From an uncultured Gemmatimonadota bacterium (GTDB lineage: Bacteria > Gemmatimonadota > Gemmatimonadetes > Gemmatimonadales > Gemmatimonadaceae), in NCBI GenBank assembly GCA_902826615.1, contig CADEFN010000005.1, positions 1 through 64,000 on the forward strand: 64,000 bases of DNA, read 5' to 3'. The position numbers and the translations under genes are program-made. How positions within the stretch are numbered: position 1 is the first letter of the stretch; every line of letters starts with the position of its first letter. The notes below the pieces were generated by a model that was not told the DNA's origin, searched no databases, and worked only from the letters and a program-made list of their open reading frames with translations. This document shows positions 1 to 64,000 of the stretch, piece by piece.

Positions 1-300
1 GGTCGCGAGGCGGCTTTCTTGTTTTCCCTCCTGGGCTCGCGCCTCGCTGGCGCTTCGGCTGGCGGAGCCCAGGAGATTCGAGGTGCAATCGGTCGCGAGG
101 CGGCTTTCTTGTTTGTCCCTCCTGGGCTCGCGCCTCGCTGGCGCTTCGGCTGGCGGAGCCCAGAAGATTCGAGGTGCAATCGGTCGCGAGGCGGCTTTCT
201 TGTTTTCCCTCCTGGGCTCGCGCCTCGCTGGCGCTTAGGCTGGCGGAGCCTAGGAGACACGAGGTGCACTCGGCGACAGGGCGGCTTGCCTCGTTTTCCC
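1..300. repeat. Tandem direct repeat, ~90 bp unit with internal hairpin
   Basis: Three near-identical units lie at 1-90, 91-181 and 182-271, followed by a decayed partial unit to about 300. The array touches the window edge, so more copies may lie outside. In copy 1 a perfect 9-bp inverted repeat, CCTGGGCTC (30-38) and GAGCCCAGG (65-73), closes a hairpin extended by GC-rich inner bases. Copies 2 and 3 carry single changes in the right arm; one of them leaves a G-T pair. The array lies about 100 bp beyond the 3' end of the DUF389 gene. The remaining 300-393 holds no gene I can support. Function unknown; a REP-like intergenic element or transcript 3'-end structure would fit. Confidence 0.85.
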
Positions 301-393
301 CCGCATACGCCGCACGAGCAGAGGATCGTTAGGGCGTACGACCTTTCGGACAGACAGTCGCGTGGTGCGACGGGGTATAAGTTGTTTTTTGAA

Positions 394-1881
394 TCACATG
401 CGGCGCGGGGCAATGGTGTGAACGACACGGAGCGAGTCGGCGCGCAATCGTTGGATGAGGAACGTGGCTACTCGTCTGCGCTCCGCTCCGCCCGGCAGTT
501 GGCTCCAGCCGACGACCGCGGTCCGGGAGCTGTCCACCGACGCGGCCCCGATGCCCACAGATACCGCCGCCCCTGCTTGAAGGGAACGGAGCTGGGGATA
601 CAACGCCGCGAGCTCGCGCACCACATCTCCGAGCGGAAGCTCTACGCCGCGCACTCGAAGCAACTCGCCTTCCAGTAGTTTGATTCGTGAGTCTCGCGAC
701 TTGAGGGCCTCCTCGTTGCGCGTGTAGAGGTCTTCCAGAATTCCCGCGCGGACCACCTGGCCCAATTGCTCCGGCGCGATCGAACTTTCTTCCGGCTGAT
801 GAATGACCAGTCGCGCTCTTTCCAGGCCGTAGCTCGCGAGTCGCTGCCTCAGGTTGTCCACCGTCTCGTCGGAAAGCGGGCGCCCGAGGATCGTGGTTTC
901 GATCGCAGAGGAATCGCCCCCGTGTACGATCTTTGTACTGACCACGGCGCGCTCGGGGAAGTCCAGGTTGTCCGCGACGAATCGCCGTGCCGCAGACTCG
1001 AAGCGGGTCTCCCGCACCACCTGCCATGCCACAAAAAGGCTCGGCAACACGGTCAGCGCCATGGCGCAGGCCAGCAAGATGCGCCGCCGCCCAAGGCTCG
1101 CTTGATCCAGTGCTTCGACCCGATGAAAGCCAAGCAGTCGAACCACGCTCAGGGTGGCAACACAGATGAAGACAGTGTTGATAACGAACAGGTATAGTGC
1201 GCCGAAGAAGTAGGCCCAATTTCCCGTCGCTAGCCCAAACCCGGCCGTGCAGAGCGGTGGCATGAGTGCAGTGGCGATGGCTACGCCCGGGATCACATTG
1301 CCAAGATTCCCTTTGCGCGTCACTGCAAGTATCCCGGCGCTACCGCCCGCGAGGGCGATCAGTACGTCGTAGATGGTAGGCCGAGTGCGGGCCAGCAGCT
1401 CAGACTGCGCCTCGGCCAGGGGAGATATCAGGAAGTAGAGTGCCGATGTTATGAGACCTCCTGCGGCCGCGATCAGCAGGTTGCGAACTGAGCGCCGCAC
1501 CATATCGAGGTCGTTGATTCCCAGCCCGAGTCCGGCCCCCATGATGGGCCCCATCAGTGGGGAGATCAGCATCGCCCCGATGATGACGGCGGTGGAGTTG
1601 ACGTTCAATCCGACGGACGCCACCACGATCGCCAGGACAAGCGCATAAAGGTTGCCACCCTTGAACTCGATTTGGCCCTCGATTTCGCGAATCGCTCCTT
1701 CCTCGTCAGTGTCAGTGAGGCGATAGAGGGGACGGAGTGCGTCGCGAATGCGGAGCAATGGGCTGACCGCGCCTGGTGTTGTGGTATCTCGCCCCTGTCT
1801 ACTCATAGGCTTCGTGGGTCGCGAAGGGGATTGTCGCACGGACACGTCGCTGAGACGCGGATGAGTTCTGCGCGCGCTCAC
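394..1881 (-). CDS. DUF389 family membrane protein
   Basis: This is a 495-residue membrane protein of the DUF389 family (TIGR00341-like), of unknown biochemical role. A short N-terminal soluble part is followed by a block of hydrophobic helices from about residue 75 to 290. It contains the family hallmark NSTAVIIGAMLISPLMGPI and a second conserved stretch, IPGVAIATALMPPLCTAG. The C-terminal 190 residues are soluble and periplasmic or cytoplasmic. An internal Met at residue 26 is an alternative start. It begins 15 bp after the CPA1 antiporter stop on the same strand, so the two are probably co-transcribed, which hints at a role in ion or pH homeostasis. That role is inference. Confidence 0.85.
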   Translation of the reverse strand: MSARRTHPRLSDVSVRQSPSRPTKPMSRQGRDTTTPGAVSPLLRIRDALRPLYRLTDTDEEGAIREIEGQIEFKGGNLYALVLAIVVASVGLNVNSTAVIIGAMLISPLMGPIMGAGLGLGINDLDMVRRSVRNLLIAAAGGLITSALYFLISPLAEAQSELLARTRPTIYDVLIALAGGSAGILAVTRKGNLGNVIPGVAIATALMPPLCTAGFGLATGNWAYFFGALYLFVINTVFICVATLSVVRLLGFHRVEALDQASLGRRRILLACAMALTVLPSLFVAWQVVRETRFESAARRFVADNLDFPERAVVSTKIVHGGDSSAIETTILGRPLSDETVDNLRQRLASYGLERARLVIHQPEESSIAPEQLGQVVRAGILEDLYTRNEEALKSRDSRIKLLEGELLRVRGVELPLGDVVRELAALYPQLRSLQAGAAVSVGIGAASVDSSRTAVVGWSQLPGGAERRRVATFLIQRLRADSLRVVHTIAPRRM

Positions 1882-1896
1882 GCATCAGGCACCGCC

Positions 1897-3498
1897 TCAT
1901 GATGGGTCGGCCTTCCCTGGGGCCCCGAGCAATTCCTTGAGCAGGTCAGGGTCGCCGGATTCGAGCTTCAGGCGGCGTTCGGCGATTTGACGCATCAATC
2001 CCTCATGCACTTCTCTCGAAATGTCCTCTGCGCGAAATTCCTCCATCACCAACTGCGCCTCGAGTGCCAGGAGGTGACGCAACGCCTGCTGTCGATCTCG
2101 TTCCACTGCCCCCTCCTGCCGACCCAGTGTCTCCAGAACCTCACGGGCAGCCGCCAGTCGGACCTGATAGGGCGAACGCAGTGCCACGGCGTCCGGACCG
2201 TCAATCGTATCGCGCGCCAGAAGCTGGTCGATCTCCAGCAGTGCACCTTTTGCCACCCGCACTTCGGTGCGCGCCTGTTCGAGGGCGAGGCGATCCACGT
2301 CGGGACGTACGAGTCCGAGTCGGCGAAGCAGGGACGCCATGGTCATCCCCTGCAAGAGGATCGACGAAAGCACCACGCCTAACGTCATGGTCACCAATTG
2401 CTCCCGATGGGGCAGGTCACGGGGAAGGCCGAGCGCGAGGACGATGGAGAGTCCTCCGCGTATTCCACCCCATGCGAGCACCGTGGTCCATCCATGTGGG
2501 ACCGCTTCGTCCGTCCGCCGGAGCAGCGAGGTGACAGTCGCCACGACGATGAATCGGGCGATCAGCATTACCACAGTGGCGACCGCAATCTCGCGCCAGT
2601 AGGCGGCCAGTCCCCCGAGTGACACCTCGAACCCGATCAGCAGGAAAACAATGGAGTTGAGCGCAAACGCCAGGTATTCCCAGAATGAGTCGACCGCAAG
2701 CTGGGTGGTGGGCGACATGCCGTGTTCTCGGCCGACGTTGCCGAAAACCAGCCCCGAAGCCACGGTGGCAATCACACCGGACGTATGCACGTGTTCGGCG
2801 GCGACAAAGGCACCGTAGGCCGCGATTACGGTCAACGTGATTTCGATGGTTGGCTCGTCGACGCGCCTTGTGAGGTGTGAGGCGGCGAATCCCACCGCGA
2901 TCCCGATGAGTGCTCCACCAGCGGTAGTGGCCAGAAACTGCGCCGCCAGCGAGCTGACGGTGGGCGTCCCTCCGGTCACCGTCGCCAGGATGAGCGCAAA
3001 GAAGACGATCGCGGTTCCATCGTTGAGCAGGCTCTCTCCCTCGACGAGGAGATTAAGTCGTGATGGCACCTGGAGCGTGCGAAACAGGGCAACCACCGCA
3101 ATGGGGTCGGTCGCGGCGATCAGAGCTCCAAACACCAGACCCTGGCTCAGCATGAAGGTGGGATCAAGCTGGAGTCCACGGACAACCGACGCGGTCATCA
3201 ATCCAGTCACCCCGATCGCCGCTACCACGCCAGGTACGGCCAGCGAGAGAATGACGCGCGAGTTTTCGCGCAAGCGAGGCCAGCTGATGTGATAGGCGGC
3301 CTCGAAAAGCAGCCCGGGCAGGAACACCGCGAAGAGCAACTCCTGGGTAAGATGCGGTGCATCGAGCCAGCCCAGTGCCCCCAGTCCGAGGCCCGCGAGC
3401 ACCAGGGCAACCGTGTACGGAACGCGGAAGCGGCGCACCACGAGCGCGACCGCAGTCGCCACGCAGAAGAGCAGGATAAACGCGATCTCTTGGTTCAT
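1897..3498 (-). CDS. CPA1-family Na+/H+ antiporter (NhaP type)
   Basis: A 533-residue cation:proton antiporter of the inner membrane. It has about 12 hydrophobic segments over residues 1-400, including the family signatures LPGLLFEAAYHI, ATDPIAVVALFR, EGESLLNDGTAIVFF and WGGIRGGLSIVLAL. The two conserved acidic sites (ATDP and GESLLNDG) are intact. A hydrophilic, probably helical cytoplasmic tail (about residues 410-533) follows, a common regulatory feature in this family. It exchanges Na+ or K+ for protons and is the first gene of a two-gene unit with the DUF389 protein. A 175-bp non-coding stretch upstream (3499-3673) separates it from the glycosyltransferase gene. Confidence 0.9.
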   Translation of the reverse strand: MNQEIAFILLFCVATAVALVVRRFRVPYTVALVLAGLGLGALGWLDAPHLTQELLFAVFLPGLLFEAAYHISWPRLRENSRVILSLAVPGVVAAIGVTGLMTASVVRGLQLDPTFMLSQGLVFGALIAATDPIAVVALFRTLQVPSRLNLLVEGESLLNDGTAIVFFALILATVTGGTPTVSSLAAQFLATTAGGALIGIAVGFAASHLTRRVDEPTIEITLTVIAAYGAFVAAEHVHTSGVIATVASGLVFGNVGREHGMSPTTQLAVDSFWEYLAFALNSIVFLLIGFEVSLGGLAAYWREIAVATVVMLIARFIVVATVTSLLRRTDEAVPHGWTTVLAWGGIRGGLSIVLALGLPRDLPHREQLVTMTLGVVLSSILLQGMTMASLLRRLGLVRPDVDRLALEQARTEVRVAKGALLEIDQLLARDTIDGPDAVALRSPYQVRLAAAREVLETLGRQEGAVERDRQQALRHLLALEAQLVMEEFRAEDISREVHEGLMRQIAERRLKLESGDPDLLKELLGAPGKADPS

Positions 3499-3673
3499 AG
3501 ATGTCTGGCTGGGCTACACGCCGTCAACATACCGGGCGAACACCGGTCTGGGCACAGGTCTCACTCGTTCCGGGGGCGGCACCCTGCCGATTCGTCTTCT
3601 TCGCGTCCGCGCGGCATAACGCCCCAACGACGAATCCACTCACGAAACGGACCTGGGTCGCGTGCGGGGAGGA

Positions 3674-4687
3674 TCAGACCCCCGGGGACTCGCGGTATGA
3701 GTCAATGCGGTCTCGCGCTGCGCCGAGCACCGCCTCTACGTCTGCGATCGACAGCCTGTGGAACGGCTTGAACGCGAATGGATGCTTCACCACCAGCTCC
3801 CGGAACGCCACGATCTGCGGATACGCCGCACTCATGCGGGGCGCCAGGCGCAGCGCCGTCCGCAACACATCGCGAATACGGACATCCTTCCCGAACGAGT
3901 AGGCCAGGTAGCGCGACTCCACGAGATCCCAGAATGCCAGCGTCTCGGGACCTTGTTCGATCGCATCGTACTCGAGAGCGGTACACATCAGACCCCACAA
4001 GACGTTTTCTTCTCGCCCCACCATGTCGCGTGTCGGTGACGACGGCGCTTTTTCCCAGTGGCGCAAGTGCGCGCCTTCCATGGCGTAGGCGGTCGGAAAC
4101 CCGCTGCGCCACAACCGCAAGTTGAGTTCGGTCCACTCGCCCCAGTGTTCTCGTCGGGGGTTGAAGCCCCCCACGTCGAGGAACAGCCGTCGGTAACCCG
4201 CCACGGCCATCCCCTGAATGGGCATGAACCGCACGCCATGCAGATTCACACTGGGGGTCGAGTCGCGAGGTTTGAAGAGCTGCGACGTGTCTTCGACAAA
4301 CGACGGAAGGCCTATCGCCGCCACTGGCAGGCGCGCCAGCGTGTGCTCCAGCACCGCGAATACGTCGCCGTGCAGGGAGATGTCGTCGTCGACAAACATG
4401 ACCAACGGGGTTCGGCACACATTGAGCTGCTGGGCACGACCGCCCCCGATGGTGGGATGCACCGGATTGAAGTGCACATGTACGTCGAGTGTTGTCTCCA
4501 AGCCGCGAATGCGGGCCTCGACCGCCCCCAGTGACTCCCGGGTATCGCGATTGTACACGACATCTACCCGCACCTCGCCGCTGCGAGGCTGCTGGCGCAG
4601 CGATGCCAGCAGGTTGGCCAGATATGGCTCCCGCTCGGGGATCGTGAGGAGGCTGACGGTCCAGCGTGGCGTGGTGGTCTCGTTCAT
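3674..4687 (-). CDS. Family 2-type glycosyltransferase
   Basis: A 337-residue GT-A fold glycosyltransferase. The N-terminal half carries the nucleotide-sugar binding fold, with FVDDDIS at about residue 99 as the divalent-metal DxD-type motif. GGFNPRREHWGEWTELNLRLWRSGF is the acceptor/catalytic region common in GT2 enzymes. No membrane helices or signal peptide are visible, so it is probably cytoplasmic. The ATG overlaps the stop of the upstream HAD phosphatase gene (ATGA), so the two are translationally coupled. It is the last gene of a four-gene operon with an antiporter, a beta-glucosidase and the phosphatase. Donor and acceptor cannot be read from the sequence. Confidence 0.8.
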   Translation of the reverse strand: MNETTTPRWTVSLLTIPEREPYLANLLASLRQQPRSGEVRVDVVYNRDTRESLGAVEARIRGLETTLDVHVHFNPVHPTIGGGRAQQLNVCRTPLVMFVDDDISLHGDVFAVLEHTLARLPVAAIGLPSFVEDTSQLFKPRDSTPSVNLHGVRFMPIQGMAVAGYRRLFLDVGGFNPRREHWGEWTELNLRLWRSGFPTAYAMEGAHLRHWEKAPSSPTRDMVGREENVLWGLMCTALEYDAIEQGPETLAFWDLVESRYLAYSFGKDVRIRDVLRTALRLAPRMSAAYPQIVAFRELVVKHPFAFKPFHRLSIADVEAVLGAARDRIDSYRESPGV

Positions 4688-5436
4688 GTCTCTGCCTCCC
4701 GTGCAAGTTGCCGGATCACCGTCCGCCAGCCAATGACACCGCGTGGAGCCAGGAGGGTCACGCCGGCGATGGACGCGAGTTCCGGATGCCAGGTGCCATC
4801 TTGCCGCCGCACCACATAACCGCGACTAACCGTCCGAAGCATCGGGAGGTCATTGTCGCCGTCACCGACACCGGCGACCAGTGATTCCTCGGCAGGCCAG
4901 GCCATCTCGCGCAGCATCGTGCGCACTCCGGTCCCCTTGTCGGCGCCACCGGTGAGGGCAAACCACTCACCGCCCGAGGACACGACCAGACCCTGGCCTC
5001 TGAGCCGCGCGACAAGGGAGTGAAGCGTGGCGCTGCTGGCGCCTCCGGGAGCGCGAAAGAGCACTGATCCAACGCGATCTGTGGACGGCTGCAGCTCGAT
5101 CGTTGCGCCCTCCAGACTTGCCTGCAACGTTCGTCGCAGGACATCGGCCGCTGCGCCAATGCGTTCGATTCGCCACGACCGGCGCCCTGTGATCACGACG
5201 TCACGTGCACCGTCGGTCGCTGGAAACGCGAGGACGGCGCCATTCTCGGCGACCACGGGTCCGTCCAGTTGAAGATCCCGCTGCACGGCGGCCAGTTCCG
5301 CGACCGATCGACTCGACGCGAGCACGATCCGCAGTCGAGTGCGATATCGGGCCAGCGCTCGAGGCCCGAGGGCGTAGCGTCCGCTCCGGTCGAGCATGGT
5401 GTCGTCGACATCCGAGAACAGCAGAACGCTCCTCAC
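4684..5436 (-). CDS. HAD-IIB phosphatase resembling mannosyl-3-phosphoglycerate phosphatase
   Basis: A 250-residue haloacid-dehalogenase phosphatase of the Cof/MPGP branch. Motif I is DVDDT (Asp9 and Asp11 from the chosen start). The SSRSVAEL and PVVAENGAVLAFP stretches match the sugar-phosphate phosphatases of this branch, and the C-terminal VGDGDND is motif IV. I chose the GTG at 5436 because it overlaps the beta-glucosidase stop as GTGA; an upstream Met in the same frame would lie deep inside that gene. It probably removes phosphate from a glycosylated metabolite. The neighbouring glycosyltransferase suggests a two-step glycoside synthesis, but the substrate is not readable. Confidence 0.8.
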   Translation of the reverse strand: MRSVLLFSDVDDTMLDRSGRYALGPRALARYRTRLRIVLASSRSVAELAAVQRDLQLDGPVVAENGAVLAFPATDGARDVVITGRRSWRIERIGAAADVLRRTLQASLEGATIELQPSTDRVGSVLFRAPGGASSATLHSLVARLRGQGLVVSSGGEWFALTGGADKGTGVRTMLREMAWPAEESLVAGVGDGDNDLPMLRTVSRGYVVRRQDGTWHPELASIAGVTLLAPRGVIGWRTVIRQLAREAET

Positions 5437-6935
5437 GAGGCCACACTCCTGACGTCCCGAAGGCGCGCGCGCGCACCGTGGCACAGGCGCTGGTACCAAT
5501 ACGCCGAATCTTTCCACGTTCGGCGTTGCGTGGCAAAGTCGATGTGCAGCAGACCGAACCGCGGCCGATATCCCGACGCCCACTCGAAATTGTCGTACAG
5601 GCTCCACGCGTGATATCCGCGCACGTCAGCCCCACTGTGAACGGCCCGAAGGACCGATTGGATGTGTTGCTCATGGTACGCAATGCGGGCAGCGTCGTGA
5701 ATACGGCCGTCCTCGCCGGGAGTCTCATCAAACGCGCACCCGCTCTCGCATACGTAGAGTGGAATGCGACCGTACACCTGGGTGACTCCCGTCAGCACGT
5801 CGTACAACGCCCGCGGCCAGATTTCCCAGCCCATCGCTGTTCGTCCGCCTTCCTCGCGCCCAAACGAGCCCATGACCGGCTCTACACGCGGGCTGCTGAA
5901 GTCAGCGTGCCCACCGGCACCGCGAGCGTCCGAGCGGAGGTCGAAGAGGAAATAGGGTAGTGCGGGGCGGCTCCTTCCTCCGGCGGATACTACAAGCCGG
6001 TAGTAGGTATTGACGCCCACAAAGTCGAGAGGCGTGCGCGCCTCGTCGAGGTCACCGGCCTTCAGGTACAGGGCACCAACCGGAATGCTCTCAAGAAAGG
6101 CCCGGGGATAACTTCCGGCGAGCAGCGGCTGGAGGAACAAGTGATTGAACACCGCGTCTGCGTAACTGGCGGCCCAGCGATCATCCGGCGTATCGGTGGC
6201 GGGCTCACAGGGTGCCAGTGCAAAGGTCGAACCCACGCTCAGGCCGGGGCGGCCCGCTTTCATGGCACGATACCCGCGAGCATGCGCCATGGTGACGACA
6301 TGCACCGATTTCAGAAAGGCCGGGAGACTGCGACGCCCCGGTGCGTAACGTCCGAACAGGTAGCCGCGCGACGTGAAAATGAACGGCTCGTTGAACAACG
6401 ACCAGTGCGTGACGCGATCGCCAAGAGCTGCGCTAACCGCTGCGGCGTAGTCTGCAAAGCGGTCAGCGGTGTCACGTTCGGCCCAGCCGCCAGCGTCCTC
6501 GAGGGCCTGGGGCAGATCCCAATGGTATAAGGTGGGAAAGGGAGCAATGCCTGCTTCGAGCAGGGCATCAACCAATCGATCGTAGAATGCGAGTCCAGCG
6601 GCATTGATCTCGCCACGCCCCGTTGGCTGAATCCGAGGCCAAGCTACCGAAAACCGATAGCTGGACACGCCGAGCGTCTGCAGCAAGTCAACATCCTCTC
6701 GCCATCGGTGGTAGTGATCGCAGGCCATACGAGCATCGTCGCCTCGTTCGATCGCACCCGGCACGGTGCAAAACGTGTCCCAGATGGAGGGTCCACGTCC
6801 GTCGCGCTCGACTGCGCCCTCGATCTGATACGCCGATGTCGACACGCCCCACATAAAGGTCTGAGGAAAGCCCGCAACCAGATGATCTGCGGACCGATAC
6901 ATAGCGGCCGGAAGAGTGGGGCTACGAGATGGCAT
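5433..6935 (-). CDS. Glycoside hydrolase family 1 beta-glucosidase
   Basis: A 500-residue GH1 enzyme of normal length. The N-terminal signature is FMWGVSTSAYQIEGA. The acid/base Glu183 lies in FNEP and the nucleophile Glu397 in YVCESG, a variant of the usual TENG box. The C-terminal HAWSLYDNFEWASGYRPRFGL, which binds the glycone, is intact. No signal peptide is evident, so it should hydrolyse beta-glucosides or beta-galactosides in the cytoplasm. Its start overlaps the antiporter 3' end by 14 bp, and Met12 is an alternative start that avoids the overlap. The next gene starts inside its stop codon. Confidence 0.92.
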   Translation of the reverse strand: MPSRSPTLPAAMYRSADHLVAGFPQTFMWGVSTSAYQIEGAVERDGRGPSIWDTFCTVPGAIERGDDARMACDHYHRWREDVDLLQTLGVSSYRFSVAWPRIQPTGRGEINAAGLAFYDRLVDALLEAGIAPFPTLYHWDLPQALEDAGGWAERDTADRFADYAAAVSAALGDRVTHWSLFNEPFIFTSRGYLFGRYAPGRRSLPAFLKSVHVVTMAHARGYRAMKAGRPGLSVGSTFALAPCEPATDTPDDRWAASYADAVFNHLFLQPLLAGSYPRAFLESIPVGALYLKAGDLDEARTPLDFVGVNTYYRLVVSAGGRSRPALPYFLFDLRSDARGAGGHADFSSPRVEPVMGSFGREEGGRTAMGWEIWPRALYDVLTGVTQVYGRIPLYVCESGCAFDETPGEDGRIHDAARIAYHEQHIQSVLRAVHSGADVRGYHAWSLYDNFEWASGYRPRFGLLHIDFATQRRTWKDSAYWYQRLCHGARARLRDVRSVAS

Positions 6936-8136
6936 GGCGTCGGTTGGGCACCACAGCCGGGTCTTCCACCTCAGGTGTGTCGCCCGCGACCATGAGATCG
7001 GGCTCAGTGGCGGGGGCGCGTAGCAAAACGCCGGGGATGAGCGTGTTGAGTACGGTGTAGCAGATCAGGGCGCCAAACAGCCAGGTCGGGCTTTCAAATC
7101 GCTCGCGCAATATCTCGGCAAGTACCAGGGTGAACACGAGGGTGGGCAGGAGCGGCGTGGAGACCCGCAGGGCATCGCGCCACTGCTCGCGGAGCGCCAT
7201 GCGCCGCAAAAGGGCCACGGTCAGGATGCGCAAGGGTACAGCGGCGATGAGGAGAATCAGGCCCCCCGCGAGCGCTTCCCACGTCAGGTCTCGCTGCTCG
7301 ATGTGGAGCCCGGCCTTGAAGAAATAGAACGGCACAAAGAAGGACGCGAACACCTCAACGGCATGGAGCATCTTTTCTGAGGCCAGCGCCGGCAACTCCT
7401 TGCGAAATCGCTGGGCCGCGACGCCGACGAGAAAGGCGCCGACAAGGTAGTACACCCCAAGTCGCCGAGTGACAAAGGCGCAGACGAGCGCCACGATAAC
7501 GAGAAACGCAAACTCCGATTTGGGCGCAAAGGGGAGGATGATGCGCGCGAAGAGGAGAAAGGCCACCGGTACCAGCACGATCAGGCCGGCCAGCACGAGT
7601 GACGACTGCCACAGCCGCTGCACGTCGTCAGACTGCAGGAGCACGAACAGCACGCCGAGCGCGACCAACTCGGTGGAGATGGCTTTGGATTTCACCCAGA
7701 AGCGTTCGCGACTGGACAGGCCGAAACTCGGCAGCGAATCCAGGATGAAACCGGTGGACGGCGTGACGAGGGCCAGGGCCACCAGCGTTGCGGCGCGTGT
7801 CGACAGAGGCAGTAGCAGCACGAGGGCCCACGCGACGGCGGCCAGCAACGCGAGCTGTATGACGATATGCCATGCCAGTACTGGCGTCTCGGCACGCAAC
7901 TCCGCGAAGTCGACTTCAAGCCCGGCAAACAGGAACAGGGCCACGATCCCCAAGGTCGCAAACAGCTCGATTGTGGGATCGCCACCAAATAGATGCAGCG
8001 ACAAGGACACGGCGGCCCCAATGGCCAGGCTTGTCACGGCACTCGGCAGCCTGAAGCGCTGCAGAAACTTGGGCACCACGAACAGCCCGAACACGAGCAG
8101 GACGTAGGCAATCTCTCCGGTGGCAGTGAACGGCAT
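6922..8136 (-). CDS. CPA2-family cation:proton antiporter (Kef type)
   Basis: A 404-residue antiporter with about 12 hydrophobic segments and no C-terminal RCK/TrkA nucleotide-binding domain. The segments FATLGIVALFLFAGLEVDF and VTPSTGFILDSLPSFGLSS correspond to conserved helices of the Kef/NapA group. The start is set at 8136 because GGAGGA lies 8 bases upstream of that ATG; an in-frame ATG nine codons earlier has no such site. It is the first gene of a MarR-associated operon and lies behind a TTGACA/TAACAT promoter. It probably exchanges K+ or Na+ for H+. Why it is coupled to carbohydrate enzymes is unknown. Confidence 0.87.
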   Translation of the reverse strand: MPFTATGEIAYVLLVFGLFVVPKFLQRFRLPSAVTSLAIGAAVSLSLHLFGGDPTIELFATLGIVALFLFAGLEVDFAELRAETPVLAWHIVIQLALLAAVAWALVLLLPLSTRAATLVALALVTPSTGFILDSLPSFGLSSRERFWVKSKAISTELVALGVLFVLLQSDDVQRLWQSSLVLAGLIVLVPVAFLLFARIILPFAPKSEFAFLVIVALVCAFVTRRLGVYYLVGAFLVGVAAQRFRKELPALASEKMLHAVEVFASFFVPFYFFKAGLHIEQRDLTWEALAGGLILLIAAVPLRILTVALLRRMALREQWRDALRVSTPLLPTLVFTLVLAEILRERFESPTWLFGALICYTVLNTLIPGVLLRAPATEPDLMVAGDTPEVEDPAVVPNRRHAIS

Positions 8137-8166
8137 CTGGATTCCTCCGGGGGCGGCAACCACCTC

Positions 8167-8196
8167 ATGTTACTTGGATATCCAAGAAAATGTCAA
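8167..8196 (-). promoter_or_regulatory. Sigma70-type promoter of the antiporter-glycoside operon
   Basis: On the minus strand TTGACA (8196-8191) is followed by an 18-base spacer and TAACAT (8172-8167). This places the transcript start near 8160, about 25 bases before the ATG at 8136. The spacer contains the perfect palindrome CTTGGATATCCAAG, so a bound repressor would block RNA polymerase. The match to consensus is perfect at -35 and 4 of 6 at -10. Confidence 0.6.
8173..8186. promoter_or_regulatory. Perfect palindrome, probable MarR operator 1
   Basis: CTTGGATATCCAAG is a 14-bp perfect palindrome lying between the divergent antiporter and marR genes, inside the spacer of the antiporter promoter. 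MarR dimers typically bind such 14-18 bp palindromes in divergent intergenic regions. The assignment to the adjacent regulator is inference. Confidence 0.65.
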
Positions 8197-8200
8197 TACC

Positions 8201-8210
8201 CTTGGATATC
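8201..8210. promoter_or_regulatory. Second copy of operator core, probable MarR operator 2
   Basis: CTTGGATATC repeats the left ten bases of operator 1, 28 bp further along. It is followed by a degenerate right arm. It overlaps a weak plus-strand promoter candidate for the marR gene (TTGGAT at 8202, 17-base spacer, TATCGT at 8225), suggesting autoregulation. Confidence 0.5.
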
Positions 8211-8254
8211 ACAGTATCCTGGGTTATCGTGTTTCAAGTGCAATCCCATCGGAC

Positions 8255-8779
8255 ATGACTCCAGACATTGAAGTTGCGCTTGGTCCCACCCTGGACTTCC
8301 TCCGCGTCCTCTGGCGCGTGAACCACGGGATGGAGCGGCGTTCGCGGCACATGCTCACGACGCTTGGCATCACCGCCCCTCAGCGCATGGTGCTGCGCAT
8401 GGCGGGACGGTTTCCTGGCGTCTCGGCCACTCAGCTTGCCGGGCTGCTCCACATCGATCCCGGCACATTGTCCGCTGCCCTCGGCCGGCTCGAGCGGGGC
8501 GGTCTGCTGGTCCGGGAGCCTGATCCCGAGGATGCCCGCCGTGTGCGAGTCAGTTTGACTAAACGTGGTCTGCTGCATGACAAGGAGGCACCGGGAACGG
8601 TGGAAAGTGCCGTTGCTGCCGTCGTGAACGGTACGACGAAGGGACAGATGGCGCAGGTCGCGCGTATCCTCACCGAACTGGCAGAGTTGCTGGAGACGGC
8701 GCCCGACACGCCCGATACGCCGGCGACAGGCAGGCTCAACGCGTCCATTGGACGGGCTCGCGCCCGTCGCGTGGGCTGA
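8255..8779 (+). CDS. MarR-family transcriptional regulator
   Basis: A 174-residue winged-helix regulator. The helix-turn-helix covers about residues 45-80 (ITAPQRMVLRM ... ATQLAGLLHIDPGTLSAALGRLERGGLL). The wing follows in VREPDPEDARRVRVSLTKRG, with the Asp/Arg pair typical of MarR. The start at 8255 follows the palindromic operator region; the open frame further upstream runs through that promoter and is discarded. It is divergent from the antiporter-glycosidase operon and most likely represses it and itself. The inducing ligand is unknown. Confidence 0.85.
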   Translation: MTPDIEVALGPTLDFLRVLWRVNHGMERRSRHMLTTLGITAPQRMVLRMAGRFPGVSATQLAGLLHIDPGTLSAALGRLERGGLLVREPDPEDARRVRVSLTKRGLLHDKEAPGTVESAVAAVVNGTTKGQMAQVARILTELAELLETAPDTPDTPATGRLNASIGRARARRVG

Positions 8780-8800
8780 ACCTCAACTGGAGCTCCTTCC

Positions 8801-9205
8801 ATGGCTTCCCGGCCCCTCACACCGCGACCACCAAGTACTCAAGCGAACGCCGTCCCACGGGGTCAGCGTGGAAAGACGGACATCGGAGCCACGCCCGTCC
8901 ACCTCGTCGACCACGGGCCGGCCGGTCCGCGGGCGTCACGTGAGGAGGTTGATGCCCTCCTCGCCCGGCACCTCGGGAAACACGCGGTGCGTATTGATCG
9001 GATCGACGTCCACATTCATGACGAAAGTGGCCCGGTAGGTGCTCCGGTGGCGCGCGTCGTGATCCGGCTTGCCGTTTCTGGCATTCCGTCGTTTGTAGTC
9101 AGTGCCAGCGCGCCTGATGCCAGAGCCGCGGTCGGGGCCGCCGTGCGCAATTCGGAGCGGGCACTCCGGCGACGCATTGAGCGACAGCGCAAGCGGCGAG
9201 CATGA
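8801..9205 (+). CDS. HPF/RaiA-like ribosome-associated protein
   Basis: A 134-residue protein. The last 85 residues resemble the beta-alpha-beta-beta-beta-alpha fold of the HPF/RaiA (S30AE) family: VRIDRIDVHIHDESG, ARVVIRLAVSGIPSFVVSASAPDARAAVGAAVRNSERALRRRIERQRKRR. The DARAAVGAAV segment corresponds to the family's DLYAAID region, and the C-terminus is very basic. The first 50 residues are polar, low-complexity and not recognised. GGAG lies before the ATG. If correct, it would bind the ribosome under stress. The similarity is recognisable but weak. Confidence 0.6.
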   Translation: MASRPLTPRPPSTQANAVPRGQRGKTDIGATPVHLVDHGPAGPRASREEVDALLARHLGKHAVRIDRIDVHIHDESGPVGAPVARVVIRLAVSGIPSFVVSASAPDARAAVGAAVRNSERALRRRIERQRKRRA

Positions 9206-9238
9206 CCCATCCACCTTCAGACACAGGCTGGATGGGTC
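9204..9238 (+). terminator. Hairpin after the HPF-like gene
   Basis: GACCCATCCA (9204-9213) and TGGATGGGTC (9229-9238) form a perfect 10-bp stem with a 15-base loop, starting inside the stop codon of the HPF-like gene. No strong T-run follows (TGTTGCG), so termination efficiency is uncertain. It lies between convergent genes and could act on either strand. Confidence 0.5.
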
Positions 9239-9312
9239 TGTTGCGTCCGGCATTGTGGGATACTTCTCGCTTCGGCTCGCACCCGGTCGGGCAGGACCAC
9301 TAGCCCCCACCG

Positions 9313-10488
9313 TCAGGGCATCTTGTGGCGCTGCAGGTACTGGAGGTCGTCCTCGTCAGTGCGCGCGGTGTACACGACCCCGGTGCCGAACCCGATAACG
9401 CGCGTTTTGGCCGGCAGGGCAACGCGGTAGGCGACCTTTCCGCTCGCGTCGATGACGTCGTATTTCGGGATCTGGTCCTTGGCGTCCCGAGTGCGGCTGA
9501 CCCAGAGGTTCCCGTCGGGCGCCACGGTGATCGGATTCTGGCCAGTCACAAAAGGCGGCATGTACTCCGGCCAGTCGGTGGGCTCGGGGATCTGAATTCC
9601 CCCGGTGCCCGGGCTGCCGGTTCGTGCGGTCGTATTGCCGTTGTTGTTTGTCACCATGATGGCGGTGGCGCCGCGACGAGCGTCACGCCACTGCTGCTTG
9701 TGCCCCTCCGACACCTTCATCTTGTCGTAGGCCAGCGCAGGACCGGGACGGCGTTCGGGTGAAATCCAGTCGAGCCGGTATTCGGGCGAGCGGAGAATGC
9801 CCACCCGACCATCGGGTGTGACAAACCAGTCGTCACGGGCGAGGAATGGATTCGCCATGCCCATTCGCACCTGCATGTTGCCCGAGGTGCCGCTGGTCTG
9901 GATGTTCGACTTGGGTTGTTCGAGAAACCCGACGGTGTCGGATTTGCCTGACGCGATGTCGACACGCAGGATAGCCACCGAGTCGCCTTGCACAGGGCCG
10001 TTTGGTCCCATGCGGAAGGCGGACCCCGTCACGTAAAATCGGCCCTTCGCGTCGACAGCTTTTGGCGGGGTCATGCTGACCATCATCGCCCCACCGGGGC
10101 TGCCGCTGCTCGACGGCGTGGGAAGTCGCAGGAATTCTCCGGGATCACCGGTCTCTGAGATCTTGAGCAGCCGGGAATTGAGCGGGTCGTAGACGGCGCT
10201 GGCGCCGCCGGGGAGCGACACCAGGGCCATGGGAAGGCCGTATTCCTTCGGCCCCGATCCCTCGCGCCCAATCTTCCTGGCTGTCCCCGCCTTCAGGTCC
10301 ACCAGCTGGATGGTTTTGTCACGGGTGTCGATGGCGATCACTCTGCCGTCGGACAGCTCGCGAATGCCGTTCAGCGTCGTGAAGGGCTCTGCGAATTCCG
10401 CGTCGGCCTTGGGGAGGTTGCGCAGCGGCTGCGCGGGAAGCGCGGATGCGGTGGCCGCGAGGGCAAGACAGGTAAGGGACGAGCGCAT
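9313..10488 (-). CDS. Secreted 6-bladed beta-propeller-like protein
   Basis: A 391-residue protein with an N-terminal signal peptide (MRSSLTCLALAATASALPAQ). Repeated beta-rich segments follow, such as LNGIRELSDGRVIAIDTRDKTIQLVDLKAG and AVDAKGRFYVTG. This pattern is typical of NHL/6-bladed propeller proteins that are abundant in Gemmatimonadota. The start at 10488 is chosen because it places the signal peptide at the N-terminus; the open frame continues 35 codons upstream without purpose. It is divergent from the hydrolase at 10622. No catalytic motif is visible, so the ligand is unknown. Confidence 0.65.
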   Translation of the reverse strand: MRSSLTCLALAATASALPAQPLRNLPKADAEFAEPFTTLNGIRELSDGRVIAIDTRDKTIQLVDLKAGTARKIGREGSGPKEYGLPMALVSLPGGASAVYDPLNSRLLKISETGDPGEFLRLPTPSSSGSPGGAMMVSMTPPKAVDAKGRFYVTGSAFRMGPNGPVQGDSVAILRVDIASGKSDTVGFLEQPKSNIQTSGTSGNMQVRMGMANPFLARDDWFVTPDGRVGILRSPEYRLDWISPERRPGPALAYDKMKVSEGHKQQWRDARRGATAIMVTNNNGNTTARTGSPGTGGIQIPEPTDWPEYMPPFVTGQNPITVAPDGNLWVSRTRDAKDQIPKYDVIDASGKVAYRVALPAKTRVIGFGTGVVYTARTDEDDLQYLQRHKMP

Positions 10489-10621
10489 CGTGGAAGAAAG
10501 TGTGGTGGTGATGACAACGCCGAGGGTTAGTCGCGTCCCGGCCGACGAGGGTTGCCGACGTTCGATCTGGCGGGCAGCGGGCGTGCCCACCAAGCTTCAC
10601 ACGACACCTTCAGCCTGGATC

Positions 10622-11455
10622 ATGCTCACTATCCGAAAGCTTACTGCCCTCGCCGGACTTGTTCTCACGGCCTGCGCGAGTCCCGAAAAGAAGGACGCGG
10701 AGCCGGCGCCATCAGCCCCTGCCGGCATCGAAACCCGAGAGCTCAAGTACACGGAAAACGGAACGCAACTGAACGGTTTGGTGGCATGGAACGCTGCCGA
10801 TACGACCCGGCGGCCCGGAGTACTGGTCGTCCACGAATGGTGGGGTCACAACCAGCATACACGTGCGCAGGCACGGCGGCTTGCCGACGCCGGGTATGTT
10901 GGCTTTGCGCTCGACATGTACGGCGATGGGCGGGTCACCACCCATCCTGATAGCGCCAATGCCTTCATGATGCAGGCGGTGAGCGATCAGGCGCGAATGG
11001 TGGGCCGCTTTCGCGCTGCACTCGAGGAGCTCAAGAAGGACCCGCACGTTGATCCCACGCGCATCGCGGCGATCGGATACTGTTTCGGCGGCATGGTGGT
11101 GCTGAGTATGGCGCGCGCCGGTGAACCGCTGTCGGCCGTTGGAAGCTTTCATGGCGCGATTCCGCAGCCGGCACCGGCCGAGTCGGGCAGCGTCAAGGCG
11201 CGGATGCTGATCATGACGGGTGGCGCAGATCCGATGGTGCCTGCCGCGCAGGTGGATGCGTTCGCCACCGCGATGCGTGCCGCAGGAGCCAACGTCGAGG
11301 TGATAACCTATCCCGCCGCCATGCACGGTTTCACAAACCCAAATGCTGACAGCATGGGTGTGGCCGGTCTCCACTATGACGCGGAAACAGACCGGCAGTC
11401 GTGGGACTCACTCCTCAAGATGCTGAAGGAGGTGTGGGGAGCTGGCGCCAGCTGA
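10622..11455 (+). CDS. Dienelactone hydrolase family lipoprotein
   Basis: A 277-residue alpha/beta hydrolase of the dienelactone hydrolase family. The nucleophile is Cys154 in GYCFGG, with Asp203 in GADPMVP and His235 in MHGFTNP completing the triad. HEWWG at 71 matches the family oxyanion/Glu region. The N-terminus is a lipoprotein signal with LTAC (Cys18), so it should be anchored in the periplasm, which is a less common location for this family. Probable substrates are lactones or esters; the specific one is unknown. The upstream in-frame extension overlaps the divergent gene and is rejected. Confidence 0.85.
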   Translation: MLTIRKLTALAGLVLTACASPEKKDAEPAPSAPAGIETRELKYTENGTQLNGLVAWNAADTTRRPGVLVVHEWWGHNQHTRAQARRLADAGYVGFALDMYGDGRVTTHPDSANAFMMQAVSDQARMVGRFRAALEELKKDPHVDPTRIAAIGYCFGGMVVLSMARAGEPLSAVGSFHGAIPQPAPAESGSVKARMLIMTGGADPMVPAAQVDAFATAMRAAGANVEVITYPAAMHGFTNPNADSMGVAGLHYDAETDRQSWDSLLKMLKEVWGAGAS

Positions 11456-11475
11456 AACATCGTCGCGCAGAAGGG

Positions 11476-12627
11476 TCACGCCGGGGTGAGCGGACGCAGG
11501 AGGTTGGCCGTCGCGTCGGCATTGCCATACTCGGCCCAGCCTAACGGGGTCGCGTGATACAGGGTGTCCCTGATGCCTGGGGACGCCCCGTGTGCGAGGA
11601 GGAGCTCCGTCATCGCGACATTTCCCTGACTGGCCGCGTGGTGCAGCGGCGTGGCATGAGAGTGAAAACCGTCGGGGTGATACCTCGACGGATCCACGCC
11701 AGACTCGAGGAGCAGGCGAGCCGCCTCCACGTGCCCATTGAACGTTGCCACGGCAAGGGCTCTGAGTCGCTCCTCCTCGTTAGCCAAGGCCAACAGCTCG
11801 TGCATCCGCGTGATGTCGGCGAGTCCTGCGGCGGCAGCGAGTGTGTGGATCCGTGCCCCGCGCCTGACGAGTGCACGCGCGGCACCGATGTAGCCGAAGA
11901 CAAGCGCGGTCATGAGTGGGGAGGTCCACGTTCCGCTCCCCGACGGCTCCACCGAGGCGCCGAAGTCCGCGAGGATGTCGACCAATGCCACTTGCAGACC
12001 GGCGACCGCCGGGTGGCTGCTCGACACAAGCAAGCTCATCGTCGTGCACTCGCCGCCATAGAGATGCGCGAGTGCGTTGGGGTCCGAACCGGCAGTCAGC
12101 AGGAGCCGGGCGACTTCCACGGCGCGCGGTGGTGTGCGCTGGCGATGCCCTTCGACGCCGTTTGCCGCCAGGTAGTGCAGGAGCATGGCGCCATGTACTG
12201 GCGGGTCAAAGCAGGTGACCCGCACCGAGCGTTCGTGCACCAGGGAGGGATGCTGCTGCAGCAGGTTGCCTAACGCTTCAACATCCCCGGACACGACGTG
12301 TTCAACGGCCTGTTCAAAGCGCCCCACGGATGACGCAGGATCGCCGATGAGCGCCAGGTGATCGCACAGCGTGCGCCAGTCGAGGTAGGCATACGTCCGC
12401 GCCACCACCAGCCGTGCGTCGTCCAGGTCAAAGGGTGCGGCCGCGATCTCGGCGGCCGTGACGTCGCGTGGCAGCCACCGCACCTTTTCGTCGAGAAAGC
12501 GCGGGTGGTGGTGATGGATGAGATCAATGGCCTGCGGATGCGCCGCCGCATGCGCCGCCAGCAGACGCGCGGCTTGCGCGTCGTAGCTGGCGAGTGGAGC
12601 GCCGAACGGGAGATGCTCCGGCGGCAT
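11476..12627 (-). CDS. Ankyrin-repeat protein
   Basis: A 383-residue protein with ankyrin repeats mainly in the C-terminal two thirds. Recognisable units are EVARLLLTAGSDPNA, GAARALVRRGARIHT, GHVEAARLLLESGVDPS and TPLHHAASQGNVAMTELLLAHGASP. No signal peptide is visible, and the histidine-rich segment DLIHHHHPRFLD lies near residue 36. Ankyrin repeats mediate protein-protein contacts; the partner is unknown. It is convergent with the dienelactone hydrolase (20-bp gap), and its start lies 9 bp after the stop of the upstream amidohydrolase, so the two may share a transcript. Confidence 0.85.
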   Translation of the reverse strand: MPPEHLPFGAPLASYDAQAARLLAAHAAAHPQAIDLIHHHHPRFLDEKVRWLPRDVTAAEIAAAPFDLDDARLVVARTYAYLDWRTLCDHLALIGDPASSVGRFEQAVEHVVSGDVEALGNLLQQHPSLVHERSVRVTCFDPPVHGAMLLHYLAANGVEGHRQRTPPRAVEVARLLLTAGSDPNALAHLYGGECTTMSLLVSSSHPAVAGLQVALVDILADFGASVEPSGSGTWTSPLMTALVFGYIGAARALVRRGARIHTLAAAAGLADITRMHELLALANEEERLRALAVATFNGHVEAARLLLESGVDPSRYHPDGFHSHATPLHHAASQGNVAMTELLLAHGASPGIRDTLYHATPLGWAEYGNADATANLLRPLTPA

Positions 12628-12636
12628 GGCCCTGGT

Positions 12637-13827
12637 CTACCGCGGCCAGCCGGTCTGTGGGAGCCCACTCGTTATGCGGAGTGCGTTCGCGAAGTACACC
12701 TTCTTCAGGACCGCGTCCGGGAGGTCGATGCCGTACAGCTTCCACGACGCATGGTAGTCCCGGTAGTAGTCGAAGTAGTCGTCACGTGTCTCGAAGACAC
12801 GCCAGTAGTAGGGATATTCCTCGGGCTGGAACGAATCCTTTCCGAACAGAACGCGGTCCTGGTACTTGACGAAGAAGTCATGCGCGGCGCGGGGTTGCCG
12901 GCCGATGTCGTATAACACCGCTCCAACTTCCGTGTGCAGGTTTGGCAGCGCGTCCATCATCTTGCCAAGCCGGCCGAGGTCGTTGGCGTGCCACCCCATG
13001 TGCGCAATGACAAAGGTGGTTTTCGGGTGGCGGCGCAGCATGTTGTCGCGCTCGGTCATCAGTGTCTCGAACGCGGGATACTCCTCTGAGGGGTACCGAC
13101 GCCCGGGGAAAAGCGCGAGTTCGAGCCAGCGCTCGTTGGAGTAGTCGATCGGCTGCCAGAACTCCTGCGGGTCCGCGGTATGGATGAACACCGGGATCTT
13201 GAGACGCGCGGCGGCGTCCCAGATGGGCGCCAGCTCTGGATCGTCGATCTTGAGGCGTGTGCCGTCGGCTTTTTTTGTGTTGAGTCCGAATCCCTTCCCG
13301 ATTTCCCCGACGCCCACCGCACCCGCGGCCACGTCGGCTTCGAGCTGCGCGACCGCTTTTTCAGCCCATCCCGGGCCCGCGCCGCGGAAGTCGATGCCGG
13401 TCAGCATACGCACCCGGTCCTTCATGGTGGGATGGGCACGAATGGCTGCAACGGCTCGCTGGAGTGGTTCACCCGAGGTGTTGTTCGCTACCACCATCAC
13501 GCGCACGTTGATGCCGTCGAGTGCCGTGCCCAGCTGGTCGAGCCCCTCGGCAGAACTCAACTGTACGGAAGGATGCCCGTGATAGTCGATCGCCGGGAAC
13601 TTCGCCTTCGGGACGGTATGCGCCGGAGCCACCAGGGTGGACCGGGGACGGTAGTCGAGGATGCTCGGCGCTGGCAGGGTTGGCGCCTGACAGTTGCGCG
13701 GACGCACTTCGGTCATGCCAGGTGGGCACTGCTCACCCGCCTTGATAGGTGTGCCCCGATTGCCACCGGGCTGCGCGGCAAGGTGTGACGTGAGCGAAAC
13801 GAAGAGCAACGCGATCAGCAGTCGCAT
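12637..13827 (-). CDS. Secreted amidohydrolase family protein
   Basis: A 396-residue metal-dependent hydrolase of the amidohydrolase-2 type. It starts with a signal peptide (MRLLIALLFVSLTSHLAAQ). The barrel shows DYHGHPSVQL (metal-binding HxH), FIHTADPQEFW, FVIAHMGWHAND and LFGKDSFQPEEYP (late Asp). I chose the start at 13827 because it gives the signal peptide; a long upstream extension overlaps the divergent kinase promoter and is spurious. It probably hydrolyses or decarboxylates a small periplasmic substrate. It may share a transcript with the ankyrin protein gene downstream. Confidence 0.8.
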   Translation of the reverse strand: MRLLIALLFVSLTSHLAAQPGGNRGTPIKAGEQCPPGMTEVRPRNCQAPTLPAPSILDYRPRSTLVAPAHTVPKAKFPAIDYHGHPSVQLSSAEGLDQLGTALDGINVRVMVVANNTSGEPLQRAVAAIRAHPTMKDRVRMLTGIDFRGAGPGWAEKAVAQLEADVAAGAVGVGEIGKGFGLNTKKADGTRLKIDDPELAPIWDAAARLKIPVFIHTADPQEFWQPIDYSNERWLELALFPGRRYPSEEYPAFETLMTERDNMLRRHPKTTFVIAHMGWHANDLGRLGKMMDALPNLHTEVGAVLYDIGRQPRAAHDFFVKYQDRVLFGKDSFQPEEYPYYWRVFETRDDYFDYYRDYHASWKLYGIDLPDAVLKKVYFANALRITSGLPQTGWPR

Positions 13828-13988
13828 GAGTTGGCCATGATGAGGTGACGACCATGAATCTGGTGCGAGGAGCGGTGCGCTACCAGCGGTCATGGGACGG
13901 CTGTCGTGCGCCGGCGGAGAGATCGCACGGCAGCACGGTCGGCCAAGTCGTCCATCAGACAGGCGAAACGAGGCAGCACCAGGGGGCG

Positions 13989-13994
13989 TATAAT
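13989..13994 (+). promoter_or_regulatory. Perfect -10 box before the Ser/Thr kinase gene
   Basis: A TATAAT hexamer, rare in this GC-rich DNA, lies 27 bases before the preferred GTG start of the kinase. No good -35 is seen 16-18 bases upstream. If it is the -10, transcription starts near 14001, which argues against an upstream TTG start at 13997. Confidence 0.45.
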
Positions 13995-14020
13995 GCTTGT
14001 ATTCCTCGCGCACTGCATTC

Positions 14021-15427
14021 GTGGCTGACTTCAAGGGAAAACTGCAGGAGCATTTTGGAGACGCGTTCATTATCGAGCGCGAGCTCAGTGGTGGTGGCAT
14101 GTCGCAGGTGGTGCTCGCGCAGGATGTGCGACATAACCGTCGCGTGGTCATCAAGCTCCTACCCGCGTCGCTCACGGCGGCCATCTCGGCCGAACGGTTC
14201 GAGCGCGAAATTCTGCTGGCCGCCGCGCTGCAGCATCCGAACATCGTACCCGTGCTGAGCTCCGGGAAAATGAATGGCCTGCCGTACTTCATCATGCCGT
14301 TCATCGAGGGGGAGTCGGTCCGTGCACGGGTGCGTCGCGGCCCACTATCGGTGCGTGAGACCGTCAACATCCTGAAGGACGTCACCCGCGCCCTGATTTT
14401 TGCGCATGGTCGCGGGGTGATCCATCGTGACATCAAGCCGGACAACGTGCTGTTGTCGACCGGTGCCGGCGCCGCGGTGGTCACGGATTTCGGTGTGGCA
14501 AAGGCCATCACGGCGTCGCGGCACGCGGGGCAGGGGGCAACAACCTCCGGGATGACGGGCGCCGGCATGACACTGGGGACGCCGGCCTACATGGCACCCG
14601 AGCAGGCAGCGGCCGACCCAAATGTCGATCATCGGGCGGACATCTACGCGTTAGGCATCCTGGGGTACGAGATGCTGGCCGGGGCGCCCCCGTTTCACGG
14701 GCGCACGCCGCAGCAGCTGCTGGCCGCTCAGATGACCGAGGCGCCGGCACCTCTCTACACACGTCGCTACGATGTGCCGCGGGCGCTCAATGACCTGTTG
14801 ATGCGCTGCCTGGCCAAGGAGCCGGGGCGTCGGCCCGAATCGGCGGCGGCGCTGCTGCGCCTGTTCGAGGATCCGGAGGTGATCAGCGGCGCCTTCGCTG
14901 CCCCCGAACCGATGGCCGGACGTCGACGTCTTCTCCTGTATAGTGCTGTCGGGTTGGCACTGCTGGCCGGGACCGGGTGGGTTGTCCGATCACGTCTCAC
15001 AGGAGCGGAGCCGGCCGCTGTCGCAGGACGGCCTGCGGCGGGGATGTCCATCGCTGTCTTGCCGCTGCGTGTCGTGGGGGCCGACTCGGGGACCCGCGAG
15101 CTTGGGGAGGCGCTGGCTGCGGGACTTGGCCCCTCGCTTTCACAGCTTCCAGGGGTCCGTGTGGCCTCGGAGACCGCCGTTCGTGCCGCCGCCGGCCGCG
15201 GGCAGGTGGGCCCGGGAGACCTCGCCCGCCAACTCCTCGTGACACACCTGCTGGAAGGCACAGTCCAGCGTGAGCGGCAGCGGGTGAGGGTGACCCTGAG
15301 ACTCGTCCGGATCGAGGGAGATTCGACCCTCTGGAGCCGCACCTTCAATGGGCATACGGACAGCACTCTCGCCCTGCAGGATGCCCTCTCTCAGGGCGCT
15401 GCCCAGGGGATCCGGCCGGGCGGCTAG
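14021..15427 (+). CDS. Serine/threonine protein kinase with FlgO/TolB-like C-terminal domain
   Basis: A 468-residue Hanks-type kinase. A glycine loop (SGGGMSQVVLAQD), the ATP Lys in VVIKLL, the catalytic loop HRDIKPDN, DFGVAKA and the APE motif (YMAPEQ) are all intact over about residues 15-280. One transmembrane helix (LLLYSAVGLALLAGTGWVV) follows near residue 305. The outer C-terminal domain (about 335-465) begins MSIAVLPLRVVGADSGTRELGEALAAGL and resembles the FlgO/TolB-N-like domain often fused to kinases in Gemmatimonadota. GTG 14021 is preferred because of the upstream TATAAT; TTG 13997 is the alternative. It probably signals from periplasm to cytoplasm. Confidence 0.9.
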   Translation: MADFKGKLQEHFGDAFIIERELSGGGMSQVVLAQDVRHNRRVVIKLLPASLTAAISAERFEREILLAAALQHPNIVPVLSSGKMNGLPYFIMPFIEGESVRARVRRGPLSVRETVNILKDVTRALIFAHGRGVIHRDIKPDNVLLSTGAGAAVVTDFGVAKAITASRHAGQGATTSGMTGAGMTLGTPAYMAPEQAAADPNVDHRADIYALGILGYEMLAGAPPFHGRTPQQLLAAQMTEAPAPLYTRRYDVPRALNDLLMRCLAKEPGRRPESAAALLRLFEDPEVISGAFAAPEPMAGRRRLLLYSAVGLALLAGTGWVVRSRLTGAEPAAVAGRPAAGMSIAVLPLRVVGADSGTRELGEALAAGLGPSLSQLPGVRVASETAVRAAAGRGQVGPGDLARQLLVTHLLEGTVQRERQRVRVTLRLVRIEGDSTLWSRTFNGHTDSTLALQDALSQGAAQGIRPGG

Positions 15428-15511
15428 GAGCAGCCTGGCCGTTGGAAAGCCAGGGGCCGGTGACTGAGCGGAAGTCTGAGCCGTCTATAGAGGCCCAGTC
15501 ACCTCTCCGGC

Positions 15512-17875
15512 TTGCCACTTTCCACCGACGCCCTTCTTCGCGACTTCGACGAGAGCACCTCCGCGGTGCTCCGTCAGCAGTACGCGCGCGCCGAGCGGGC
15601 AGTGAATGCCGTGCGGATCGGTGTTCTTGGTGTGCTGGCCATTGCGGCTGCGGCGTACGCGCCCTTCCTGCAGCCGCATCTCACCCAGGTCAACCTGTGG
15701 GTCCTCGCGCCCATGCTGGTCTGGGCCGTGGCGCAGCATTTCATCTGGCACGCGCGCTCTGCCGCGTTCCGGTCGCTGGCCATGGCGAATGCGCTGGTCG
15801 ATGTGAGCGCGGTGTCGCTGCTCGCGTTAGGCTACGGGATGGTGGATGACCCGAATCTGGCGGTCAAGTCACCGATTCTCAGCGCGTACTTTCTGATTCT
15901 CGCTGCGCGGCCATTTACGGGATCACCACGGCTGGCCATCGGCTCCGCAGTGGTTGCCGCTGCGCAGTACGCCCTGCTTTCGTGGTTCCTGGTGAGTTCG
16001 GGCCGTCTCGAACTGTTGTCGGATCCGATCCAGTCGATTGTGGGGAGCGGGACGTCGTGGCTCGACGAGTGGTCGAAGGTTCTCCTGCTGTTGTCTGCCG
16101 GCTGCATTGCCGCCTATGCCACGCAATGGAACGAACGGACACTTCGGCGGGCGGTGGCCTCTCGGCGGAACTTCGAGGCTCGTTTCCATGCGGTGTTCCA
16201 GCATTCGGGGCTTGGGGTCGCCCTGCTGAACGAAAGCGGTGCGATTCTCGAGTCCAATGCGGCCCTGGGTCGGATGCTCGGGTTGTCGACCATGCAGCTG
16301 GTGGGGCGTGCCGTCGGCGACTTTGCGCCGCAGGAGCATCGCGATACGGGGACGCGGCTGCTGCAGGAGATCATGACCGGTACGGTGGAGCGGAGCGCCG
16401 GGGAATTGCGCTTTGCGCGCCGCGACGGCACCGAGATGTGGGCAGCGGTCACGATCACGCGCGCCATTGGTGCGCGCGATGTCCGGTATATCGCGATGGT
16501 CGAGGATGTCTCCGAGCGGAAAGTGCTGGAGGCAAAGCTGCTGCAGCAGGCCTTCTACGATGGCTTGACGGGGCTGGCCAATCGCTCGTTGTTCCGCGAT
16601 CGCGTGGAGCATGCGCTCGCACGCACCCAGCGCGAACGCGCCGCGGTGGCCGTGCTCTTCCTCGACCTCGATCACTTCAAGCATGTGAACGACACCCTGG
16701 GCCATGCGGCGGGTGACACCCTGTTGCAGGTGGTGGCCGGGCGTTTGCTCAACGCCACACGTGGCGCCGACACGGTCGCGCGTCTCGGAGGCGATGAGTT
16801 TGCCGTGCTCCTGGAAAACGCGCGCACCGAGGCCGAGGCCAGTGTGGTGGCCGATCGCATTACGCAGGCGTTGCGAGCGCCGGTACAGCTGCCCAGTGGA
16901 AACACGGTGCGTGTGGCATCGAGTATCGGTATTGCGCGCGCCGAGCATGTCGAAACGGTGGACGACCTGCTGCGAAACGCCGACGTGGCGATGTATGCGG
17001 CCAAGGCGGCATCGCGAGGGTCGTGGGTCTTCTTCGATCCCGGAATGCACACCGCGCTGGTCGACCGCGTGATGCTCGAAAGCGACATGCGGCGGGCACT
17101 CGAAGACAACGAGTTCTGGGTCGCCTATCAGCCAATCGTCGATCTGACGACCCAGGCCGTGACCGGCATGGAAGCCTTAGTCAGATGGCGCCACCCGCTC
17201 AAGGGGAGTGTGTCGCCGTCGGCGTTTGTGCCGGTCGCCGAGGAGACGGGATTGATTCTGCCCATCGGGCAGCTGGTGTTGTCGGAAGCCTGCCGGCAGG
17301 TAGCACTCTGGAACGCCGAGGGACGTGAGCTCTCCGTCACGGTCAACCTGTCAGCAAGGCAGTTGCAGTGGCCCGAACTCGTGCACGAGGTGCAGCTGGC
17401 CCTGGCCGCTTCACGCCTGGCACCGCGGCACCTCATTCTCGAGATCACCGAAAGCGTGATCATGGACAACGGCGAAACCACACTCGAGCGCCTGCGCGAA
17501 CTCAAGGCCCTCGGTGTACGTCTGGCCATCGATGACTTCGGCACCGGTTATTCCTCGCTCTCGTACCTGCAGCAGTTCCCGGTGGACATTCTCAAGATCG
17601 ACCGCTCGTTCACGACGGGCCTCACGCGCGGACCCAACGAAGACGCGCTGGCACGCACTATCATTGCGTTAGGCGACCTGCTGACGCTGCGCACGATCGC
17701 CGAAGGTGTCGAAATGCAGGGTCAGCACGATCGCCTGAAGGACCTTGGCTGCGACTACGGGCAGGGTTATCTCTTCGGCCGACCCATTTCAGCTGCCGAG
17801 ATGACCACCGCCCTGAGGGGCGGCTTCACAACTGGGGCCATGACGTCGGCTCCGGTGGAAGAGGGAGCGCTGTAG
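15512..17875 (+). CDS. Membrane PAS-GGDEF-EAL c-di-GMP protein
   Basis: A 787-residue protein with about six N-terminal membrane helices (residues 35-205), a PAS domain (about 215-335), a GGDEF domain (about 345-505) and an EAL domain (about 520-770). The GGDEF motif and its RGAD inhibitory site five residues upstream are intact. The EAL domain has MEALVRW, the ESVIMDN region and DDFGTGYSSL. It could make and degrade cyclic di-GMP. The start is TTG at 15512, the first possible codon after an in-frame stop and without a clear ribosome site, so it is uncertain. Confidence 0.92.
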   Translation: MPLSTDALLRDFDESTSAVLRQQYARAERAVNAVRIGVLGVLAIAAAAYAPFLQPHLTQVNLWVLAPMLVWAVAQHFIWHARSAAFRSLAMANALVDVSAVSLLALGYGMVDDPNLAVKSPILSAYFLILAARPFTGSPRLAIGSAVVAAAQYALLSWFLVSSGRLELLSDPIQSIVGSGTSWLDEWSKVLLLLSAGCIAAYATQWNERTLRRAVASRRNFEARFHAVFQHSGLGVALLNESGAILESNAALGRMLGLSTMQLVGRAVGDFAPQEHRDTGTRLLQEIMTGTVERSAGELRFARRDGTEMWAAVTITRAIGARDVRYIAMVEDVSERKVLEAKLLQQAFYDGLTGLANRSLFRDRVEHALARTQRERAAVAVLFLDLDHFKHVNDTLGHAAGDTLLQVVAGRLLNATRGADTVARLGGDEFAVLLENARTEAEASVVADRITQALRAPVQLPSGNTVRVASSIGIARAEHVETVDDLLRNADVAMYAAKAASRGSWVFFDPGMHTALVDRVMLESDMRRALEDNEFWVAYQPIVDLTTQAVTGMEALVRWRHPLKGSVSPSAFVPVAEETGLILPIGQLVLSEACRQVALWNAEGRELSVTVNLSARQLQWPELVHEVQLALAASRLAPRHLILEITESVIMDNGETTLERLRELKALGVRLAIDDFGTGYSSLSYLQQFPVDILKIDRSFTTGLTRGPNEDALARTIIALGDLLTLRTIAEGVEMQGQHDRLKDLGCDYGQGYLFGRPISAAEMTTALRGGFTTGAMTSAPVEEGAL

Positions 17876-18113
17876 GGAGGCGAAGCGCCACGGGAATGGC
17901 GGAGTGCGCGCCCCGGTTCGCAGATAGAGAAGTCCCCGTGTGGTGGTAAGGGAAATCCAATCATCGTAAGTCCAAGCGCGGCACCGCGGATGCGTGTTAC
18001 ACGTGTTCGCTTTGCTGGCGACGACCATGTGATCCACGTCGCACGGGACTTGCTATGTCGGTCGCTAGTATTGTCGCCCCGGTAGGGGGTATTCCCCGGT
18101 CGAGACGTATCGC

Positions 18114-20039
18114 GTGACTCTTCCGATCAACAAGCTGCCTTCGCCAAGACCGGGACCCCCAGCCTCCACGGCGCTGGAGGTCCCGCTCTCGGGTGCCCGC
18201 GAGCGCGGGGAATCGGGGCAGCTGGAAGGGACCCTTGCGGCCTCGATGGAGCAGTTGGCTCGCATAGCGCAGGCGGTCACGCGATCTGATGGAGCGATGG
18301 TCACCCTCCTCGGCCAGGACCGTCGCAGTTTCCACACTGGTCGACTGACGCCGGGATGGGTGTCCCACGACCCAGGGATACTGCTCCGCACCAAGCTCGT
18401 GGCCGCCGCGATCGAGCGTGGTGGCGTGGTTTCGCTGCCAGGACCTTCGGGGGAGCTCTCGGAGGAGCGACGGGTGGTGTTGCGCGAGTTGGGCATTGCC
18501 GGGCTCCTTGTGGCAGTCATGCTGCGACAGGATGGAACGGTGCTTGGTGCCATCGCGACCATGACCTCGCAGCCCAGGGAGTGGTCTGTTGACGCGATCG
18601 CGGCCCTCCAGGATGTGGCCGATCTCGCCGCCACAAAACTCTCGCTTCGTCAGGCGCTGGCCGAGCGCGACGCCCGCGAGCAACGGTTGCGTCACGACTC
18701 GCAGCATGATCCGTTGACCGGGCTGGCCAATCGGGCGGTGTTCCTCAAGCGCCTTGGTGATGCCACGTTGCGGGTGCGTCGCGGACAGGACGCCGTGTTC
18801 GCGGTGGTCTTTCTCGACCTCGACGACTTCAAGCTCGTCAACGACAGCATGGGGCATCAGGTTGGCGACGAGGTGCTGGTCGAGGTCGCGAGACGGCTCG
18901 AGACCTGTATTCGCGGTGGCGATCTCGTAGCTCGGCTTGGCGGTGACGAGTTTGCGATCCTGCTCGAGCGAGTGGCCGATGTGCGCGAGACAGCCATGGT
19001 GGCGGAGCGCGTGCAGCAGGCGATCCAGACGCCGATGAGCATCAGTGGGTACGAATGGACGACCACGGCCAGCATTGGCGTCGCGCTCTCCAATGGCCCG
19101 AACGAGTTGCCCGAGATGCTGCTCCGCTCAGCGGATATGGCGATGTATCGCGCCAAACATCAGGGCCGCGGTCGCTTTGAATTGTTTGACCGCGGGTTGC
19201 ACGCGCAGGCGCTGACACGGCTCCAGCTCGAGACCGACTTGCGGCTGGCCGTCGAGCGCGAGGAGTTCGAGCTCCACTATCAGCCGATTGTCTCGCTCGA
19301 GACGGGTGTCACCGTCGGCGTGGAGACCCTGGTGCGATGGCGGCATCCGGAACGCGGGCTGGTGTTGCCGGGGACGTTCATTCCCGTGGCAGAAGACACG
19401 GGGTTGATCGTGCAGCTGGGTCGCTGGGTGCTGCAGAACGCCATCAGGGAATTGGCGGCGTGGGAGCGCACCCCGGGGGCGACCCCAGGACTCACTCTCG
19501 CGGTAAATCTGTCGGCGCGTGAGTTCGCGCAGATCGATCTGGTTCGTGTCGTGTCCGATGCCCTGACGTCGTCCAGCCTGCATCCCTCGCGTCTGCATCT
19601 GGAGATCACTGAATCGACGATCTTCGGGCAGCAGAACATCGCGCTCGATACGGTCAGTGAACTCAAGGCGTTAGGCGTGCGCATCCACATCGACGACTTC
19701 GGCACCGGGTACTCGTCGCTGTCGTATCTGCAGCGCCTTCCGATCGACGCCATCAAGATCGACCGGTCGTTTGTGCGGGCGATCGAGGTGGAAGCGCGAT
19801 CGCGTCATGTGGTGCAGAGCCTCGTCTCCCTGGCCTCCGGTATCGGGCTGGACATTGTCGCCGAGGGAGTGGGAAGCGCAGGACAGGTGGAGCTGCTCCG
19901 GCAGATGGCCTGTCCCCTGGGCCAGGGATTCCACTTTGGAAAGCCTGCCCAGGGGTTTGCTGCAGTGACGGACTTTACGCGGCGGCCCCTTACGCCGGCT
20001 GGAGTGTTGCTGACGCCCGAGGTTCCGTCGCAGTCGTGA
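18114..20039 (+). CDS. Soluble GAF-GGDEF-EAL c-di-GMP protein
   Basis: A 641-residue protein without membrane helices. A GAF-like sensor covers about residues 40-180, GGDEF about 195-355 and EAL about 370-625. The GGDEF motif is intact with an RGGD inhibitory site. The EAL signature is ETL (VETLVRW); the metal-binding Glu is kept and DDFGTGYSSL is present, so phosphodiesterase activity is possible. The start is GTG. It follows another GGDEF-EAL gene, separated by 238 bp (17876-18113) in which I see no gene or riboswitch. Its last 50 bp overlap the 3' end of the opposing RND pump gene. Confidence 0.92.
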   Translation: MTLPINKLPSPRPGPPASTALEVPLSGARERGESGQLEGTLAASMEQLARIAQAVTRSDGAMVTLLGQDRRSFHTGRLTPGWVSHDPGILLRTKLVAAAIERGGVVSLPGPSGELSEERRVVLRELGIAGLLVAVMLRQDGTVLGAIATMTSQPREWSVDAIAALQDVADLAATKLSLRQALAERDAREQRLRHDSQHDPLTGLANRAVFLKRLGDATLRVRRGQDAVFAVVFLDLDDFKLVNDSMGHQVGDEVLVEVARRLETCIRGGDLVARLGGDEFAILLERVADVRETAMVAERVQQAIQTPMSISGYEWTTTASIGVALSNGPNELPEMLLRSADMAMYRAKHQGRGRFELFDRGLHAQALTRLQLETDLRLAVEREEFELHYQPIVSLETGVTVGVETLVRWRHPERGLVLPGTFIPVAEDTGLIVQLGRWVLQNAIRELAAWERTPGATPGLTLAVNLSAREFAQIDLVRVVSDALTSSSLHPSRLHLEITESTIFGQQNIALDTVSELKALGVRIHIDDFGTGYSSLSYLQRLPIDAIKIDRSFVRAIEVEARSRHVVQSLVSLASGIGLDIVAEGVGSAGQVELLRQMACPLGQGFHFGKPAQGFAAVTDFTRRPLTPAGVLLTPEVPSQS

Positions 20040-23000
20040 TGTTGGTGATGGCTGGCGGCAGCAACTTGTACATCACCGGAGTGACCAGACGGCTCAGGAG
20101 CGTCGAGGAGATGAGCCCGCCGATGATGACAATGGCCAGGGGTGAGTAGAGCGAGGAGCCCTGCAGCGCCAGCGGGAGGAGCCCGCCGATGGCGGTGAGC
20201 GTGGTCAGCACGATCGGCACAAACCGCACCTTGCCTGCCTGCTCGACGGCGTCATCGATTCCGGCGCCATGCTGCCGCAGCTGGTTGGTGAAGTCCACCA
20301 GCAGGATCGAGTTCTTGATCTCGATGCCGATGAGGGCCACGAACCCCACGAGAGCCGTGAACGAGAGGGTGTATCCGGTGACGAGGAGGCCGGCCACGCC
20401 GCCCACGATGCCTAACGGGATGACCGACGCCACGATCAGCATGCCGCGGAACGAGCCGAACTCGAGCACGAGGATGGCCAGGATCCCGAAGGTCGCCACA
20501 AGAATCGCGCTGCTCATGCCCCCAAAAGACTCCTGCCGGCTTTCGAGCTCTCCGGCGGCCACGACGCGGTAGCCGTCGGGCAGATCGAGGGCGCGGACGC
20601 GGGTGAGGACGGCCTGCGTCACGCGGTCGGTGATGTACCCCGTGCGCACCCCGGCCGTCACGGTGATGGCGCGTTCGCCGTCCTGATGCTGAATGACGGG
20701 GGCGGATGATTCGAAGCGCAGTGTGGCGACTTGACGCAGCGGCACCTGCGCGCCGGTTGTCGAGCCGACGTAGAGGCGATCGAGCGCATCGATGGTCTGA
20801 CGCTCGCCTCGGGGGAGCCGCACCGTGACCGGGTGTTCGTCGCCGCTGGCGTCACGGAGCACGCCGGCATCGAGCCCCGCGATGCCCAGGCGCACGGTTC
20901 GGTCGATTTCGGCGGTGGCAATGCCCAGCAGACCGGCCTTGTCGCGGTCAATCGCCACGCGCAGATCGGTGCGCGGAAGGCGCAGCGGGTTCACCACATC
21001 GCGTGTGCCGGTCGTGGTGCCGAGCACGTTCTCCAGCCGGCTGGCGATCAGCCGAAGTGTGTCGAGACTGGAGCCCACGGCGCGCAGGGCAATGGGGGCT
21101 TCGATCGGTGGGCCATTCTCGAACTCCTTGACCTGGATACGGGCGTTAGGCACGGCATCAAACACCGCCCGGAGCGAATCGAGCAGCAGTGGGGTGGCAT
21201 GTGCGTCGTACCGATCGAGACCGACAAAGAGCTCCGCAATCGTCGACCGTTCGCTGCCGGGTGTCACGTTGTAGTAGATGTCCGGATTGCCACGCCCCAC
21301 GTTGGTGAAGACCGATGTCACCTGGGGATGGCGCCGCAGGGTGGACTCGACCGTGCGTGCGGCCGAATCGGTCTCGGCCATCGACCAGCCATCGGGCGCT
21401 TCCACTGTCACCAGGAACTGCGGTGTGCCGGCCTTGGGAAAGAGCGAGAAGCCAACAAGTGGAATGACGGCGATGGCGCCGGCAAAGAGCAGGGCGGCGC
21501 CGGCGAGGGTGGCGACGGGGCGCGCGAGCGCCACGTGCAGCCACCGCGCGTAGGTCATATCGATGAGGCGGTTGAGCCCGCGAAGAAAGATGTTGCCGTG
21601 TTCCTCGCGTTCTTCCTTGAGGAGAATGGCCGCAAGAAAGGGCATGATGGTGAGCGAGACCAGGAGCGACGCGAGAATCGTGAACACCACCGCGAGCGGC
21701 ATGCCCCGGATGAACTTCCCCGGGTTGCCCGGCAGCATGAGCAGTGGCAAAAAGGCAAACACCAGCGTCGCGGTGGTGCCGAGCACTGCCACGGTGATCT
21801 GACGTGTACCGGCGATGGCTGCCGTCACGCGATCCATCCCCTGCCGCAGGTGCCGGGTGATGTTCTCCACCACGACGATGGAGTCGTCTACCAGCAGCCC
21901 GAGGGCAATCACAAATCCCACGATGCTGAGCTGATTGAGGGAGTGTCCCGCCGCCTTCAGGAGGGTGACGCCAATCGCCAGCGACAGGGGGATGGCCACC
22001 ATCACCACGCCTGCGGCACGAAAGCCTAACGGCAGCAGGGTCACGAGCACGAGCAGAATGGCAATGAGGAAGTCCTGGCCCAGACGCAGCAGGCGCGCGG
22101 ACACATTGCGCGACTGGTCAAAGCCACGCTCGAGCCGCATCCCGGCCGGAAGACGCTTTTCCGTGGCGTCGAGTTCTTCCCAGATGCGATCGCGCACCGC
22201 GAGAATGTTCTCCTGCTCCTTCATGTTGGCGGTGACAAAGACCGCGCGCTGACCATTGTACCGGCCGATATGCGTGGTTTCGTGATGCGCCCAGGTGACG
22301 GTGGCGACATCGCGGAGCCGGATGGTCCCACCGCGGGCACCTCCGACGACGGTTTGCGCGACTTCATCGAGGGTGGCATACGAGCCGCTGGTTTTCACGT
22401 TGTAGGAGCGGCGACCGGCATCCACGCGTCCGGCGGGAATGTTGGCGCTCTCGCTCTGGATGGCCTGAAGCACCTGGGAGAGCGGAAGGCCGAGTGCCTG
22501 CAAGCGACCCGGATCGATCGCCACGCGCACTTCGCGTTCGGGAAAGGCCCAGGTGCGGCTTTCCTGCACACCCGCGACACGGCCCAGCCGGTCCTCCAGC
22601 TGTTCGGCCTCGCGTTGCATCACCTCCCAGGCGGCGGTGGGTGAGACCAGCGCGATCTGCACGATATTCACTCGTGAGGCGCTGAAGCGCCGGGTGTCGA
22701 GCCGCAGCAGATCGGCCGGGAGCGATGGGCGCAGCGCATTCAGCTCGCGGAGCACTTCGTCGTACTTCTTGTCGGCATCGACGTCGGTCTCGAACTCTGC
22801 CACAAAGATCGCCAGACCATCCTCGATGGTGGTCTTGAGACTCTTGAGCTTGTCGAGTTCGCGCAGGCGGTCCTCAACCGGGTCGGCCACCAGCTGTTCG
22901 AGATCGGTTGGGCTGGCGCCCGGATACACCGCGACGACCGAATACGTGGGGATCGGGAACGTCGGATCTTCGGCGCGGGGCGTGGTGAGGAGCGACACCA

Positions 23001-23076
23001 CACCGGTGGCGAGGAGTGCCAGAAACATCACCACCATGAACGAGCGGTTCTTCACCGCAAACTCGGCAATATTCAT
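19990..23076 (-). CDS. RND efflux pump inner-membrane subunit (AcrB/HAE1 type)
   Basis: A 1028-residue RND transporter of normal length. It has the N-terminal helix, two large periplasmic loops and two six-helix bundles. VGFVIALGLLVDDSIVVVENI is the helix 4 region carrying the proton-relay acidic residues, and the second half has FVALIGIEIKNSILLVDF. ATG 23076 has GGAGG just upstream and overlaps the adaptor stop as ATGA. It works with the adaptor and TolC encoded directly upstream to export drugs or other compounds. Its 3' end overlaps the opposite-strand GGDEF-EAL gene by 50 bp. Confidence 0.95.
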   Translation of the reverse strand: MNIAEFAVKNRSFMVVMFLALLATGVVSLLTTPRAEDPTFPIPTYSVVAVYPGASPTDLEQLVADPVEDRLRELDKLKSLKTTIEDGLAIFVAEFETDVDADKKYDEVLRELNALRPSLPADLLRLDTRRFSASRVNIVQIALVSPTAAWEVMQREAEQLEDRLGRVAGVQESRTWAFPEREVRVAIDPGRLQALGLPLSQVLQAIQSESANIPAGRVDAGRRSYNVKTSGSYATLDEVAQTVVGGARGGTIRLRDVATVTWAHHETTHIGRYNGQRAVFVTANMKEQENILAVRDRIWEELDATEKRLPAGMRLERGFDQSRNVSARLLRLGQDFLIAILLVLVTLLPLGFRAAGVVMVAIPLSLAIGVTLLKAAGHSLNQLSIVGFVIALGLLVDDSIVVVENITRHLRQGMDRVTAAIAGTRQITVAVLGTTATLVFAFLPLLMLPGNPGKFIRGMPLAVVFTILASLLVSLTIMPFLAAILLKEEREEHGNIFLRGLNRLIDMTYARWLHVALARPVATLAGAALLFAGAIAVIPLVGFSLFPKAGTPQFLVTVEAPDGWSMAETDSAARTVESTLRRHPQVTSVFTNVGRGNPDIYYNVTPGSERSTIAELFVGLDRYDAHATPLLLDSLRAVFDAVPNARIQVKEFENGPPIEAPIALRAVGSSLDTLRLIASRLENVLGTTTGTRDVVNPLRLPRTDLRVAIDRDKAGLLGIATAEIDRTVRLGIAGLDAGVLRDASGDEHPVTVRLPRGERQTIDALDRLYVGSTTGAQVPLRQVATLRFESSAPVIQHQDGERAITVTAGVRTGYITDRVTQAVLTRVRALDLPDGYRVVAAGELESRQESFGGMSSAILVATFGILAILVLEFGSFRGMLIVASVIPLGIVGGVAGLLVTGYTLSFTALVGFVALIGIEIKNSILLVDFTNQLRQHGAGIDDAVEQAGKVRFVPIVLTTLTAIGGLLPLALQGSSLYSPLAIVIIGGLISSTLLSRLVTPVMYKLLPPAITNITTATEPRASATLQPA

Positions 23077-24119
23077 TTGTCCTCCTTCGACGAGACGGTC
23101 ACACGCTGTCCGTCTGCCAGCCACGCCCCGCCGAGCACGACCACGTGTTCGCCGGGCTCCAGCCCACTGGCTACCGCTGCCTCACTCCCGAGAATGCGCG
23201 CCAGGCGCACATGACGACGCTGCGCCGTGTTGGCGCCAGGGGCCACCGTGAAGACCACCGCGGAGTCACCCGAGGCCTCGACGATGGCTTCGAGCGGGAG
23301 CCGTGGATACACGCCTTCGCTGGCCGTCGCAATCTCCGCATGCGCGATGAGCCCCGAGGCCAGTGGAGTACGGGATGTGGGCAGCGCGATCTCCACCTCA
23401 AACGTTCCGCTGCCGGGCGATGCGGCGGCGGCGATCTGGGTCACTCGCCCCTCGAGGACTTGGCCGGGCATGGCGTCGATGCGCACGCGGGCGCGGTCTC
23501 CGACACGGACGCGCATGGCATCACGGTCTGCGAGCCCGGTGCGGAGCACCATGCCCCGGCGCTCGGTACGCAGCACCAGGACAGGGACGCCAGGGTTCAC
23601 CAATGCCCCTGCTTCTGCCATGCGCTGCAACACCACCCCGGCGCCGGGGGCGCGGATGGTGGACAGTGTGTTGTTGAACTGCGCGGCGCGCACATCCTGT
23701 TCGGCGACTTCGAGTGCGGTGGTGGCGTCCTGCAGCTGCATGAGTGTCACGACGCTATCCGCGTGCAGGGTCCGGATGCGCTCGAGGTCACGAGCGGCTT
23801 TGGCGCGCGCCTCAGTGGCCTTGGTGGTGGCCGCCGAGATCTCGGTGGGCGTGAGTTCGGCCAGGATTTGCCCGGCGGCCACGCGCTGGCCCGGATCGAC
23901 ACGCACTGTGGCGACCAGTCCGCCAATCTTGAATGCGAGCGGAATTTCTTCCTTGCCGGCGATGGCGCCCGTCACACGCACGACCGGCGCCAGGGGCGCA
24001 CTGGTGATGGTGTGCAAGGTGACCGGGCGTGCGTCAGGAGCGGCGTCGATGGCGGCGTCGGCGCGAGTGCACGACGCAAGGACAAACAGCAGGGTGAAGG
24101 AGCGCATAACGAATGGCAT
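23073..24119 (-). CDS. RND efflux periplasmic adaptor (membrane fusion protein), lipoprotein
   Basis: A 348-residue MFP-family adaptor. A lipoprotein signal ends in VLASC. The lipoyl halves (FKIGGLVATVRVDPGQRVAAGQILAELTP and IRAPGAGVVLQRMAEAGALVNPGVPVLVL) flank a short helical hairpin of about 70 residues, and beta-barrel and membrane-proximal domains follow. The start at 24119 (or four codons later, at 24107) places the signal at the N-terminus; the longer frame overlaps tolC. It lies 16 bp after the TolC gene and is coupled to the pump gene by ATGA. Confidence 0.92.
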   Translation of the reverse strand: MPFVMRSFTLLFVLASCTRADAAIDAAPDARPVTLHTITSAPLAPVVRVTGAIAGKEEIPLAFKIGGLVATVRVDPGQRVAAGQILAELTPTEISAATTKATEARAKAARDLERIRTLHADSVVTLMQLQDATTALEVAEQDVRAAQFNNTLSTIRAPGAGVVLQRMAEAGALVNPGVPVLVLRTERRGMVLRTGLADRDAMRVRVGDRARVRIDAMPGQVLEGRVTQIAAAASPGSGTFEVEIALPTSRTPLASGLIAHAEIATASEGVYPRLPLEAIVEASGDSAVVFTVAPGANTAQRRHVRLARILGSEAAVASGLEPGEHVVVLGGAWLADGQRVTVSSKEDK

Positions 24120-24135
24120 GACGGTAGCCCTTGGA

Positions 24136-25494
24136 TCAGCGAGAGGTGCCGGAGAGGGGGAGCACATAACGAGCGGAAACACGATCGAGCTCCACCCGCT
24201 TGAGCAGGTGGTCGTATCGGGTGATGGTGGCATTGAGCTGTGCGGTGGTATACGCCACCCGCGCGTCGAGAAACGCGAGTTGTGACGCGGCCCCTTGTTC
24301 ATGACGCCGGCGGACGAGTTCAAAGGAGCGGCGGGCACTGGCCAGGCGGTCCTCCGCGGTGTTGATGGCCTGTGCCGACACCGTGGCGGCGTCCCAGCTT
24401 ATCGCGGTTTGGAGTTCGATCTGGCGGCGGGTCTCTTCGCGTTGTGTGAGGACCTGCCGGCTCTCCAGGTTGGCCTGCTGCACCCGGGCGAGATCCTGCC
24501 CGCCGTTAAAGACGTTCCAGCTCGCGACCACCGTGAGCGCCGAAAAGTCGCGGGTGCGATCAAAGCGGTAGTCGCGCCCCTGGATGCCATAGTCGAGCGC
24601 CAGCGACACCGACGGGAGGAACGAACCGCGCGCGAGCGCATGTCGCGCCTCGGTGGCCCGGTGTGCGTGTTCGAGTGTGCGGAGCTCCTCACGTCCGGCA
24701 ACGGCGCTGCGGATGGCTTCGTCGCGGGTGGGGAGTGCGTCGATGCCGAGGACCTGTTCTTCCCAGAGCGGAAGAGGGGTGTCGAGTGGCCGCTGCACGA
24801 TGGTGTTGAGCGAGAGCAGACTTGCTGTGCGCAGCTGGACCGCTTCGTCGCGTCGCTGCAGGATGTCGCTCCGCTCGGCGCGCGCGCGAAGAATCACGTC
24901 AGGGGTGGCCGTCCCCGCCGCCACCAAACGTTCGGCCACGCGCACATGTTCATCGAGCAGGGCAAGGGTGCTGTCGAAAACTCCAACCACGTGCTGCAGC
25001 TTGGCGTATGTGAGATATCCGCTCCGTACGTCGGCGGCCACCTGCCGGCTGGCGGCGAGGCGCTGCGCGTCCTGCACGTCGGCCATCGCGGTTGCCACCC
25101 GGTTGGCCGCGCGGATGGCGGGCTGGAACACGGGCTGCGCGACGCGGACTGTGGTCTCCTGACGCAGCGGGAGCTGCACGTCCACATCGGTTGGAAATGC
25201 TGGTCGCTGGAGCAGGTCGTTGAGCGCGCCGAACGCCGGATTGATGAGCTGTCCGAGGTTGATGGTGTTTCCGGAAAGCTCGGTGTAACGCGCGTTGAAG
25301 GTGGCGTTAGGGAGGTAAAGCCCACGTGCCTCGCGGACCGCGGCGTCAGCGCGCGACGAGGCCAGCGCCTGTCGTCGGAGCCCGAGGTTGTCTCGTAGCG
25401 CGGTGGCGACGAGTTCATCGAGTGGGGATCGCGGGGCCTGGGCACCCGCCGCCGACGTCAGAAGGAGTACGAGTGTGAGTATCGTGCAGCGCAT
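24136..25494 (-). CDS. TolC-family outer-membrane efflux protein
   Basis: A 452-residue outer membrane factor with a cleavable signal peptide (MRCTILTLVLLLTSAAGAQA). Two repeated halves contain long amphipathic helices, including ELRTLEHAHRATEARHALARGSFLPSVSLALDYGIQG, and strand segments typical of TolC trimers. It is the first gene of the tolC-adaptor-pump operon. An operator-like repeat ends only a few bases from its ATG, and a strong promoter lies just beyond. Confidence 0.92.
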   Translation of the reverse strand: MRCTILTLVLLLTSAAGAQAPRSPLDELVATALRDNLGLRRQALASSRADAAVREARGLYLPNATFNARYTELSGNTINLGQLINPAFGALNDLLQRPAFPTDVDVQLPLRQETTVRVAQPVFQPAIRAANRVATAMADVQDAQRLAASRQVAADVRSGYLTYAKLQHVVGVFDSTLALLDEHVRVAERLVAAGTATPDVILRARAERSDILQRRDEAVQLRTASLLSLNTIVQRPLDTPLPLWEEQVLGIDALPTRDEAIRSAVAGREELRTLEHAHRATEARHALARGSFLPSVSLALDYGIQGRDYRFDRTRDFSALTVVASWNVFNGGQDLARVQQANLESRQVLTQREETRRQIELQTAISWDAATVSAQAINTAEDRLASARRSFELVRRRHEQGAASQLAFLDARVAYTTAQLNATITRYDHLLKRVELDRVSARYVLPLSGTSR

Positions 25495-25496
25495 TG

Positions 25497-25512
25497 TAGA
25501 GTCATCGCTCTA
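25497..25512. promoter_or_regulatory. TetR operator-like repeat 1
   Basis: TAGAGTCATCGCTCTA is an imperfect palindrome with TAGAG/CTCTA arms, immediately upstream of the tolC ATG. A repressor bound here would cover the leader and ribosome site. Confidence 0.6.
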
Positions 25513-25524
25513 GTTGTTGCCCGC

Positions 25525-25552
25525 ATAATAGAGTGATCACTCTACTTGTCAA
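25525..25552 (-). promoter_or_regulatory. Promoter of the RND efflux operon
   Basis: On the minus strand TTGACA (25552-25547), a 16-base spacer and TATTAT (25530-25525) make a near-consensus sigma70 promoter. The transcript would start about 25 bases before the tolC ATG. The perfect operator palindrome fills the spacer and touches the -10 box. Confidence 0.65.
25529..25544. promoter_or_regulatory. TetR operator 2, perfect palindrome
   Basis: TAGAGTGATCACTCTA is a 16-bp perfect palindrome centred in the efflux promoter, between divergent tolC and tetR genes. It shares TAGAG/CTCTA arms with the repeat at 25497 and partly with the one at 25556. Binding by the adjacent TetR protein is inferred. 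Confidence 0.7.
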
Positions 25553-25555
25553 TAG

Positions 25556-25571
25556 TAGAGCGGGCACTTTA
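25556..25571. promoter_or_regulatory. TetR operator-like repeat 3, degenerate
   Basis: TAGAGCGGGCACTTTA keeps the left arm TAGAG and a decayed right arm. It lies on the tetR side of the intergenic region, 27 bp from the perfect palindrome, and may allow autoregulation. Confidence 0.45.
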
Positions 25572-25626
25572 GTTTGTTCGTTACCCTCCCAAGGCGTACA
25601 ATCCCCGATTCACTCACTCGTCGGCC

Positions 25627-26361
25627 GTGACAGCGCGAACCCAGAGATCTCCCAAGGCAAAGAACGGCAAGGAGTTACCTCCGGGGGCGGAGCATGAGCC
25701 GGCTGCGGCATCTCCCGCGGCGGCCGAGGACGAGTCACCTCGGGAGCCCCGGCAGGACCGCGGGCAGCGCAGAGTTGAGGAGATTCTTGATGCCGCCGCC
25801 GCTGTTGTGCTCGAAGTCGGGTGGGAGGCGGCCACGACCCAGGCCATCGCCGAGAGGGCCGGGGCTTCGGTGGGATCACTCTTTCATTTCTTCCCGACCC
25901 GGGACGCGATACTGGTAGGCCTCGGCCGGCGGTGTGCACGCGCGATGTTCGAAGCCAACGAGCGCGCCATGCCCCCCGAAGTCGTTTTCATGGAGCCCCA
26001 CCTTCTCTTTGATCGTGTGGTGAAGGCGCAGGCCGAACTCGCGCAGTCGAGCCCGGTGTTCAGTCGCATCCACGAGGCACTCAAGCGTCGTTTCGGGCCT
26101 AACGCGGGCCCCATCTGCGAGCTCGACGAGGCGCTGTACGAGAGGGTCCGTGGATTCTGCGGTGTTCGGCTGCCCCGCCTCACGCCAGAGCAGCGCGAGG
26201 CGAGTGCGCGACTCATGGTGGGTGTGGTGTCGCTCGCCATGGAGCAAGCCGCGCAGCTGCCACAACCTGTGGCGCGGGAGCTTTTCTCCTCGGTGACCGA
26301 GATGCTTGCGGGTCATCTGGCGGCGGCGGACGCGCGCTACGGGCCGGTGGATCCCGCCTGA
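25627..26361 (+). CDS. TetR-family transcriptional regulator
   Basis: A 244-residue regulator with a GTG start. The first 40 residues are charged and low-complexity. The TetR DNA-binding domain covers about residues 45-95: RVEEILDAAAAVVLEVGWEAATTQAIAERAGASVGSLFHFFPTRDAIL. The C-terminal helical part should bind an effector. It is divergent from the RND efflux operon, with three operator-like repeats between them, so it is probably its drug-responsive repressor. Confidence 0.9.
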   Translation: MTARTQRSPKAKNGKELPPGAEHEPAAASPAAAEDESPREPRQDRGQRRVEEILDAAAAVVLEVGWEAATTQAIAERAGASVGSLFHFFPTRDAILVGLGRRCARAMFEANERAMPPEVVFMEPHLLFDRVVKAQAELAQSSPVFSRIHEALKRRFGPNAGPICELDEALYERVRGFCGVRLPRLTPEQREASARLMVGVVSLAMEQAAQLPQPVARELFSSVTEMLAGHLAAADARYGPVDPA

Positions 26362-26440
26362 GTTCAGTCGCAAAACGGCCGGAGTAGCTGCGGATTGGCG
26401 GTCGGGCTGACAATTTGGTCGCTCTCCTCAGCCCAAATAG

Positions 26441-28093
26441 ATGAGCGATCGCGAGACACCAACTGGACGTCGCACTTTTCTCCGGCAGGGAGTCCTGGCC
26501 GGCACGGCAGTGGCCGCTGCTCCCCTTCTCGGTTGCGGCACGCCCGAAGCAACGCCACCCGCCGCGACTTCTGCCACGCCAGAGGTGCCGACCTTCGCAC
26601 TCAGCGAAACCACCGCTGCGGAACTTCAGCAGGCCATGGCCTCCGGCCAGTACACCGCCGTCCAGGTGGCGGAGCTCTACCTTGGCCGCATCGCGGCCAT
26701 CGACCAGGCCGGCCCAACACTGAAGAGTGTCATCGAGACCAATCCGGAGGCATTGGCGATCGCTGCCGCTCTGGATGGCGAGCGCAAGGCAGGCAAGGTG
26801 CGTGGCCCGCTGCACGGGATTCCGGTGCTGATCAAGGACAACATCGATACAGCTGACAAGATGCTGACGTCGGCCGGGTCGCTGGCCCTGACCGGTGCAC
26901 CGGCGACGATGGATGCTGGTATCGTGGCTCGGATGCGTGAGGCCGGGATGGTCATTCTCGGCAAAGCCAACTTGTCGGAGTGGGCCAACATCCGCAGCTC
27001 ACGCTCCACCAGCGGATGGAGCGGTCGTGGGGGACTCACACGGAACCCGTACGCGCTGGACCGCAATGCCTGCGGCTCGAGTGCCGGCACCGGGGCGTCC
27101 ATTTCCGCCAGTCTTGCCACGTTAGGCATCGGCACCGAGACCGATGGGTCGATTGTATGCCCTGCGAACGCCAACGGGCTGGTGGGAATCAAACCGACCG
27201 TGGGGCTGGTGAGCCGCGCGGGAGTCATTCCCATCTCACATACCCAGGATACGGCAGGGCCCATGTGTCGCACGGTGCGCGATGCGGCGGCGCTGCTGTC
27301 GGTGGTGGCCGGTGCTGATCCACGCGACGCGGCGACGGCGGCCAGTGCCGGTCACATCGCCGCCGACTACACAACCTTCTGTGATCCGGCGTCGCTCAAG
27401 GGCAAACGGCTCGGCGTTGTACGGGAGTGGTTCAATGCCGGTCCCGCGGTAAACGCCGTGATGGTCGAGGCGCTCAAGGCACTGCAAAGCGCGGGGGCCG
27501 AGCTGGTAGACCCGGTGGATGTGCCATCGTTAGGTGACATGGGCAACTCCGAGTTCGAGATCATGCTCTACGAGCTCAAGGCAGACATGGCGGCCTATCT
27601 GGCCACGCGTGGAGCGGGGATCCCGCATCGCACCCTGGCCGACCTGATCAAGTTCAACGAAGACAACAAGGCCACGGAGATGCAGTACTTCGGTCAGGAG
27701 ACCTTTCTGCTCGCCGAGCAGAAGGGGCCACTGTCGAGCCCAGAGTACCGCAAAGCCGTGGCGACCTGCGCGCGGCTCACTCGCGCCGAGGGGATGGATC
27801 GAGTGCTGCCCAAATACCGCGTTGATGCCCTCATCGCACCAACCGGAGGACCGGCCTGGGTGACCGATCTCGTCAACGGAGATCACTTTAGCGGGGGAAG
27901 CTCCACACTCTCCGCGGTGTCAGGGTATCCCGCCATCACCGTACCGGCAGGCAACATCATGGGGCTCCCGGTCGGTATCACCTTCATGGGCCCAGCCTGG
28001 AGCGAAGGAACCCTGATCGGGATGGCGTACGCCTTTGAGCAGACAGTGAAGGCTCGTCAGGCACCGCGGTTCAAGGCGACGATTCCCGGCTGA
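26441..28093 (+). CDS. Exported amidase (amidase signature family)
   Basis: A 550-residue amidase signature enzyme. The N-terminus has a twin-arginine motif (RRTFLRQ) followed by a lipobox-like LLGC (Cys32), so it is exported folded by Tat and probably lipid-anchored. Catalytic Lys132 is in VLIKDNID, the cis-Ser at about 213-214 in CGSSAG, and the nucleophile Ser237 in TETDGSIVCPA. It hydrolyses amide bonds; small peptide amides are a likely substrate class. A 79-bp gap separates it from tetR, so it may have its own promoter. Confidence 0.9.
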   Translation: MSDRETPTGRRTFLRQGVLAGTAVAAAPLLGCGTPEATPPAATSATPEVPTFALSETTAAELQQAMASGQYTAVQVAELYLGRIAAIDQAGPTLKSVIETNPEALAIAAALDGERKAGKVRGPLHGIPVLIKDNIDTADKMLTSAGSLALTGAPATMDAGIVARMREAGMVILGKANLSEWANIRSSRSTSGWSGRGGLTRNPYALDRNACGSSAGTGASISASLATLGIGTETDGSIVCPANANGLVGIKPTVGLVSRAGVIPISHTQDTAGPMCRTVRDAAALLSVVAGADPRDAATAASAGHIAADYTTFCDPASLKGKRLGVVREWFNAGPAVNAVMVEALKALQSAGAELVDPVDVPSLGDMGNSEFEIMLYELKADMAAYLATRGAGIPHRTLADLIKFNEDNKATEMQYFGQETFLLAEQKGPLSSPEYRKAVATCARLTRAEGMDRVLPKYRVDALIAPTGGPAWVTDLVNGDHFSGGSSTLSAVSGYPAITVPAGNIMGLPVGITFMGPAWSEGTLIGMAYAFEQTVKARQAPRFKATIPG

Positions 28094-28219
28094 TGCGGTC
28101 GCTTGCGCCGGGAGACAGGGCCGATAGCTTGCTCAGCCGTACTGGTTCCAGCCGCTGCGGTGTACCGCCAATGACGTTGCAATTATCACCGCTCTCCATT
28201 CACCGCCACCTCGCGTTCC

Positions 28220-28648
28220 ATGCCCGCTGACCGATTCTCCTGGGGTAGTCTGGCGCTTCGCATTGTCGCGGCGCTGGTGCTTGTATTTGCGACGTATAAC
28301 GCCGAGGGAATGTCGTATTACCACTGGGCGATTGCACCGCTGAAAGAGACGGCCGGGTCGTTCAACGCGGTCAAGTTTCTTGCCGGCATCCTGTTGATCG
28401 TTGGCTGGGTGATCTTCCTGCAGGCGACGCGGCGCTCGATTGGCGTGATGGGTGCCTTGCTGGTGACCGCAGTGTGCGGTGGGGTCATCTGGTTGCTGAT
28501 CGACTATAACATCGTGCAGGCGTCGAGCGCAAAAGGCATCACGCGCATTGTCTTGTTTGCCATCTCGGTGGTGCTGGCAGTGGGCATGTCGTGGTCGCAT
28601 CTCAGCCGCCGCATGACGGGCCAGGGCGACACCGACGTCGTAGGTTAG
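28220..28648 (+). CDS. Small membrane protein, DUF6524-like
   Basis: A 142-residue protein with four predicted membrane helices. The N-terminal pattern (LALRIVAALVLVFATYNAEGMSYYHW) matches my recollection of the DUF6524 family, whose function is unknown. It is a short gene with its own start after a 126-bp gap from the amidase, and it precedes the SDR enzyme gene by 43 bp. Confidence 0.7.
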   Translation: MPADRFSWGSLALRIVAALVLVFATYNAEGMSYYHWAIAPLKETAGSFNAVKFLAGILLIVGWVIFLQATRRSIGVMGALLVTAVCGGVIWLLIDYNIVQASSAKGITRIVLFAISVVLAVGMSWSHLSRRMTGQGDTDVVG

Positions 28649-28691
28649 GCACGGTGCCACCGGTTCCAGCGCAACCGAACCGGGAAGTCGA

Positions 28692-29666
28692 ATGACCGTG
28701 GCGGTGCCGGCCCCGCGTGTAGTGGCCATCATCGGCGCCAGTGGATTTGTGGGGCGTGTCCTCGCCCGAACGTTGCTCGAAGGGCCTCGGACCATCGAGC
28801 GCATCGTGAGTATGGATGTGCGACCGACCGATGTGCGCGACGAAAGTGGCCGCCTCGTGCACGAGGAACTCGACGTGCGATCCGCCCGTCTGGGCGAGTT
28901 GCTGCAGGCGCATCAGGTGGACACCGTGGTCCACCTCGCCGCGGTAGTGACGCCACCCCCCGGCATGAAGCGCAACGAGCACTACGCCATCGATGTCGAT
29001 GGCACGCACAACGTGCTCGAGTCGTGTGTGGAGCATGGCGTCCGGCAGGTGGTCGTGACGAGCAGCGGCGCGGCCTACGGGTTCCATGTCGACAATCCGT
29101 CGTGGATCGAGGAGCACTGTCCGCTTCGCGGCAACGAGGAGCTGACCTACGCGCGTCACAAGCGTTTGGTGGAAGAACTCCTCGCCCGGTACCGCACCAA
29201 TCACCCGGAACTTCTGCAACTCGTCTTTCGCCCCGGGACCATCCTCGGCCCCACGGCGAAGAATCAGGTGACCGAACTGTTTCAGAAACGAGTAATGCTG
29301 AAGGTGATGAATGGCGACTCGCGGTTTGTATTTGTGTGGGATCAGGACGCGGCAGATTGCATGGCCAAGGGAATCCACGAACGTCGTGCGGGGGTGTACA
29401 ACCTGGCGGGTGACGGCGCGATGAGTGCCGAAGAAGTGGCAGCTGTCACGGGCGCGTACCTGCTGCCGATCTCGGCGGACACACTGGGTTCGATGCTCAA
29501 GTGGCTGCAGTTCTTTGGGTTCACTGACCATGGTCCCGAGCATGTCCCCTTTCTGCGCCATCGTCCGGTACTGTCCAATCGCGCCCTGAAAGAAGAGTAC
29601 GGCTTTACGCCGAGCCGGACGTCGCGCCAGGCCTTTGAAGAGTGGTGGCGGCTGAGTACTACCTGA
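28692..29666 (+). CDS. NAD(P)-dependent epimerase/dehydratase (extended SDR)
   Basis: A 324-residue Rossmann protein of the extended SDR family. GASGFVG near residue 15 binds the dinucleotide. DVRSARLGELLQ and VVHLAAVV follow the family pattern, and the catalytic Tyr-x3-Lys is YARHK near residue 156. The Ser in VTSSGAAYG completes the active site. It probably acts on a nucleotide sugar or similar substrate, which cannot be assigned. The next gene starts 33 bp later. Confidence 0.85.
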   Translation: MTVAVPAPRVVAIIGASGFVGRVLARTLLEGPRTIERIVSMDVRPTDVRDESGRLVHEELDVRSARLGELLQAHQVDTVVHLAAVVTPPPGMKRNEHYAIDVDGTHNVLESCVEHGVRQVVVTSSGAAYGFHVDNPSWIEEHCPLRGNEELTYARHKRLVEELLARYRTNHPELLQLVFRPGTILGPTAKNQVTELFQKRVMLKVMNGDSRFVFVWDQDAADCMAKGIHERRAGVYNLAGDGAMSAEEVAAVTGAYLLPISADTLGSMLKWLQFFGFTDHGPEHVPFLRHRPVLSNRALKEEYGFTPSRTSRQAFEEWWRLSTT

Positions 29667-29699
29667 AGCACACGGCGGCACCATCCCCAGGTCCGAATC

Positions 29700-31226
29700 A
29701 TGTATCGGCGTCACTTTCTCGAACGGCTCTCCACGTTAGGCGCCGGTGTCCTGGTGGCACCGTCGATCCACCGCGTGTCGCGTTGGCGATCCCAGTCCGA
29801 TCCATTTACGCTGGGTGTGGCGTCGGGTGACCCGTGGCCCGACGGCTTTGTGTTGTGGACACGACTGGCGCCCGATCCGCTGCAGGGTGGCGGGATGCCT
29901 CCGGGTGATGTCCCGGTCGGGTGGGAGGTGGCTGCCGATGAACAGATGCGGCGTGTGGTGCAACGGGGACGCACGGTGGCGCGCGCTGCACTCGGGCATT
30001 CCGTCCACGTGGAACTGCGCGGGCTGCAGCCCGACCGCTGGTACTTCTACCGCTTCACGACCCCTGATGCCCAAACGATGGTGGGCAGGACACGCACCGC
30101 ACCGTCGCCGCTGTCCCGTCCGCAGCGCCTGCGCTTTGCGTTCGCATCGTGTCAGCACTACGAGTGGGGGCACTACACCGCACATCAGCACCTGGCGGAA
30201 GAAGACATCGATCTCGTTGCCTTTCTTGGCGACTACATCTACGAAAGCCACGCGGCGCGCCCGATCCGGGCACATGAGGCGGACGAACCGGTCACGCTCG
30301 AGGCATACCGGAATCGTTACGCACTGTACAAAAGCGATCCGGCGCTCCAGGCGGCGCACGCCATCTGTCCCTGGGTGGTGACCTTCGACGACCACGAGGT
30401 CGACAACAACTGGGCAGGGGATACGTCAGAGAACAACGATCCGGTGGACGCATTCCGGGCGCGGCGTGCTGCGGCTTTCCAGGCGTACTATGAACACATG
30501 CCGCTGCGCCGAGCCTCGCTGCCTCGCGGTCCGGAGATGCTGCTGTACCGGAGTCTGGCCTTCGGTCGGCTGGCGCGTCTACATGTGCTCGACACCCGGC
30601 AGTACCGCAGTGATCAGGCCTGTGGCGACCGGCGGAAGCCGCCTTGCGACGGTTGGGACGCCGACAACCGCACGATGCTGGGTGATCGTCAGGAGCGCTG
30701 GCTCACGCAGGGGCTCACCGCGAATCGCCAGACGTGGAATGTGCTGGCCCAGCAGGTGGTGATGATGCCGATGGAGGTGGACCCCGGACCGGGGGAGTCC
30801 TACAACATGGACGCCTGGAGTGGATATCCGGCGGCGCAGGGTCGCCTAATCCGCACCCTGAGCGAGCGGCGCGTGCCTAACGTGGTGACGATTACAGGAG
30901 ATGTGCACACCAACTTTGCGGGGGAGATACCGCTCGATGCCCGGCGAGAAAACTCTCCTCGTGTGGGGGTGGAGTATGTGGGGACCTCGATGACCTCGGA
31001 CGGCGATGGCTCGGAGCAGAACCCGCAGATCACCTCGTTCCTCCCCGCGAATCCCTGGGTGAAGTACCACAGCAACCGGCGTGGCTACGTCCGCTGTGAG
31101 GTCACCCCTGACGGGTGGCGCTCCGACTATCGGCTGGTAGCTTCTGTCGGACAACCGGGGGCGCCCATCGCAACGGCCGCCTCGTTTGTGACACCGGCTG
31201 GCCAATCACTCATCGAACGAGCCTGA
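29700..31226 (+). CDS. PhoD-like alkaline phosphatase
   Basis: A 508-residue PhoD-family phosphodiesterase/phosphatase. An N-terminal Tat-like signal (MYRRHFLERLSTLGAGVLVAP) indicates export. A PhoD N-terminal domain (FTLGVASGDPWPDGFVLWTRL) is followed by the metal-binding core: FAFASCQ, FLGDYIYE, TFDDHEVDNNW and TGDVHTNF. These hold the Fe/Ca ligands of the family. It probably releases phosphate from organic esters in the periplasm. The first CGTTAGGC copy in this gene encodes Leu-Gly inside the signal peptide. Confidence 0.9.
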   Translation: MYRRHFLERLSTLGAGVLVAPSIHRVSRWRSQSDPFTLGVASGDPWPDGFVLWTRLAPDPLQGGGMPPGDVPVGWEVAADEQMRRVVQRGRTVARAALGHSVHVELRGLQPDRWYFYRFTTPDAQTMVGRTRTAPSPLSRPQRLRFAFASCQHYEWGHYTAHQHLAEEDIDLVAFLGDYIYESHAARPIRAHEADEPVTLEAYRNRYALYKSDPALQAAHAICPWVVTFDDHEVDNNWAGDTSENNDPVDAFRARRAAAFQAYYEHMPLRRASLPRGPEMLLYRSLAFGRLARLHVLDTRQYRSDQACGDRRKPPCDGWDADNRTMLGDRQERWLTQGLTANRQTWNVLAQQVVMMPMEVDPGPGESYNMDAWSGYPAAQGRLIRTLSERRVPNVVTITGDVHTNFAGEIPLDARRENSPRVGVEYVGTSMTSDGDGSEQNPQITSFLPANPWVKYHSNRRGYVRCEVTPDGWRSDYRLVASVGQPGAPIATAASFVTPAGQSLIERA

Positions 31227-31240
31227 GGCATTTCCCATCC

Positions 31241-33250
31241 ATGATTTCCCTGCGCGCGGCGTTGTTTGCTTCTCTGGTGGTCTTACCGGTTTGCGGGGGT
31301 GCACAGGCACCAGCTAAACGGCCCTTGCGGCTCGACGACCTGTTTCGGCTGAAGACGGTGCGCGATCCGAACATGTCTCCCGATGGCCAGTGGGTGGCGT
31401 ATGTGGTCTCGCAGCTCGACTCTGCGAGAGACCGGGCCTCCACTGACCTCTGGATGGTATCATGGGACGGCACGCGCACGGTGCAGCTGACACACAGCCC
31501 CGAGGGAGAGAGCGCACCACGCTGGAGTCCTGACAACAGGTACCTCTCGTTCACGGCGACGCGTGGCAATACACGCAATGGCCCGCAGGTCTGGCTGCTC
31601 GACCGGTTGGGTGGCGAGGCCCGTCAGCTCACACGTCACAAGGGTGGCGTGGGTGGTTACGCCTGGTCGCCGGACGGTACGCGAATCGCCTTCGTTTCCC
31701 AGGACCCGGACTCGGCGGCGGCCGGTGCAGATAGCGCGGCCCAACGTCCGAAACCTGTCGTGGTCGACCGGTACGCTTTCAAACGTGATGGCGAGGGGTA
31801 TCTCGGCAATCGCCGGCGGCACATCCACATCTACGACCTCGCGAAGGATACCGTGGTCCAGGTCACCTCGGGTCCGTACGATGACGGCGCACCGGTCTGG
31901 TCACCGAATGGTCGCTCCCTGGCATTCATCGCCGAACGCGAAGGCGATCCCGATCGGCAGAACAATTCCGACCTCTACATCGTTGATGCAGCCGCCGGCA
32001 GTACCCCACGCAGGCTGACCTCCTTTGACGGTCCTGATACCGGCCCCCCGGTGTTCAGTCCCGATGGGCGGTTTATCGCCTACTCGCAGGGGAGCGAGGC
32101 GAAGATGTACGCCTATTCGAAGGATCATCTGGCGATCGTGCCCGTCGAGGGTGGTCCGACGAGACTGGTAACGCCAACGCTCGACCGTTCAACCGCCGAT
32201 TGGATCTGGAGTGCCGACAGCAAGACGATTACCGCGCTGCTCGAGGACGACCGCGCCGTACACGCCGTGCAAATCGACGTCGCCACGGGAGCCATGCAGC
32301 GAGTCCTGGATGGGCGCCGGGTCGTGCAGGAGCTCGAGTCCGGAACCAACGGGCGCATGGCGGTGCTGGCTGGAACCGCGGCCACACCTAACGAGATCTA
32401 CGCCCTCGAGAATGGCGCACTGCGGCCACTCACACGCGTGAACGAGGCTTTTGTGCGCGAGGTGCAGCTGTCCACGGTCGAGGATTTCTCGGCGAAGGGA
32501 AAAGACGGCACCATCGTCAATGGACTGCTCACGCGTCCGGCCGGCGCAGCGGCTGGTCGTGCGCTGCCGATGCTGCTGCGGATTCACGGTGGCCCGGCGG
32601 CGCAGGATCAGCATGCCTTCAACTTCGAGCGCGAGTTCTTTGCGGCCCATGGCTACGCGGTGATCAATGTGAACTACCGTGGCAGCACCGGGCGCGGCAG
32701 CGCGTATCAGCAGGCCATCTACGCAGACTGGGGCAACAAGGAGGTCAAGGACCTGCAGGCGGCAGTTGATCACATGGTCACAACTGGTGTGGCGGATCCC
32801 AGCCGCCTGGGGATTGGCGGCTGGAGTTACGGTGGCATCCTCACCAACTACACCATCGCCCAGGACACCCGTTTCAAGGCCGCCATCAGTGGTGCCGGAA
32901 GCTCGATGCAGCTCACCATGTACGGGACCGATCAGTACATCTACCAGTACGAAACCGAGCTGGGTGCGCCGTGGAAGAACCCGAAGCTCTGGGAAAAGGT
33001 GTCGTACCCGTTTTATCAGGCTGATCGCATCAAGACCCCGACGTTGTTCATGGGCGGCAAGGACGACGACAATGTGCCCATCACGGGTGGGGAGCAGATG
33101 TACCAGGCGCTCAAATCGTTAGGTATCGACACCCAGCTGGTGGTGTATCCGGGGCAGAACCACGGGATTGTCCTGCCGAGTTTTCAGAAAGACCGGCTGC
33201 AGCGCTATCTGGCCTGGTATGACAAGTATCTTCGCCCCGGGGTGCAGTAG
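31241..33250 (+). CDS. Secreted S9-family prolyl oligopeptidase-like peptidase
   Basis: A 669-residue serine peptidase with a signal peptide (MISLRAALFASLVVLPVCGGAQA). Residues about 30-400 form a WD40-like propeller (NMSPDGQWVAYV, RWSPDNRYLSFT, WSPDGTRIAFV). The catalytic domain has Ser529 in GGWSYGG, Asp in GGKDDDNVP and His in QNHGI. It cleaves oligopeptides in the periplasm. The start at 31241 is chosen because it gives the signal peptide; the longer frame overlaps the PhoD gene. It ends 3 bp before the opposing carrier gene. Confidence 0.92.
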   Translation: MISLRAALFASLVVLPVCGGAQAPAKRPLRLDDLFRLKTVRDPNMSPDGQWVAYVVSQLDSARDRASTDLWMVSWDGTRTVQLTHSPEGESAPRWSPDNRYLSFTATRGNTRNGPQVWLLDRLGGEARQLTRHKGGVGGYAWSPDGTRIAFVSQDPDSAAAGADSAAQRPKPVVVDRYAFKRDGEGYLGNRRRHIHIYDLAKDTVVQVTSGPYDDGAPVWSPNGRSLAFIAEREGDPDRQNNSDLYIVDAAAGSTPRRLTSFDGPDTGPPVFSPDGRFIAYSQGSEAKMYAYSKDHLAIVPVEGGPTRLVTPTLDRSTADWIWSADSKTITALLEDDRAVHAVQIDVATGAMQRVLDGRRVVQELESGTNGRMAVLAGTAATPNEIYALENGALRPLTRVNEAFVREVQLSTVEDFSAKGKDGTIVNGLLTRPAGAAAGRALPMLLRIHGGPAAQDQHAFNFEREFFAAHGYAVINVNYRGSTGRGSAYQQAIYADWGNKEVKDLQAAVDHMVTTGVADPSRLGIGGWSYGGILTNYTIAQDTRFKAAISGAGSSMQLTMYGTDQYIYQYETELGAPWKNPKLWEKVSYPFYQADRIKTPTLFMGGKDDDNVPITGGEQMYQALKSLGIDTQLVVYPGQNHGIVLPSFQKDRLQRYLAWYDKYLRPGVQ

Positions 33251-33253
33251 TCC

Positions 33254-34513
33254 TCAGGCGCGCGCCAGCCAGCCGGCAAAGAGCTGACAGAAGAGCGCAC
33301 CGACGAGCACCATCGACAGCCCCCAGGTCATGAGCTGACGAAAGAGGATGGCGGCCGCCTTCTGGTCGGCAACGGCCGCCACGCACAAGGCGCCTAACGT
33401 GGAGAGGGGTGTCACATCGACGAGGGCCGATCCCACGTTGATGGACAACGCCACCGCGAGGGGGTCGCCGCCACCGATGCGGGCCACCAGCCCCGGCACG
33501 GTGGGCAGAAAGGCCGGGAGCACCACACCGGATGTGCTGCTCCACGTGGAGATGGCGCCGGTGATGAAGGCGATGACGCCATTGATCGAGCCAGGGCCAG
33601 CGAGCCGGGCGAGGAGGGCGGTGAAGAGGTCCATGCCACCCGTCTTCTCCAGCAGTCCGATGAGGACCGACACGCCGCTCACCATCATGATCACGCCCCA
33701 CGGGACGTGCTTCACGGCCGCGGCCTCGTCGGCCACCCGCGCAGTCAGCAGTACCGTCACTGCAGCAAAGGCCGCCAGGCCTAACGACACCTTTCCCACG
33801 ACCACGCCGGCGATCCACACGAGAATCACCGCGATGGTGATCCAGTGTGCGCGGGTGAAGGTGGTCGAAGCAACGTTCGCGGCTGGTGCGCTGTCAGCAG
33901 CACGCGCCTGCGGGCCGTGCTGACGGGAGAAGAGCAACCATGCAGCCAGCGCCACCATCGAGTGGGCCAGCAGGTTGGCAAGCCACACCACCCCTTCGTG
34001 TCCCCCCAGTCCCGCCTCCGCCATTCGGCTGTTGGCGATCACCCCCACCGACGCGATGGGGGAGAGGTTCCCGGCGTTGGCGCCATTGGCGATCATCAGT
34101 GACGCCAGGAAGGGCGACATGCCTGCCCGTGTGCCGATGGCGATAGCGAGCGGAATGAGGAGTGCTACGCTCGATATGGCGCCGGGCCCAACCGAGGAAA
34201 GCGCAAGGGCGAGCAGAAAGAAGAGCGCTGGCATGAGGCGGGTGTTGCCACGCAGCAGCCCGATGGCGCGATGGGCGAGGCGCTCGAGCGTTCCGTTCGA
34301 CTCGGCGATGGAGAAGAGGAGCGTGACGCCAGCCAATGTGATGAAGAGGCTCACCGGGAAACCCGCCATCACCACATCGGGTTTGAGACCGGCCACGTAG
34401 ACGCCGATGATCCAGGCAGCCGCCATTCCGATCCACCCGACATTGATGCGGGAGAACATCGAGAGCGCGATGGCCAGCCCGAGTGCAATGAGCGAGAGGA
34501 CGGCGGGGTTCAT
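33254..34513 (-). CDS. Carboxylate carrier, MatC/SLC13-like
   Basis: A 419-residue carrier with about 11-12 hydrophobic segments. SLIALGLAIALSMFSRINVGWIGMAAAWIIG resembles the N-terminus of the malonate carrier family MatC, and the paired LIANGANAGNLSPIAS and SINVGSALVDVTPLSTLGAL segments are typical re-entrant substrate sites of the ion transporter superfamily. The ATG overlaps the ligase stop (ATGA). Together with that malonyl-CoA-synthetase-like gene it suggests uptake and activation of a dicarboxylate such as malonate. Substrate is inferred. Confidence 0.7.
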   Translation of the reverse strand: MNPAVLSLIALGLAIALSMFSRINVGWIGMAAAWIIGVYVAGLKPDVVMAGFPVSLFITLAGVTLLFSIAESNGTLERLAHRAIGLLRGNTRLMPALFFLLALALSSVGPGAISSVALLIPLAIAIGTRAGMSPFLASLMIANGANAGNLSPIASVGVIANSRMAEAGLGGHEGVVWLANLLAHSMVALAAWLLFSRQHGPQARAADSAPAANVASTTFTRAHWITIAVILVWIAGVVVGKVSLGLAAFAAVTVLLTARVADEAAAVKHVPWGVIMMVSGVSVLIGLLEKTGGMDLFTALLARLAGPGSINGVIAFITGAISTWSSTSGVVLPAFLPTVPGLVARIGGGDPLAVALSINVGSALVDVTPLSTLGALCVAAVADQKAAAILFRQLMTWGLSMVLVGALFCQLFAGWLARA

Positions 34514-35985
34514 GGGGCTGGTGTCCAGGGGGGCAGGAGGTGTTTCTGCACCTTGCCTAACGCTGTCCGGGGGAGCGACTCCACCCGCACATAGCCGCGG
34601 GGTCGCTTGAACGACGCCAGTTGCTGCTGGCAGGTGGCGTCGAGCTGCTGCACATCGAGGTGGTCGTCGCCTACCAGGTAGGCCACCGGGACCTCGCCAC
34701 GATGGGCGTCGCGCACGCCGACCACGGCTGCTTCGCGCACCCCCGGTTGTTCGAGAAGCAGGTCTTCGATCTCGCGCGGATAGATGTTGAAGCCGCCCGA
34801 GATGATCAGGTCGGATCGTCGTCCACGCAGTGTGAGGTACCCATCGGCCGAGCGTTCGCCCAGGTCGCCGGTGCGAAACCAGCCGTCGGTGAATGCGGCG
34901 GTGGTGGCATCGGGCTGCCGCCAGTACCCACGACACACCGTGGGGCCCCGCACCCACACCTCGCCGATGGTCTCGTCAGGCACGTCGGCACCGTTGGCAT
35001 CCACCACGCGGAGCGAGAGGCCAGGGAAGGGAAGCCCCACCGAACCCGCGCGGCGTTCGCCGCCGTACGGATTGCCTGCAATCATGAGGGTCTCGCTCAT
35101 CCCGTAGCGTTCGAGAATGGTGTGGCCAAAACGCTCGCGGAAGGCGTCGAGGGTGGCGGCGGGGAGGGGAGCCGAGCCGCAGACAAACAGGCGCATGCCG
35201 GCTCCGGCCTCGCTTGCCTCGGTGACGCCGAGCTCGAGGAGCCGCACGTACACTGTGGGGACGCCGAAGACCAGCGTGGGCCGGAAGGTCCGAAACCACT
35301 GCAGGGCCTGGCTGCTGTCGAAGCGCTCGACCAGCCGCATGCGGCACCCCGAGGCCAGCCATGACACCAGCCCGTTGCCAAGACCGTGCACGTGAAAGAG
35401 CGGCAGCACCGCCAGGTAACGATCGTCCGCCGTAATTCGCCAGCACGCCACCAGGTTGGCGGCGTTGGCCATGAAGTTGTTGTGGGTGAGCACCGCCCCT
35501 TTGCTGCGGCCGGAGGTTCCCGATGTGTAGACCAGCGCGGCGGGGGTGTCGCCGTCGAGCGTACGCCGTTCGGGAGCGGGAAGGGCCGCGCCCTCGGTCA
35601 CCAGGCCTGCTGCATCCCAGAGCACGGTGCCCGGCGGGAAGAACGCAAACATCTCCGGCGTTGTCACGACGGCAGCCGGCTCGGCGTCGGAGACGACGTG
35701 CGCGATCTCGCGCTCGCGATACAGCACGTTGATGGGGACCAGGATCACCCCAAGACGCGTGCATGCGACAAAGACGTCGATGAACTCGATGGAGTTGGCG
35801 AGGTAGACACAGAGGCGGTCACCCGGGGAGAGTCCGCGTGCCGCCAGCGCCGCCGCCGTGCTGGCGGCGCGCTGGTCAAGTTCGCCAAACGTCCACGACC
35901 GCAGAGATCCTTCGGGCCCCGTCTCCAGCCCAATGACGTGCCGCTGAGTGGTGAACGCGGCGGCGAAGAAATCAGCGAGTTGCAT
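34510..35985 (-). CDS. Acyl-CoA ligase resembling malonyl-CoA synthetase (MatB)
   Basis: A 491-residue ANL-superfamily enzyme. The ATP loop is YTSGTSGRSKGAVLTH, the A5 motif YGMSET, and the conserved TGD and late Lys (GKVQKH) are present. Around them, LFHVHGLGNGL, ILERYGMSET and NPYGGERRAGSVGLPFPG closely follow the pattern I know from malonyl-CoA synthetases. It would convert a dicarboxylate, ATP and CoA to the acyl-CoA. The start at 35985 begins MQLADFFAAAF; the longer frame runs into the divergent TctC gene. Next to it are a carrier of the same operon and the divergent Tct genes. Confidence 0.8.
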   Translation of the reverse strand: MQLADFFAAAFTTQRHVIGLETGPEGSLRSWTFGELDQRAASTAAALAARGLSPGDRLCVYLANSIEFIDVFVACTRLGVILVPINVLYREREIAHVVSDAEPAAVVTTPEMFAFFPPGTVLWDAAGLVTEGAALPAPERRTLDGDTPAALVYTSGTSGRSKGAVLTHNNFMANAANLVACWRITADDRYLAVLPLFHVHGLGNGLVSWLASGCRMRLVERFDSSQALQWFRTFRPTLVFGVPTVYVRLLELGVTEASEAGAGMRLFVCGSAPLPAATLDAFRERFGHTILERYGMSETLMIAGNPYGGERRAGSVGLPFPGLSLRVVDANGADVPDETIGEVWVRGPTVCRGYWRQPDATTAAFTDGWFRTGDLGERSADGYLTLRGRRSDLIISGGFNIYPREIEDLLLEQPGVREAAVVGVRDAHRGEVPVAYLVGDDHLDVQQLDATCQQQLASFKRPRGYVRVESLPRTALGKVQKHLLPPWTPAP

Positions 35986-36062
35986 GTGCAAATCTGCCTC
36001 GCGGGCGGCCCGTGTCGCCAGCGCTCGCGCATCGTCAGGCAGCTCTCCATATTCGCGGCGGC

Positions 36063-37349
36063 ATGCGCACCCTTTTCCTCTCCCTGCTGCTGGCACACAC
36101 CCTCGACGCTCAGCCGCAGGGGCTCACGATCGTGGCGCCTGCGGCACCTGGCGGTGGGTGGGATCAGCTGGCGCGCACCATGGCTCGTGTACTCGAGGGC
36201 GAGCGAATTGCCTCGGCGGTTCAGGTGGAGAACATCCCCGGGGCCGCGGGCACCGTGGGGCTCGCTCGTTTTGTCTCGGGGCGCCGCGGCGACCCCGGCG
36301 CGCTGCTCGTTACCGGGCTCGTTATGGTGGGTGGCGTGGTGCAGAACAAGTCACCGGTCACTTTGCGCGAGACCACGCCGATTGCGCGGTTGGTCGGAGA
36401 GTATGAGGCGATCGCCGTGCCGGCGTCGTCGCCGTTCCGATCCCTGTCGGACCTGATCGCCGAACTGCGACGCAGTCCGGGGAGCATTGCCTGGGGCGGA
36501 GGTTCAGCGGGTGGGACCGACCAGATTCTGGTTGATCTTCTGGCCCAGGCGTCTGGTATCGACCCGGCGCGTACGAACTACGTGGCCTTTGCAGGAGGTG
36601 GAGAGGCGCGCACGGCCCTGCTGGGTGCGCAGGTGCAGGCCGGGGTGAGTGGCCTTGGCGAGTTTGCCGAGCTGGCACGTGCCGGGAGTGTGCGGATTCT
36701 CGCAGTGTCGTCGGCCGCACGCATCTCCGGGTGGGATGTGCCGACGCTGCGTGAGTCGGGCATTGATGTGGTGCTCGCCAACTGGCGCGGCGTCGTGGCC
36801 CCGCCGGGACTCACCGCGGTGCAGCGCGACCGGCTGGAGTCGGCCGTGCGAACGATGCAGGCCAGTCCTGCCTGGCGCGCCGAATTGGAGCGACGCGGGT
36901 GGGACCCGTTGCCGTTAGGCGGCGAGGCGTTCGGCCGCTTTGCGGAATCCGAGATGCGACGTGTGCAGCAGCTGGTGGCCCGCAAGCAAGGTGGAACAAC
37001 GCCGGTGCGTACGACCCGCCCGTCACCCCTGCTGATTGCCGGTGTCCTGGCGGTCACACTGTTGCTGGGGCTCCGCGGGCGCACGACGAGGGTGGCTCGC
37101 GTTCGGCCAGCCGCATTGGCGTGGATCGCCACCGGAATCGGGCTCAACATCCTGCTCTCGGAGTGGCTGGGATTTGTCGCTGGCGCTGCACTGCTCTTTG
37201 GGTGCACGGCGTTTGCCTTTGGGGAACGCCGCCGCCTGCGTGTGCTTGCCGTCTCGCTGGTGTTCAGCGTCGTGGTGTTCGTGGTGTTCCGTGGTGCACT
37301 GTCGGTTGCGCTCCCGACGGGCAGGCTCTGGCAGGTCAGGGCCGGGTGA
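36063..37349 (+). CDS. Fused TctC (solute receptor)-TctB (membrane) protein
   Basis: A 428-residue protein. Residues about 1-15 are a signal sequence; 20-310 form a TctC-type periplasmic binding protein (IVAPAAPGGGWDQLARTMARVLEG, VENIPGAAGTVGLARFV, AWGGGSAGGTDQILVDLLAQA). From about residue 319 to the end it has four hydrophobic helices in the style of TctB, such as WIATGIGLNILLSEWLGFVAGAALLFGCTAFAFG. TctC and TctB are normally separate proteins. Single-frame reading and normal GC use across the join show no frameshift. The stop overlaps the TctA start (GTGA). Confidence 0.85.
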   Translation: MRTLFLSLLLAHTLDAQPQGLTIVAPAAPGGGWDQLARTMARVLEGERIASAVQVENIPGAAGTVGLARFVSGRRGDPGALLVTGLVMVGGVVQNKSPVTLRETTPIARLVGEYEAIAVPASSPFRSLSDLIAELRRSPGSIAWGGGSAGGTDQILVDLLAQASGIDPARTNYVAFAGGGEARTALLGAQVQAGVSGLGEFAELARAGSVRILAVSSAARISGWDVPTLRESGIDVVLANWRGVVAPPGLTAVQRDRLESAVRTMQASPAWRAELERRGWDPLPLGGEAFGRFAESEMRRVQQLVARKQGGTTPVRTTRPSPLLIAGVLAVTLLLGLRGRTTRVARVRPAALAWIATGIGLNILLSEWLGFVAGAALLFGCTAFAFGERRRLRVLAVSLVFSVVVFVVFRGALSVALPTGRLWQVRAG

Positions 37350-38833
37350 GCAGCGACTTCGTCACGGGGCTGCTCACGGCGCTCACGCCATTTCACTTGC
37401 TCTGTGCCTTTGGGGGTGCGGCGTTAGGCACGGCGGTTGGTGTGTTGCCCGGCATCGGGCCAGCGATGACCGTGGCCCTCCTCCTCCCGGCGTCGTACGC
37501 GCTGGAGCCTGCGGCGGGGCTGATCCTCCTGGCCGGCATCTACTACGGTGCGATGTACGGAGGCTCGACGACCTCGATCCTCTTCAATGTGCCTGGCGAA
37601 AGTGCGACTATCGTCACCGCCATCGAGGGGCACAAGATGGCTCGGCACGGACGCGCGGGAGCCGCACTGGCCACCGCCGCCATCGGATCGTTTGTTGCCG
37701 GGACCATCGGCACACTGCTGATTGCACTGGCCGGGCCCGCCATTGCTCGCGCCGCACTGGCGATGGGGCCTGCCGAACAATTCGCGCTGATCGTCCTCGC
37801 GTTTGCGATGGTCACCAGCGTCCTGGGTGAACGGCCCCTGCTGGGCGTCGCCAGTCTTTGTCTCGGGCTCCTCATCGGTCTGGTCGGCATCGACGCACAG
37901 ACCGGCGAGGCCCGACTGACCTTCGGTGTGGCGCAACTGCTGGATGGCATCGATGTCATCGTGGTTGCCGTGGCATTCTTCGCGGTGGGTGAAAGCCTGT
38001 TTCTCGCGTGGACAGGGATCGAGCAGGCCACCCCCAGGGCGAGTGCCTCGTCTGTGAGGCTGACCGGCGATGACTGGCGTCGCTCCGTACCGGCGTGGTT
38101 GCGCGGGACGCTGATCGGTTTCCCGTTAGGCGCCGTGCCCGCCGGCGGTGCGGAGCTGCCGACCCTCATTTCCTACGGCCTCGAGCGTCGCCTGGCCCGG
38201 GGAGGGCGCGAGTGGGAGAACGATGGCGCAGGGGCCATCGAGGGGGTTGCCGGACCGGAGGCCGCCAACAACGCGTCTGCTGCAGGGACACTGGTGCCGT
38301 TGCTCTCCCTTGGCATTCCGACCACTGCTACGGCGGCCGTTCTTCTGGCTGCTCTCCAGCAATACGGGCTGCAGCCGGGGCCGCTCCTCTTTCAGTCCGA
38401 GGGCGTGCTGGTGTGGGCACTGCTCGGCAGCCTCCTGGTTGGCAATGCGATGTTGCTGGTGCTCAACCTCCCGCTTGCGGGCTTCTGGGCGCGTCTGGCG
38501 GCCGTGCCGGCCCCATGGCTGCATGCGGGCATCATGGTGCTCGCGACGGTGGGCACCTGGACGCTGCATCGCTCGTCGGTGGATCTCGTGGTGCTGGCGG
38601 CGTTAGGCGCGGTGGCGTTTGTCTGGCGGGTGCTGGAGTGCCCCGCCGTGCCGGTGGTCATTGGAGTCATGCTTGGGCCGCTCGCCGAACAGCACCTCCA
38701 GCGCGCCCTCACCGTCGCTGACGGTAACTGGAGCGCCATCGTTGGCCGCCCGGCCACCGCGCTCCTGCTGACCATGGCGGCCCTGGTGGTGACGGGATCC
38801 CTGGTCATGCGCTGGCGCGCACGCCGCGGCTGA
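37346..38833 (+). CDS. tctA: Tripartite tricarboxylate transporter, large permease TctA
   Basis: A 495-residue permease of normal TctA length. [29 protein letters not shown] and [36 protein letters not shown] are the family hallmarks, and the second half repeats [29 protein letters not shown]. The GTG start overlaps the upstream TctC-TctB stop, so the proteins are made together. It transports a carboxylate with H+ or Na+. It ends 4 bp before the opposing DppC-type gene. Confidence 0.92.
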
Positions 38834-38837
38834 CTGG

Positions 38838-39641
38838 TCAGGCGGGTTCGGTAAGCCGGTCGCCGGCGAGGTTGACGGCCAGCGCGGTGACGAAGATGGC
38901 GAGCCCCGGAAAGAGCGCGAGCCATGGCTCGGACGTCATGCTCCCCTGGGCCTGGTAGAGCATGTTGCCCCAGCTCGCGGCGGGTGGCTGCACGCCGACC
39001 CCAAAGAAGGAGAGCGCACTTTCCATGAGCATGCTTCTGCCCACCGCGAGTGTGGCGGAGACCACCACCAGGTGCATGACGTTGGGCAGGAGGTGCCGCC
39101 GCAGGATGCCGGGGCGTGAGAGTCCGAGGGCGCTCGCCGCTTCCACAAAGCCGCGGGTGACGAGGGAGAGCGTTTCGGCCCGCACGACCCGCGCGGTTTC
39201 CATCCACCCCACCGCCGCAACCAGAACGATGAGCAGCGGAATGGAAGGTTGAAGAATGGCCGCGAGGATCATCAACAGCGGGAGGCGCGGTACCGCCAGC
39301 ACGGTGTCAGTGAGCCGCATGAGGGCGGCGTCGATGCGTCCGCCGGCAAAGCCGGCCACGGCGCCTACAGCAGCACCTAACGCCGATGAGAGCAGGGCCG
39401 CCAGCAGACCGATGGCCAGCGAGACCCTCGCGCCATGCAGCACCCGAGTCAGCACATCACGCCCGAGGTCATCAGTGCCGAACCAGTGGGTGGCCGACGG
39501 TGCCTGACGACGAAGGGTGAGGTCGCTGGCATCCACGGCATAGGGTGACAGCAAGGGTGCGATCAGTGCGATGACAAGGCAGGCACCCACAACAACCGCC
39601 ATCCGGCGGAACGCGGCCCGGTCCGCTGGTGCGCCACTCAT
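38838..39641 (-). CDS. ABC transporter permease, DppC/OppC type
   Basis: A 267-residue permease. The start (FRRMAVVVGACLVIALIAPLLSPY) and HWFGTDDLGRDVLTRVLHGARVSLAIG are characteristic of the DppC group. The cytoplasmic EAA loop is EAASALGLSRPGILRRHLLPN. There are six hydrophobic segments. The ATG overlaps the DppB-type stop (ATGA). It is the last gene of a five-gene operon with no ATPase gene in the window. Confidence 0.93.
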   Translation of the reverse strand: MSGAPADRAAFRRMAVVVGACLVIALIAPLLSPYAVDASDLTLRRQAPSATHWFGTDDLGRDVLTRVLHGARVSLAIGLLAALLSSALGAAVGAVAGFAGGRIDAALMRLTDTVLAVPRLPLLMILAAILQPSIPLLIVLVAAVGWMETARVVRAETLSLVTRGFVEAASALGLSRPGILRRHLLPNVMHLVVVSATLAVGRSMLMESALSFFGVGVQPPAASWGNMLYQAQGSMTSEPWLALFPGLAIFVTALAVNLAGDRLTEPA

Positions 39642-40579
39642 GACCGCACCCGTGGATCGAGGAGACGATACGACAGGTCGGCCACGAGGTTGAGCACCAC
39701 AACAGCGGTGCTCGACAACATGAGAAAAGCCATCAGCACCGTGTAGTCACGGCGGGCGAGGGCTTCGGTGAAGAGCCCGCCGAGGCCGGGCCAGGCAAAG
39801 ACACTCTCCGTGACCACGGCACCGGAAACCATGATGGCGGCATCCAGCAGGACAACGGTGGCAAAGGGCAGGAGGGCATTGCGCAGCGCATGATATCGGA
39901 CGCGTCGCTCCGGCAGGCCACGTCCGCGTGCGGCGAGCACAAAGCGCTGAGAGAGCACCTGACCCATGGCACTGCGCAGGTACCGTGTCCAGGCGGCCGC
40001 ATGCAGCAGGGCCAGAACAGTGGCCGGCAGCACCAGGTGTTGCAGCCGGTCTCCGAATCCGGACGAGAGGAGCGATGTACGCCCTGACGACGGAAGCCAG
40101 CCAAGCCACACCGCAAAGACGAGCTGCAGTAGGAGGCCGAACCAGAACGCCGGCAGGGAAATACCCGCCACCGTGAGTGTCACAATGGCGCGGTCCACGG
40201 CGCTACGACGCCGCACTGCGGCGATCACGCCGGTGGGGAGTGTGATCAGCAGCGCCACCACCAGCGAGGCCGTCACCAGCTCGAGGGTGGCGGGGAGCCG
40301 CTCCAGAATCCGCGTCATGACCGGGCGCCCATCGCTGAACGAGAACCCCCAGTCACCCGTGACAAAACCCGCGAGCCACGAGAGGTATTGCACCGGGAGG
40401 GGCCGGTCGAGACCTAACGAGCGGCGCAGACGCTCGAGATCGGCCGGTGTGACGTTGGGGTTCTCGAGGTAGATGGCGAGAGGGCCGCCGGGCGCCAAAT
40501 GAATCAGCGCAAACACCAGGATGGAGATCAGCAGGAGAAGCGGCACCGCCTGCAGAATCCTGCGGAGCGTCGCCGTCAC
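39638..40579 (-). CDS. ABC transporter permease, DppB/OppB type
   Basis: A 313-residue permease of normal length with six helices. The N-terminal FALIHLAPGGPLAIYL is the DppB signature, and the loop ARGRGLPERRVRYHALRNALLPFATV is the EAA motif for contact with the ATPase. It follows the substrate-binding gene after 67 bp and is coupled to DppC by ATGA. Confidence 0.93.
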   Translation of the reverse strand: MTATLRRILQAVPLLLLISILVFALIHLAPGGPLAIYLENPNVTPADLERLRRSLGLDRPLPVQYLSWLAGFVTGDWGFSFSDGRPVMTRILERLPATLELVTASLVVALLITLPTGVIAAVRRRSAVDRAIVTLTVAGISLPAFWFGLLLQLVFAVWLGWLPSSGRTSLLSSGFGDRLQHLVLPATVLALLHAAAWTRYLRSAMGQVLSQRFVLAARGRGLPERRVRYHALRNALLPFATVVLLDAAIMVSGAVVTESVFAWPGLGGLFTEALARRDYTVLMAFLMLSSTAVVVLNLVADLSYRLLDPRVRS

Positions 40580-40646
40580 GTAACCCGAAGGCGCGCCGGT
40601 CCGCCGTCAACGCCCCGCAGCCTGCCGCCCTCGGTCGCAATGCTGC

Positions 40647-42260
40647 TCACGGCAGCTCCCACTCCCACACGTTCCAGAACACCCCGGTATTGGTGGGATT
40701 CCCCTTGAACCCCTTGAGGGTGCTCGGCACGCCATCGAGCCGTGTGACGTTGTACAGGGGGATTTCCGGGGCCAGTTCGGCCAGGAGTTGCTGCGCCTCA
40801 ACCAGAAGTTTTCGGCGCTTTGTCTGGTCGATCTCACGATCGGACGCGTACATCACACGGTCCAGCGCAGCATCGTTCACGTAGTTGATGTTGCGGCCGG
40901 CGGGCGGGGTGCGATCGGAGGCAAAAAACAGCGTGATCTCCGGATCGGCAGGCATGTGCCACCAGTGCAGCATGGCATCGAAGTTCCCCTCGAACCAGAG
41001 CGACGAAATGGAGGTGCCATCGACGAGCTGCACCTTCATGTCGACGCCCACGTCCTTGAGCATGCGCTGCACGGCCTGCGAAACACTCTCCCGAATCGCG
41101 AACCCGGCCTGTGTCAGCAGGGTGAACGAAAGCGGCTTGCCATCCCGGTCGCGAATACCGTCGCCATTGCTGTCCTTCCACCCTGCCTCGTCGAGGAGTG
41201 AGGCTGCGGCAGCCTTGTCAAACGGGTAGGTGCGAACGCTGTCCGTAAAGGCCCACGACAACGGCTGGATGGGCCCATGGATCACCGGAGCCAGGGAGTC
41301 GAGGATGGTCCGTGCGATGAGCTCGCGGTCAATGGCGTGTGTGAGGGCACGCCGCACCCGCACATCCTGAAACGCGACCACACGCCGCTGGTTGAGCGTG
41401 ATGTGTTCGTACGAGTTCCCCATCATCTGATGAATCTTCAGACCCGGTGTGTCCTTGAGACGCCGGTACTGATCCCACGGCACCAGCGCCACGATGTGCG
41501 CTTCACCACTCGCGAGTTGGTTGACCCGCGTGGTGGTATTCGGGATGAACTTGAACTGGATCCGTTTGATCCTGGGATACTCGGCACCACGCCAGTAATC
41601 GGGGACGCGCTCGAGCAGGATGTATTCACCGGTTTTCCATTCGGCTACGCGATACGGTCCCGTGCCTAACGGCTTGCGGTTGTAGTCCTGCGCCTGGTCG
41701 ATGTTGCGTCCGGCCAGCAGATGTTTCGGCAGGGCCCCGCGCACAAACTGCAGTTCGTAGGGAGCGTATGGTTCCTTGTAGTGCACCACCGCGGTGAGTG
41801 AGTCGGGTGTGTCAACGGACGTGATGCGGTCAAAGCCATCGGTACTCTCGGGGTTGTAGTCCGGCGAGTTGATGGCATCCACCGTGAACTTCACGTCCGC
41901 CGAGGTGAAGGGGACGCCGTCGTGCCACTTGATGCCGGGCCGGATTTTCCAGGTGACGTCCATGCCGCCATCGGGGCGCAGGACGACGTCTCCGTTCTCC
42001 AGTGTCGGCACCCGCTCCGCCAGCAGCGGCACCACGCGCATCTGTTCATCGTTGGTCACCAGCCCCTCGATGACACAGGTCTGCACATCTTCGAGGATGT
42101 GCGTGCTGAACCGGTTGAGGGTGTCCGGCTCGCGATCGTACCCCACCACGAGGAGTTCATTCGACGGTCCCGAGGTGCGTGCGCCCTCTTTCGCGCAACT
42201 CAGCAGCAGGGCGCCCATGACGAGCGCGCCGACGCGCGACACCTTGTGCATCCACATCAT
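40647..42260 (-). CDS. Dipeptide/oligopeptide-type ABC substrate-binding lipoprotein
   Basis: A 537-residue extracellular solute-binding protein of family 5. A lipoprotein signal with LLLSC anchors it. Family features include VTWKIRPGIKWHDGVPFTSADVKFTVDAI, GTGPYRVAEWKTGEYILLERVPDYW and VRRALTHAIDRELIARTIL. It binds peptides or related small molecules for the DppB/C pair encoded downstream. It overlaps the DUF885 gene stop by 4 bp. Met4 is an alternative start. Confidence 0.92.
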   Translation of the reverse strand: MMWMHKVSRVGALVMGALLLSCAKEGARTSGPSNELLVVGYDREPDTLNRFSTHILEDVQTCVIEGLVTNDEQMRVVPLLAERVPTLENGDVVLRPDGGMDVTWKIRPGIKWHDGVPFTSADVKFTVDAINSPDYNPESTDGFDRITSVDTPDSLTAVVHYKEPYAPYELQFVRGALPKHLLAGRNIDQAQDYNRKPLGTGPYRVAEWKTGEYILLERVPDYWRGAEYPRIKRIQFKFIPNTTTRVNQLASGEAHIVALVPWDQYRRLKDTPGLKIHQMMGNSYEHITLNQRRVVAFQDVRVRRALTHAIDRELIARTILDSLAPVIHGPIQPLSWAFTDSVRTYPFDKAAAASLLDEAGWKDSNGDGIRDRDGKPLSFTLLTQAGFAIRESVSQAVQRMLKDVGVDMKVQLVDGTSISSLWFEGNFDAMLHWWHMPADPEITLFFASDRTPPAGRNINYVNDAALDRVMYASDREIDQTKRRKLLVEAQQLLAELAPEIPLYNVTRLDGVPSTLKGFKGNPTNTGVFWNVWEWELP

Positions 42261-43930
42261 TCCGACTCCAGCATGAGACGACTGATCAGTGCGACGGGGA
42301 GCGAGCCATGTGCCAGAAAAGCGTCGTGAAAACGCTGCAGCGAAAAGGCGTTGCCCTCGCGCTGCGAGACGGCGTGCCGCAGCGTGTGGACGCCCTGCGT
42401 GCCTAACCAGTACATGACGGCGGTTCCGGGGAACATCGAGTTCTTCACCACCTCCGAGCGTGCGGCGTCCACCGTCATGCCGACCTCGTCGACGTAGACG
42501 CGCATCGCCTCGTCAAAGGTCAGACGGCCGCCATGGAAGCCCAGATCCACCCGCGCCCGCGCCAGAATCCTCACCCGGGTGTGCTGCTCGGCCACGCGTT
42601 CGTCGGTGGTGAGAAAGCCTGCTTCGTCCATGAGGTCGGTGGCATAACAGGCCCAGCCTTCCGCCATCGTTCCACCCTGCAGCATGGCAATGCGGCTGGC
42701 ACAATCGGTGGCGGCAATGCGCCCGATGCGCGAGGGGCTCCGTGCCGCGTGCCAATTCTGTACGTGGTGGCCTAACGCGCCGTGGTGCACGACATGGTTG
42801 AGTTTGATCACCGAGTCGTTCCACGACGAGAGCAGACGGTTCTGCGCGGCGCTGTCGAGTCCGTCGATGGGTGTGACGACATACTCGTGAGGCAGCACCG
42901 TATCGAGCGGGGCGGGGGAGCGATAGTACAGGTAGTACAGCGACGGCGCTGCCATGCGTGTCCAGGCCGGAATGGGCACGTAGCGAATGGGGAAGTCGGG
43001 CCAGGTGACCAGCCGTTGTTCCTCTGCCACCTGGCGGCACTCGTCCCACACGCGGGCAAAGGCCCCCAGATACTCACCCGGTGTAGGGCGGCGCGCTGCG
43101 AGTCGCTCATTGATCTCCGCCATCGATGCCGCGCCGGCCTGGCGGATCATCGTCCCCAGGCGGCTGGACTCTTCGGCAAATCTCTCGTCCGCCTCACGAC
43201 TCAGCTCGTCAGGCGCAGTATCTACCCAGTGGCCAAGCGCAATACAGGCTGCAAGCATCTCGGCGCCGGCGGACGGCGCTTCGTCGGTAGTGGAGTTCAG
43301 CGCGGAGATGGTCAGCCGGAAGCCCGACATGGCGCCGGCGGCGAGATGCGCCGCTTCAGTAACCGCGTTGCTGTGCTCGGGTGTGAGACCCATGGCACTG
43401 CACCAGAGCGGAATCCCCTCGAGGAGGAGCCGCTCGGTGGCCTCGGATTCTCGTACCGCGCGCGCCTGCCACGATGGTGGGAGTGGTGCTTCGGCGAGTG
43501 TGGACGATGCCCCGGCCAAAAAGGCCGGCACCTGCCGCAGTCGCTGCAGCAGCCATGAGGCGCGCTGCTCTGCGGGGAGAAAGTCCCGCGTGATCAGTCC
43601 AATGATGGCAAAGGCGGTCTCACCGGCGACAAGTGACGGATTGCCACGGGTGAAGTGACGCCCGGAGAGCTCGAGCAGCGAGATGTCGGCATGCGCAGCC
43701 GCGAGTGCGAGATCGATGTCTTCCCATGCACCGGCCGCTGGCGTGGCAGGCCCTGTCGCGCGAATAGCGTCCACTGCTGCGCGCCACGCACCCGTGGCTC
43801 GCTCGTGACCGGCCCGGGACCAGTCGGGGAGCCGGTGGTCGTGTGTGTGCATGCCGATGAACGTGGCGTCCACCGGCCGGATGGCGTACAGGGTATCAAA
43901 GAACTGGTCGAGCGCGGCGGTGCGGGTCAC
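42257..43930 (-). CDS. DUF885 family protein with altered metal site
   Basis: A 557-residue protein of the DUF885 family, thought to be gluzincin-like metallopeptidases. The expected HExxPGHH signature appears as HHGALGHH at residues 382-389 (42764-42787), so the catalytic Glu is His and Pro is Leu. Downstream GGTMAEGWACYATDLMDEAG keeps the usual third-ligand Glu region. GTG start, no signal peptide, and it begins 3 bp after the oxidoreductase stop. It is coupled to the peptide-binding-protein gene, suggesting peptide processing or a non-catalytic role. Confidence 0.85.
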   Translation of the reverse strand: MTRTAALDQFFDTLYAIRPVDATFIGMHTHDHRLPDWSRAGHERATGAWRAAVDAIRATGPATPAAGAWEDIDLALAAAHADISLLELSGRHFTRGNPSLVAGETAFAIIGLITRDFLPAEQRASWLLQRLRQVPAFLAGASSTLAEAPLPPSWQARAVRESEATERLLLEGIPLWCSAMGLTPEHSNAVTEAAHLAAGAMSGFRLTISALNSTTDEAPSAGAEMLAACIALGHWVDTAPDELSREADERFAEESSRLGTMIRQAGAASMAEINERLAARRPTPGEYLGAFARVWDECRQVAEEQRLVTWPDFPIRYVPIPAWTRMAAPSLYYLYYRSPAPLDTVLPHEYVVTPIDGLDSAAQNRLLSSWNDSVIKLNHVVHHGALGHHVQNWHAARSPSRIGRIAATDCASRIAMLQGGTMAEGWACYATDLMDEAGFLTTDERVAEQHTRVRILARARVDLGFHGGRLTFDEAMRVYVDEVGMTVDAARSEVVKNSMFPGTAVMYWLGTQGVHTLRHAVSQREGNAFSLQRFHDAFLAHGSLPVALISRLMLESE

Positions 43931-43933
43931 TCG

Positions 43934-45067
43934 TCAGGCGCCGAGTGGAAGGCTCACCCACCGCCGCTCGCGGAAGGAGTGTTCCACGGCGTTGATCACC
44001 TCCTGCACCCGGGCACCGTCCATGAAGTCACCTTCGTTGTCGGCCGCGGGAGACTGCACTTCACCCACAAACGAGGAGATGAGGTTTGCGTAGAACAGTG
44101 TGCGCCACGTTTCGCCCTTGTGACCGCCTGGCGGATAGAACTCGGGTGGCACCACCAGTTCCTTGAACTCCACGGCGTCGGGTTTGGCGGCCCGCAGCAC
44201 CTCGCAGACCCCGAACTCCTCAACCAGCCGGCAAATGAGCGCTCCCTCACTGCCGTACACTCGGGCCTCGATGCCGGGGTAGTTGCCCACGGTCACAAAC
44301 GAGGTCTGCACGCTGCCTAACGCCCCATTGGCAAACTCGCCGATGAAAATGTCGCCATCGTCGATGTTCATGCGCATCATGCGACCGGTCGCCCGCACCA
44401 TGCGTTCCGGGATGAAGTTGCGCATGGTGCCAACCACTTCCTGGAACGCACTCCCCACGGCCCACATGCCGATGTCGATGATGGGCGCGCCGTACCCTTC
44501 CAGCGACGACACCTGAAGCACCGACTGATCGGCGTCGGGGTCCACCTGACGCAGCGGATTCATGGGGTCGAGCCACTGCGAGTTCTGCTCGTAGCCGTTG
44601 AAGATGAAGGGCGTGCCGATGAACCCCTGATCGATGAGCGACTTCATGTACCGCATCGCCGGAGCATACCGGAACGTGAAGCCGAGTTTCGTCTTGAGAC
44701 CACGAGATCGGGCGAACTCGGCCGCGCGGATGGTCTCGCGGTAGTCAAAGGCGACCGGCTTTTCGCAGAGCACGTGCTTCCCGGCCTCGAGCGCCGCCCA
44801 GGACAGATCGAAGTGCGTGGCTGAGGGGGTGCAGACGTCAATCAGATCGATGTCGTCGCGGTCGAGCAACGCCCGGTGGTCGGTTGCCACGGTCTTGATG
44901 CCGAACTCGGTGGCCAGCGACTCGGCGAACCCGGGTTGCGGGTCACAAATGGCGACCACCTCGCAGCGTGGGTCGCGGAGGAAGCCTGGAACGTGAGCCA
45001 GCCGGGCCCATGCGCCAGCGCCGAGAACGCCTACACGAACCTTTCTTGCGGGGTCGACGTGGGGCAC
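43934..45067 (-). CDS. Gfo/Idh/MocA-family oxidoreductase
   Basis: A 377-residue NAD(P)-dependent oxidoreductase. The N-terminal Rossmann motif is VGVLGAGAWARLAHVPGF, and the EKP signature is in HVLCEKPVAFDYRE near residue 100. The C-terminal alpha/beta domain (GFTFRYAPAMRYMKSLID) closes the substrate site. The GTG at 45067 sits eight codons before KVRVGVLGAG; the frame extends further upstream without recognisable sequence. It heads a five-gene operon with DUF885 and a Dpp-type transporter. The substrate, often a sugar or cyclitol in this family, is not readable. Confidence 0.87.
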   Translation of the reverse strand: MPHVDPARKVRVGVLGAGAWARLAHVPGFLRDPRCEVVAICDPQPGFAESLATEFGIKTVATDHRALLDRDDIDLIDVCTPSATHFDLSWAALEAGKHVLCEKPVAFDYRETIRAAEFARSRGLKTKLGFTFRYAPAMRYMKSLIDQGFIGTPFIFNGYEQNSQWLDPMNPLRQVDPDADQSVLQVSSLEGYGAPIIDIGMWAVGSAFQEVVGTMRNFIPERMVRATGRMMRMNIDDGDIFIGEFANGALGSVQTSFVTVGNYPGIEARVYGSEGALICRLVEEFGVCEVLRAAKPDAVEFKELVVPPEFYPPGGHKGETWRTLFYANLISSFVGEVQSPAADNEGDFMDGARVQEVINAVEHSFRERRWVSLPLGA

Positions 45068-45204
45068 AAATCCGGGGTGAGGGGGTGAGACGAGTGGCCA
45101 GTGGCGGGCGCGCCAATGTATTCGTCTACCGTGAGCGCAGCCAGACAATTCCTGCCGTCGTGAGCGCTACCTTTCCTGTTGTACCACTGAGCCCAATCCC
45201 CGGA

Positions 45205-45771
45205 ATGCATTTCACACGATTGTCCCGCGTCGCGCTCCTGCTCCCTCTCTGCCTCCCGCTGTTCGCCTGCGGCCGTGAGGACGCTGGGGCGAAGGTTGCG
45301 CGTCAGATGACGGCGCAGCAGCGCCGCCTGAACAATCGGGCGCGCGCCATCGGTGGAATAGGCGCCGGGTCGCGGGCGGTGTCAGAGCAGATGGATACCG
45401 CGGTGCACCTCCCCTTTGCGCGCATTGCGGGATATGTGGTACGTGGCACTGATGAGTTCTCGTTCAAGGCCTGTGGATCCAATCGCGTGCATTACGTGCG
45501 CCTCTCACCCATGGCCGCCGCCAAGGTGATTCAGCAGTACCGGTTCCGTTCGCCGCAGCCTCTGTCGCCGGTGTACTTCACCTTCAAGGCGCGCATCGTG
45601 GACGACACCGTGCGGATAGGCGAGCACGAATATCGCTCGGTCGTGGAGGTGCTCGAGATGACCAATGGTCGCGACGAAACACCTGATTGTGCCAAGCCGG
45701 GCTACGGAAGTTTTGTCGCAAGCACCGCCGCCGCCAGAACCACGCGTTCGTCAGGCGGCGACGTTCCCTGA
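45205..45771 (+). CDS. Hypothetical lipoprotein
   Basis: A 188-residue protein with a lipoprotein signal (LLLPLCLPLFACGRED). The rest is mixed alpha/beta with no domain I recognise; two Cys residues (SFKACGS and TPDCAKP) could form a disulfide. The ATG at 45205 is chosen for the signal; the longer frame overlaps the divergent oxidoreductase. Its 3' end overlaps the opposite-strand VanZ-like gene by 21 bp. Function unknown. Confidence 0.65.
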   Translation: MHFTRLSRVALLLPLCLPLFACGREDAGAKVARQMTAQQRRLNNRARAIGGIGAGSRAVSEQMDTAVHLPFARIAGYVVRGTDEFSFKACGSNRVHYVRLSPMAAAKVIQQYRFRSPQPLSPVYFTFKARIVDDTVRIGEHEYRSVVEVLEMTNGRDETPDCAKPGYGSFVASTAAARTTRSSGGDVP

Positions 45772-47046
45772 GGGGAGGTTCGTCACGCGGGCCGCAGCGG
45801 GGCGACTGCGTGAGATCAGGAGCAGGATGTGACGCCGCTGCAGATGGTAGAGCCAGGCACCGTACAGCCCTGCCCCAAACACCAGTAGCATCCTTGCGGC
45901 ACTCGCCCCCAGCTCAGGCTCGAATCCCCGCAGCAGTTCGATCATCAGCGCGCCGCCGCCTAACGCTACGCTGAGCCTCAGCAGGGCGGTGCGAAAGCGC
46001 GTCTCCACACGACCGCGGTGTTCGGCGACCGCATACCCGGCGAGGGTGAATGCCGCCACGAGTTCGAGCAGCCGGAGGATCTCCACCCTCGACCATTCGC
46101 TGGCCACGCCCGGAAAGCCGAGATCGCCGCGCCAGGGACCCATTCCGCTCGCCAACGGGCCGCCGGCCAGCATGAGGAGGTAGGCCACAAAGGCCGGGAG
46201 CGCGGTCACAAGAACGGCGATTTCGTAACGGCGATCGGGCCGAGGCTCGCTGCCACGACTGCCACGCCACCAGGCCAGGGCACTCGCGGTGACAACTCCC
46301 GCCGCGACAAAGAGGGGTTTGCTGGCGAGCAGTGGGAAGCTTCCGGCCAGGTACCAGATTCCGGCGCCGCCAACCGCGGTGCGCAGTGGCAGCTGCCGAT
46401 CCGGACCAAAGTGGTTTCGCTGCAGGCCGCCGACCACAGAGCCACCGAACACGGCAATCAGGAGCGAGAGGAGCGCATGCTGATCGTCTCCCCCGTTGGC
46501 CAGGGCATTCAGCCACAGGAGGGGGATCATGAGGTAGACGAGCCCCATGAGGGGCAACTCGAGCGAAAGGCGACCGACCACTTCTTCGTCGCGGCCCAGG
46601 CGCCCACTCGCCCAATCGGCTGCGGCGGCGCCCAGCCATGCCCCGGCCGCGTTGGCAAGCACATCGTACAGGGAGGAGTACCGTTCCACCTCGAAGAGCT
46701 GGGTCACCTCGATAGTGGCCGAAATGACCGCTCCCACCCACAGGACCCGTAGTACCGAGTGGCGCCGGTGATGACGGGTGGCGAGCCGATACAGAAAGCC
46801 AAGGGGGAGGAAAAGCAGGACGTTGGCCACGACGTCGAGCGTCGTACCCTCCCACATGATGCGCCAGGCGTCGGGCCGGGCGAATCGAAAGGGCAGAAGG
46901 GTGATGATCAATGTGATCCCCACCATGTACCCGAGGATCGCTAACCCCAATCTTGACAGAGATTTAGCCGAGATATCCGGGTTGCCCCGTGGTCCGGGTG
47001 TTGCAGTGGGGACTGAGGGCGGGGTGGTGAACGGGGTGGCGGGCAC
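45751..47046 (-). CDS. VanZ-like multi-pass membrane protein
   Basis: A 431-residue membrane protein with about 11 hydrophobic segments. The N-terminal 150 residues resemble VanZ: ITLLPFRFARP, DVVANVLLFLPLGFLYRLA, EVTQLFEVERYSSLYDVLANAAGAWLG. The C-terminal part is additional helices of unknown type. VanZ-like proteins often accompany exosortase loci, and this gene is divergent from an exosortase. The start is GTG without a clear ribosome site, so the N-terminus is uncertain. Confidence 0.75.
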   Translation of the reverse strand: MPATPFTTPPSVPTATPGPRGNPDISAKSLSRLGLAILGYMVGITLIITLLPFRFARPDAWRIMWEGTTLDVVANVLLFLPLGFLYRLATRHHRRHSVLRVLWVGAVISATIEVTQLFEVERYSSLYDVLANAAGAWLGAAAADWASGRLGRDEEVVGRLSLELPLMGLVYLMIPLLWLNALANGGDDQHALLSLLIAVFGGSVVGGLQRNHFGPDRQLPLRTAVGGAGIWYLAGSFPLLASKPLFVAAGVVTASALAWWRGSRGSEPRPDRRYEIAVLVTALPAFVAYLLMLAGGPLASGMGPWRGDLGFPGVASEWSRVEILRLLELVAAFTLAGYAVAEHRGRVETRFRTALLRLSVALGGGALMIELLRGFEPELGASAARMLLVFGAGLYGAWLYHLQRRHILLLISRSRPAAARVTNLPSGNVAA

Positions 47047-47142
47047 GTCGAAGGGCTGAATTTCGCGTGAGTATCGGCAGGAGTGATCGTCTTTCTGTTG
47101 TCACCCCGAGCTTCAGCCCGGGACCGCATCTTTTTCACGGCA

Positions 47143-48012
47143 ATGACCAGCATCGCTTCAACCACAAGACAGCTCCCGGCGGCCCCACTGCTGCTCGCTC
47201 TGACTGGTGCGGCATTCGTCGCACTGTTCGCGCAGCCGATGGTGAACACCGCCATCACCTGGTGGAACGATCCCGACGCCGGGCACGGCCTGCTGCTCGC
47301 GCCTCTCGCGGTCTGGCTGGCCTGGAAAGCGGGGCGCGCGCCCAACTCGGCGTCGCAGCCGCTCCTGGGGATCGCCATGATTTTTGTGGCCATCGTCTTC
47401 CGGTACGTGGCCGCACTGGCCGCTGAGGCATTTGTCGGGCGCGCTGCGATGCTGCTCGCACTCGGCGGTCTCGTGGTCTGGGGATGGGGCTGGCGGCAAT
47501 TGCTCCATTGGTGGCTCCCCACGCTCCTCATCGGGCTCTCCATCCCGCTTCCCGAAATCATTCTGGGATCACTCGCGCTGCCGCTGCAGTTCCAGGCGTC
47601 GAAACTTGGCGCTGCCATGCTCAGCACTCGCGGCATCCCCGTGCATCTCGATGGCAATGTCATCCGGCTCCCCGGCCATGACCTGTTTGTGACTGAGGCT
47701 TGTTCGGGGCTGCGCTCCCTCACCGCACTTCTGAGTCTGGGTGTGCTGCTTGGTGGCCTCATGCTGCGACATCCCGTAACGCGAGTCGCGATTGTGGCGC
47801 TCTCGATTCCCGTGGCCGTCCTGGTGAATGGTGTTCGCGTATTCGGCACCGGTTTCCTGGTGGCCTTTGTGGACCCCAAACTCGCCGAGGGTTTTTCGCA
47901 CATGACCGAAGGTTGGCTGCTCTTCGTGGTGGCCTTCGCGATTCTCGCCGTCATCACCTGGGGTGCCGTTCGTGTCGAGCAGCGCTGGCTCGGGGAGGCC
48001 TCCAATGCGTAA
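47143..48012 (+). CDS. Exosortase
   Basis: A 289-residue membrane protein with about eight helices. The exosortase triad is complete: Cys187 in TEACSGLRSL, Arg232 in LVNGVRVFG and His253 in SHMTEGW. LPTLLIGLSIPLPEIILGSLALPLQFQASKLGAAML precedes them as in the family. Exosortases cleave and process proteins with C-terminal sorting signals. The ATG at 47143 is preferred to an upstream in-frame Met. Its stop overlaps the EpsI start by 8 bp. No sorting-signal protein is visible in the window. Confidence 0.93.
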   Translation: MTSIASTTRQLPAAPLLLALTGAAFVALFAQPMVNTAITWWNDPDAGHGLLLAPLAVWLAWKAGRAPNSASQPLLGIAMIFVAIVFRYVAALAAEAFVGRAAMLLALGGLVVWGWGWRQLLHWWLPTLLIGLSIPLPEIILGSLALPLQFQASKLGAAMLSTRGIPVHLDGNVIRLPGHDLFVTEACSGLRSLTALLSLGVLLGGLMLRHPVTRVAIVALSIPVAVLVNGVRVFGTGFLVAFVDPKLAEGFSHMTEGWLLFVVAFAILAVITWGAVRVEQRWLGEASNA

Positions 48013-48682
48013 ATGGCAGCAGGTCGCACCCCTCGCGGTGCTGGCGCTGGGAGGAGCTCTGGTGGCAAGTGCCGGTCGCCAGGAAGAGGCTGTACTGGAT
48101 CGTCCCCTGCGTGACCTCCCGCGCAGCATTGCCGGAGTACCAGGAGAGGAGCGTCCCCTGACCGCTGAAGAGATTCAGGTCGCCGGGGTCAGTGACTACC
48201 TCTTTCGGATCTTCCGGCAGGACTCGGTGCGAGCCTTCTCGGTGTACGTGGGCTACTACGAGTCGCAGGCTACGGGCAAGGCCATCCATTCTCCGCGTAA
48301 CTGCCTTCCGGGCGCCGGCTGGCAGGTGGTCGAGGCGGGCCAGAAAGCGTTAGGCATGGATGGTCAGCAGGTGACGGTGAACAGCTACATCATCGCCAAT
48401 GGTCCGGCGCAGGCGGTGGTGTTCTACTGGTATCAGGGGCGCGGTCGTGTGGCGCACTCTGAATACTCGGTGAAGTGGGACCTCCTGCGTGACGCCGCCA
48501 CGCGTGGGCGCACGGAAGAAGCGCTGGTGCGGATCATGGTGCCGATCCCACCCTCGCGTGGCTTCAACGCGACGGACTGGGCGTCGCGTCGTGGCGAGGC
48601 GGAAGGGTTGGCCAGTGAAGTGGCGATGGAGATGCTCCCCCTGCTCAAGCGGGCGCTCCCGGGGTGGACGTCGCAGACGTAG
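48005..48682 (+). CDS. EpsI-family (exosortase-associated) protein
   Basis: A 225-residue EpsI/DUF3485-type protein. A single N-terminal helix anchors it (VAPLAVLALGGALVASAG). The domain contains the SPRNCLPGAGWQ motif with its conserved Cys, and VVFYWYQGRGRVAHSEYSVKWDLL near the end. EpsI domains occur beside or fused to exosortases and may assist exopolysaccharide or protein export. It overlaps the exosortase stop, so both are co-translated. Confidence 0.9.
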   Translation: MRKWQQVAPLAVLALGGALVASAGRQEEAVLDRPLRDLPRSIAGVPGEERPLTAEEIQVAGVSDYLFRIFRQDSVRAFSVYVGYYESQATGKAIHSPRNCLPGAGWQVVEAGQKALGMDGQQVTVNSYIIANGPAQAVVFYWYQGRGRVAHSEYSVKWDLLRDAATRGRTEEALVRIMVPIPPSRGFNATDWASRRGEAEGLASEVAMEMLPLLKRALPGWTSQT

Positions 48683-48765
48683 GGCTGAGATGGCGGCTGG
48701 CATGACGGAACAGGGAGTGAGCACCTCCGCTTAACTCCGCCGCGACGGCGCCGATACTCTCGGGC

Positions 48766-49434
48766 ATGCCCTCTGTGCGTACCCTGCTCGCGCTCTCTGT
48801 TCTCCTTGCCGGCTGCGGCAAGGAGGCCGTAGTTGTCCAGACGCCCGGCTCCCTGGTCATGGTCCAGGGCAACCTGCAGTCCATTCAGGGTGGTCAGGAA
48901 CTCCCGAACCCCGTAGTTGTGCGGCTGCTCGATACCGACGGCAAACCCATCGAGAAAGTTGCGGTCGGCTTCAGCGTGGTGATTGGTGGTGGGGCGGTGA
49001 ACCCGGGCAGCGTCTTCACCGATGAAAACGGTGAGGCGCGCACCAAGTGGACACTTGGCGTCGCGGATGCAAACCAGGTGCTGCAGGCGCGGGCCCCCGG
49101 GCTCGACCCGCTCAGCATCAACGCCACCGCCCTGCTGCCCTCGGATATCGTGGTCGCCCAGGGGAACAATCAGACGGCCAAGCCCAGTGGCCCGCTGCCC
49201 AACCCGATCGTGATCCGCGTCGTGGGCCCCAACAACGCACCGATGAAGGGCATCGCGGTGGCCTTTCAGGTCGTGACAGGTGGCGGGCTCATTTCGCCGC
49301 AGTCGGGCCTCACCAATGCGTTAGGTGAGGTGACGGCACGGTGGACCCTGGGCTCCGGCACGGGGGCACAAACCATCGCCGTCTCGTCAGGCAGTCTTCA
49401 GCCGATTTCGCTGCTCGCGGTCGCGGTGCCCTGA
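48766..49434 (+). CDS. Lipoprotein with two Ig-like (Big-type) domains
   Basis: A 222-residue lipoprotein (VLLAGCGKE). Two related Ig-like repeats follow, each with QG-N, LPNP-V-VRV, a glycine-rich strand (VGFSVVIGGGAVNPGS and VAFQVVTGGGLISPQS) and EARTKWTLG or EVTARWTLG. They match bacterial Ig-like group 1 domains used as surface adhesins or spacers. It follows the exosortase-EpsI pair by 83 bp but lacks a sorting signal. Its last 37 bp overlap the opposing glycerophosphodiesterase gene. Confidence 0.8.
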   Translation: MPSVRTLLALSVLLAGCGKEAVVVQTPGSLVMVQGNLQSIQGGQELPNPVVVRLLDTDGKPIEKVAVGFSVVIGGGAVNPGSVFTDENGEARTKWTLGVADANQVLQARAPGLDPLSINATALLPSDIVVAQGNNQTAKPSGPLPNPIVIRVVGPNNAPMKGIAVAFQVVTGGGLISPQSGLTNALGEVTARWTLGSGTGAQTIAVSSGSLQPISLLAVAVP

Positions 49435-50219
49435 CCCAGTGTGGCCAGAGCCCGAGCGATCGGGCCTGGATCGTCGCTGAGCACACCGTGAACCCCGCGG
49501 CGCCACAGCCGCACGGCCGATGTTGCATGGTTCACAACCCAGACGTGCATGGTGGCTCCCGCGGGCGCCGCGGCGGCGGCGAGTGCGCCCACCGGCACGG
49601 GAATTCCCTTGAAGAAGCGCGGCAGACTCATCGCGGCAAAGGGGAGCGTGCCATACCGGCGCCCAAACAGCGAAGGCAGGTAGAGCGCCTGCATCTCCCT
49701 GATGCTCGCCAGGCGCGGCACACTGTGCGTTCGCAACACGGCATGTACGTCTTCCTGAAACGACCCAGCCACACACCGTGCGATGGCCCCGGTGCGTTCC
49801 AGCAGCTCGGCGGTTGGGCCCGCCGCTTCTCGCACCTTGATCTCCACCATCATCGGCACGCCGGGGAGCTGCTCGATGACCTCCTCCAGCCGAGACACGG
49901 TGATGCCTCGTCCACGCCACGGCCAGGTGAGGCCCGAATCGGGTGTGAAGTGAGCGCCGGCATCGAGGGTACGCAGCTGCGCCCACGATGCCGCGGCGAC
50001 CGCGCCACTGCCGCTGGTGGTCCGCTCGAGTGTGGCGTCGTGAAAGACGACCACTTCCCCATCACTCGTCAGGCGCACATCGAGCTCCAAACCGTCGGCA
50101 CCGGCGGCCAGCGCCTGGCGGAACGACTCCATTGTGTTCTCGGGTGCGTGCGCCGAATTGCCCCGATGCCCGATCACGAGACGTCGTGAGGTGTCGAGGA
50201 GTGGATTCGGCGCGCGCAT
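49398..50219 (-). CDS. Glycerophosphodiester phosphodiesterase
   Basis: A 273-residue GDPD enzyme. The catalytic start HRGNSAHAPENTMESFRQALAAGADGLELDVRLTSDGEVVVFHD carries both histidines and the metal-binding Glu/Asp. The C-terminal WVVNHATSAVRLWRRGVHGVLSDDP is the family ending. It hydrolyses glycerophosphodiesters to glycerol-3-phosphate and alcohols. No signal peptide is evident. It overlaps the end of the opposing Ig-like gene. Confidence 0.9.
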   Translation of the reverse strand: MRAPNPLLDTSRRLVIGHRGNSAHAPENTMESFRQALAAGADGLELDVRLTSDGEVVVFHDATLERTTSGSGAVAAASWAQLRTLDAGAHFTPDSGLTWPWRGRGITVSRLEEVIEQLPGVPMMVEIKVREAAGPTAELLERTGAIARCVAGSFQEDVHAVLRTHSVPRLASIREMQALYLPSLFGRRYGTLPFAAMSLPRFFKGIPVPVGALAAAAAPAGATMHVWVVNHATSAVRLWRRGVHGVLSDDPGPIARALATLGQGTATASSEIG

Positions 50220-50228
50220 GGGTCCAAA

Positions 50229-50260
50229 GAAAAAGCGGCCGGCCCCGAAAGGCCAGCCGC
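50229..50260 (-). terminator. Rho-independent terminator after the TonB-dependent receptor
   Basis: On the minus strand GCGGCTGGCC, loop TTTCGG, GGCCGGCCGC (stem 50260-50235, one mismatch) is followed by TTTTTCTTT. It lies 23 bp beyond the receptor stop and before the glycerophosphodiesterase start. This is the clearest intrinsic terminator in the window. Confidence 0.85.
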
Positions 50261-50282
50261 TGATCCCCGGGAATGTCCCGAC

Positions 50283-53078
50283 CTAGAACGTGTACTGCAG
50301 ACGGGTCATGACGAGGCGACCCATCGGCGCAACTCCAACGAACGACTGCCGTTCATTGTTGAGGACGTTGGTGGCATTGATGGACCAGCGCACCTGACTG
50401 GCCACCGGGAGCTTCCAGGAGAAGCCAAGGTCAAGGAACATGCTGACCGGCACGCCGGGGTAGCGTACGCCACTGCCAATGCCGAGGGAGTTGAAGACGC
50501 CGGAGTTGACCTGGAAGGCGTCCATGTACCGCCCGCGGATTTCTGTGCTCATGCCCCGCGCCTGGTTGGCATAACGCAACGCGGTGGTGCCCCGATGTTT
50601 CGGGGTGTTGGCCACGAGTGGATTGGCCGCGCTGGCGCCCGGGGCGTCGGGGAAGATGTTATCGCTGAGATATGAGTACGTCCCCTCCAGCGACCACTTG
50701 TCGTTGAGCAGGAAGTCGGCGGCGAGGTCGAGCCCGCTGACGTTCACGTAGCCTGCAGCATTCTGGTAGGAGAAGACGAGATACGAGCTATCGTACAACG
50801 GCGAATCGAAGGCGGCCGCGCCGACCGGCAATGCCGCCATGATCGGCGTGAGGGCGGCAGCTGCCTGCTGCCCGAGTGCCGGATTCCGTGTGGCCGTTCC
50901 GACCTGGGTGCCGATGTAGGTAGCCAGCTGGGTGGGGTTGAACAGCACCCCGGGATTGATGATTTGCGAGGTCGGGTCGGCGGGGCGGCGCTGGAACCAG
51001 AGGTCGGCCGCGAGGCGGACCTTCTCGTTGAAGAGCCCTTTGTACCCGACCTCCCACGTGTTGGAGAAGTTGGCGCCTAACGGGGCATAGTCCGTGGGGG
51101 CGCTTGTCATCGGCTGACGGGTGTTGAGGTCGAGCAGGACCGAGCCGATATCTGCAGGCGTGGGACGCAGGCCACCGAGAATCGGTCCGAGCTGCGCGAG
51201 AAGGCCGAGGAGCTGCTGGCGGGCGGTTTCGCCGCCGGCGCCAAAGGTGCTCACCGGGAGCCCTCGAATGATGTTGGGGAGTGCCGCGATCAGACCGGGA
51301 AATGCCGCCGTGGCCGTGGCGGGCTGCACGCCGGGGACATAGGGCGAACGCATGCACAGTCCACCGGCACAACTGCGGTTGAAGTTCCAGCCCTGCTTGG
51401 GCGGGTTCCCCATGATCTGCACCGGGAGACCCGGGGCCGGTGTGGTGCCGGAGAACTGGTCGAGGAAGAACGAGAACGATGCCGGTGAACCAAACGCGCG
51501 ATTGAAGGTGACGCGGAAGTTCTGATTGGGCGTGGCCTTGAAGACCAGGGCGGCGCGCGGCGAGAACTGCGAACCGTCGATGCGCGAGTTCATGTCGCCA
51601 CGGATGGCGGCCAGGAAGTCGAGTTTGCTGGTGAGGCTCGTGGTGGTCTGGATGTAGGCGCCCGCTTCGTTGATGTCGTCGTCGGCGTCGTTGCGCCCAT
51701 TGATGGTGCCTTCGGTCTCGGGGCGAGTGGCGATGTACTCACCGCCAACCACCACACGCGTGCGGCCGATATCCAGCGCCTGCTGCAGCTGGCCGACCAG
51801 GACACTCGATCGGTCCACCACGGGAATGCCGGTACGGAGGTAGTAGGTGCCGGCGTCGTCGGTGGCGCTGCTATTGCCAGCGTCGGAGGCGTTGTAGAAC
51901 ACCTGGGCAAAGAACTTCTTGTGACGGAAGCGCTGCTGCAGGTTGAGATACGACCAGTTCTTCACCTGCGCGGCACCGAACGTGGTGGTGATTTCCATCG
52001 CGCTCCCGATCTGCGAGTAGCCGAGCGAGGAAATGATTTCGGTGTCGTCGTTGGGGCGGAAGTCGAGTCGGGCCTCGCCCGACATCTTCTCGAGGCCGAA
52101 GTCGCGGGCATTGGCCTGGCCGCGGCGCGAGGCCGGCACGCGCGTATCCGTGGCGGAGAACCTCGACGGTTCGTTCGGGTCGATGTACTCGAAATCGTTG
52201 GCGGTGAAATACTCGCCGGAAACCTTGTAGCCTACCTTGCCATTGCTGCTCGCTCCCGCCGTGCGGAGGCCGGCACGCAAGAGTGAGCGCTCGCCGCCAT
52301 CGAGGGTGATGGACGTGCCCTGCGACTGGAACGGCGACTTGGTGATGACATGCAGCACGCCATTGCCCGAGTTGGGACCATAGAGCGCGGCGGCCGGTCC
52401 CTGCAGCACCTCGATACGGTCGATATCGTCGCCCGTTCCGGTGAAGAGGAACGGCACGTTGACCCGCAGCGATGGCACACCGGCAAAACGATAGTCCTGG
52501 AGCATCAGCATCTGCGTGGAGAACGCATTGTTGAATCCACGCGAGACGATATTGGATTGCACGATGCCGCCGTTGGAGATCGACAGACCAGGGGACGACT
52601 TGAGGTGGTCGGTCACCGTCACCGCCGAACGCTCGGCGATCCGCTCGGCCGTCACGACGGAGATGGAGTTGGGAGAGTCGAGGATCTTCTCGGGTTCGGC
52701 ACCGCGGGTGGCGGTGGTCACCACGGGGTTGAGCGCCGTGGCAATCGAGAGGAGCCCGATATCGAGCGTCGTGGTGTTGCCGGCGGTCACGACGATGTTA
52801 TCGAGTCGCTTGGCGCCAAAACCGATTCGTGCGACCGACACCGTGTACGACCCCGCGGCGAGGTTGGCCGCCCGGTACGTCCCGTCTTCTCTGCTGAGGA
52901 CGGAGGCGGCGATCTGACCACCTCCCCCGAGCACCTGAACACGTGCCCCACCAATGGGAGCGGCACCATCCGCGTTGCTTACGGTACCAGCAATAGTGCC
53001 GGCTTGGGCAAAGACAGCTGGCGGAGCCACAAACGCGGCAAGTGCCAGTACATACCTGCTGACTCGTTTGACGAGCAT
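50283..53078 (-). CDS. TonB-dependent receptor
   Basis: A 931-residue outer-membrane receptor. A signal peptide ends near AVFAQA, a carboxypeptidase-regulatory-like domain (AGTIAGTVSNADGAAPIGGARVQVL) covers about 25-105, and the plug follows (LDSPNSISVVTAERIAER..VLQGPAAALYGPNSGNGVLHVITK). The beta-barrel ends with the expected aromatic terminus (RLQYTF). It imports a large substrate with TonB energy, identity unknown. ATG 53078 has AGAGGA eight bases upstream; longer starts read through the promoter region. Confidence 0.93.
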   Translation of the reverse strand: MLVKRVSRYVLALAAFVAPPAVFAQAGTIAGTVSNADGAAPIGGARVQVLGGGGQIAASVLSREDGTYRAANLAAGSYTVSVARIGFGAKRLDNIVVTAGNTTTLDIGLLSIATALNPVVTTATRGAEPEKILDSPNSISVVTAERIAERSAVTVTDHLKSSPGLSISNGGIVQSNIVSRGFNNAFSTQMLMLQDYRFAGVPSLRVNVPFLFTGTGDDIDRIEVLQGPAAALYGPNSGNGVLHVITKSPFQSQGTSITLDGGERSLLRAGLRTAGASSNGKVGYKVSGEYFTANDFEYIDPNEPSRFSATDTRVPASRRGQANARDFGLEKMSGEARLDFRPNDDTEIISSLGYSQIGSAMEITTTFGAAQVKNWSYLNLQQRFRHKKFFAQVFYNASDAGNSSATDDAGTYYLRTGIPVVDRSSVLVGQLQQALDIGRTRVVVGGEYIATRPETEGTINGRNDADDDINEAGAYIQTTTSLTSKLDFLAAIRGDMNSRIDGSQFSPRAALVFKATPNQNFRVTFNRAFGSPASFSFFLDQFSGTTPAPGLPVQIMGNPPKQGWNFNRSCAGGLCMRSPYVPGVQPATATAAFPGLIAALPNIIRGLPVSTFGAGGETARQQLLGLLAQLGPILGGLRPTPADIGSVLLDLNTRQPMTSAPTDYAPLGANFSNTWEVGYKGLFNEKVRLAADLWFQRRPADPTSQIINPGVLFNPTQLATYIGTQVGTATRNPALGQQAAAALTPIMAALPVGAAAFDSPLYDSSYLVFSYQNAAGYVNVSGLDLAADFLLNDKWSLEGTYSYLSDNIFPDAPGASAANPLVANTPKHRGTTALRYANQARGMSTEIRGRYMDAFQVNSGVFNSLGIGSGVRYPGVPVSMFLDLGFSWKLPVASQVRWSINATNVLNNERQSFVGVAPMGRLVMTRLQYTF

Positions 53079-53205
53079 CAGGATTCCTCTCATCAGTGGG
53101 TGTGGTCGTGCTTTGGGGTGCGCCAAAATATCCCCCTCGGACCGAAACCAGCTAGGCTTTCCTGTGCGGTGAATCACGTTCAGGAAAACTCCCCACAAAC
53201 CCGGC

Positions 53206-53424
53206 TCAGTTCGAGGTGGGACGAACCGTCGCGGTATGGGCTACTTCATCCAGGTCGACGAAGTGACCGGCGCGGGCCTTCCATTGCTCGAAGGGGAGTT
53301 CAAATGCACTCTCACCGGGAAGAACGTGAACCACACTCCTCGCGGCCAGCCCATCAGGACCATCCACCCACCACCGGATAGACACGGCGCCGGTACGCTC
53401 CAGCTTTATGTAGGCGTGTCTCAC
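53206..53424 (-). CDS. Possible small hypothetical protein
   Basis: A 72-residue open frame with a GTG start (53424) on the minus strand, between the TonB-dependent receptor and the next plus-strand gene. The sequence is compact (KLERTGAVSIRWWVDGPDGLAARSVVHVLPG) and reads like a beta-rich protein. Third positions are only about two-thirds GC, lower than nearby genes, and no homologue is recognised. It may be a real small gene or chance. Confidence 0.35.
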   Translation of the reverse strand: MRHAYIKLERTGAVSIRWWVDGPDGLAARSVVHVLPGESAFELPFEQWKARAGHFVDLDEVAHTATVRPTSN

Positions 53425-53501
53425 AGATTGGGCGGCGCAACTGAGTGCGGGTGGTTGCCACGTTCAATCGCTGAATAGCCCCCTGTCTCGGATAGTTCCA
53501 G

Positions 53502-54077
53502 ATGCTGTTTTTGCGGCCATCCTTCCAAAGAACACCCTGGGTCTTGGGGCTGGTCGTGCTGATTGGTGCCCGGCCGGTCGCCGCGCAGGAGGACGACGTA
53601 ACGGTCTGGCGCGCCATGGTGGGAAATACCGCCGTGGAGCTTCATGTGGTGCCCTCCACCGTGCGGGCCGGCTTTGCCGGGGACTCCGCCAGCGTCACCC
53701 TCGCTCTTCGGGCAGGGGACCTCAAGCGGGCGGCTGACTCCATTGGCGTATTGCTGCGCTCCCGAAGAACCCCACTTCCGGGATGGTCCCTGCGGGTGGA
53801 AGAACCCGGCGTGCGGGAGGGAACACTGGTGCTCGGCTCTCCGGCGCCAAGAAAGGGGAAGGCGCGGGTGTACACCCTCTTCGCCTCCGACGACCCCCTC
53901 GGGGGCGTCCGTGACACGCTGACTCACGGGGAGCTCTACTTGCTCGTCCGGAAACTGCGCGAGGCGGCTCGTGTGGCTAGCCCCGCCCCTGCTGCGCGAA
54001 AGGCGCCTCCCTCCCGGGCTCCGAAGGGGCGCCCGAAGGCTGCTCCGAAGAAGAAGGGTGCCGCCTCCAAACCGTGA
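53502..54077 (+). CDS. Hypothetical secreted protein with basic tail
   Basis: A 191-residue protein with a signal peptide (VLGLVVLIGARPVAAQ). A central domain of unknown type (residues about 30-150) is followed by a Lys/Ala/Pro-rich tail (KAPPSRAPKGRPKAAPKKKGAASKP) that may bind polyanions. No family recognised. The minus-strand frame below overlaps its 3' end. Confidence 0.6.
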   Translation: MLFLRPSFQRTPWVLGLVVLIGARPVAAQEDDVTVWRAMVGNTAVELHVVPSTVRAGFAGDSASVTLALRAGDLKRAADSIGVLLRSRRTPLPGWSLRVEEPGVREGTLVLGSPAPRKGKARVYTLFASDDPLGGVRDTLTHGELYLLVRKLREAARVASPAPAARKAPPSRAPKGRPKAAPKKKGAASKP

Positions 54078-54186
54078 GGATTGCAGCGGCGGCCAAGGCG
54101 ACCACCACGGCGAGCGCCGCCCATAGCCGTGGGACACTGATCGGGAAGGGCAGCTCGCGCGGTGGTGGGTGGCGCCCGGAGGGCAT
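53977..54186 (-). CDS. Possible small single-helix membrane protein
   Basis: A minus-strand frame of 69 residues (ATG at 54186) containing one hydrophobic helix, LWAALAVVVALAAAAILTVW, flanked by basic residues. In the part not overlapping the plus-strand gene, about 32 of 38 codons end in G or C, as in real genes here. It overlaps the preceding plus-strand gene by about 100 bp, no homologue is recognised, and a TTG further upstream is also possible. Low certainty. Confidence 0.3.
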   Translation of the reverse strand: MPSGRHPPPRELPFPISVPRLWAALAVVVALAAAAILTVWRRHPSSSEQPSGAPSEPGREAPFAQQGRG

Positions 54187-54256
54187 GGAAGGGGACGAGG
54201 GGGTCAGGTGACGGAGAATGGTGCCGAGACTCAAAGTGTCGTCTCCGTCCCCGTGA

Positions 54257-56011
54257 ATGAGTAGCCTGGCCGCACAGCACCGATCGCGTCCCTCCGGGGA
54301 TCGCGACAACCGCCCCCCCGACGAACCGTCCGCGCTCGACCTGCGGATGCGGCAAATCCTTGCCCAGGCGGATTTTCCCGCCATCTCCAAGGACGCCCTC
54401 GACGCGCTCAAGGCGATGCCGGATGACGATGCCTCGCTGCAGCGTCTCGCGAACATCGTGCTGCGGGAGTATGCGCTGACGCTCAAGGTCATCCGCACAT
54501 CGAATAGTGCGTACTACAAACGCGGCGGGCAGCAGGTGCAAAGCGCCGCCCACGCCATGCTGTTGCTGGGGGCACGCACGGTGCGGCACCTGGCGGCGAG
54601 CTTGCTGGTCTTCGATCACTATCGCAAGCGCTCGCCCGGGCTCAAGGAACTGATGCTCATGAGCATGCTCACGGCCAATCATGCCCGTGAGCTGGCGATG
54701 CTGCGCAAACTGCCGGACCCCGAAGAGGCGCATCTGGCGGGGATGTTCCGCAACCTGGGTGAAGTGCTGGTGGCCGGGTACTTCGCGCGGGACTACGCGC
54801 GCATCATCAACCTGATCGAGGGGGGCCGCAAAACGGCGGCGCTCGCCGCCTTCGATGTCCTGGGCTTCACCTTCGAGGATCTCGGCGAAGCGATGGCGCG
54901 GCACTGGGGCATGCCCGAGCCGGTGGTGGCGTGTATGCGCGCCGATAGTCCCGCTGGCAACACTGAGTTGGGCTCCGTGATTGCGTGCGCGCATGAACTC
55001 ACGACCGCGGTGTATCGTCGGGATCGTGACGCACGCACGGATGGCGTGAGTGAGGTGATGACCCGCTACTCCAAAGTTCTCAAGCTCACACGCGACGACG
55101 CCTCGGCGGTCGTGCGCGCCGCGTTGCGCGAGACCAAGGAAACCTTCGCCAGTGCCAAGGTCAGCGTGGACGACCTGCGGCTGCGCAAACAACACGATGC
55201 CGCCATCAACGAACTCGGTGGCTGGGTCGGCACAGCCACGCCGGCGGGGACTGCCGCGGTGGACGAGTTCAGCGCCACCCTCGCCCTGCGCCGCGAGCTC
55301 TCCGAAGAGGCACGGCGGGCGGCGGAACCCGGGTCGGGCGAAGACCTCAACCGCGTGATCCTCACGACGCTGGAAGCGATCTATCGCGGGGGACCGTTCG
55401 AGCGTGTGGTCTTCTGTGTCATGTCCCCGGAGGGCACGGCGATCAAGGCACGTTTCGGTCTGGGCACCGCGGTGGAGTCGTTGCTGGACAAGTTCAGCTA
55501 TGAGCTCACCCCACGTGATGGACCGGTGGCTGTGGCCATGTTGCGCCGGCAGAGCGTCTATGTGCCTGTCGATCGCGACTTCACTGCCCAGGAGCTGCGC
55601 TTTGCCCAAGCATTGGGAGCAGGGAGCTTCGGGATTTTCCCGGTGGTCGTGTCGGGTCGTCTGATTGGCTGCGTGTATTGCGACCGCCCCTGGAACGCGC
55701 GGCTTCCTGACAAACCGACCGTCGCCTTTGTGCGAGAGATTTGCGACGATGCCATGAAGGGGATTGCCGCGCGTCAGTCGGGAACGCCGGTGGCCTTGAC
55801 TCTGCAGGAACCCCGTCGCCCGACACCACTCGTCAATCGCACTACGCCCTTGTATGCCGCCACGGTCAAAAGCGACGCCGTGTTGCGCGTGCTGAAGGGG
55901 GAAGCGGTCGCTGAGGTGGCGGCGCAGCTTGCCGTTCCGCCGGAAAAACTCGAAGGGTGGCGCAAGGATTTTCTTGCGGCGGCCATGGAAGGGATCAAGG
56001 CGAAGGGTTAG
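54257..56011 (+). CDS. HDOD-GAF signalling protein
   Basis: A 584-residue soluble protein. An HDOD domain (about residues 25-240: DFPAISKDALDALKAMPDDDASLQRLANIVLREYALTLKVIRTSNSAYY) is followed by a GAF-like domain (about 330-500, VNRVILTTLEAIYRGGPFERVVFCVMSP onwards). A short C-terminal helical motif (EAVAEVAAQLAVPPEKLEGWRKDF) may be a DNA- or protein-binding helix pair. HDOD proteins act in c-di-GMP and stress signalling. The catalytic HD residues are replaced, as is usual for HDOD. Confidence 0.88.
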   Translation: MSSLAAQHRSRPSGDRDNRPPDEPSALDLRMRQILAQADFPAISKDALDALKAMPDDDASLQRLANIVLREYALTLKVIRTSNSAYYKRGGQQVQSAAHAMLLLGARTVRHLAASLLVFDHYRKRSPGLKELMLMSMLTANHARELAMLRKLPDPEEAHLAGMFRNLGEVLVAGYFARDYARIINLIEGGRKTAALAAFDVLGFTFEDLGEAMARHWGMPEPVVACMRADSPAGNTELGSVIACAHELTTAVYRRDRDARTDGVSEVMTRYSKVLKLTRDDASAVVRAALRETKETFASAKVSVDDLRLRKQHDAAINELGGWVGTATPAGTAAVDEFSATLALRRELSEEARRAAEPGSGEDLNRVILTTLEAIYRGGPFERVVFCVMSPEGTAIKARFGLGTAVESLLDKFSYELTPRDGPVAVAMLRRQSVYVPVDRDFTAQELRFAQALGAGSFGIFPVVVSGRLIGCVYCDRPWNARLPDKPTVAFVREICDDAMKGIAARQSGTPVALTLQEPRRPTPLVNRTTPLYAATVKSDAVLRVLKGEAVAEVAAQLAVPPEKLEGWRKDFLAAAMEGIKAKG

Positions 56012-56096
56012 GGGTACGCGCGCAAGCGCGAGCGGATCGCGCCCTCCGGCCAGTGGAGTTGCAGGTCGGTTGTCCCCGCGTCATGAGTGCTGCCCG

Positions 56097-57536
56097 ATGC
56101 CCAACCGGTTCTTCGTCAAACACTGGCTGCTGGCAGCACTCGTCTGTCTTGGCGGCGAAGCCAGTGCCCAGCCTTCGGTGCGTCTTCGCGGTGTGGTGCT
56201 CGACAGTACCCGTATGCGGCCCCTCGACTCTGCACGCGTCTATGCCATTCCCGTGGCAACTGGGGGACGGCTGCAGGCCGTGACCGACACCGCCGGGCGC
56301 TACACATTTGCAGCGCTCCCAGTCGGTACCTACCTCATCGACATCCGCCACGCGCGCCGCGACTCCCTGGGGGTCGACGTCCCCCTGGTGACTCTGGAGG
56401 TGCGGGAGGCTGGCGAGCTGGACCTCACACTCGGCTTGCCGTCGCTCAAGACGGTGATCACCGATCGTTGTGGTCCCGAGGTGGAGCGCGAGGGCGGCGG
56501 GGTGATCTCTGGGAATGTCCGGAGTGTGCGCGCGGAGGGGCTCACGGCGTCGGCGACCGTGGTGGCTCGCTGGCGAACCATCGTGGTGGACAAGGGCAAG
56601 ATGGCGCGTGATAGCGGGAGCGCCGTTGCCCGCGCCGATGACAGCGGGCGTTACCTCTTCTGCGGGCTCCCTCCGGGAGCCGGTGTGGCCATACAGGGCG
56701 TGTCGGAGCGCGATTCTAGTGGCGTGATCGACCTGGTCATGACCACCGATCGTTTTCTCATGCGCGACGTTGTGGTTGCTCCCAGGTTGTGGAGGAACGT
56801 GGTCTTGAAAAATGGCGCTGGCGATACCGCCGAGGTGAAGGCGCTGACGGGTCCGGCGCAATTGCGCGGCGAAGTGCGCGATGACGCAGGGCGGCCGATC
56901 TCCGGGGCGCAGGTGACGGTCTCGGAGGCCGAACAGCGAGCGATGACGTCCAGCACAGGAGCGTTTGCCGTTGACTCACTTCCGGCGGGCACGCAAGTGA
57001 TCGATGTGCGCGCCATTGGCTTTCTCCCCATGCGAGAGCCGGTAGAGCTGACCGTGCAGGACACCCCGCATTCCGTGTTCACCATGACACGCGTCGCGAC
57101 CTCGCTCGATGCCGTGAAGGTCACCGCCGAGCGCGTGTATTCGAGCTCCGCGCTTGCACGGTTCGAGAGACGCCGCAAGGGACTTCCGGGATATTTCCTT
57201 GGTGTGAAGGAGATCGAAGAGCAGCTGGCGATATTCCCCTCAGACCTCGTCTTCCGGGCACCCGGTGTGTACGTGCGCGGCTCGGGCCCTGACCAGTACA
57301 TCGCCATGCGGAACCAGCGAGGGGAGATGTGTCTCGCGACCATCGTGGTGGATGGCGCGCGCATCGAGAGCACCGACGGGATGCTGCTGCAGATGCTGGC
57401 ACCCCTCGATCGTCTTGTAGGTGTGGAGGTCTACAGTCGCCCCACCATGGTTCCGCCGGAACTGCCCAACGCACAGGGCGGGTGCGGACTGGTAGCCTTC
57501 TGGACAGGGAGCCGCACGCGAGGTGCGGCACGTTAG
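56097..57536 (+). CDS. Secreted carboxypeptidase-regulatory-like protein with TonB plug but no barrel
   Basis: A 479-residue protein with a signal peptide (LLAALVCLGGEASAQ). Two or three carboxypeptidase-regulatory-like domains (RLRGVVLDSTRMRPLDSARVYAI, LRGEVRDDAGRPISGAQVTVSEAEQ) are followed by a TonB-receptor plug-like domain (VYVRGSGPDQYIAMRNQRGEM..LDRLVGVEVYSRP). No outer-membrane barrel follows; the protein ends soon after the plug. The stop codon lies within a CGTTAGGC motif. It may sense or bind a ligand. The start is chosen for the signal peptide. Confidence 0.75.
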   Translation: MPNRFFVKHWLLAALVCLGGEASAQPSVRLRGVVLDSTRMRPLDSARVYAIPVATGGRLQAVTDTAGRYTFAALPVGTYLIDIRHARRDSLGVDVPLVTLEVREAGELDLTLGLPSLKTVITDRCGPEVEREGGGVISGNVRSVRAEGLTASATVVARWRTIVVDKGKMARDSGSAVARADDSGRYLFCGLPPGAGVAIQGVSERDSSGVIDLVMTTDRFLMRDVVVAPRLWRNVVLKNGAGDTAEVKALTGPAQLRGEVRDDAGRPISGAQVTVSEAEQRAMTSSTGAFAVDSLPAGTQVIDVRAIGFLPMREPVELTVQDTPHSVFTMTRVATSLDAVKVTAERVYSSSALARFERRRKGLPGYFLGVKEIEEQLAIFPSDLVFRAPGVYVRGSGPDQYIAMRNQRGEMCLATIVVDGARIESTDGMLLQMLAPLDRLVGVEVYSRPTMVPPELPNAQGGCGLVAFWTGSRTRGAAR

Positions 57537-57540
57537 GCGC

Positions 57541-58245
57541 TCAGTCCCGCGTGAGCAGCGTGATCTTCTGCCAGATCTTGCGTGAGAGACCGTTGGTGAG
57601 ATCCTCGATTTCATTCACCGACTGCAGCACCAGGCCATCGCTGAAGCCCTGCACAAAAAGGGCAGCCAGTTTGCCCGTGACGCTCAGCAACTCACTGCAG
57701 TAGTCGAGGTACCGTCCCAGCTCCGGCCGAGTGAGCATCCGCCGCGGCGACGAGGCGGTGTCGGCGTGCGCGACCAGGAGATGATCGGGATCCTTGGTGA
57801 GCTGATGCATGTCCACCACGTGTGCGATGGACCGCAGCTGGTGGAGGTATCGCAGGGCAGTCCGCCGTTTGAGTCGCGCCTCGATTGACCCGAGGAAAAA
57901 GACCGCGATCCCGAGAAAGACCACCTCGTTGATGAGCGACTCCAGCACCTGGAAAAACTCCCCCAGCCCGAAGCCGTCGTTCTGGACCCCGAGCAGGCGC
58001 GCCGCACGCACCAGCGCCACCACCACGCCGACAATCAGCAGCACGGTCAAGCCGATGACGGCGAGGCGCACGGGCCAGTTTGGGCGTGAAAGCACCTCGG
58101 CCTCGCGCGCACAGTCGCGGGCGAGGCCGAGGAGGTCGCGAGACACACGACCGAGTCCGGAGCCGGGGAAGCGTTCCTCGATGCGCTGACCAAGCCGCTC
58201 CAGCGTGACGAGAATCTCCCCGGCGTCCAGCGTGCGATACGTCAC
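57541..58245 (-). CDS. Hypothetical membrane protein coupled to an S9 peptidase
   Basis: A 234-residue protein with two membrane helices (LAVIGLTVLLIVGVVVALVRAA near 60 and VVFLGIAVFFLGSIEARLKRR near 110) and a C-terminal helical domain. No family recognised. The GTG start (58245) overlaps the S9 peptidase stop as GTGA; a longer frame lies inside the peptidase gene and is rejected. Coupling suggests a joint role, not shown by sequence. Confidence 0.65.
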   Translation of the reverse strand: MTYRTLDAGEILVTLERLGQRIEERFPGSGLGRVSRDLLGLARDCAREAEVLSRPNWPVRLAVIGLTVLLIVGVVVALVRAARLLGVQNDGFGLGEFFQVLESLINEVVFLGIAVFFLGSIEARLKRRTALRYLHQLRSIAHVVDMHQLTKDPDHLLVAHADTASSPRRMLTRPELGRYLDYCSELLSVTGKLAALFVQGFSDGLVLQSVNEIEDLTNGLSRKIWQKITLLTRD

Positions 58246-60245
58246 TGCGTCGGCGTCGCCGATTGCGGGTACCGCTCGAACCAGCTGCGCAGATACAGCT
58301 GCGTGCGCAGGAAGTTGGACGGCTTCGACGACGTGCCGTGCCATTCCTCGTTGAAGCGGATCATCGCGGTCGGAATCTTCCGGAACTTGAGGGCTTCATA
58401 GAACTCCTCGGTCTGCGGCATCGGGGTGCGCAGGTCCTGCACTCCGGTCATCAGCATGGTCGGCGTTTTCACATTACCGACATACATGATCGGAGAGCGC
58501 TTGAGGTGTTCGCTCGGATCTTCCCAGAAGGGTTTGGCGAAGTTGCGATACCAGCCCGGTCCATCGGTGGTGCCCACAAACGAGAGCCAGTTGATCACGG
58601 GGCAGTTGGACGACGCGGCGGCGAAGCGGTCGGTGTGACCCACGATCCAGGCGGTCAGCACACCACCACCGGAACAACCAAACACGTACATGCGCTTGGT
58701 ATCGACATAGCCGCGATTGATGACCGTATCGACGCCCGCCATCAGGTCATCGTAGTCCTTGCTTGGATAGGCGTTGTTGATCTCGTTTCCGAACTTGGAG
58801 CCGTATCCTGTGGAGCCACGGGGGTTGGTATACAGCAGAACGTACCCCTCGGCCACATGATTCTGGCGGGCGAAGTTGAAGCCGTTGTTATACATCGAGT
58901 GCGGCCCGCCATGGATCTCGAGCATCAGCGGGTATTTGCGGCCCGGATTGAAATCAGGCGGCTTCACAATCCAGCCCTGAATTTTCAGGCCGTCCACCGA
59001 TGTGTACCAGATCTCTTCCGTCTCGCCTAACGCCTTTCCGGTCAGGACGTCGTCGTTCACGGCGGTGAGCTGGGCGAATTTCGGTGCGGCCAGGGGAAAG
59101 GCGACGATGTCACCCGGCTTCATGGAGGTGGACAGGGTTCCGACCGCGATACCCGACTTGCTGACTTCGTCGACAGCCAGGACGTGTTTGCCTGTTGTCA
59201 CCTGCCGCACCTGACCCGCGGTTGAGGCGAAGTAGAGGTTGCGGGACCCTTCGTTTTCGGCGTTGAAGTAGATGCCCGAACCGTCGGCGGCCCACATGAG
59301 TCCCTGGGGTGAGCGATCGAGGTTCCCGGAGATCTGCCGCGGGTTGGAGCCGTCGGCATTCATGACGTAGAGCTCGGAGTCCTTCCACGTGGCACGCGTC
59401 GAGTCGTAACCCGTGTAGGCAATCAGACGGCCATCGGGCGACGGCGTCGGCTGCTGGTCAGGCCCGTTGCGGCGGGTGAGCTGCGTGATCGAACCACCCA
59501 TCACGTCGACCTTGTAGATGTCGCTCTGACGCCAGCGATACTCCGATTCCTGCACCCGGTCGGCGGTGAAGATCATCGACTTTCCGTCCGGCATCCACTG
59601 CGGAGCCCCGTGATCCCACGCCCCACTGGTGATCTGGCGAGGTGACCCACCGTCAGCGCTGACCGTGAAGATGTGCGTGTCACCCGTCGGGGTGAACCCA
59701 ACACCGTCCTGCCGGTAGTCCAGCTCAGTCACGACACGAGGCGGCTCGGTCCACTTGGCGCCAGCGGGCGCCGCGGGCATCGGGATCGACCAGTTCTGGC
59801 GCGTCGGGACCAGCATGTTGAACGCGATGCTCTTTCCATCCGGTGACCACTGGATGTTACTCGGCGCTTGTGTGAGCCGAGTGATCTGCGACGTGGCGCC
59901 CTCGGCGTCCATCCATCGCACAAAAATCTGTGGGCCGGCGGGTTCGCCGCGGGCGATGTAGGCGATGCGTGTGCCATCCGGCGACCACTCCACGTCACTG
60001 CCGGTCAGCAGCGATCGTTGTTTAGTCCCGTCGACATTCATCATCCACAACGTCGTTTCCCACCGGTCGTTCATCTTGTCGACCCAGCGCCGTCCGTAGA
60101 TGACCTGCTTGCCATCGGGGGAGAGACGAGGTCCCTGAACAGTTTCCCATTCCAGGTACTGATCGACGGTGAGCTTTGACCCTGACTGCGCGCTGGCCGT
60201 GGAAACACCAACGGCAAGAAGCGCGGCGGTGCACAAGAGGCGCAT
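58242..60245 (-). CDS. Secreted S9-family peptidase
   Basis: A 667-residue prolyl oligopeptidase-like enzyme with a signal peptide (MRLLCTAALLAVGVSTASAQ). A propeller of WSPDG repeats covers about residues 30-400. The catalytic Ser525 lies in FGCSGGG, Asp in GVQDLRTP and His in EWHGTSS. It cleaves oligopeptides in the periplasm. It is distinct from the S9 peptidase at 31241. The start at 60245 is chosen for the signal peptide; the frame upstream runs into the divergent MFS gene. Confidence 0.92.
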   Translation of the reverse strand: MRLLCTAALLAVGVSTASAQSGSKLTVDQYLEWETVQGPRLSPDGKQVIYGRRWVDKMNDRWETTLWMMNVDGTKQRSLLTGSDVEWSPDGTRIAYIARGEPAGPQIFVRWMDAEGATSQITRLTQAPSNIQWSPDGKSIAFNMLVPTRQNWSIPMPAAPAGAKWTEPPRVVTELDYRQDGVGFTPTGDTHIFTVSADGGSPRQITSGAWDHGAPQWMPDGKSMIFTADRVQESEYRWRQSDIYKVDVMGGSITQLTRRNGPDQQPTPSPDGRLIAYTGYDSTRATWKDSELYVMNADGSNPRQISGNLDRSPQGLMWAADGSGIYFNAENEGSRNLYFASTAGQVRQVTTGKHVLAVDEVSKSGIAVGTLSTSMKPGDIVAFPLAAPKFAQLTAVNDDVLTGKALGETEEIWYTSVDGLKIQGWIVKPPDFNPGRKYPLMLEIHGGPHSMYNNGFNFARQNHVAEGYVLLYTNPRGSTGYGSKFGNEINNAYPSKDYDDLMAGVDTVINRGYVDTKRMYVFGCSGGGVLTAWIVGHTDRFAAASSNCPVINWLSFVGTTDGPGWYRNFAKPFWEDPSEHLKRSPIMYVGNVKTPTMLMTGVQDLRTPMPQTEEFYEALKFRKIPTAMIRFNEEWHGTSSKPSNFLRTQLYLRSWFERYPQSATPTQ

Positions 60246-60335
60246 GAGCTGGCTCGCTTTCTGAGGAGGACGGGCACGAAGATAGGGCTGGGGGCCGGGC
60301 CACGCGAGACGTGCCACGGCTTTACCTTCCTCGCC

Positions 60336-61574
60336 ATGTCTGGCCAGACCCACCCCTACGCCGCCCTCCGACTCCCCTCCTTCCGGTGGTTCATCGTCTC
60401 GCTTCTCTCGATGACCATGGTGGCGCAGGTGCAGAACGTGGTGATGGGCTGGCTGGTCTACCAGATCACCAGGGACCCTTTGGCCCTCGGTCTCATCGGG
60501 TTGGCCGAGGTGGTTCCGTATGTGAGTGTGGCCCTTGTGGCCGGTTACGTGGCCGATCGCGCTGACCGGCGGAGGGTTTCGCTCCGGGCGCTGGCGGTGC
60601 TTGTCGCAGCCTCTGTGGCGCTCCTCGCCTACCTCTGGTTCGTGCCGGAGCCGACCGCGGTGTGGCCCTTCTATCTGATCATTGCCGTGTGCGGTCTGGC
60701 GCGAGCCTTTCTGCAGGTCTCGCGCTCTGCGCTGGTCTCCGAGATTGTCCCGCGGGAGCTCTTTGCCAACGCCGCAACGTGGCGCAGCTCAACATGGCAA
60801 CTCGGCATGGTCCTTGGTCCGGCCGCTGGCGGACTCCTCTTTGCTGCCATCGGCGCGCGCGCCACGTTCAGCATCAATGTCGTACTGTCGGTGGTGTCGC
60901 TCATTGGCATGCTGATGATCAGGCACACCCCCACGCCGATCAGCGCTGCCACGCCGTCGATCATCCAGAATGTGTCTGAGGGGCTCAGGTTCTTGCGGGT
61001 CAACCAGGTGATTCTTTCGGCGCTCACGCTGGACCTGATTGCCGTGCTCTTTGGTGGGGCGGTGGCCCTCATGCCGGTGTTTGCCTCGGACATTCTCAAG
61101 GTCGGTCCGCAGGGAATGGGGATCCTGCAGGGCGCACCGGGCGCTGGTGCGGTGCTCATGGCGCTCTACCTCGCCCATCGTGGTCCCCTCGAGCGGGCGG
61201 GACGGACCCTGCTCATTTCCGTCGCCGTGTTCGGCTGCTGCATCATCGGCTTTGGTCTATCGAAGAGCTTCGGCGTGTCGGTCGTCCTCCTGTTTATCAG
61301 CGGAGCGGCGGACAACATCAGCGCGGTGATACGGTCGACGATGATTCAGGTGCTGGTGCCGCCCGAGATGTTGGGGCGCATCTCGGCGGTGAACGCCATT
61401 TTCATTGGGTCATCCAACGAACTCGGTGCGTTTGAATCCGGCGTTGCGGCCCGGTTGGTTGGTGCGGTGCCGGCCGTGGTGCTTGGCGGTGTGGTCGCCC
61501 TGGCGACGGTGGGCGTTACTGCCTGGAAGGTGCCGAGGCTCCGCGACCTGCGGCAGATTGCGTCCGCCCGGTAA
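60336..61574 (+). CDS. MFS transporter, DHA3/EntS-like exporter
   Basis: A 412-residue major facilitator with 12 helices. The A-motif-like loop AGYVADRADRRRV lies between helices 2 and 3. SRSALVSEIVPRELFANAATWRSSTWQLGMVLGPAAGGLL is typical of the MFS_3 (EntS) group that exports siderophores or drugs. It is divergent from the S9 peptidase, with 90 bp between them. Confidence 0.88.
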   Translation: MSGQTHPYAALRLPSFRWFIVSLLSMTMVAQVQNVVMGWLVYQITRDPLALGLIGLAEVVPYVSVALVAGYVADRADRRRVSLRALAVLVAASVALLAYLWFVPEPTAVWPFYLIIAVCGLARAFLQVSRSALVSEIVPRELFANAATWRSSTWQLGMVLGPAAGGLLFAAIGARATFSINVVLSVVSLIGMLMIRHTPTPISAATPSIIQNVSEGLRFLRVNQVILSALTLDLIAVLFGGAVALMPVFASDILKVGPQGMGILQGAPGAGAVLMALYLAHRGPLERAGRTLLISVAVFGCCIIGFGLSKSFGVSVVLLFISGAADNISAVIRSTMIQVLVPPEMLGRISAVNAIFIGSSNELGAFESGVAARLVGAVPAVVLGGVVALATVGVTAWKVPRLRDLRQIASAR

Positions 61575-61603
61575 CTACCTGCTGATCACTGAACGAAGCC
61601 CTC

Positions 61604-62323
61604 ATGGAAGAATCCCCGTTACGCTCTCCCCTTCGCTGGACCGAACACATTGGCACGGTGCTGACGCTGGGTTACCTCGTCCTGATTGCCGTGGGGATGT
61701 TTCACAGCGTACTGGGATACGCGGAGTTCGGGATCAACATCCTTGATTATGCAGAGGCAGGTGATTTTCTCCTCGCCCCCTTTCGTGATCCGATGGTGTT
61801 GCTGGTGACGGGCGCGCCGCTGGGACTCGCCTGGGCGTACCTCACCTACGCGCAGCGCATTTCCGACCGTGCATTGGCCAAACGACGCGCTGAAGGGAAA
61901 CCGCGCGCCTGGTGGGAGTCGAGCGAGAAGGCACAGCAGGCATTCAAGAAGTTCGAGCCATTGATGAAGCTTTCGCTTGGATTGTTCTGGCTTTGGGTGT
62001 CGGCAAGTCTGTATCAGCGTTTGCAGGCGCGCGCGATCATGCGCGGCGAGAGCCGCCAGATTACGGTGTACCTCACCGACGGGACGGTCGAGCAGGGCAC
62101 CCCACGACGCCCGCTGAGCCTCATTGGTGCGACGAGCCGCTTTGTTTTTCTCTTTCGGACTGAAACGTGGCGCGTCGAGATTGTACCTACCGACAATGTG
62201 TTGCGGATGGTGCCCGTCGGGGCGCTTCCTGACGACATGGTAAAGGCGCGCGACCGTACGCTGCGTCGGCTCGACAGCCTCACGGCGCCCACAAGCGGGG
62301 GCAAGGACTCGTCAGGCAGGTAG
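61604..62323 (+). CDS. Hypothetical membrane protein
   Basis: A 239-residue protein with about three membrane helices (residues 17-40, 62-82 and 125-140) and a soluble C-terminal domain rich in beta-strand (QITVYLTDGTVEQGTPRRPLSLIGATSRFVFLFR). That domain could be a small regulatory fold. No family recognised. It starts 29 bp after the MFS gene and is convergent with the histidine kinase. Confidence 0.6.
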   Translation: MEESPLRSPLRWTEHIGTVLTLGYLVLIAVGMFHSVLGYAEFGINILDYAEAGDFLLAPFRDPMVLLVTGAPLGLAWAYLTYAQRISDRALAKRRAEGKPRAWWESSEKAQQAFKKFEPLMKLSLGLFWLWVSASLYQRLQARAIMRGESRQITVYLTDGTVEQGTPRRPLSLIGATSRFVFLFRTETWRVEIVPTDNVLRMVPVGALPDDMVKARDRTLRRLDSLTAPTSGGKDSSGR

Positions 62324-62332
62324 CGGGGCGGG

Positions 62333-63673
62333 TCAGCGCGGCACCCGGAGACGAGCCACGGCGCCGCGGGCATCGCTACGGTTTTCGATGATCAGGGTGC
62401 CGCCGTGTCCCTCTGCGATCTGGCGTGACAGCACCAGGCCGATGCCCGATCCGTCGGGTTTGGTGGTGAAAAACGGAATGAAGAGATTGGTGGTCCCTCC
62501 GATACCGGGCCCTTCGTCGGTCACCAGCACCTCGGCCCAGCCCTCGTCTCCCTGCCAGGTGACATGGACGGCGCCCCGTTCGCTCAGGCACGCGTCGATC
62601 GCATTGCGCACGAGATTGATCAGCACCTGCTCCAATTGATCCGCGTCGGCGCGGACCTCCATCGACGGACCGGGGTCGACCGTGACCGGAAGGCGGGCAT
62701 CGAGCGCGGCGATGCGCCGCACCAGCGCCCCGAGGTCAAAGGCCCGCTTGTTAGGCGCCGGGAGGCGGGCGAGCCGCGCGTACGACGACATGAAACGCGA
62801 CAACGAGTCGGCGCGCGCGGCGATGATATCGAGCCCGCGCCGCAGATCGTCGTCGCTGTCGGCGGCGCCGCCCGCGCGCACCGCCACCTCCTGCAGACTC
62901 CCCGCGAGTGACTTGATCGGGGCAAGGGAGTTGTTGATCTCGTGGCTCAGCACACGCACCAGTCGCTGCCAGGCCTGGAGTTCTTCCTCACGCAGGCTCT
63001 TGGTCACGTCCGTGATCACCAGCAGGGTGTGGGGACGTCCCTCCTGACGAAAGGCGGTGCGCCGCACTTCCCATCGCCCGCTGCGCTCGGGAAATGTGCG
63101 GTCGTGGACCCGTGGGGAGTCACTCTGCAGGAGTTCCGCCAGACCTAACGATTCGGCACTGCGCCCGGCGATTCGCTCGAAGCGTTGCGCCAGCAGCCGC
63201 TCCCCGGCGCGATTGGAAAGCCGCAGTTGCCGGCTGTCGTCGAAGGCAAAAATCGCGACATCGATTTCCGACATCACCGCGCGCAGAAGGGAGGTGGCCT
63301 CGAGCGCGCCCAGCCGCTGCGACCGAAGCGTTTCGCCCAGCATGTTGATCTCCATGAGCGCCAGGCCCAGCGCATCATCGGAGTGGCTCATCCGCGCGCG
63401 CAGGGAAAAATCGCCCTCGCGGAGTGCCGCCAGCATGTTGGACAGGGTCTGCAATGGCCGGATGATCCGTTCACGCAGAATGGCGGTGCCCACGATCCAT
63501 GCTCCCACCGCGAACCCCCCAACGGTCCACACGGTCCGGGCCGGGTAGTCGCCCACATTCAGCAACACCAGTGTTGCCGCCACACCAGGAAGACCGGCGG
63601 CCAGTGCGAGGAGAAAGACCCGCCGTTCATGTGGCGGCGGGGGCCGTGGCGGGGTCACGCGAGGCGCCGTCAC
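62333..63673 (-). CDS. NtrY-like sensor histidine kinase
   Basis: A 446-residue kinase with two N-terminal helices, a HAMP-like linker, a PAS domain (about 125-225) and HisKA plus HATPase domains. The phosphorylated His is His244 in LSHEINNSLAPIKS. The ATP-binding boxes are NLVRNAIDA, DEGPGI and TTKPDGSGIGLVLSRQIAEGHGG. It probably passes phosphate to the NtrC-type regulator whose gene ends 6 bp upstream of its start. The signal is unknown. Confidence 0.92.
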   Translation of the reverse strand: MTAPRVTPPRPPPPHERRVFLLALAAGLPGVAATLVLLNVGDYPARTVWTVGGFAVGAWIVGTAILRERIIRPLQTLSNMLAALREGDFSLRARMSHSDDALGLALMEINMLGETLRSQRLGALEATSLLRAVMSEIDVAIFAFDDSRQLRLSNRAGERLLAQRFERIAGRSAESLGLAELLQSDSPRVHDRTFPERSGRWEVRRTAFRQEGRPHTLLVITDVTKSLREEELQAWQRLVRVLSHEINNSLAPIKSLAGSLQEVAVRAGGAADSDDDLRRGLDIIAARADSLSRFMSSYARLARLPAPNKRAFDLGALVRRIAALDARLPVTVDPGPSMEVRADADQLEQVLINLVRNAIDACLSERGAVHVTWQGDEGWAEVLVTDEGPGIGGTTNLFIPFFTTKPDGSGIGLVLSRQIAEGHGGTLIIENRSDARGAVARLRVPR

Positions 63674-63679
63674 GAGGCG

Positions 63680-64000
63680 TTACTCGGCGGCGGTCTCGAT
63701 GTGGTAGTACTCCAGCCGCCGATAGAGCGCACTCCGGCTGAGCCCCAGCGCTTTGGCGGTCTTTGACACATTCCCGCCCGATTTGTCGAGCGCCTTGCGG
63801 ATGAGTATGCGCTCCACGTCTTCGAGGGGGAGGTCTTCGAGTCGGGTCAGGCCTGCTGCCGCTGGTTTGAGCGCCAGATCGGCGGCGCGAATGGCGTCAC
63901 CGGTGGCCAGCAGCACGGCACGTTCCACCACATGACTCAGCTCGCGAACGTTGCCGGGCCAGGGATGATCGAGGAGGGCCTGCATGGCCGCCGGCTCCAG
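63680..64000 (-). CDS. NtrC-family sigma54-dependent response regulator (C-terminal end only)
   Basis: The last 106 codons of a regulator whose beginning lies outside the window. HPWPGNVRELSHVVERAVLLATGD is the end of the sigma54 AAA+ domain (the GNVREL motif), and the C-terminus is a Fis-type helix-turn-helix (RILIRKALDKSGGNVSKTAKALGLSRSALYRRLEYY). It pairs with the downstream NtrY-like kinase and would activate sigma54 promoters. Confidence 0.92.
   Translation of the reverse strand: MEPAAMQALLDHPWPGNVRELSHVVERAVLLATGDAIRAADLALKPAAAGLTRLEDLPLEDVERILIRKALDKSGGNVSKTAKALGLSRSALYRRLEYYHIETAAE

Follow-up and report, generated by a model that had tools for sequence, protein, structure and literature searches.

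The window analysed here, a 64,000-nucleotide stretch of an uncultured Gemmatimonadota genome (C5:1-64000), contains an exosortase gene on the plus strand at 47143..48012 (PF09721, 203.3 bits against a cut-off of 25.7). The protein has 289 residues from the ATG at 47143, and its open reading frame is already open from a GTG at 47083 (47083-48012). An earlier sequence-only reading of this DNA had described a complete triad of Cys187, Arg232 and His253, which we take to be the catalytic residues of exosortase, and the same numbering was obtained when residues were counted from ATG 47143. When the window exosortase was aligned with 32 relatives, the cysteine and the arginine were kept in 33/33 sequences and the histidine in 32/33, with one asparagine. 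The next gene on the plus strand, at 48005..48682, encodes an EpsI (DUF3485) partner of 225 aa from its ATG, with 144.4 bits for PF11984 (cut-off 26.1) and 104.2 bits for TIGR02914 (cut-off 42.8). The EpsI frame is likewise already open from a GTG, at 47963 (47963-48682); counted from its ATG, EpsI shares 8 bases with the end of the exosortase gene, in agreement with the overlap that had been noted. Behind EpsI, as had also been read, there is a gene for an Ig-like lipoprotein of 222 aa (48766..49434, plus strand), which scored 53.1 bits for PF02369 (Big_1; cut-off 34.9). It has two Big_1-type Ig-like stretches and a lipobox, LLAGC, read by eye. On the other side of the exosortase, a VanZ-like membrane protein of 431 aa is encoded on the minus strand at 45751..47046 (PF04892, 58.9 bits, cut-off 30.1). 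The two genes are divergent, as described before, and the intergenic region between their start codons is 96 bases long (47047..47142).

The window exosortase passed the cut-off of the general exosortase model TIGR02602 (139.5 bits, cut-off 105.55), and it reached none of the NCBIfam cut-offs for the named exosortase subtypes. It scored 157.5 bits for XrtA (TIGR03109), below the cut-off of 208, and 139.6 bits for XrtW, below the cut-off of 425. The best-scoring typed model was XrtD (TIGR04152, VPLPA-type) with 191.9 of 400 bits, and the rest of the XrtD model was matched by EpsI at 137.4 bits. The exosortase and EpsI together therefore cover most of the XrtD model, but here they are two separate genes, the score is far from the cut-off, and the genome has no VPLPA tail above cut-off. 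By NCBIfam cut-offs, the window exosortase is thus classified as a general exosortase of no named subtype. A search of solved structures (E<=1) returned no relative of the exosortase, EpsI or the VanZ-like protein. The genome to which the window belongs (5.9 Mb, 98 contigs, 99% complete) has a single exosortase, and a second one was ruled out, since PF09721 matches there once only.

According to the sequence-only reading, no protein in the window ends with a PEP-CTERM-type tail, so that the substrates would be elsewhere or of a different tail type. The window is indeed free of such tails. All PEP-CTERM matches of the genome lie outside it, and of the many ORFs that a loose regular expression listed among all window ORFs, none qualified by eye. 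A genome search for C-terminal tails found four PEP-CTERM proteins above the TIGR02595 cut-off, at C2:862223, C3:359415, C1:612043 and C2:519813. The tails scored 28.3, 27.5, 24.9 and 21.6 bits in the genome search and 26.2, 25.5, 20.9 and 18.8 bits on the proteins, while PF07589 was above its cut-off for 3/4 in the genome search and 1/4 on the proteins. The four tails are in frame and have the ordinary PEP-CTERM make-up, each protein ending with a PEP motif, a hydrophobic stretch and a basic end, and all four proteins begin with a signal-like stretch (by eye). A profile made from the four tails recovered the same four in the genome and no fifth, the next match having an E value of 0.53. A weak PF07589 match at C8:17881 was rejected as a tail because it is positioned inside a protein. 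The four proteins rule out an exosortase without substrates: the substrates are elsewhere, and no other tail type has to be assumed to account for them. It had also been argued that a full set of PEP-CTERM proteins elsewhere, matching a known exosortase subtype, would make the locus ordinary. The set exists but is small, four proteins against a published median of eight (PMC1569441), and the exosortase reached no named subtype cut-off.

Since only four PEP-CTERM proteins were found, and no named subtype cut-off was passed even by the best model, XrtD, the exosortase might serve a further dedicated set of substrates whose tail goes unrecognised, either in addition to the PEP-CTERM proteins or in their place. 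However, no VPLPA-type substrate was above cut-off in the genome, and the best candidate (19.2 of 25.35 bits) is itself a PEP-CTERM protein. Moreover, the exosortases of ten relatives are likewise below every named subtype cut-off, and six of these (L094, L096, L101, L103, L107 and L099) come from genomes with 4 to 45 PEP-CTERM matches. We therefore consider such an additional substrate set very unlikely.

The pairing of exosortase with ordinary PEP-CTERM proteins was also seen among relatives. In 99 genomes, our own included, exosortase was found in 33 and PEP_CTERM in 43 (E<=0.05); both were present in 32 genomes, exosortase alone in 1, PEP_CTERM alone in 11 and neither in 55 (Fisher 1.6e-15). 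The corresponding counts by genus, the one way in which kinship was handled, were 20, 1, 6 and 31 (Fisher 2.2e-9). At the same threshold there was no PEP_CTERM match in 14 control genomes, while the TIGR02595 cut-off was passed in 2/14 of them when they were searched at E<=10. The sole exosortase genome without a PEP_CTERM match in the search, G006, does have an ORF with a PEP-CTERM tail next to its exosortase (L087, 8896-9510), which the search missed and which was spotted later by eye. PEP-CTERM genes were seen by eye near the exosortase in 6/33 neighbourhoods (L087, L088, L097, L104, L105 and L113). Conversely, 11 of the 66 genomes without an exosortase match have PEP_CTERM matches. Among them, G031 (74% complete) has 22 and G039 (90%) has 17, and G004 (82% complete) has a true substrate. 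The match in G014 is not a tail and was rejected, as were several weak TIGR02595 matches in relatives that are internal to other proteins.

The genomes in which the exosortase is divergent to a VanZ-like gene have 1 to 4 PEP_CTERM matches, compared with up to 57 in others, and this could mean that the system is decaying and that a relic exosortase is left with its last few substrates. The intact triad and the intact EpsI argue against decay. So does the conservation of one substrate, the protein at C2:519813, whose orthologues, present in each of the five genomes examined for the genus as well as in G056, show 51-90% identity. Decay is thus highly improbable, and we rate it even below the unrecognised-tail alternative.

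One of the substrate genes is found among polysaccharide genes. The PEP-CTERM gene at C1:612043 is directly before an SLBB/Poly_export gene, and around it are genes for a sugar transferase, a methyltransferase, an aminotransferase, transketolase halves, a glycosyltransferase and a Wzi homologue, with a GNVR protein that scored below its cut-off also nearby. A published rule places epsH 'nearly always' among polysaccharide genes. In the f2/f3-family loci of relatives, the exosortase adjoins a sigma-54 response regulator and a Wzz/GNVR gene in 9/9 cases, with a Poly_export gene alongside in 7/9, and none of the polysaccharide families of these loci was found in the stretch 38001-56000 of the window. 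Since one substrate gene is in a cluster for polysaccharide synthesis and export, the usual exopolysaccharide link is present in this genome, but away from the sortase gene.

Taken together, we estimate a probability of about 0.9 that the exosortase of this locus is the only one of a PEP-CTERM sorting system in a Gemmatimonadota bacterium, with the genes of its four substrates dispersed over the genome. At the sequence level, this assignment is based on the genes and triad of the locus, on four tails and one exosortase in the genome, on co-occurrence across relatives and on the polysaccharide cluster. With four PEP-CTERM proteins elsewhere, co-occurrence across genomes and a general exosortase of no named type, the system is an ordinary PEP-CTERM/exosortase system in which the sortase gene stands apart from the polysaccharide genes. 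Like the PEP-CTERM/EpsH system of Gram-negative bacteria, it has a Cys-Arg-His exosortase, an adjoining EpsI, PEP-CTERM substrates and a PEP-CTERM gene within a polysaccharide cluster. It differs in having the sortase outside the polysaccharide genes, a VanZ-like neighbour, an Ig-like lipoprotein and four substrates only. By analogy with the known family, the substrates would be exported by Sec and then held in the inner membrane by the PEP motif, the hydrophobic helix and the basic cluster at their C-terminus. The exosortase, with its Cys-Arg-His triad and with the help of EpsI, would cut them at the tail. The cleaved protein would probably be handed towards the surface or the exopolysaccharide, with both the transfer and the final location modelled on the known family. 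The question raised by the sequence-only reading is thereby closed, as the sortase has substrates and these are ordinary PEP-CTERM proteins. Its one sortase, single EpsI and four substrates make this a small, testable system in Gemmatimonadota, a phylum for which almost nothing on exosortase was found in the literature searched.

The substrate at C2:519813 belongs to a wider family. A search of named genomes with this protein gave five loci, all in Gemmatimonadetes or Gemmatimonadaceae assemblies, and a tail-free profile of the family gave 34 matches in 31 of 298 Gemmatimonadota genomes. Exosortase is present in 28 of these 31 genomes, compared with 54/298 overall (Fisher 3.7e-21), and in G215 (L230) the family member is a PEP-CTERM gene directly behind the exosortase and EpsI. 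All 30 members that were read, out of the 34, end with a PEP-CTERM tail. Their median identity is 26%, and a cysteine, an aspartate two residues after it, an alanine, a leucine, a tryptophan and a late glutamine are invariant before the tail (30/30). The mature part has one cysteine only in 24/30 members, three in five and two in one. Pfam gave no match for 28/28 bodies of the family, and NCBIfam gave three stray weak matches, one member each, and no family for the body.

The invariant residues resemble those of the thioester domains (TEDs) of Gram-positive adhesins. In two papers (PMC4450167, PMC6194298), the TED motifs are given as [YFL]C-Phi-zeta for the cysteine, a weak PhiQ-zeta-Phi-Phi for the glutamine and TQxxPhiW in a helix, and only the cysteine and the glutamine are fully conserved. 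Likewise, the family has an invariant cysteine in an xC-hydrophobic-D motif, a tryptophan in a QxxPhiW-like helix motif and a late glutamine, and its members are secreted proteins with a C-terminal sorting signal. The residue before the invariant cysteine is Y, F or L in 19/30, the glutamine position of QxxPhiW holds Gln in 18/30, His in 11 and Ser in 1, and Glu is next to the late glutamine in 26/30. Unlike the adhesins, the family occurs in a Gram-negative phylum and has an exosortase tail instead of a sortase tail. It also differs in having no match to the Pfam TED model, which does recognise the pLS20 TED, and in the negative outcome of a profile comparison with class II TEDs, as hhalign of the family profile against nine class II TED sequences gave a probability of 1.5% over 15 columns around the cysteine only. 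A solved-structure search with the family found no credible relative and no TED among its matches. Structure prediction of the substrate from five sequences had a mean pLDDT of 34.9, which is unusable and lends no support to a TED fold. Because the Pfam, hhalign and structure searches were negative and the model was unusable, we describe the family as thioester-like by motif only. Joining these observations, it is conceivable, though in our judgement rather doubtful, that Gemmatimonadota display thioester adhesins through the exosortase, the VanZ-like protein acting as an accessory of sorting. The PEP-CTERM family of 31/298 genomes, to which the substrate shared by the window's genus belongs, would then form an internal Cys-Gln thioester and bind covalently to a surface or a polysaccharide. 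No paper joining 'PEP-CTERM' and 'thioester domain' was found in the literature searched, and a 2015 survey described covalent thioester adhesins in Gram-positive bacteria exclusively (PMC4450167). Were the thioester reading true, Gram-negative cells would carry such covalent adhesins as well, by another anchoring route.

In the VanZ-like protein, the VanZ domain is at about residues 48-142 and the C-terminal part is long and hydrophobic; a simple hydropathy window gave 8 hydrophobic segments, and the NF037970 score was 17.9, just under the cut-off of 20. PF04892 proteins are described as transmembrane proteins of unknown function (PMC7146870). One tentative explanation for the divergent pair is that the VanZ-like protein may be a working part of the sorting system, for example in handling a lipid or glycolipid acceptor of the cleaved PEP-CTERM proteins. 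Consistent with this, the gene is divergent to an exosortase in every one of the six top matches of the extended VanZ family (E <= 1.7e-188; G000-G003, G015 and G056, from three genera). In the 99 genomes, the VanZ family occurred together with exosortase in 18, without it in 5, was missing from 15 exosortase genomes and was absent along with exosortase from 61 (Fisher 5e-7); by genus the counts were 12, 3, 9 and 34 (8e-5). Against PEP_CTERM in the same genomes they were 21, 2, 22 and 54 (9e-8). With the linked six left out, the family was still found in 12/27 exosortase genomes and 5/66 others. These counts come from related genomes, with the species tree outside the tests, and hence are not independent. 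A necessary role is argued against because the family is absent (E<=1e-20) from 15/33 exosortase genomes, among them G030, which shares its genus with G056, and because no exosortase was found in the 16 neighbourhoods examined of unlinked family members. In addition, the VanZ-like protein has neither a solved-structure relative nor known biochemistry, and no paper joining exosortase and VanZ was found in the literature searched. A part for the VanZ-like protein in sorting thus seems unlikely on balance, but through the correlation this family of unknown function gains a candidate pathway. In the five other VanZ-linked loci, a homologue of the Ig-like lipoprotein is also found behind EpsI. The G056 locus additionally has a PEP-CTERM gene, which separates EpsI from the Ig-like gene.

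PEP_CTERM matches numbered 1-4 per genome where the exosortase locus is linked to a divergent VanZ-like gene, while other genomes among the 99 compared (G000-G098) had up to 57. One PEP-CTERM family, represented by loci L189-L218 and including a protein of the genome under study (L004/L191, G000 C2:519273-519896), has an invariant Cys, an invariant Trp and a late invariant Gln. Judged by sequence, these residues resemble thioester-domain motifs. The body of the family (L189-L218) belonged to no Pfam or NCBIfam family.

Beside the VanZ-like gene in the window is a small lipoprotein-like ORF (44968-45771), which had no match in Pfam or NCBIfam. Its homologs adjoin the exosortase locus in G001, G002, and G003, and a weaker one does so in G030. 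In G006, the exosortase has a more distant VanZ-domain protein encoded at a distance of about 2.5 kb (L087, 4421-5416), which falls below the limit of the VanZ family search (E 1e-20).

ORFs of 174-274 aa near the exosortase form family F5, whose representative sequence had no Pfam match; they were found at 12 loci (L090, L093, L094, L097, L099, L101, L104, L106, L107, L108, L110, and L111). Behind the Ig-like gene in the window is a gene for a GDPD-family phosphodiesterase (49398-50219). GDPD homologs are also near the exosortase in 6 out of 32 relatives' loci (L085, L086, L089, L091, L098, and L105), two of which lack the VanZ-like gene.
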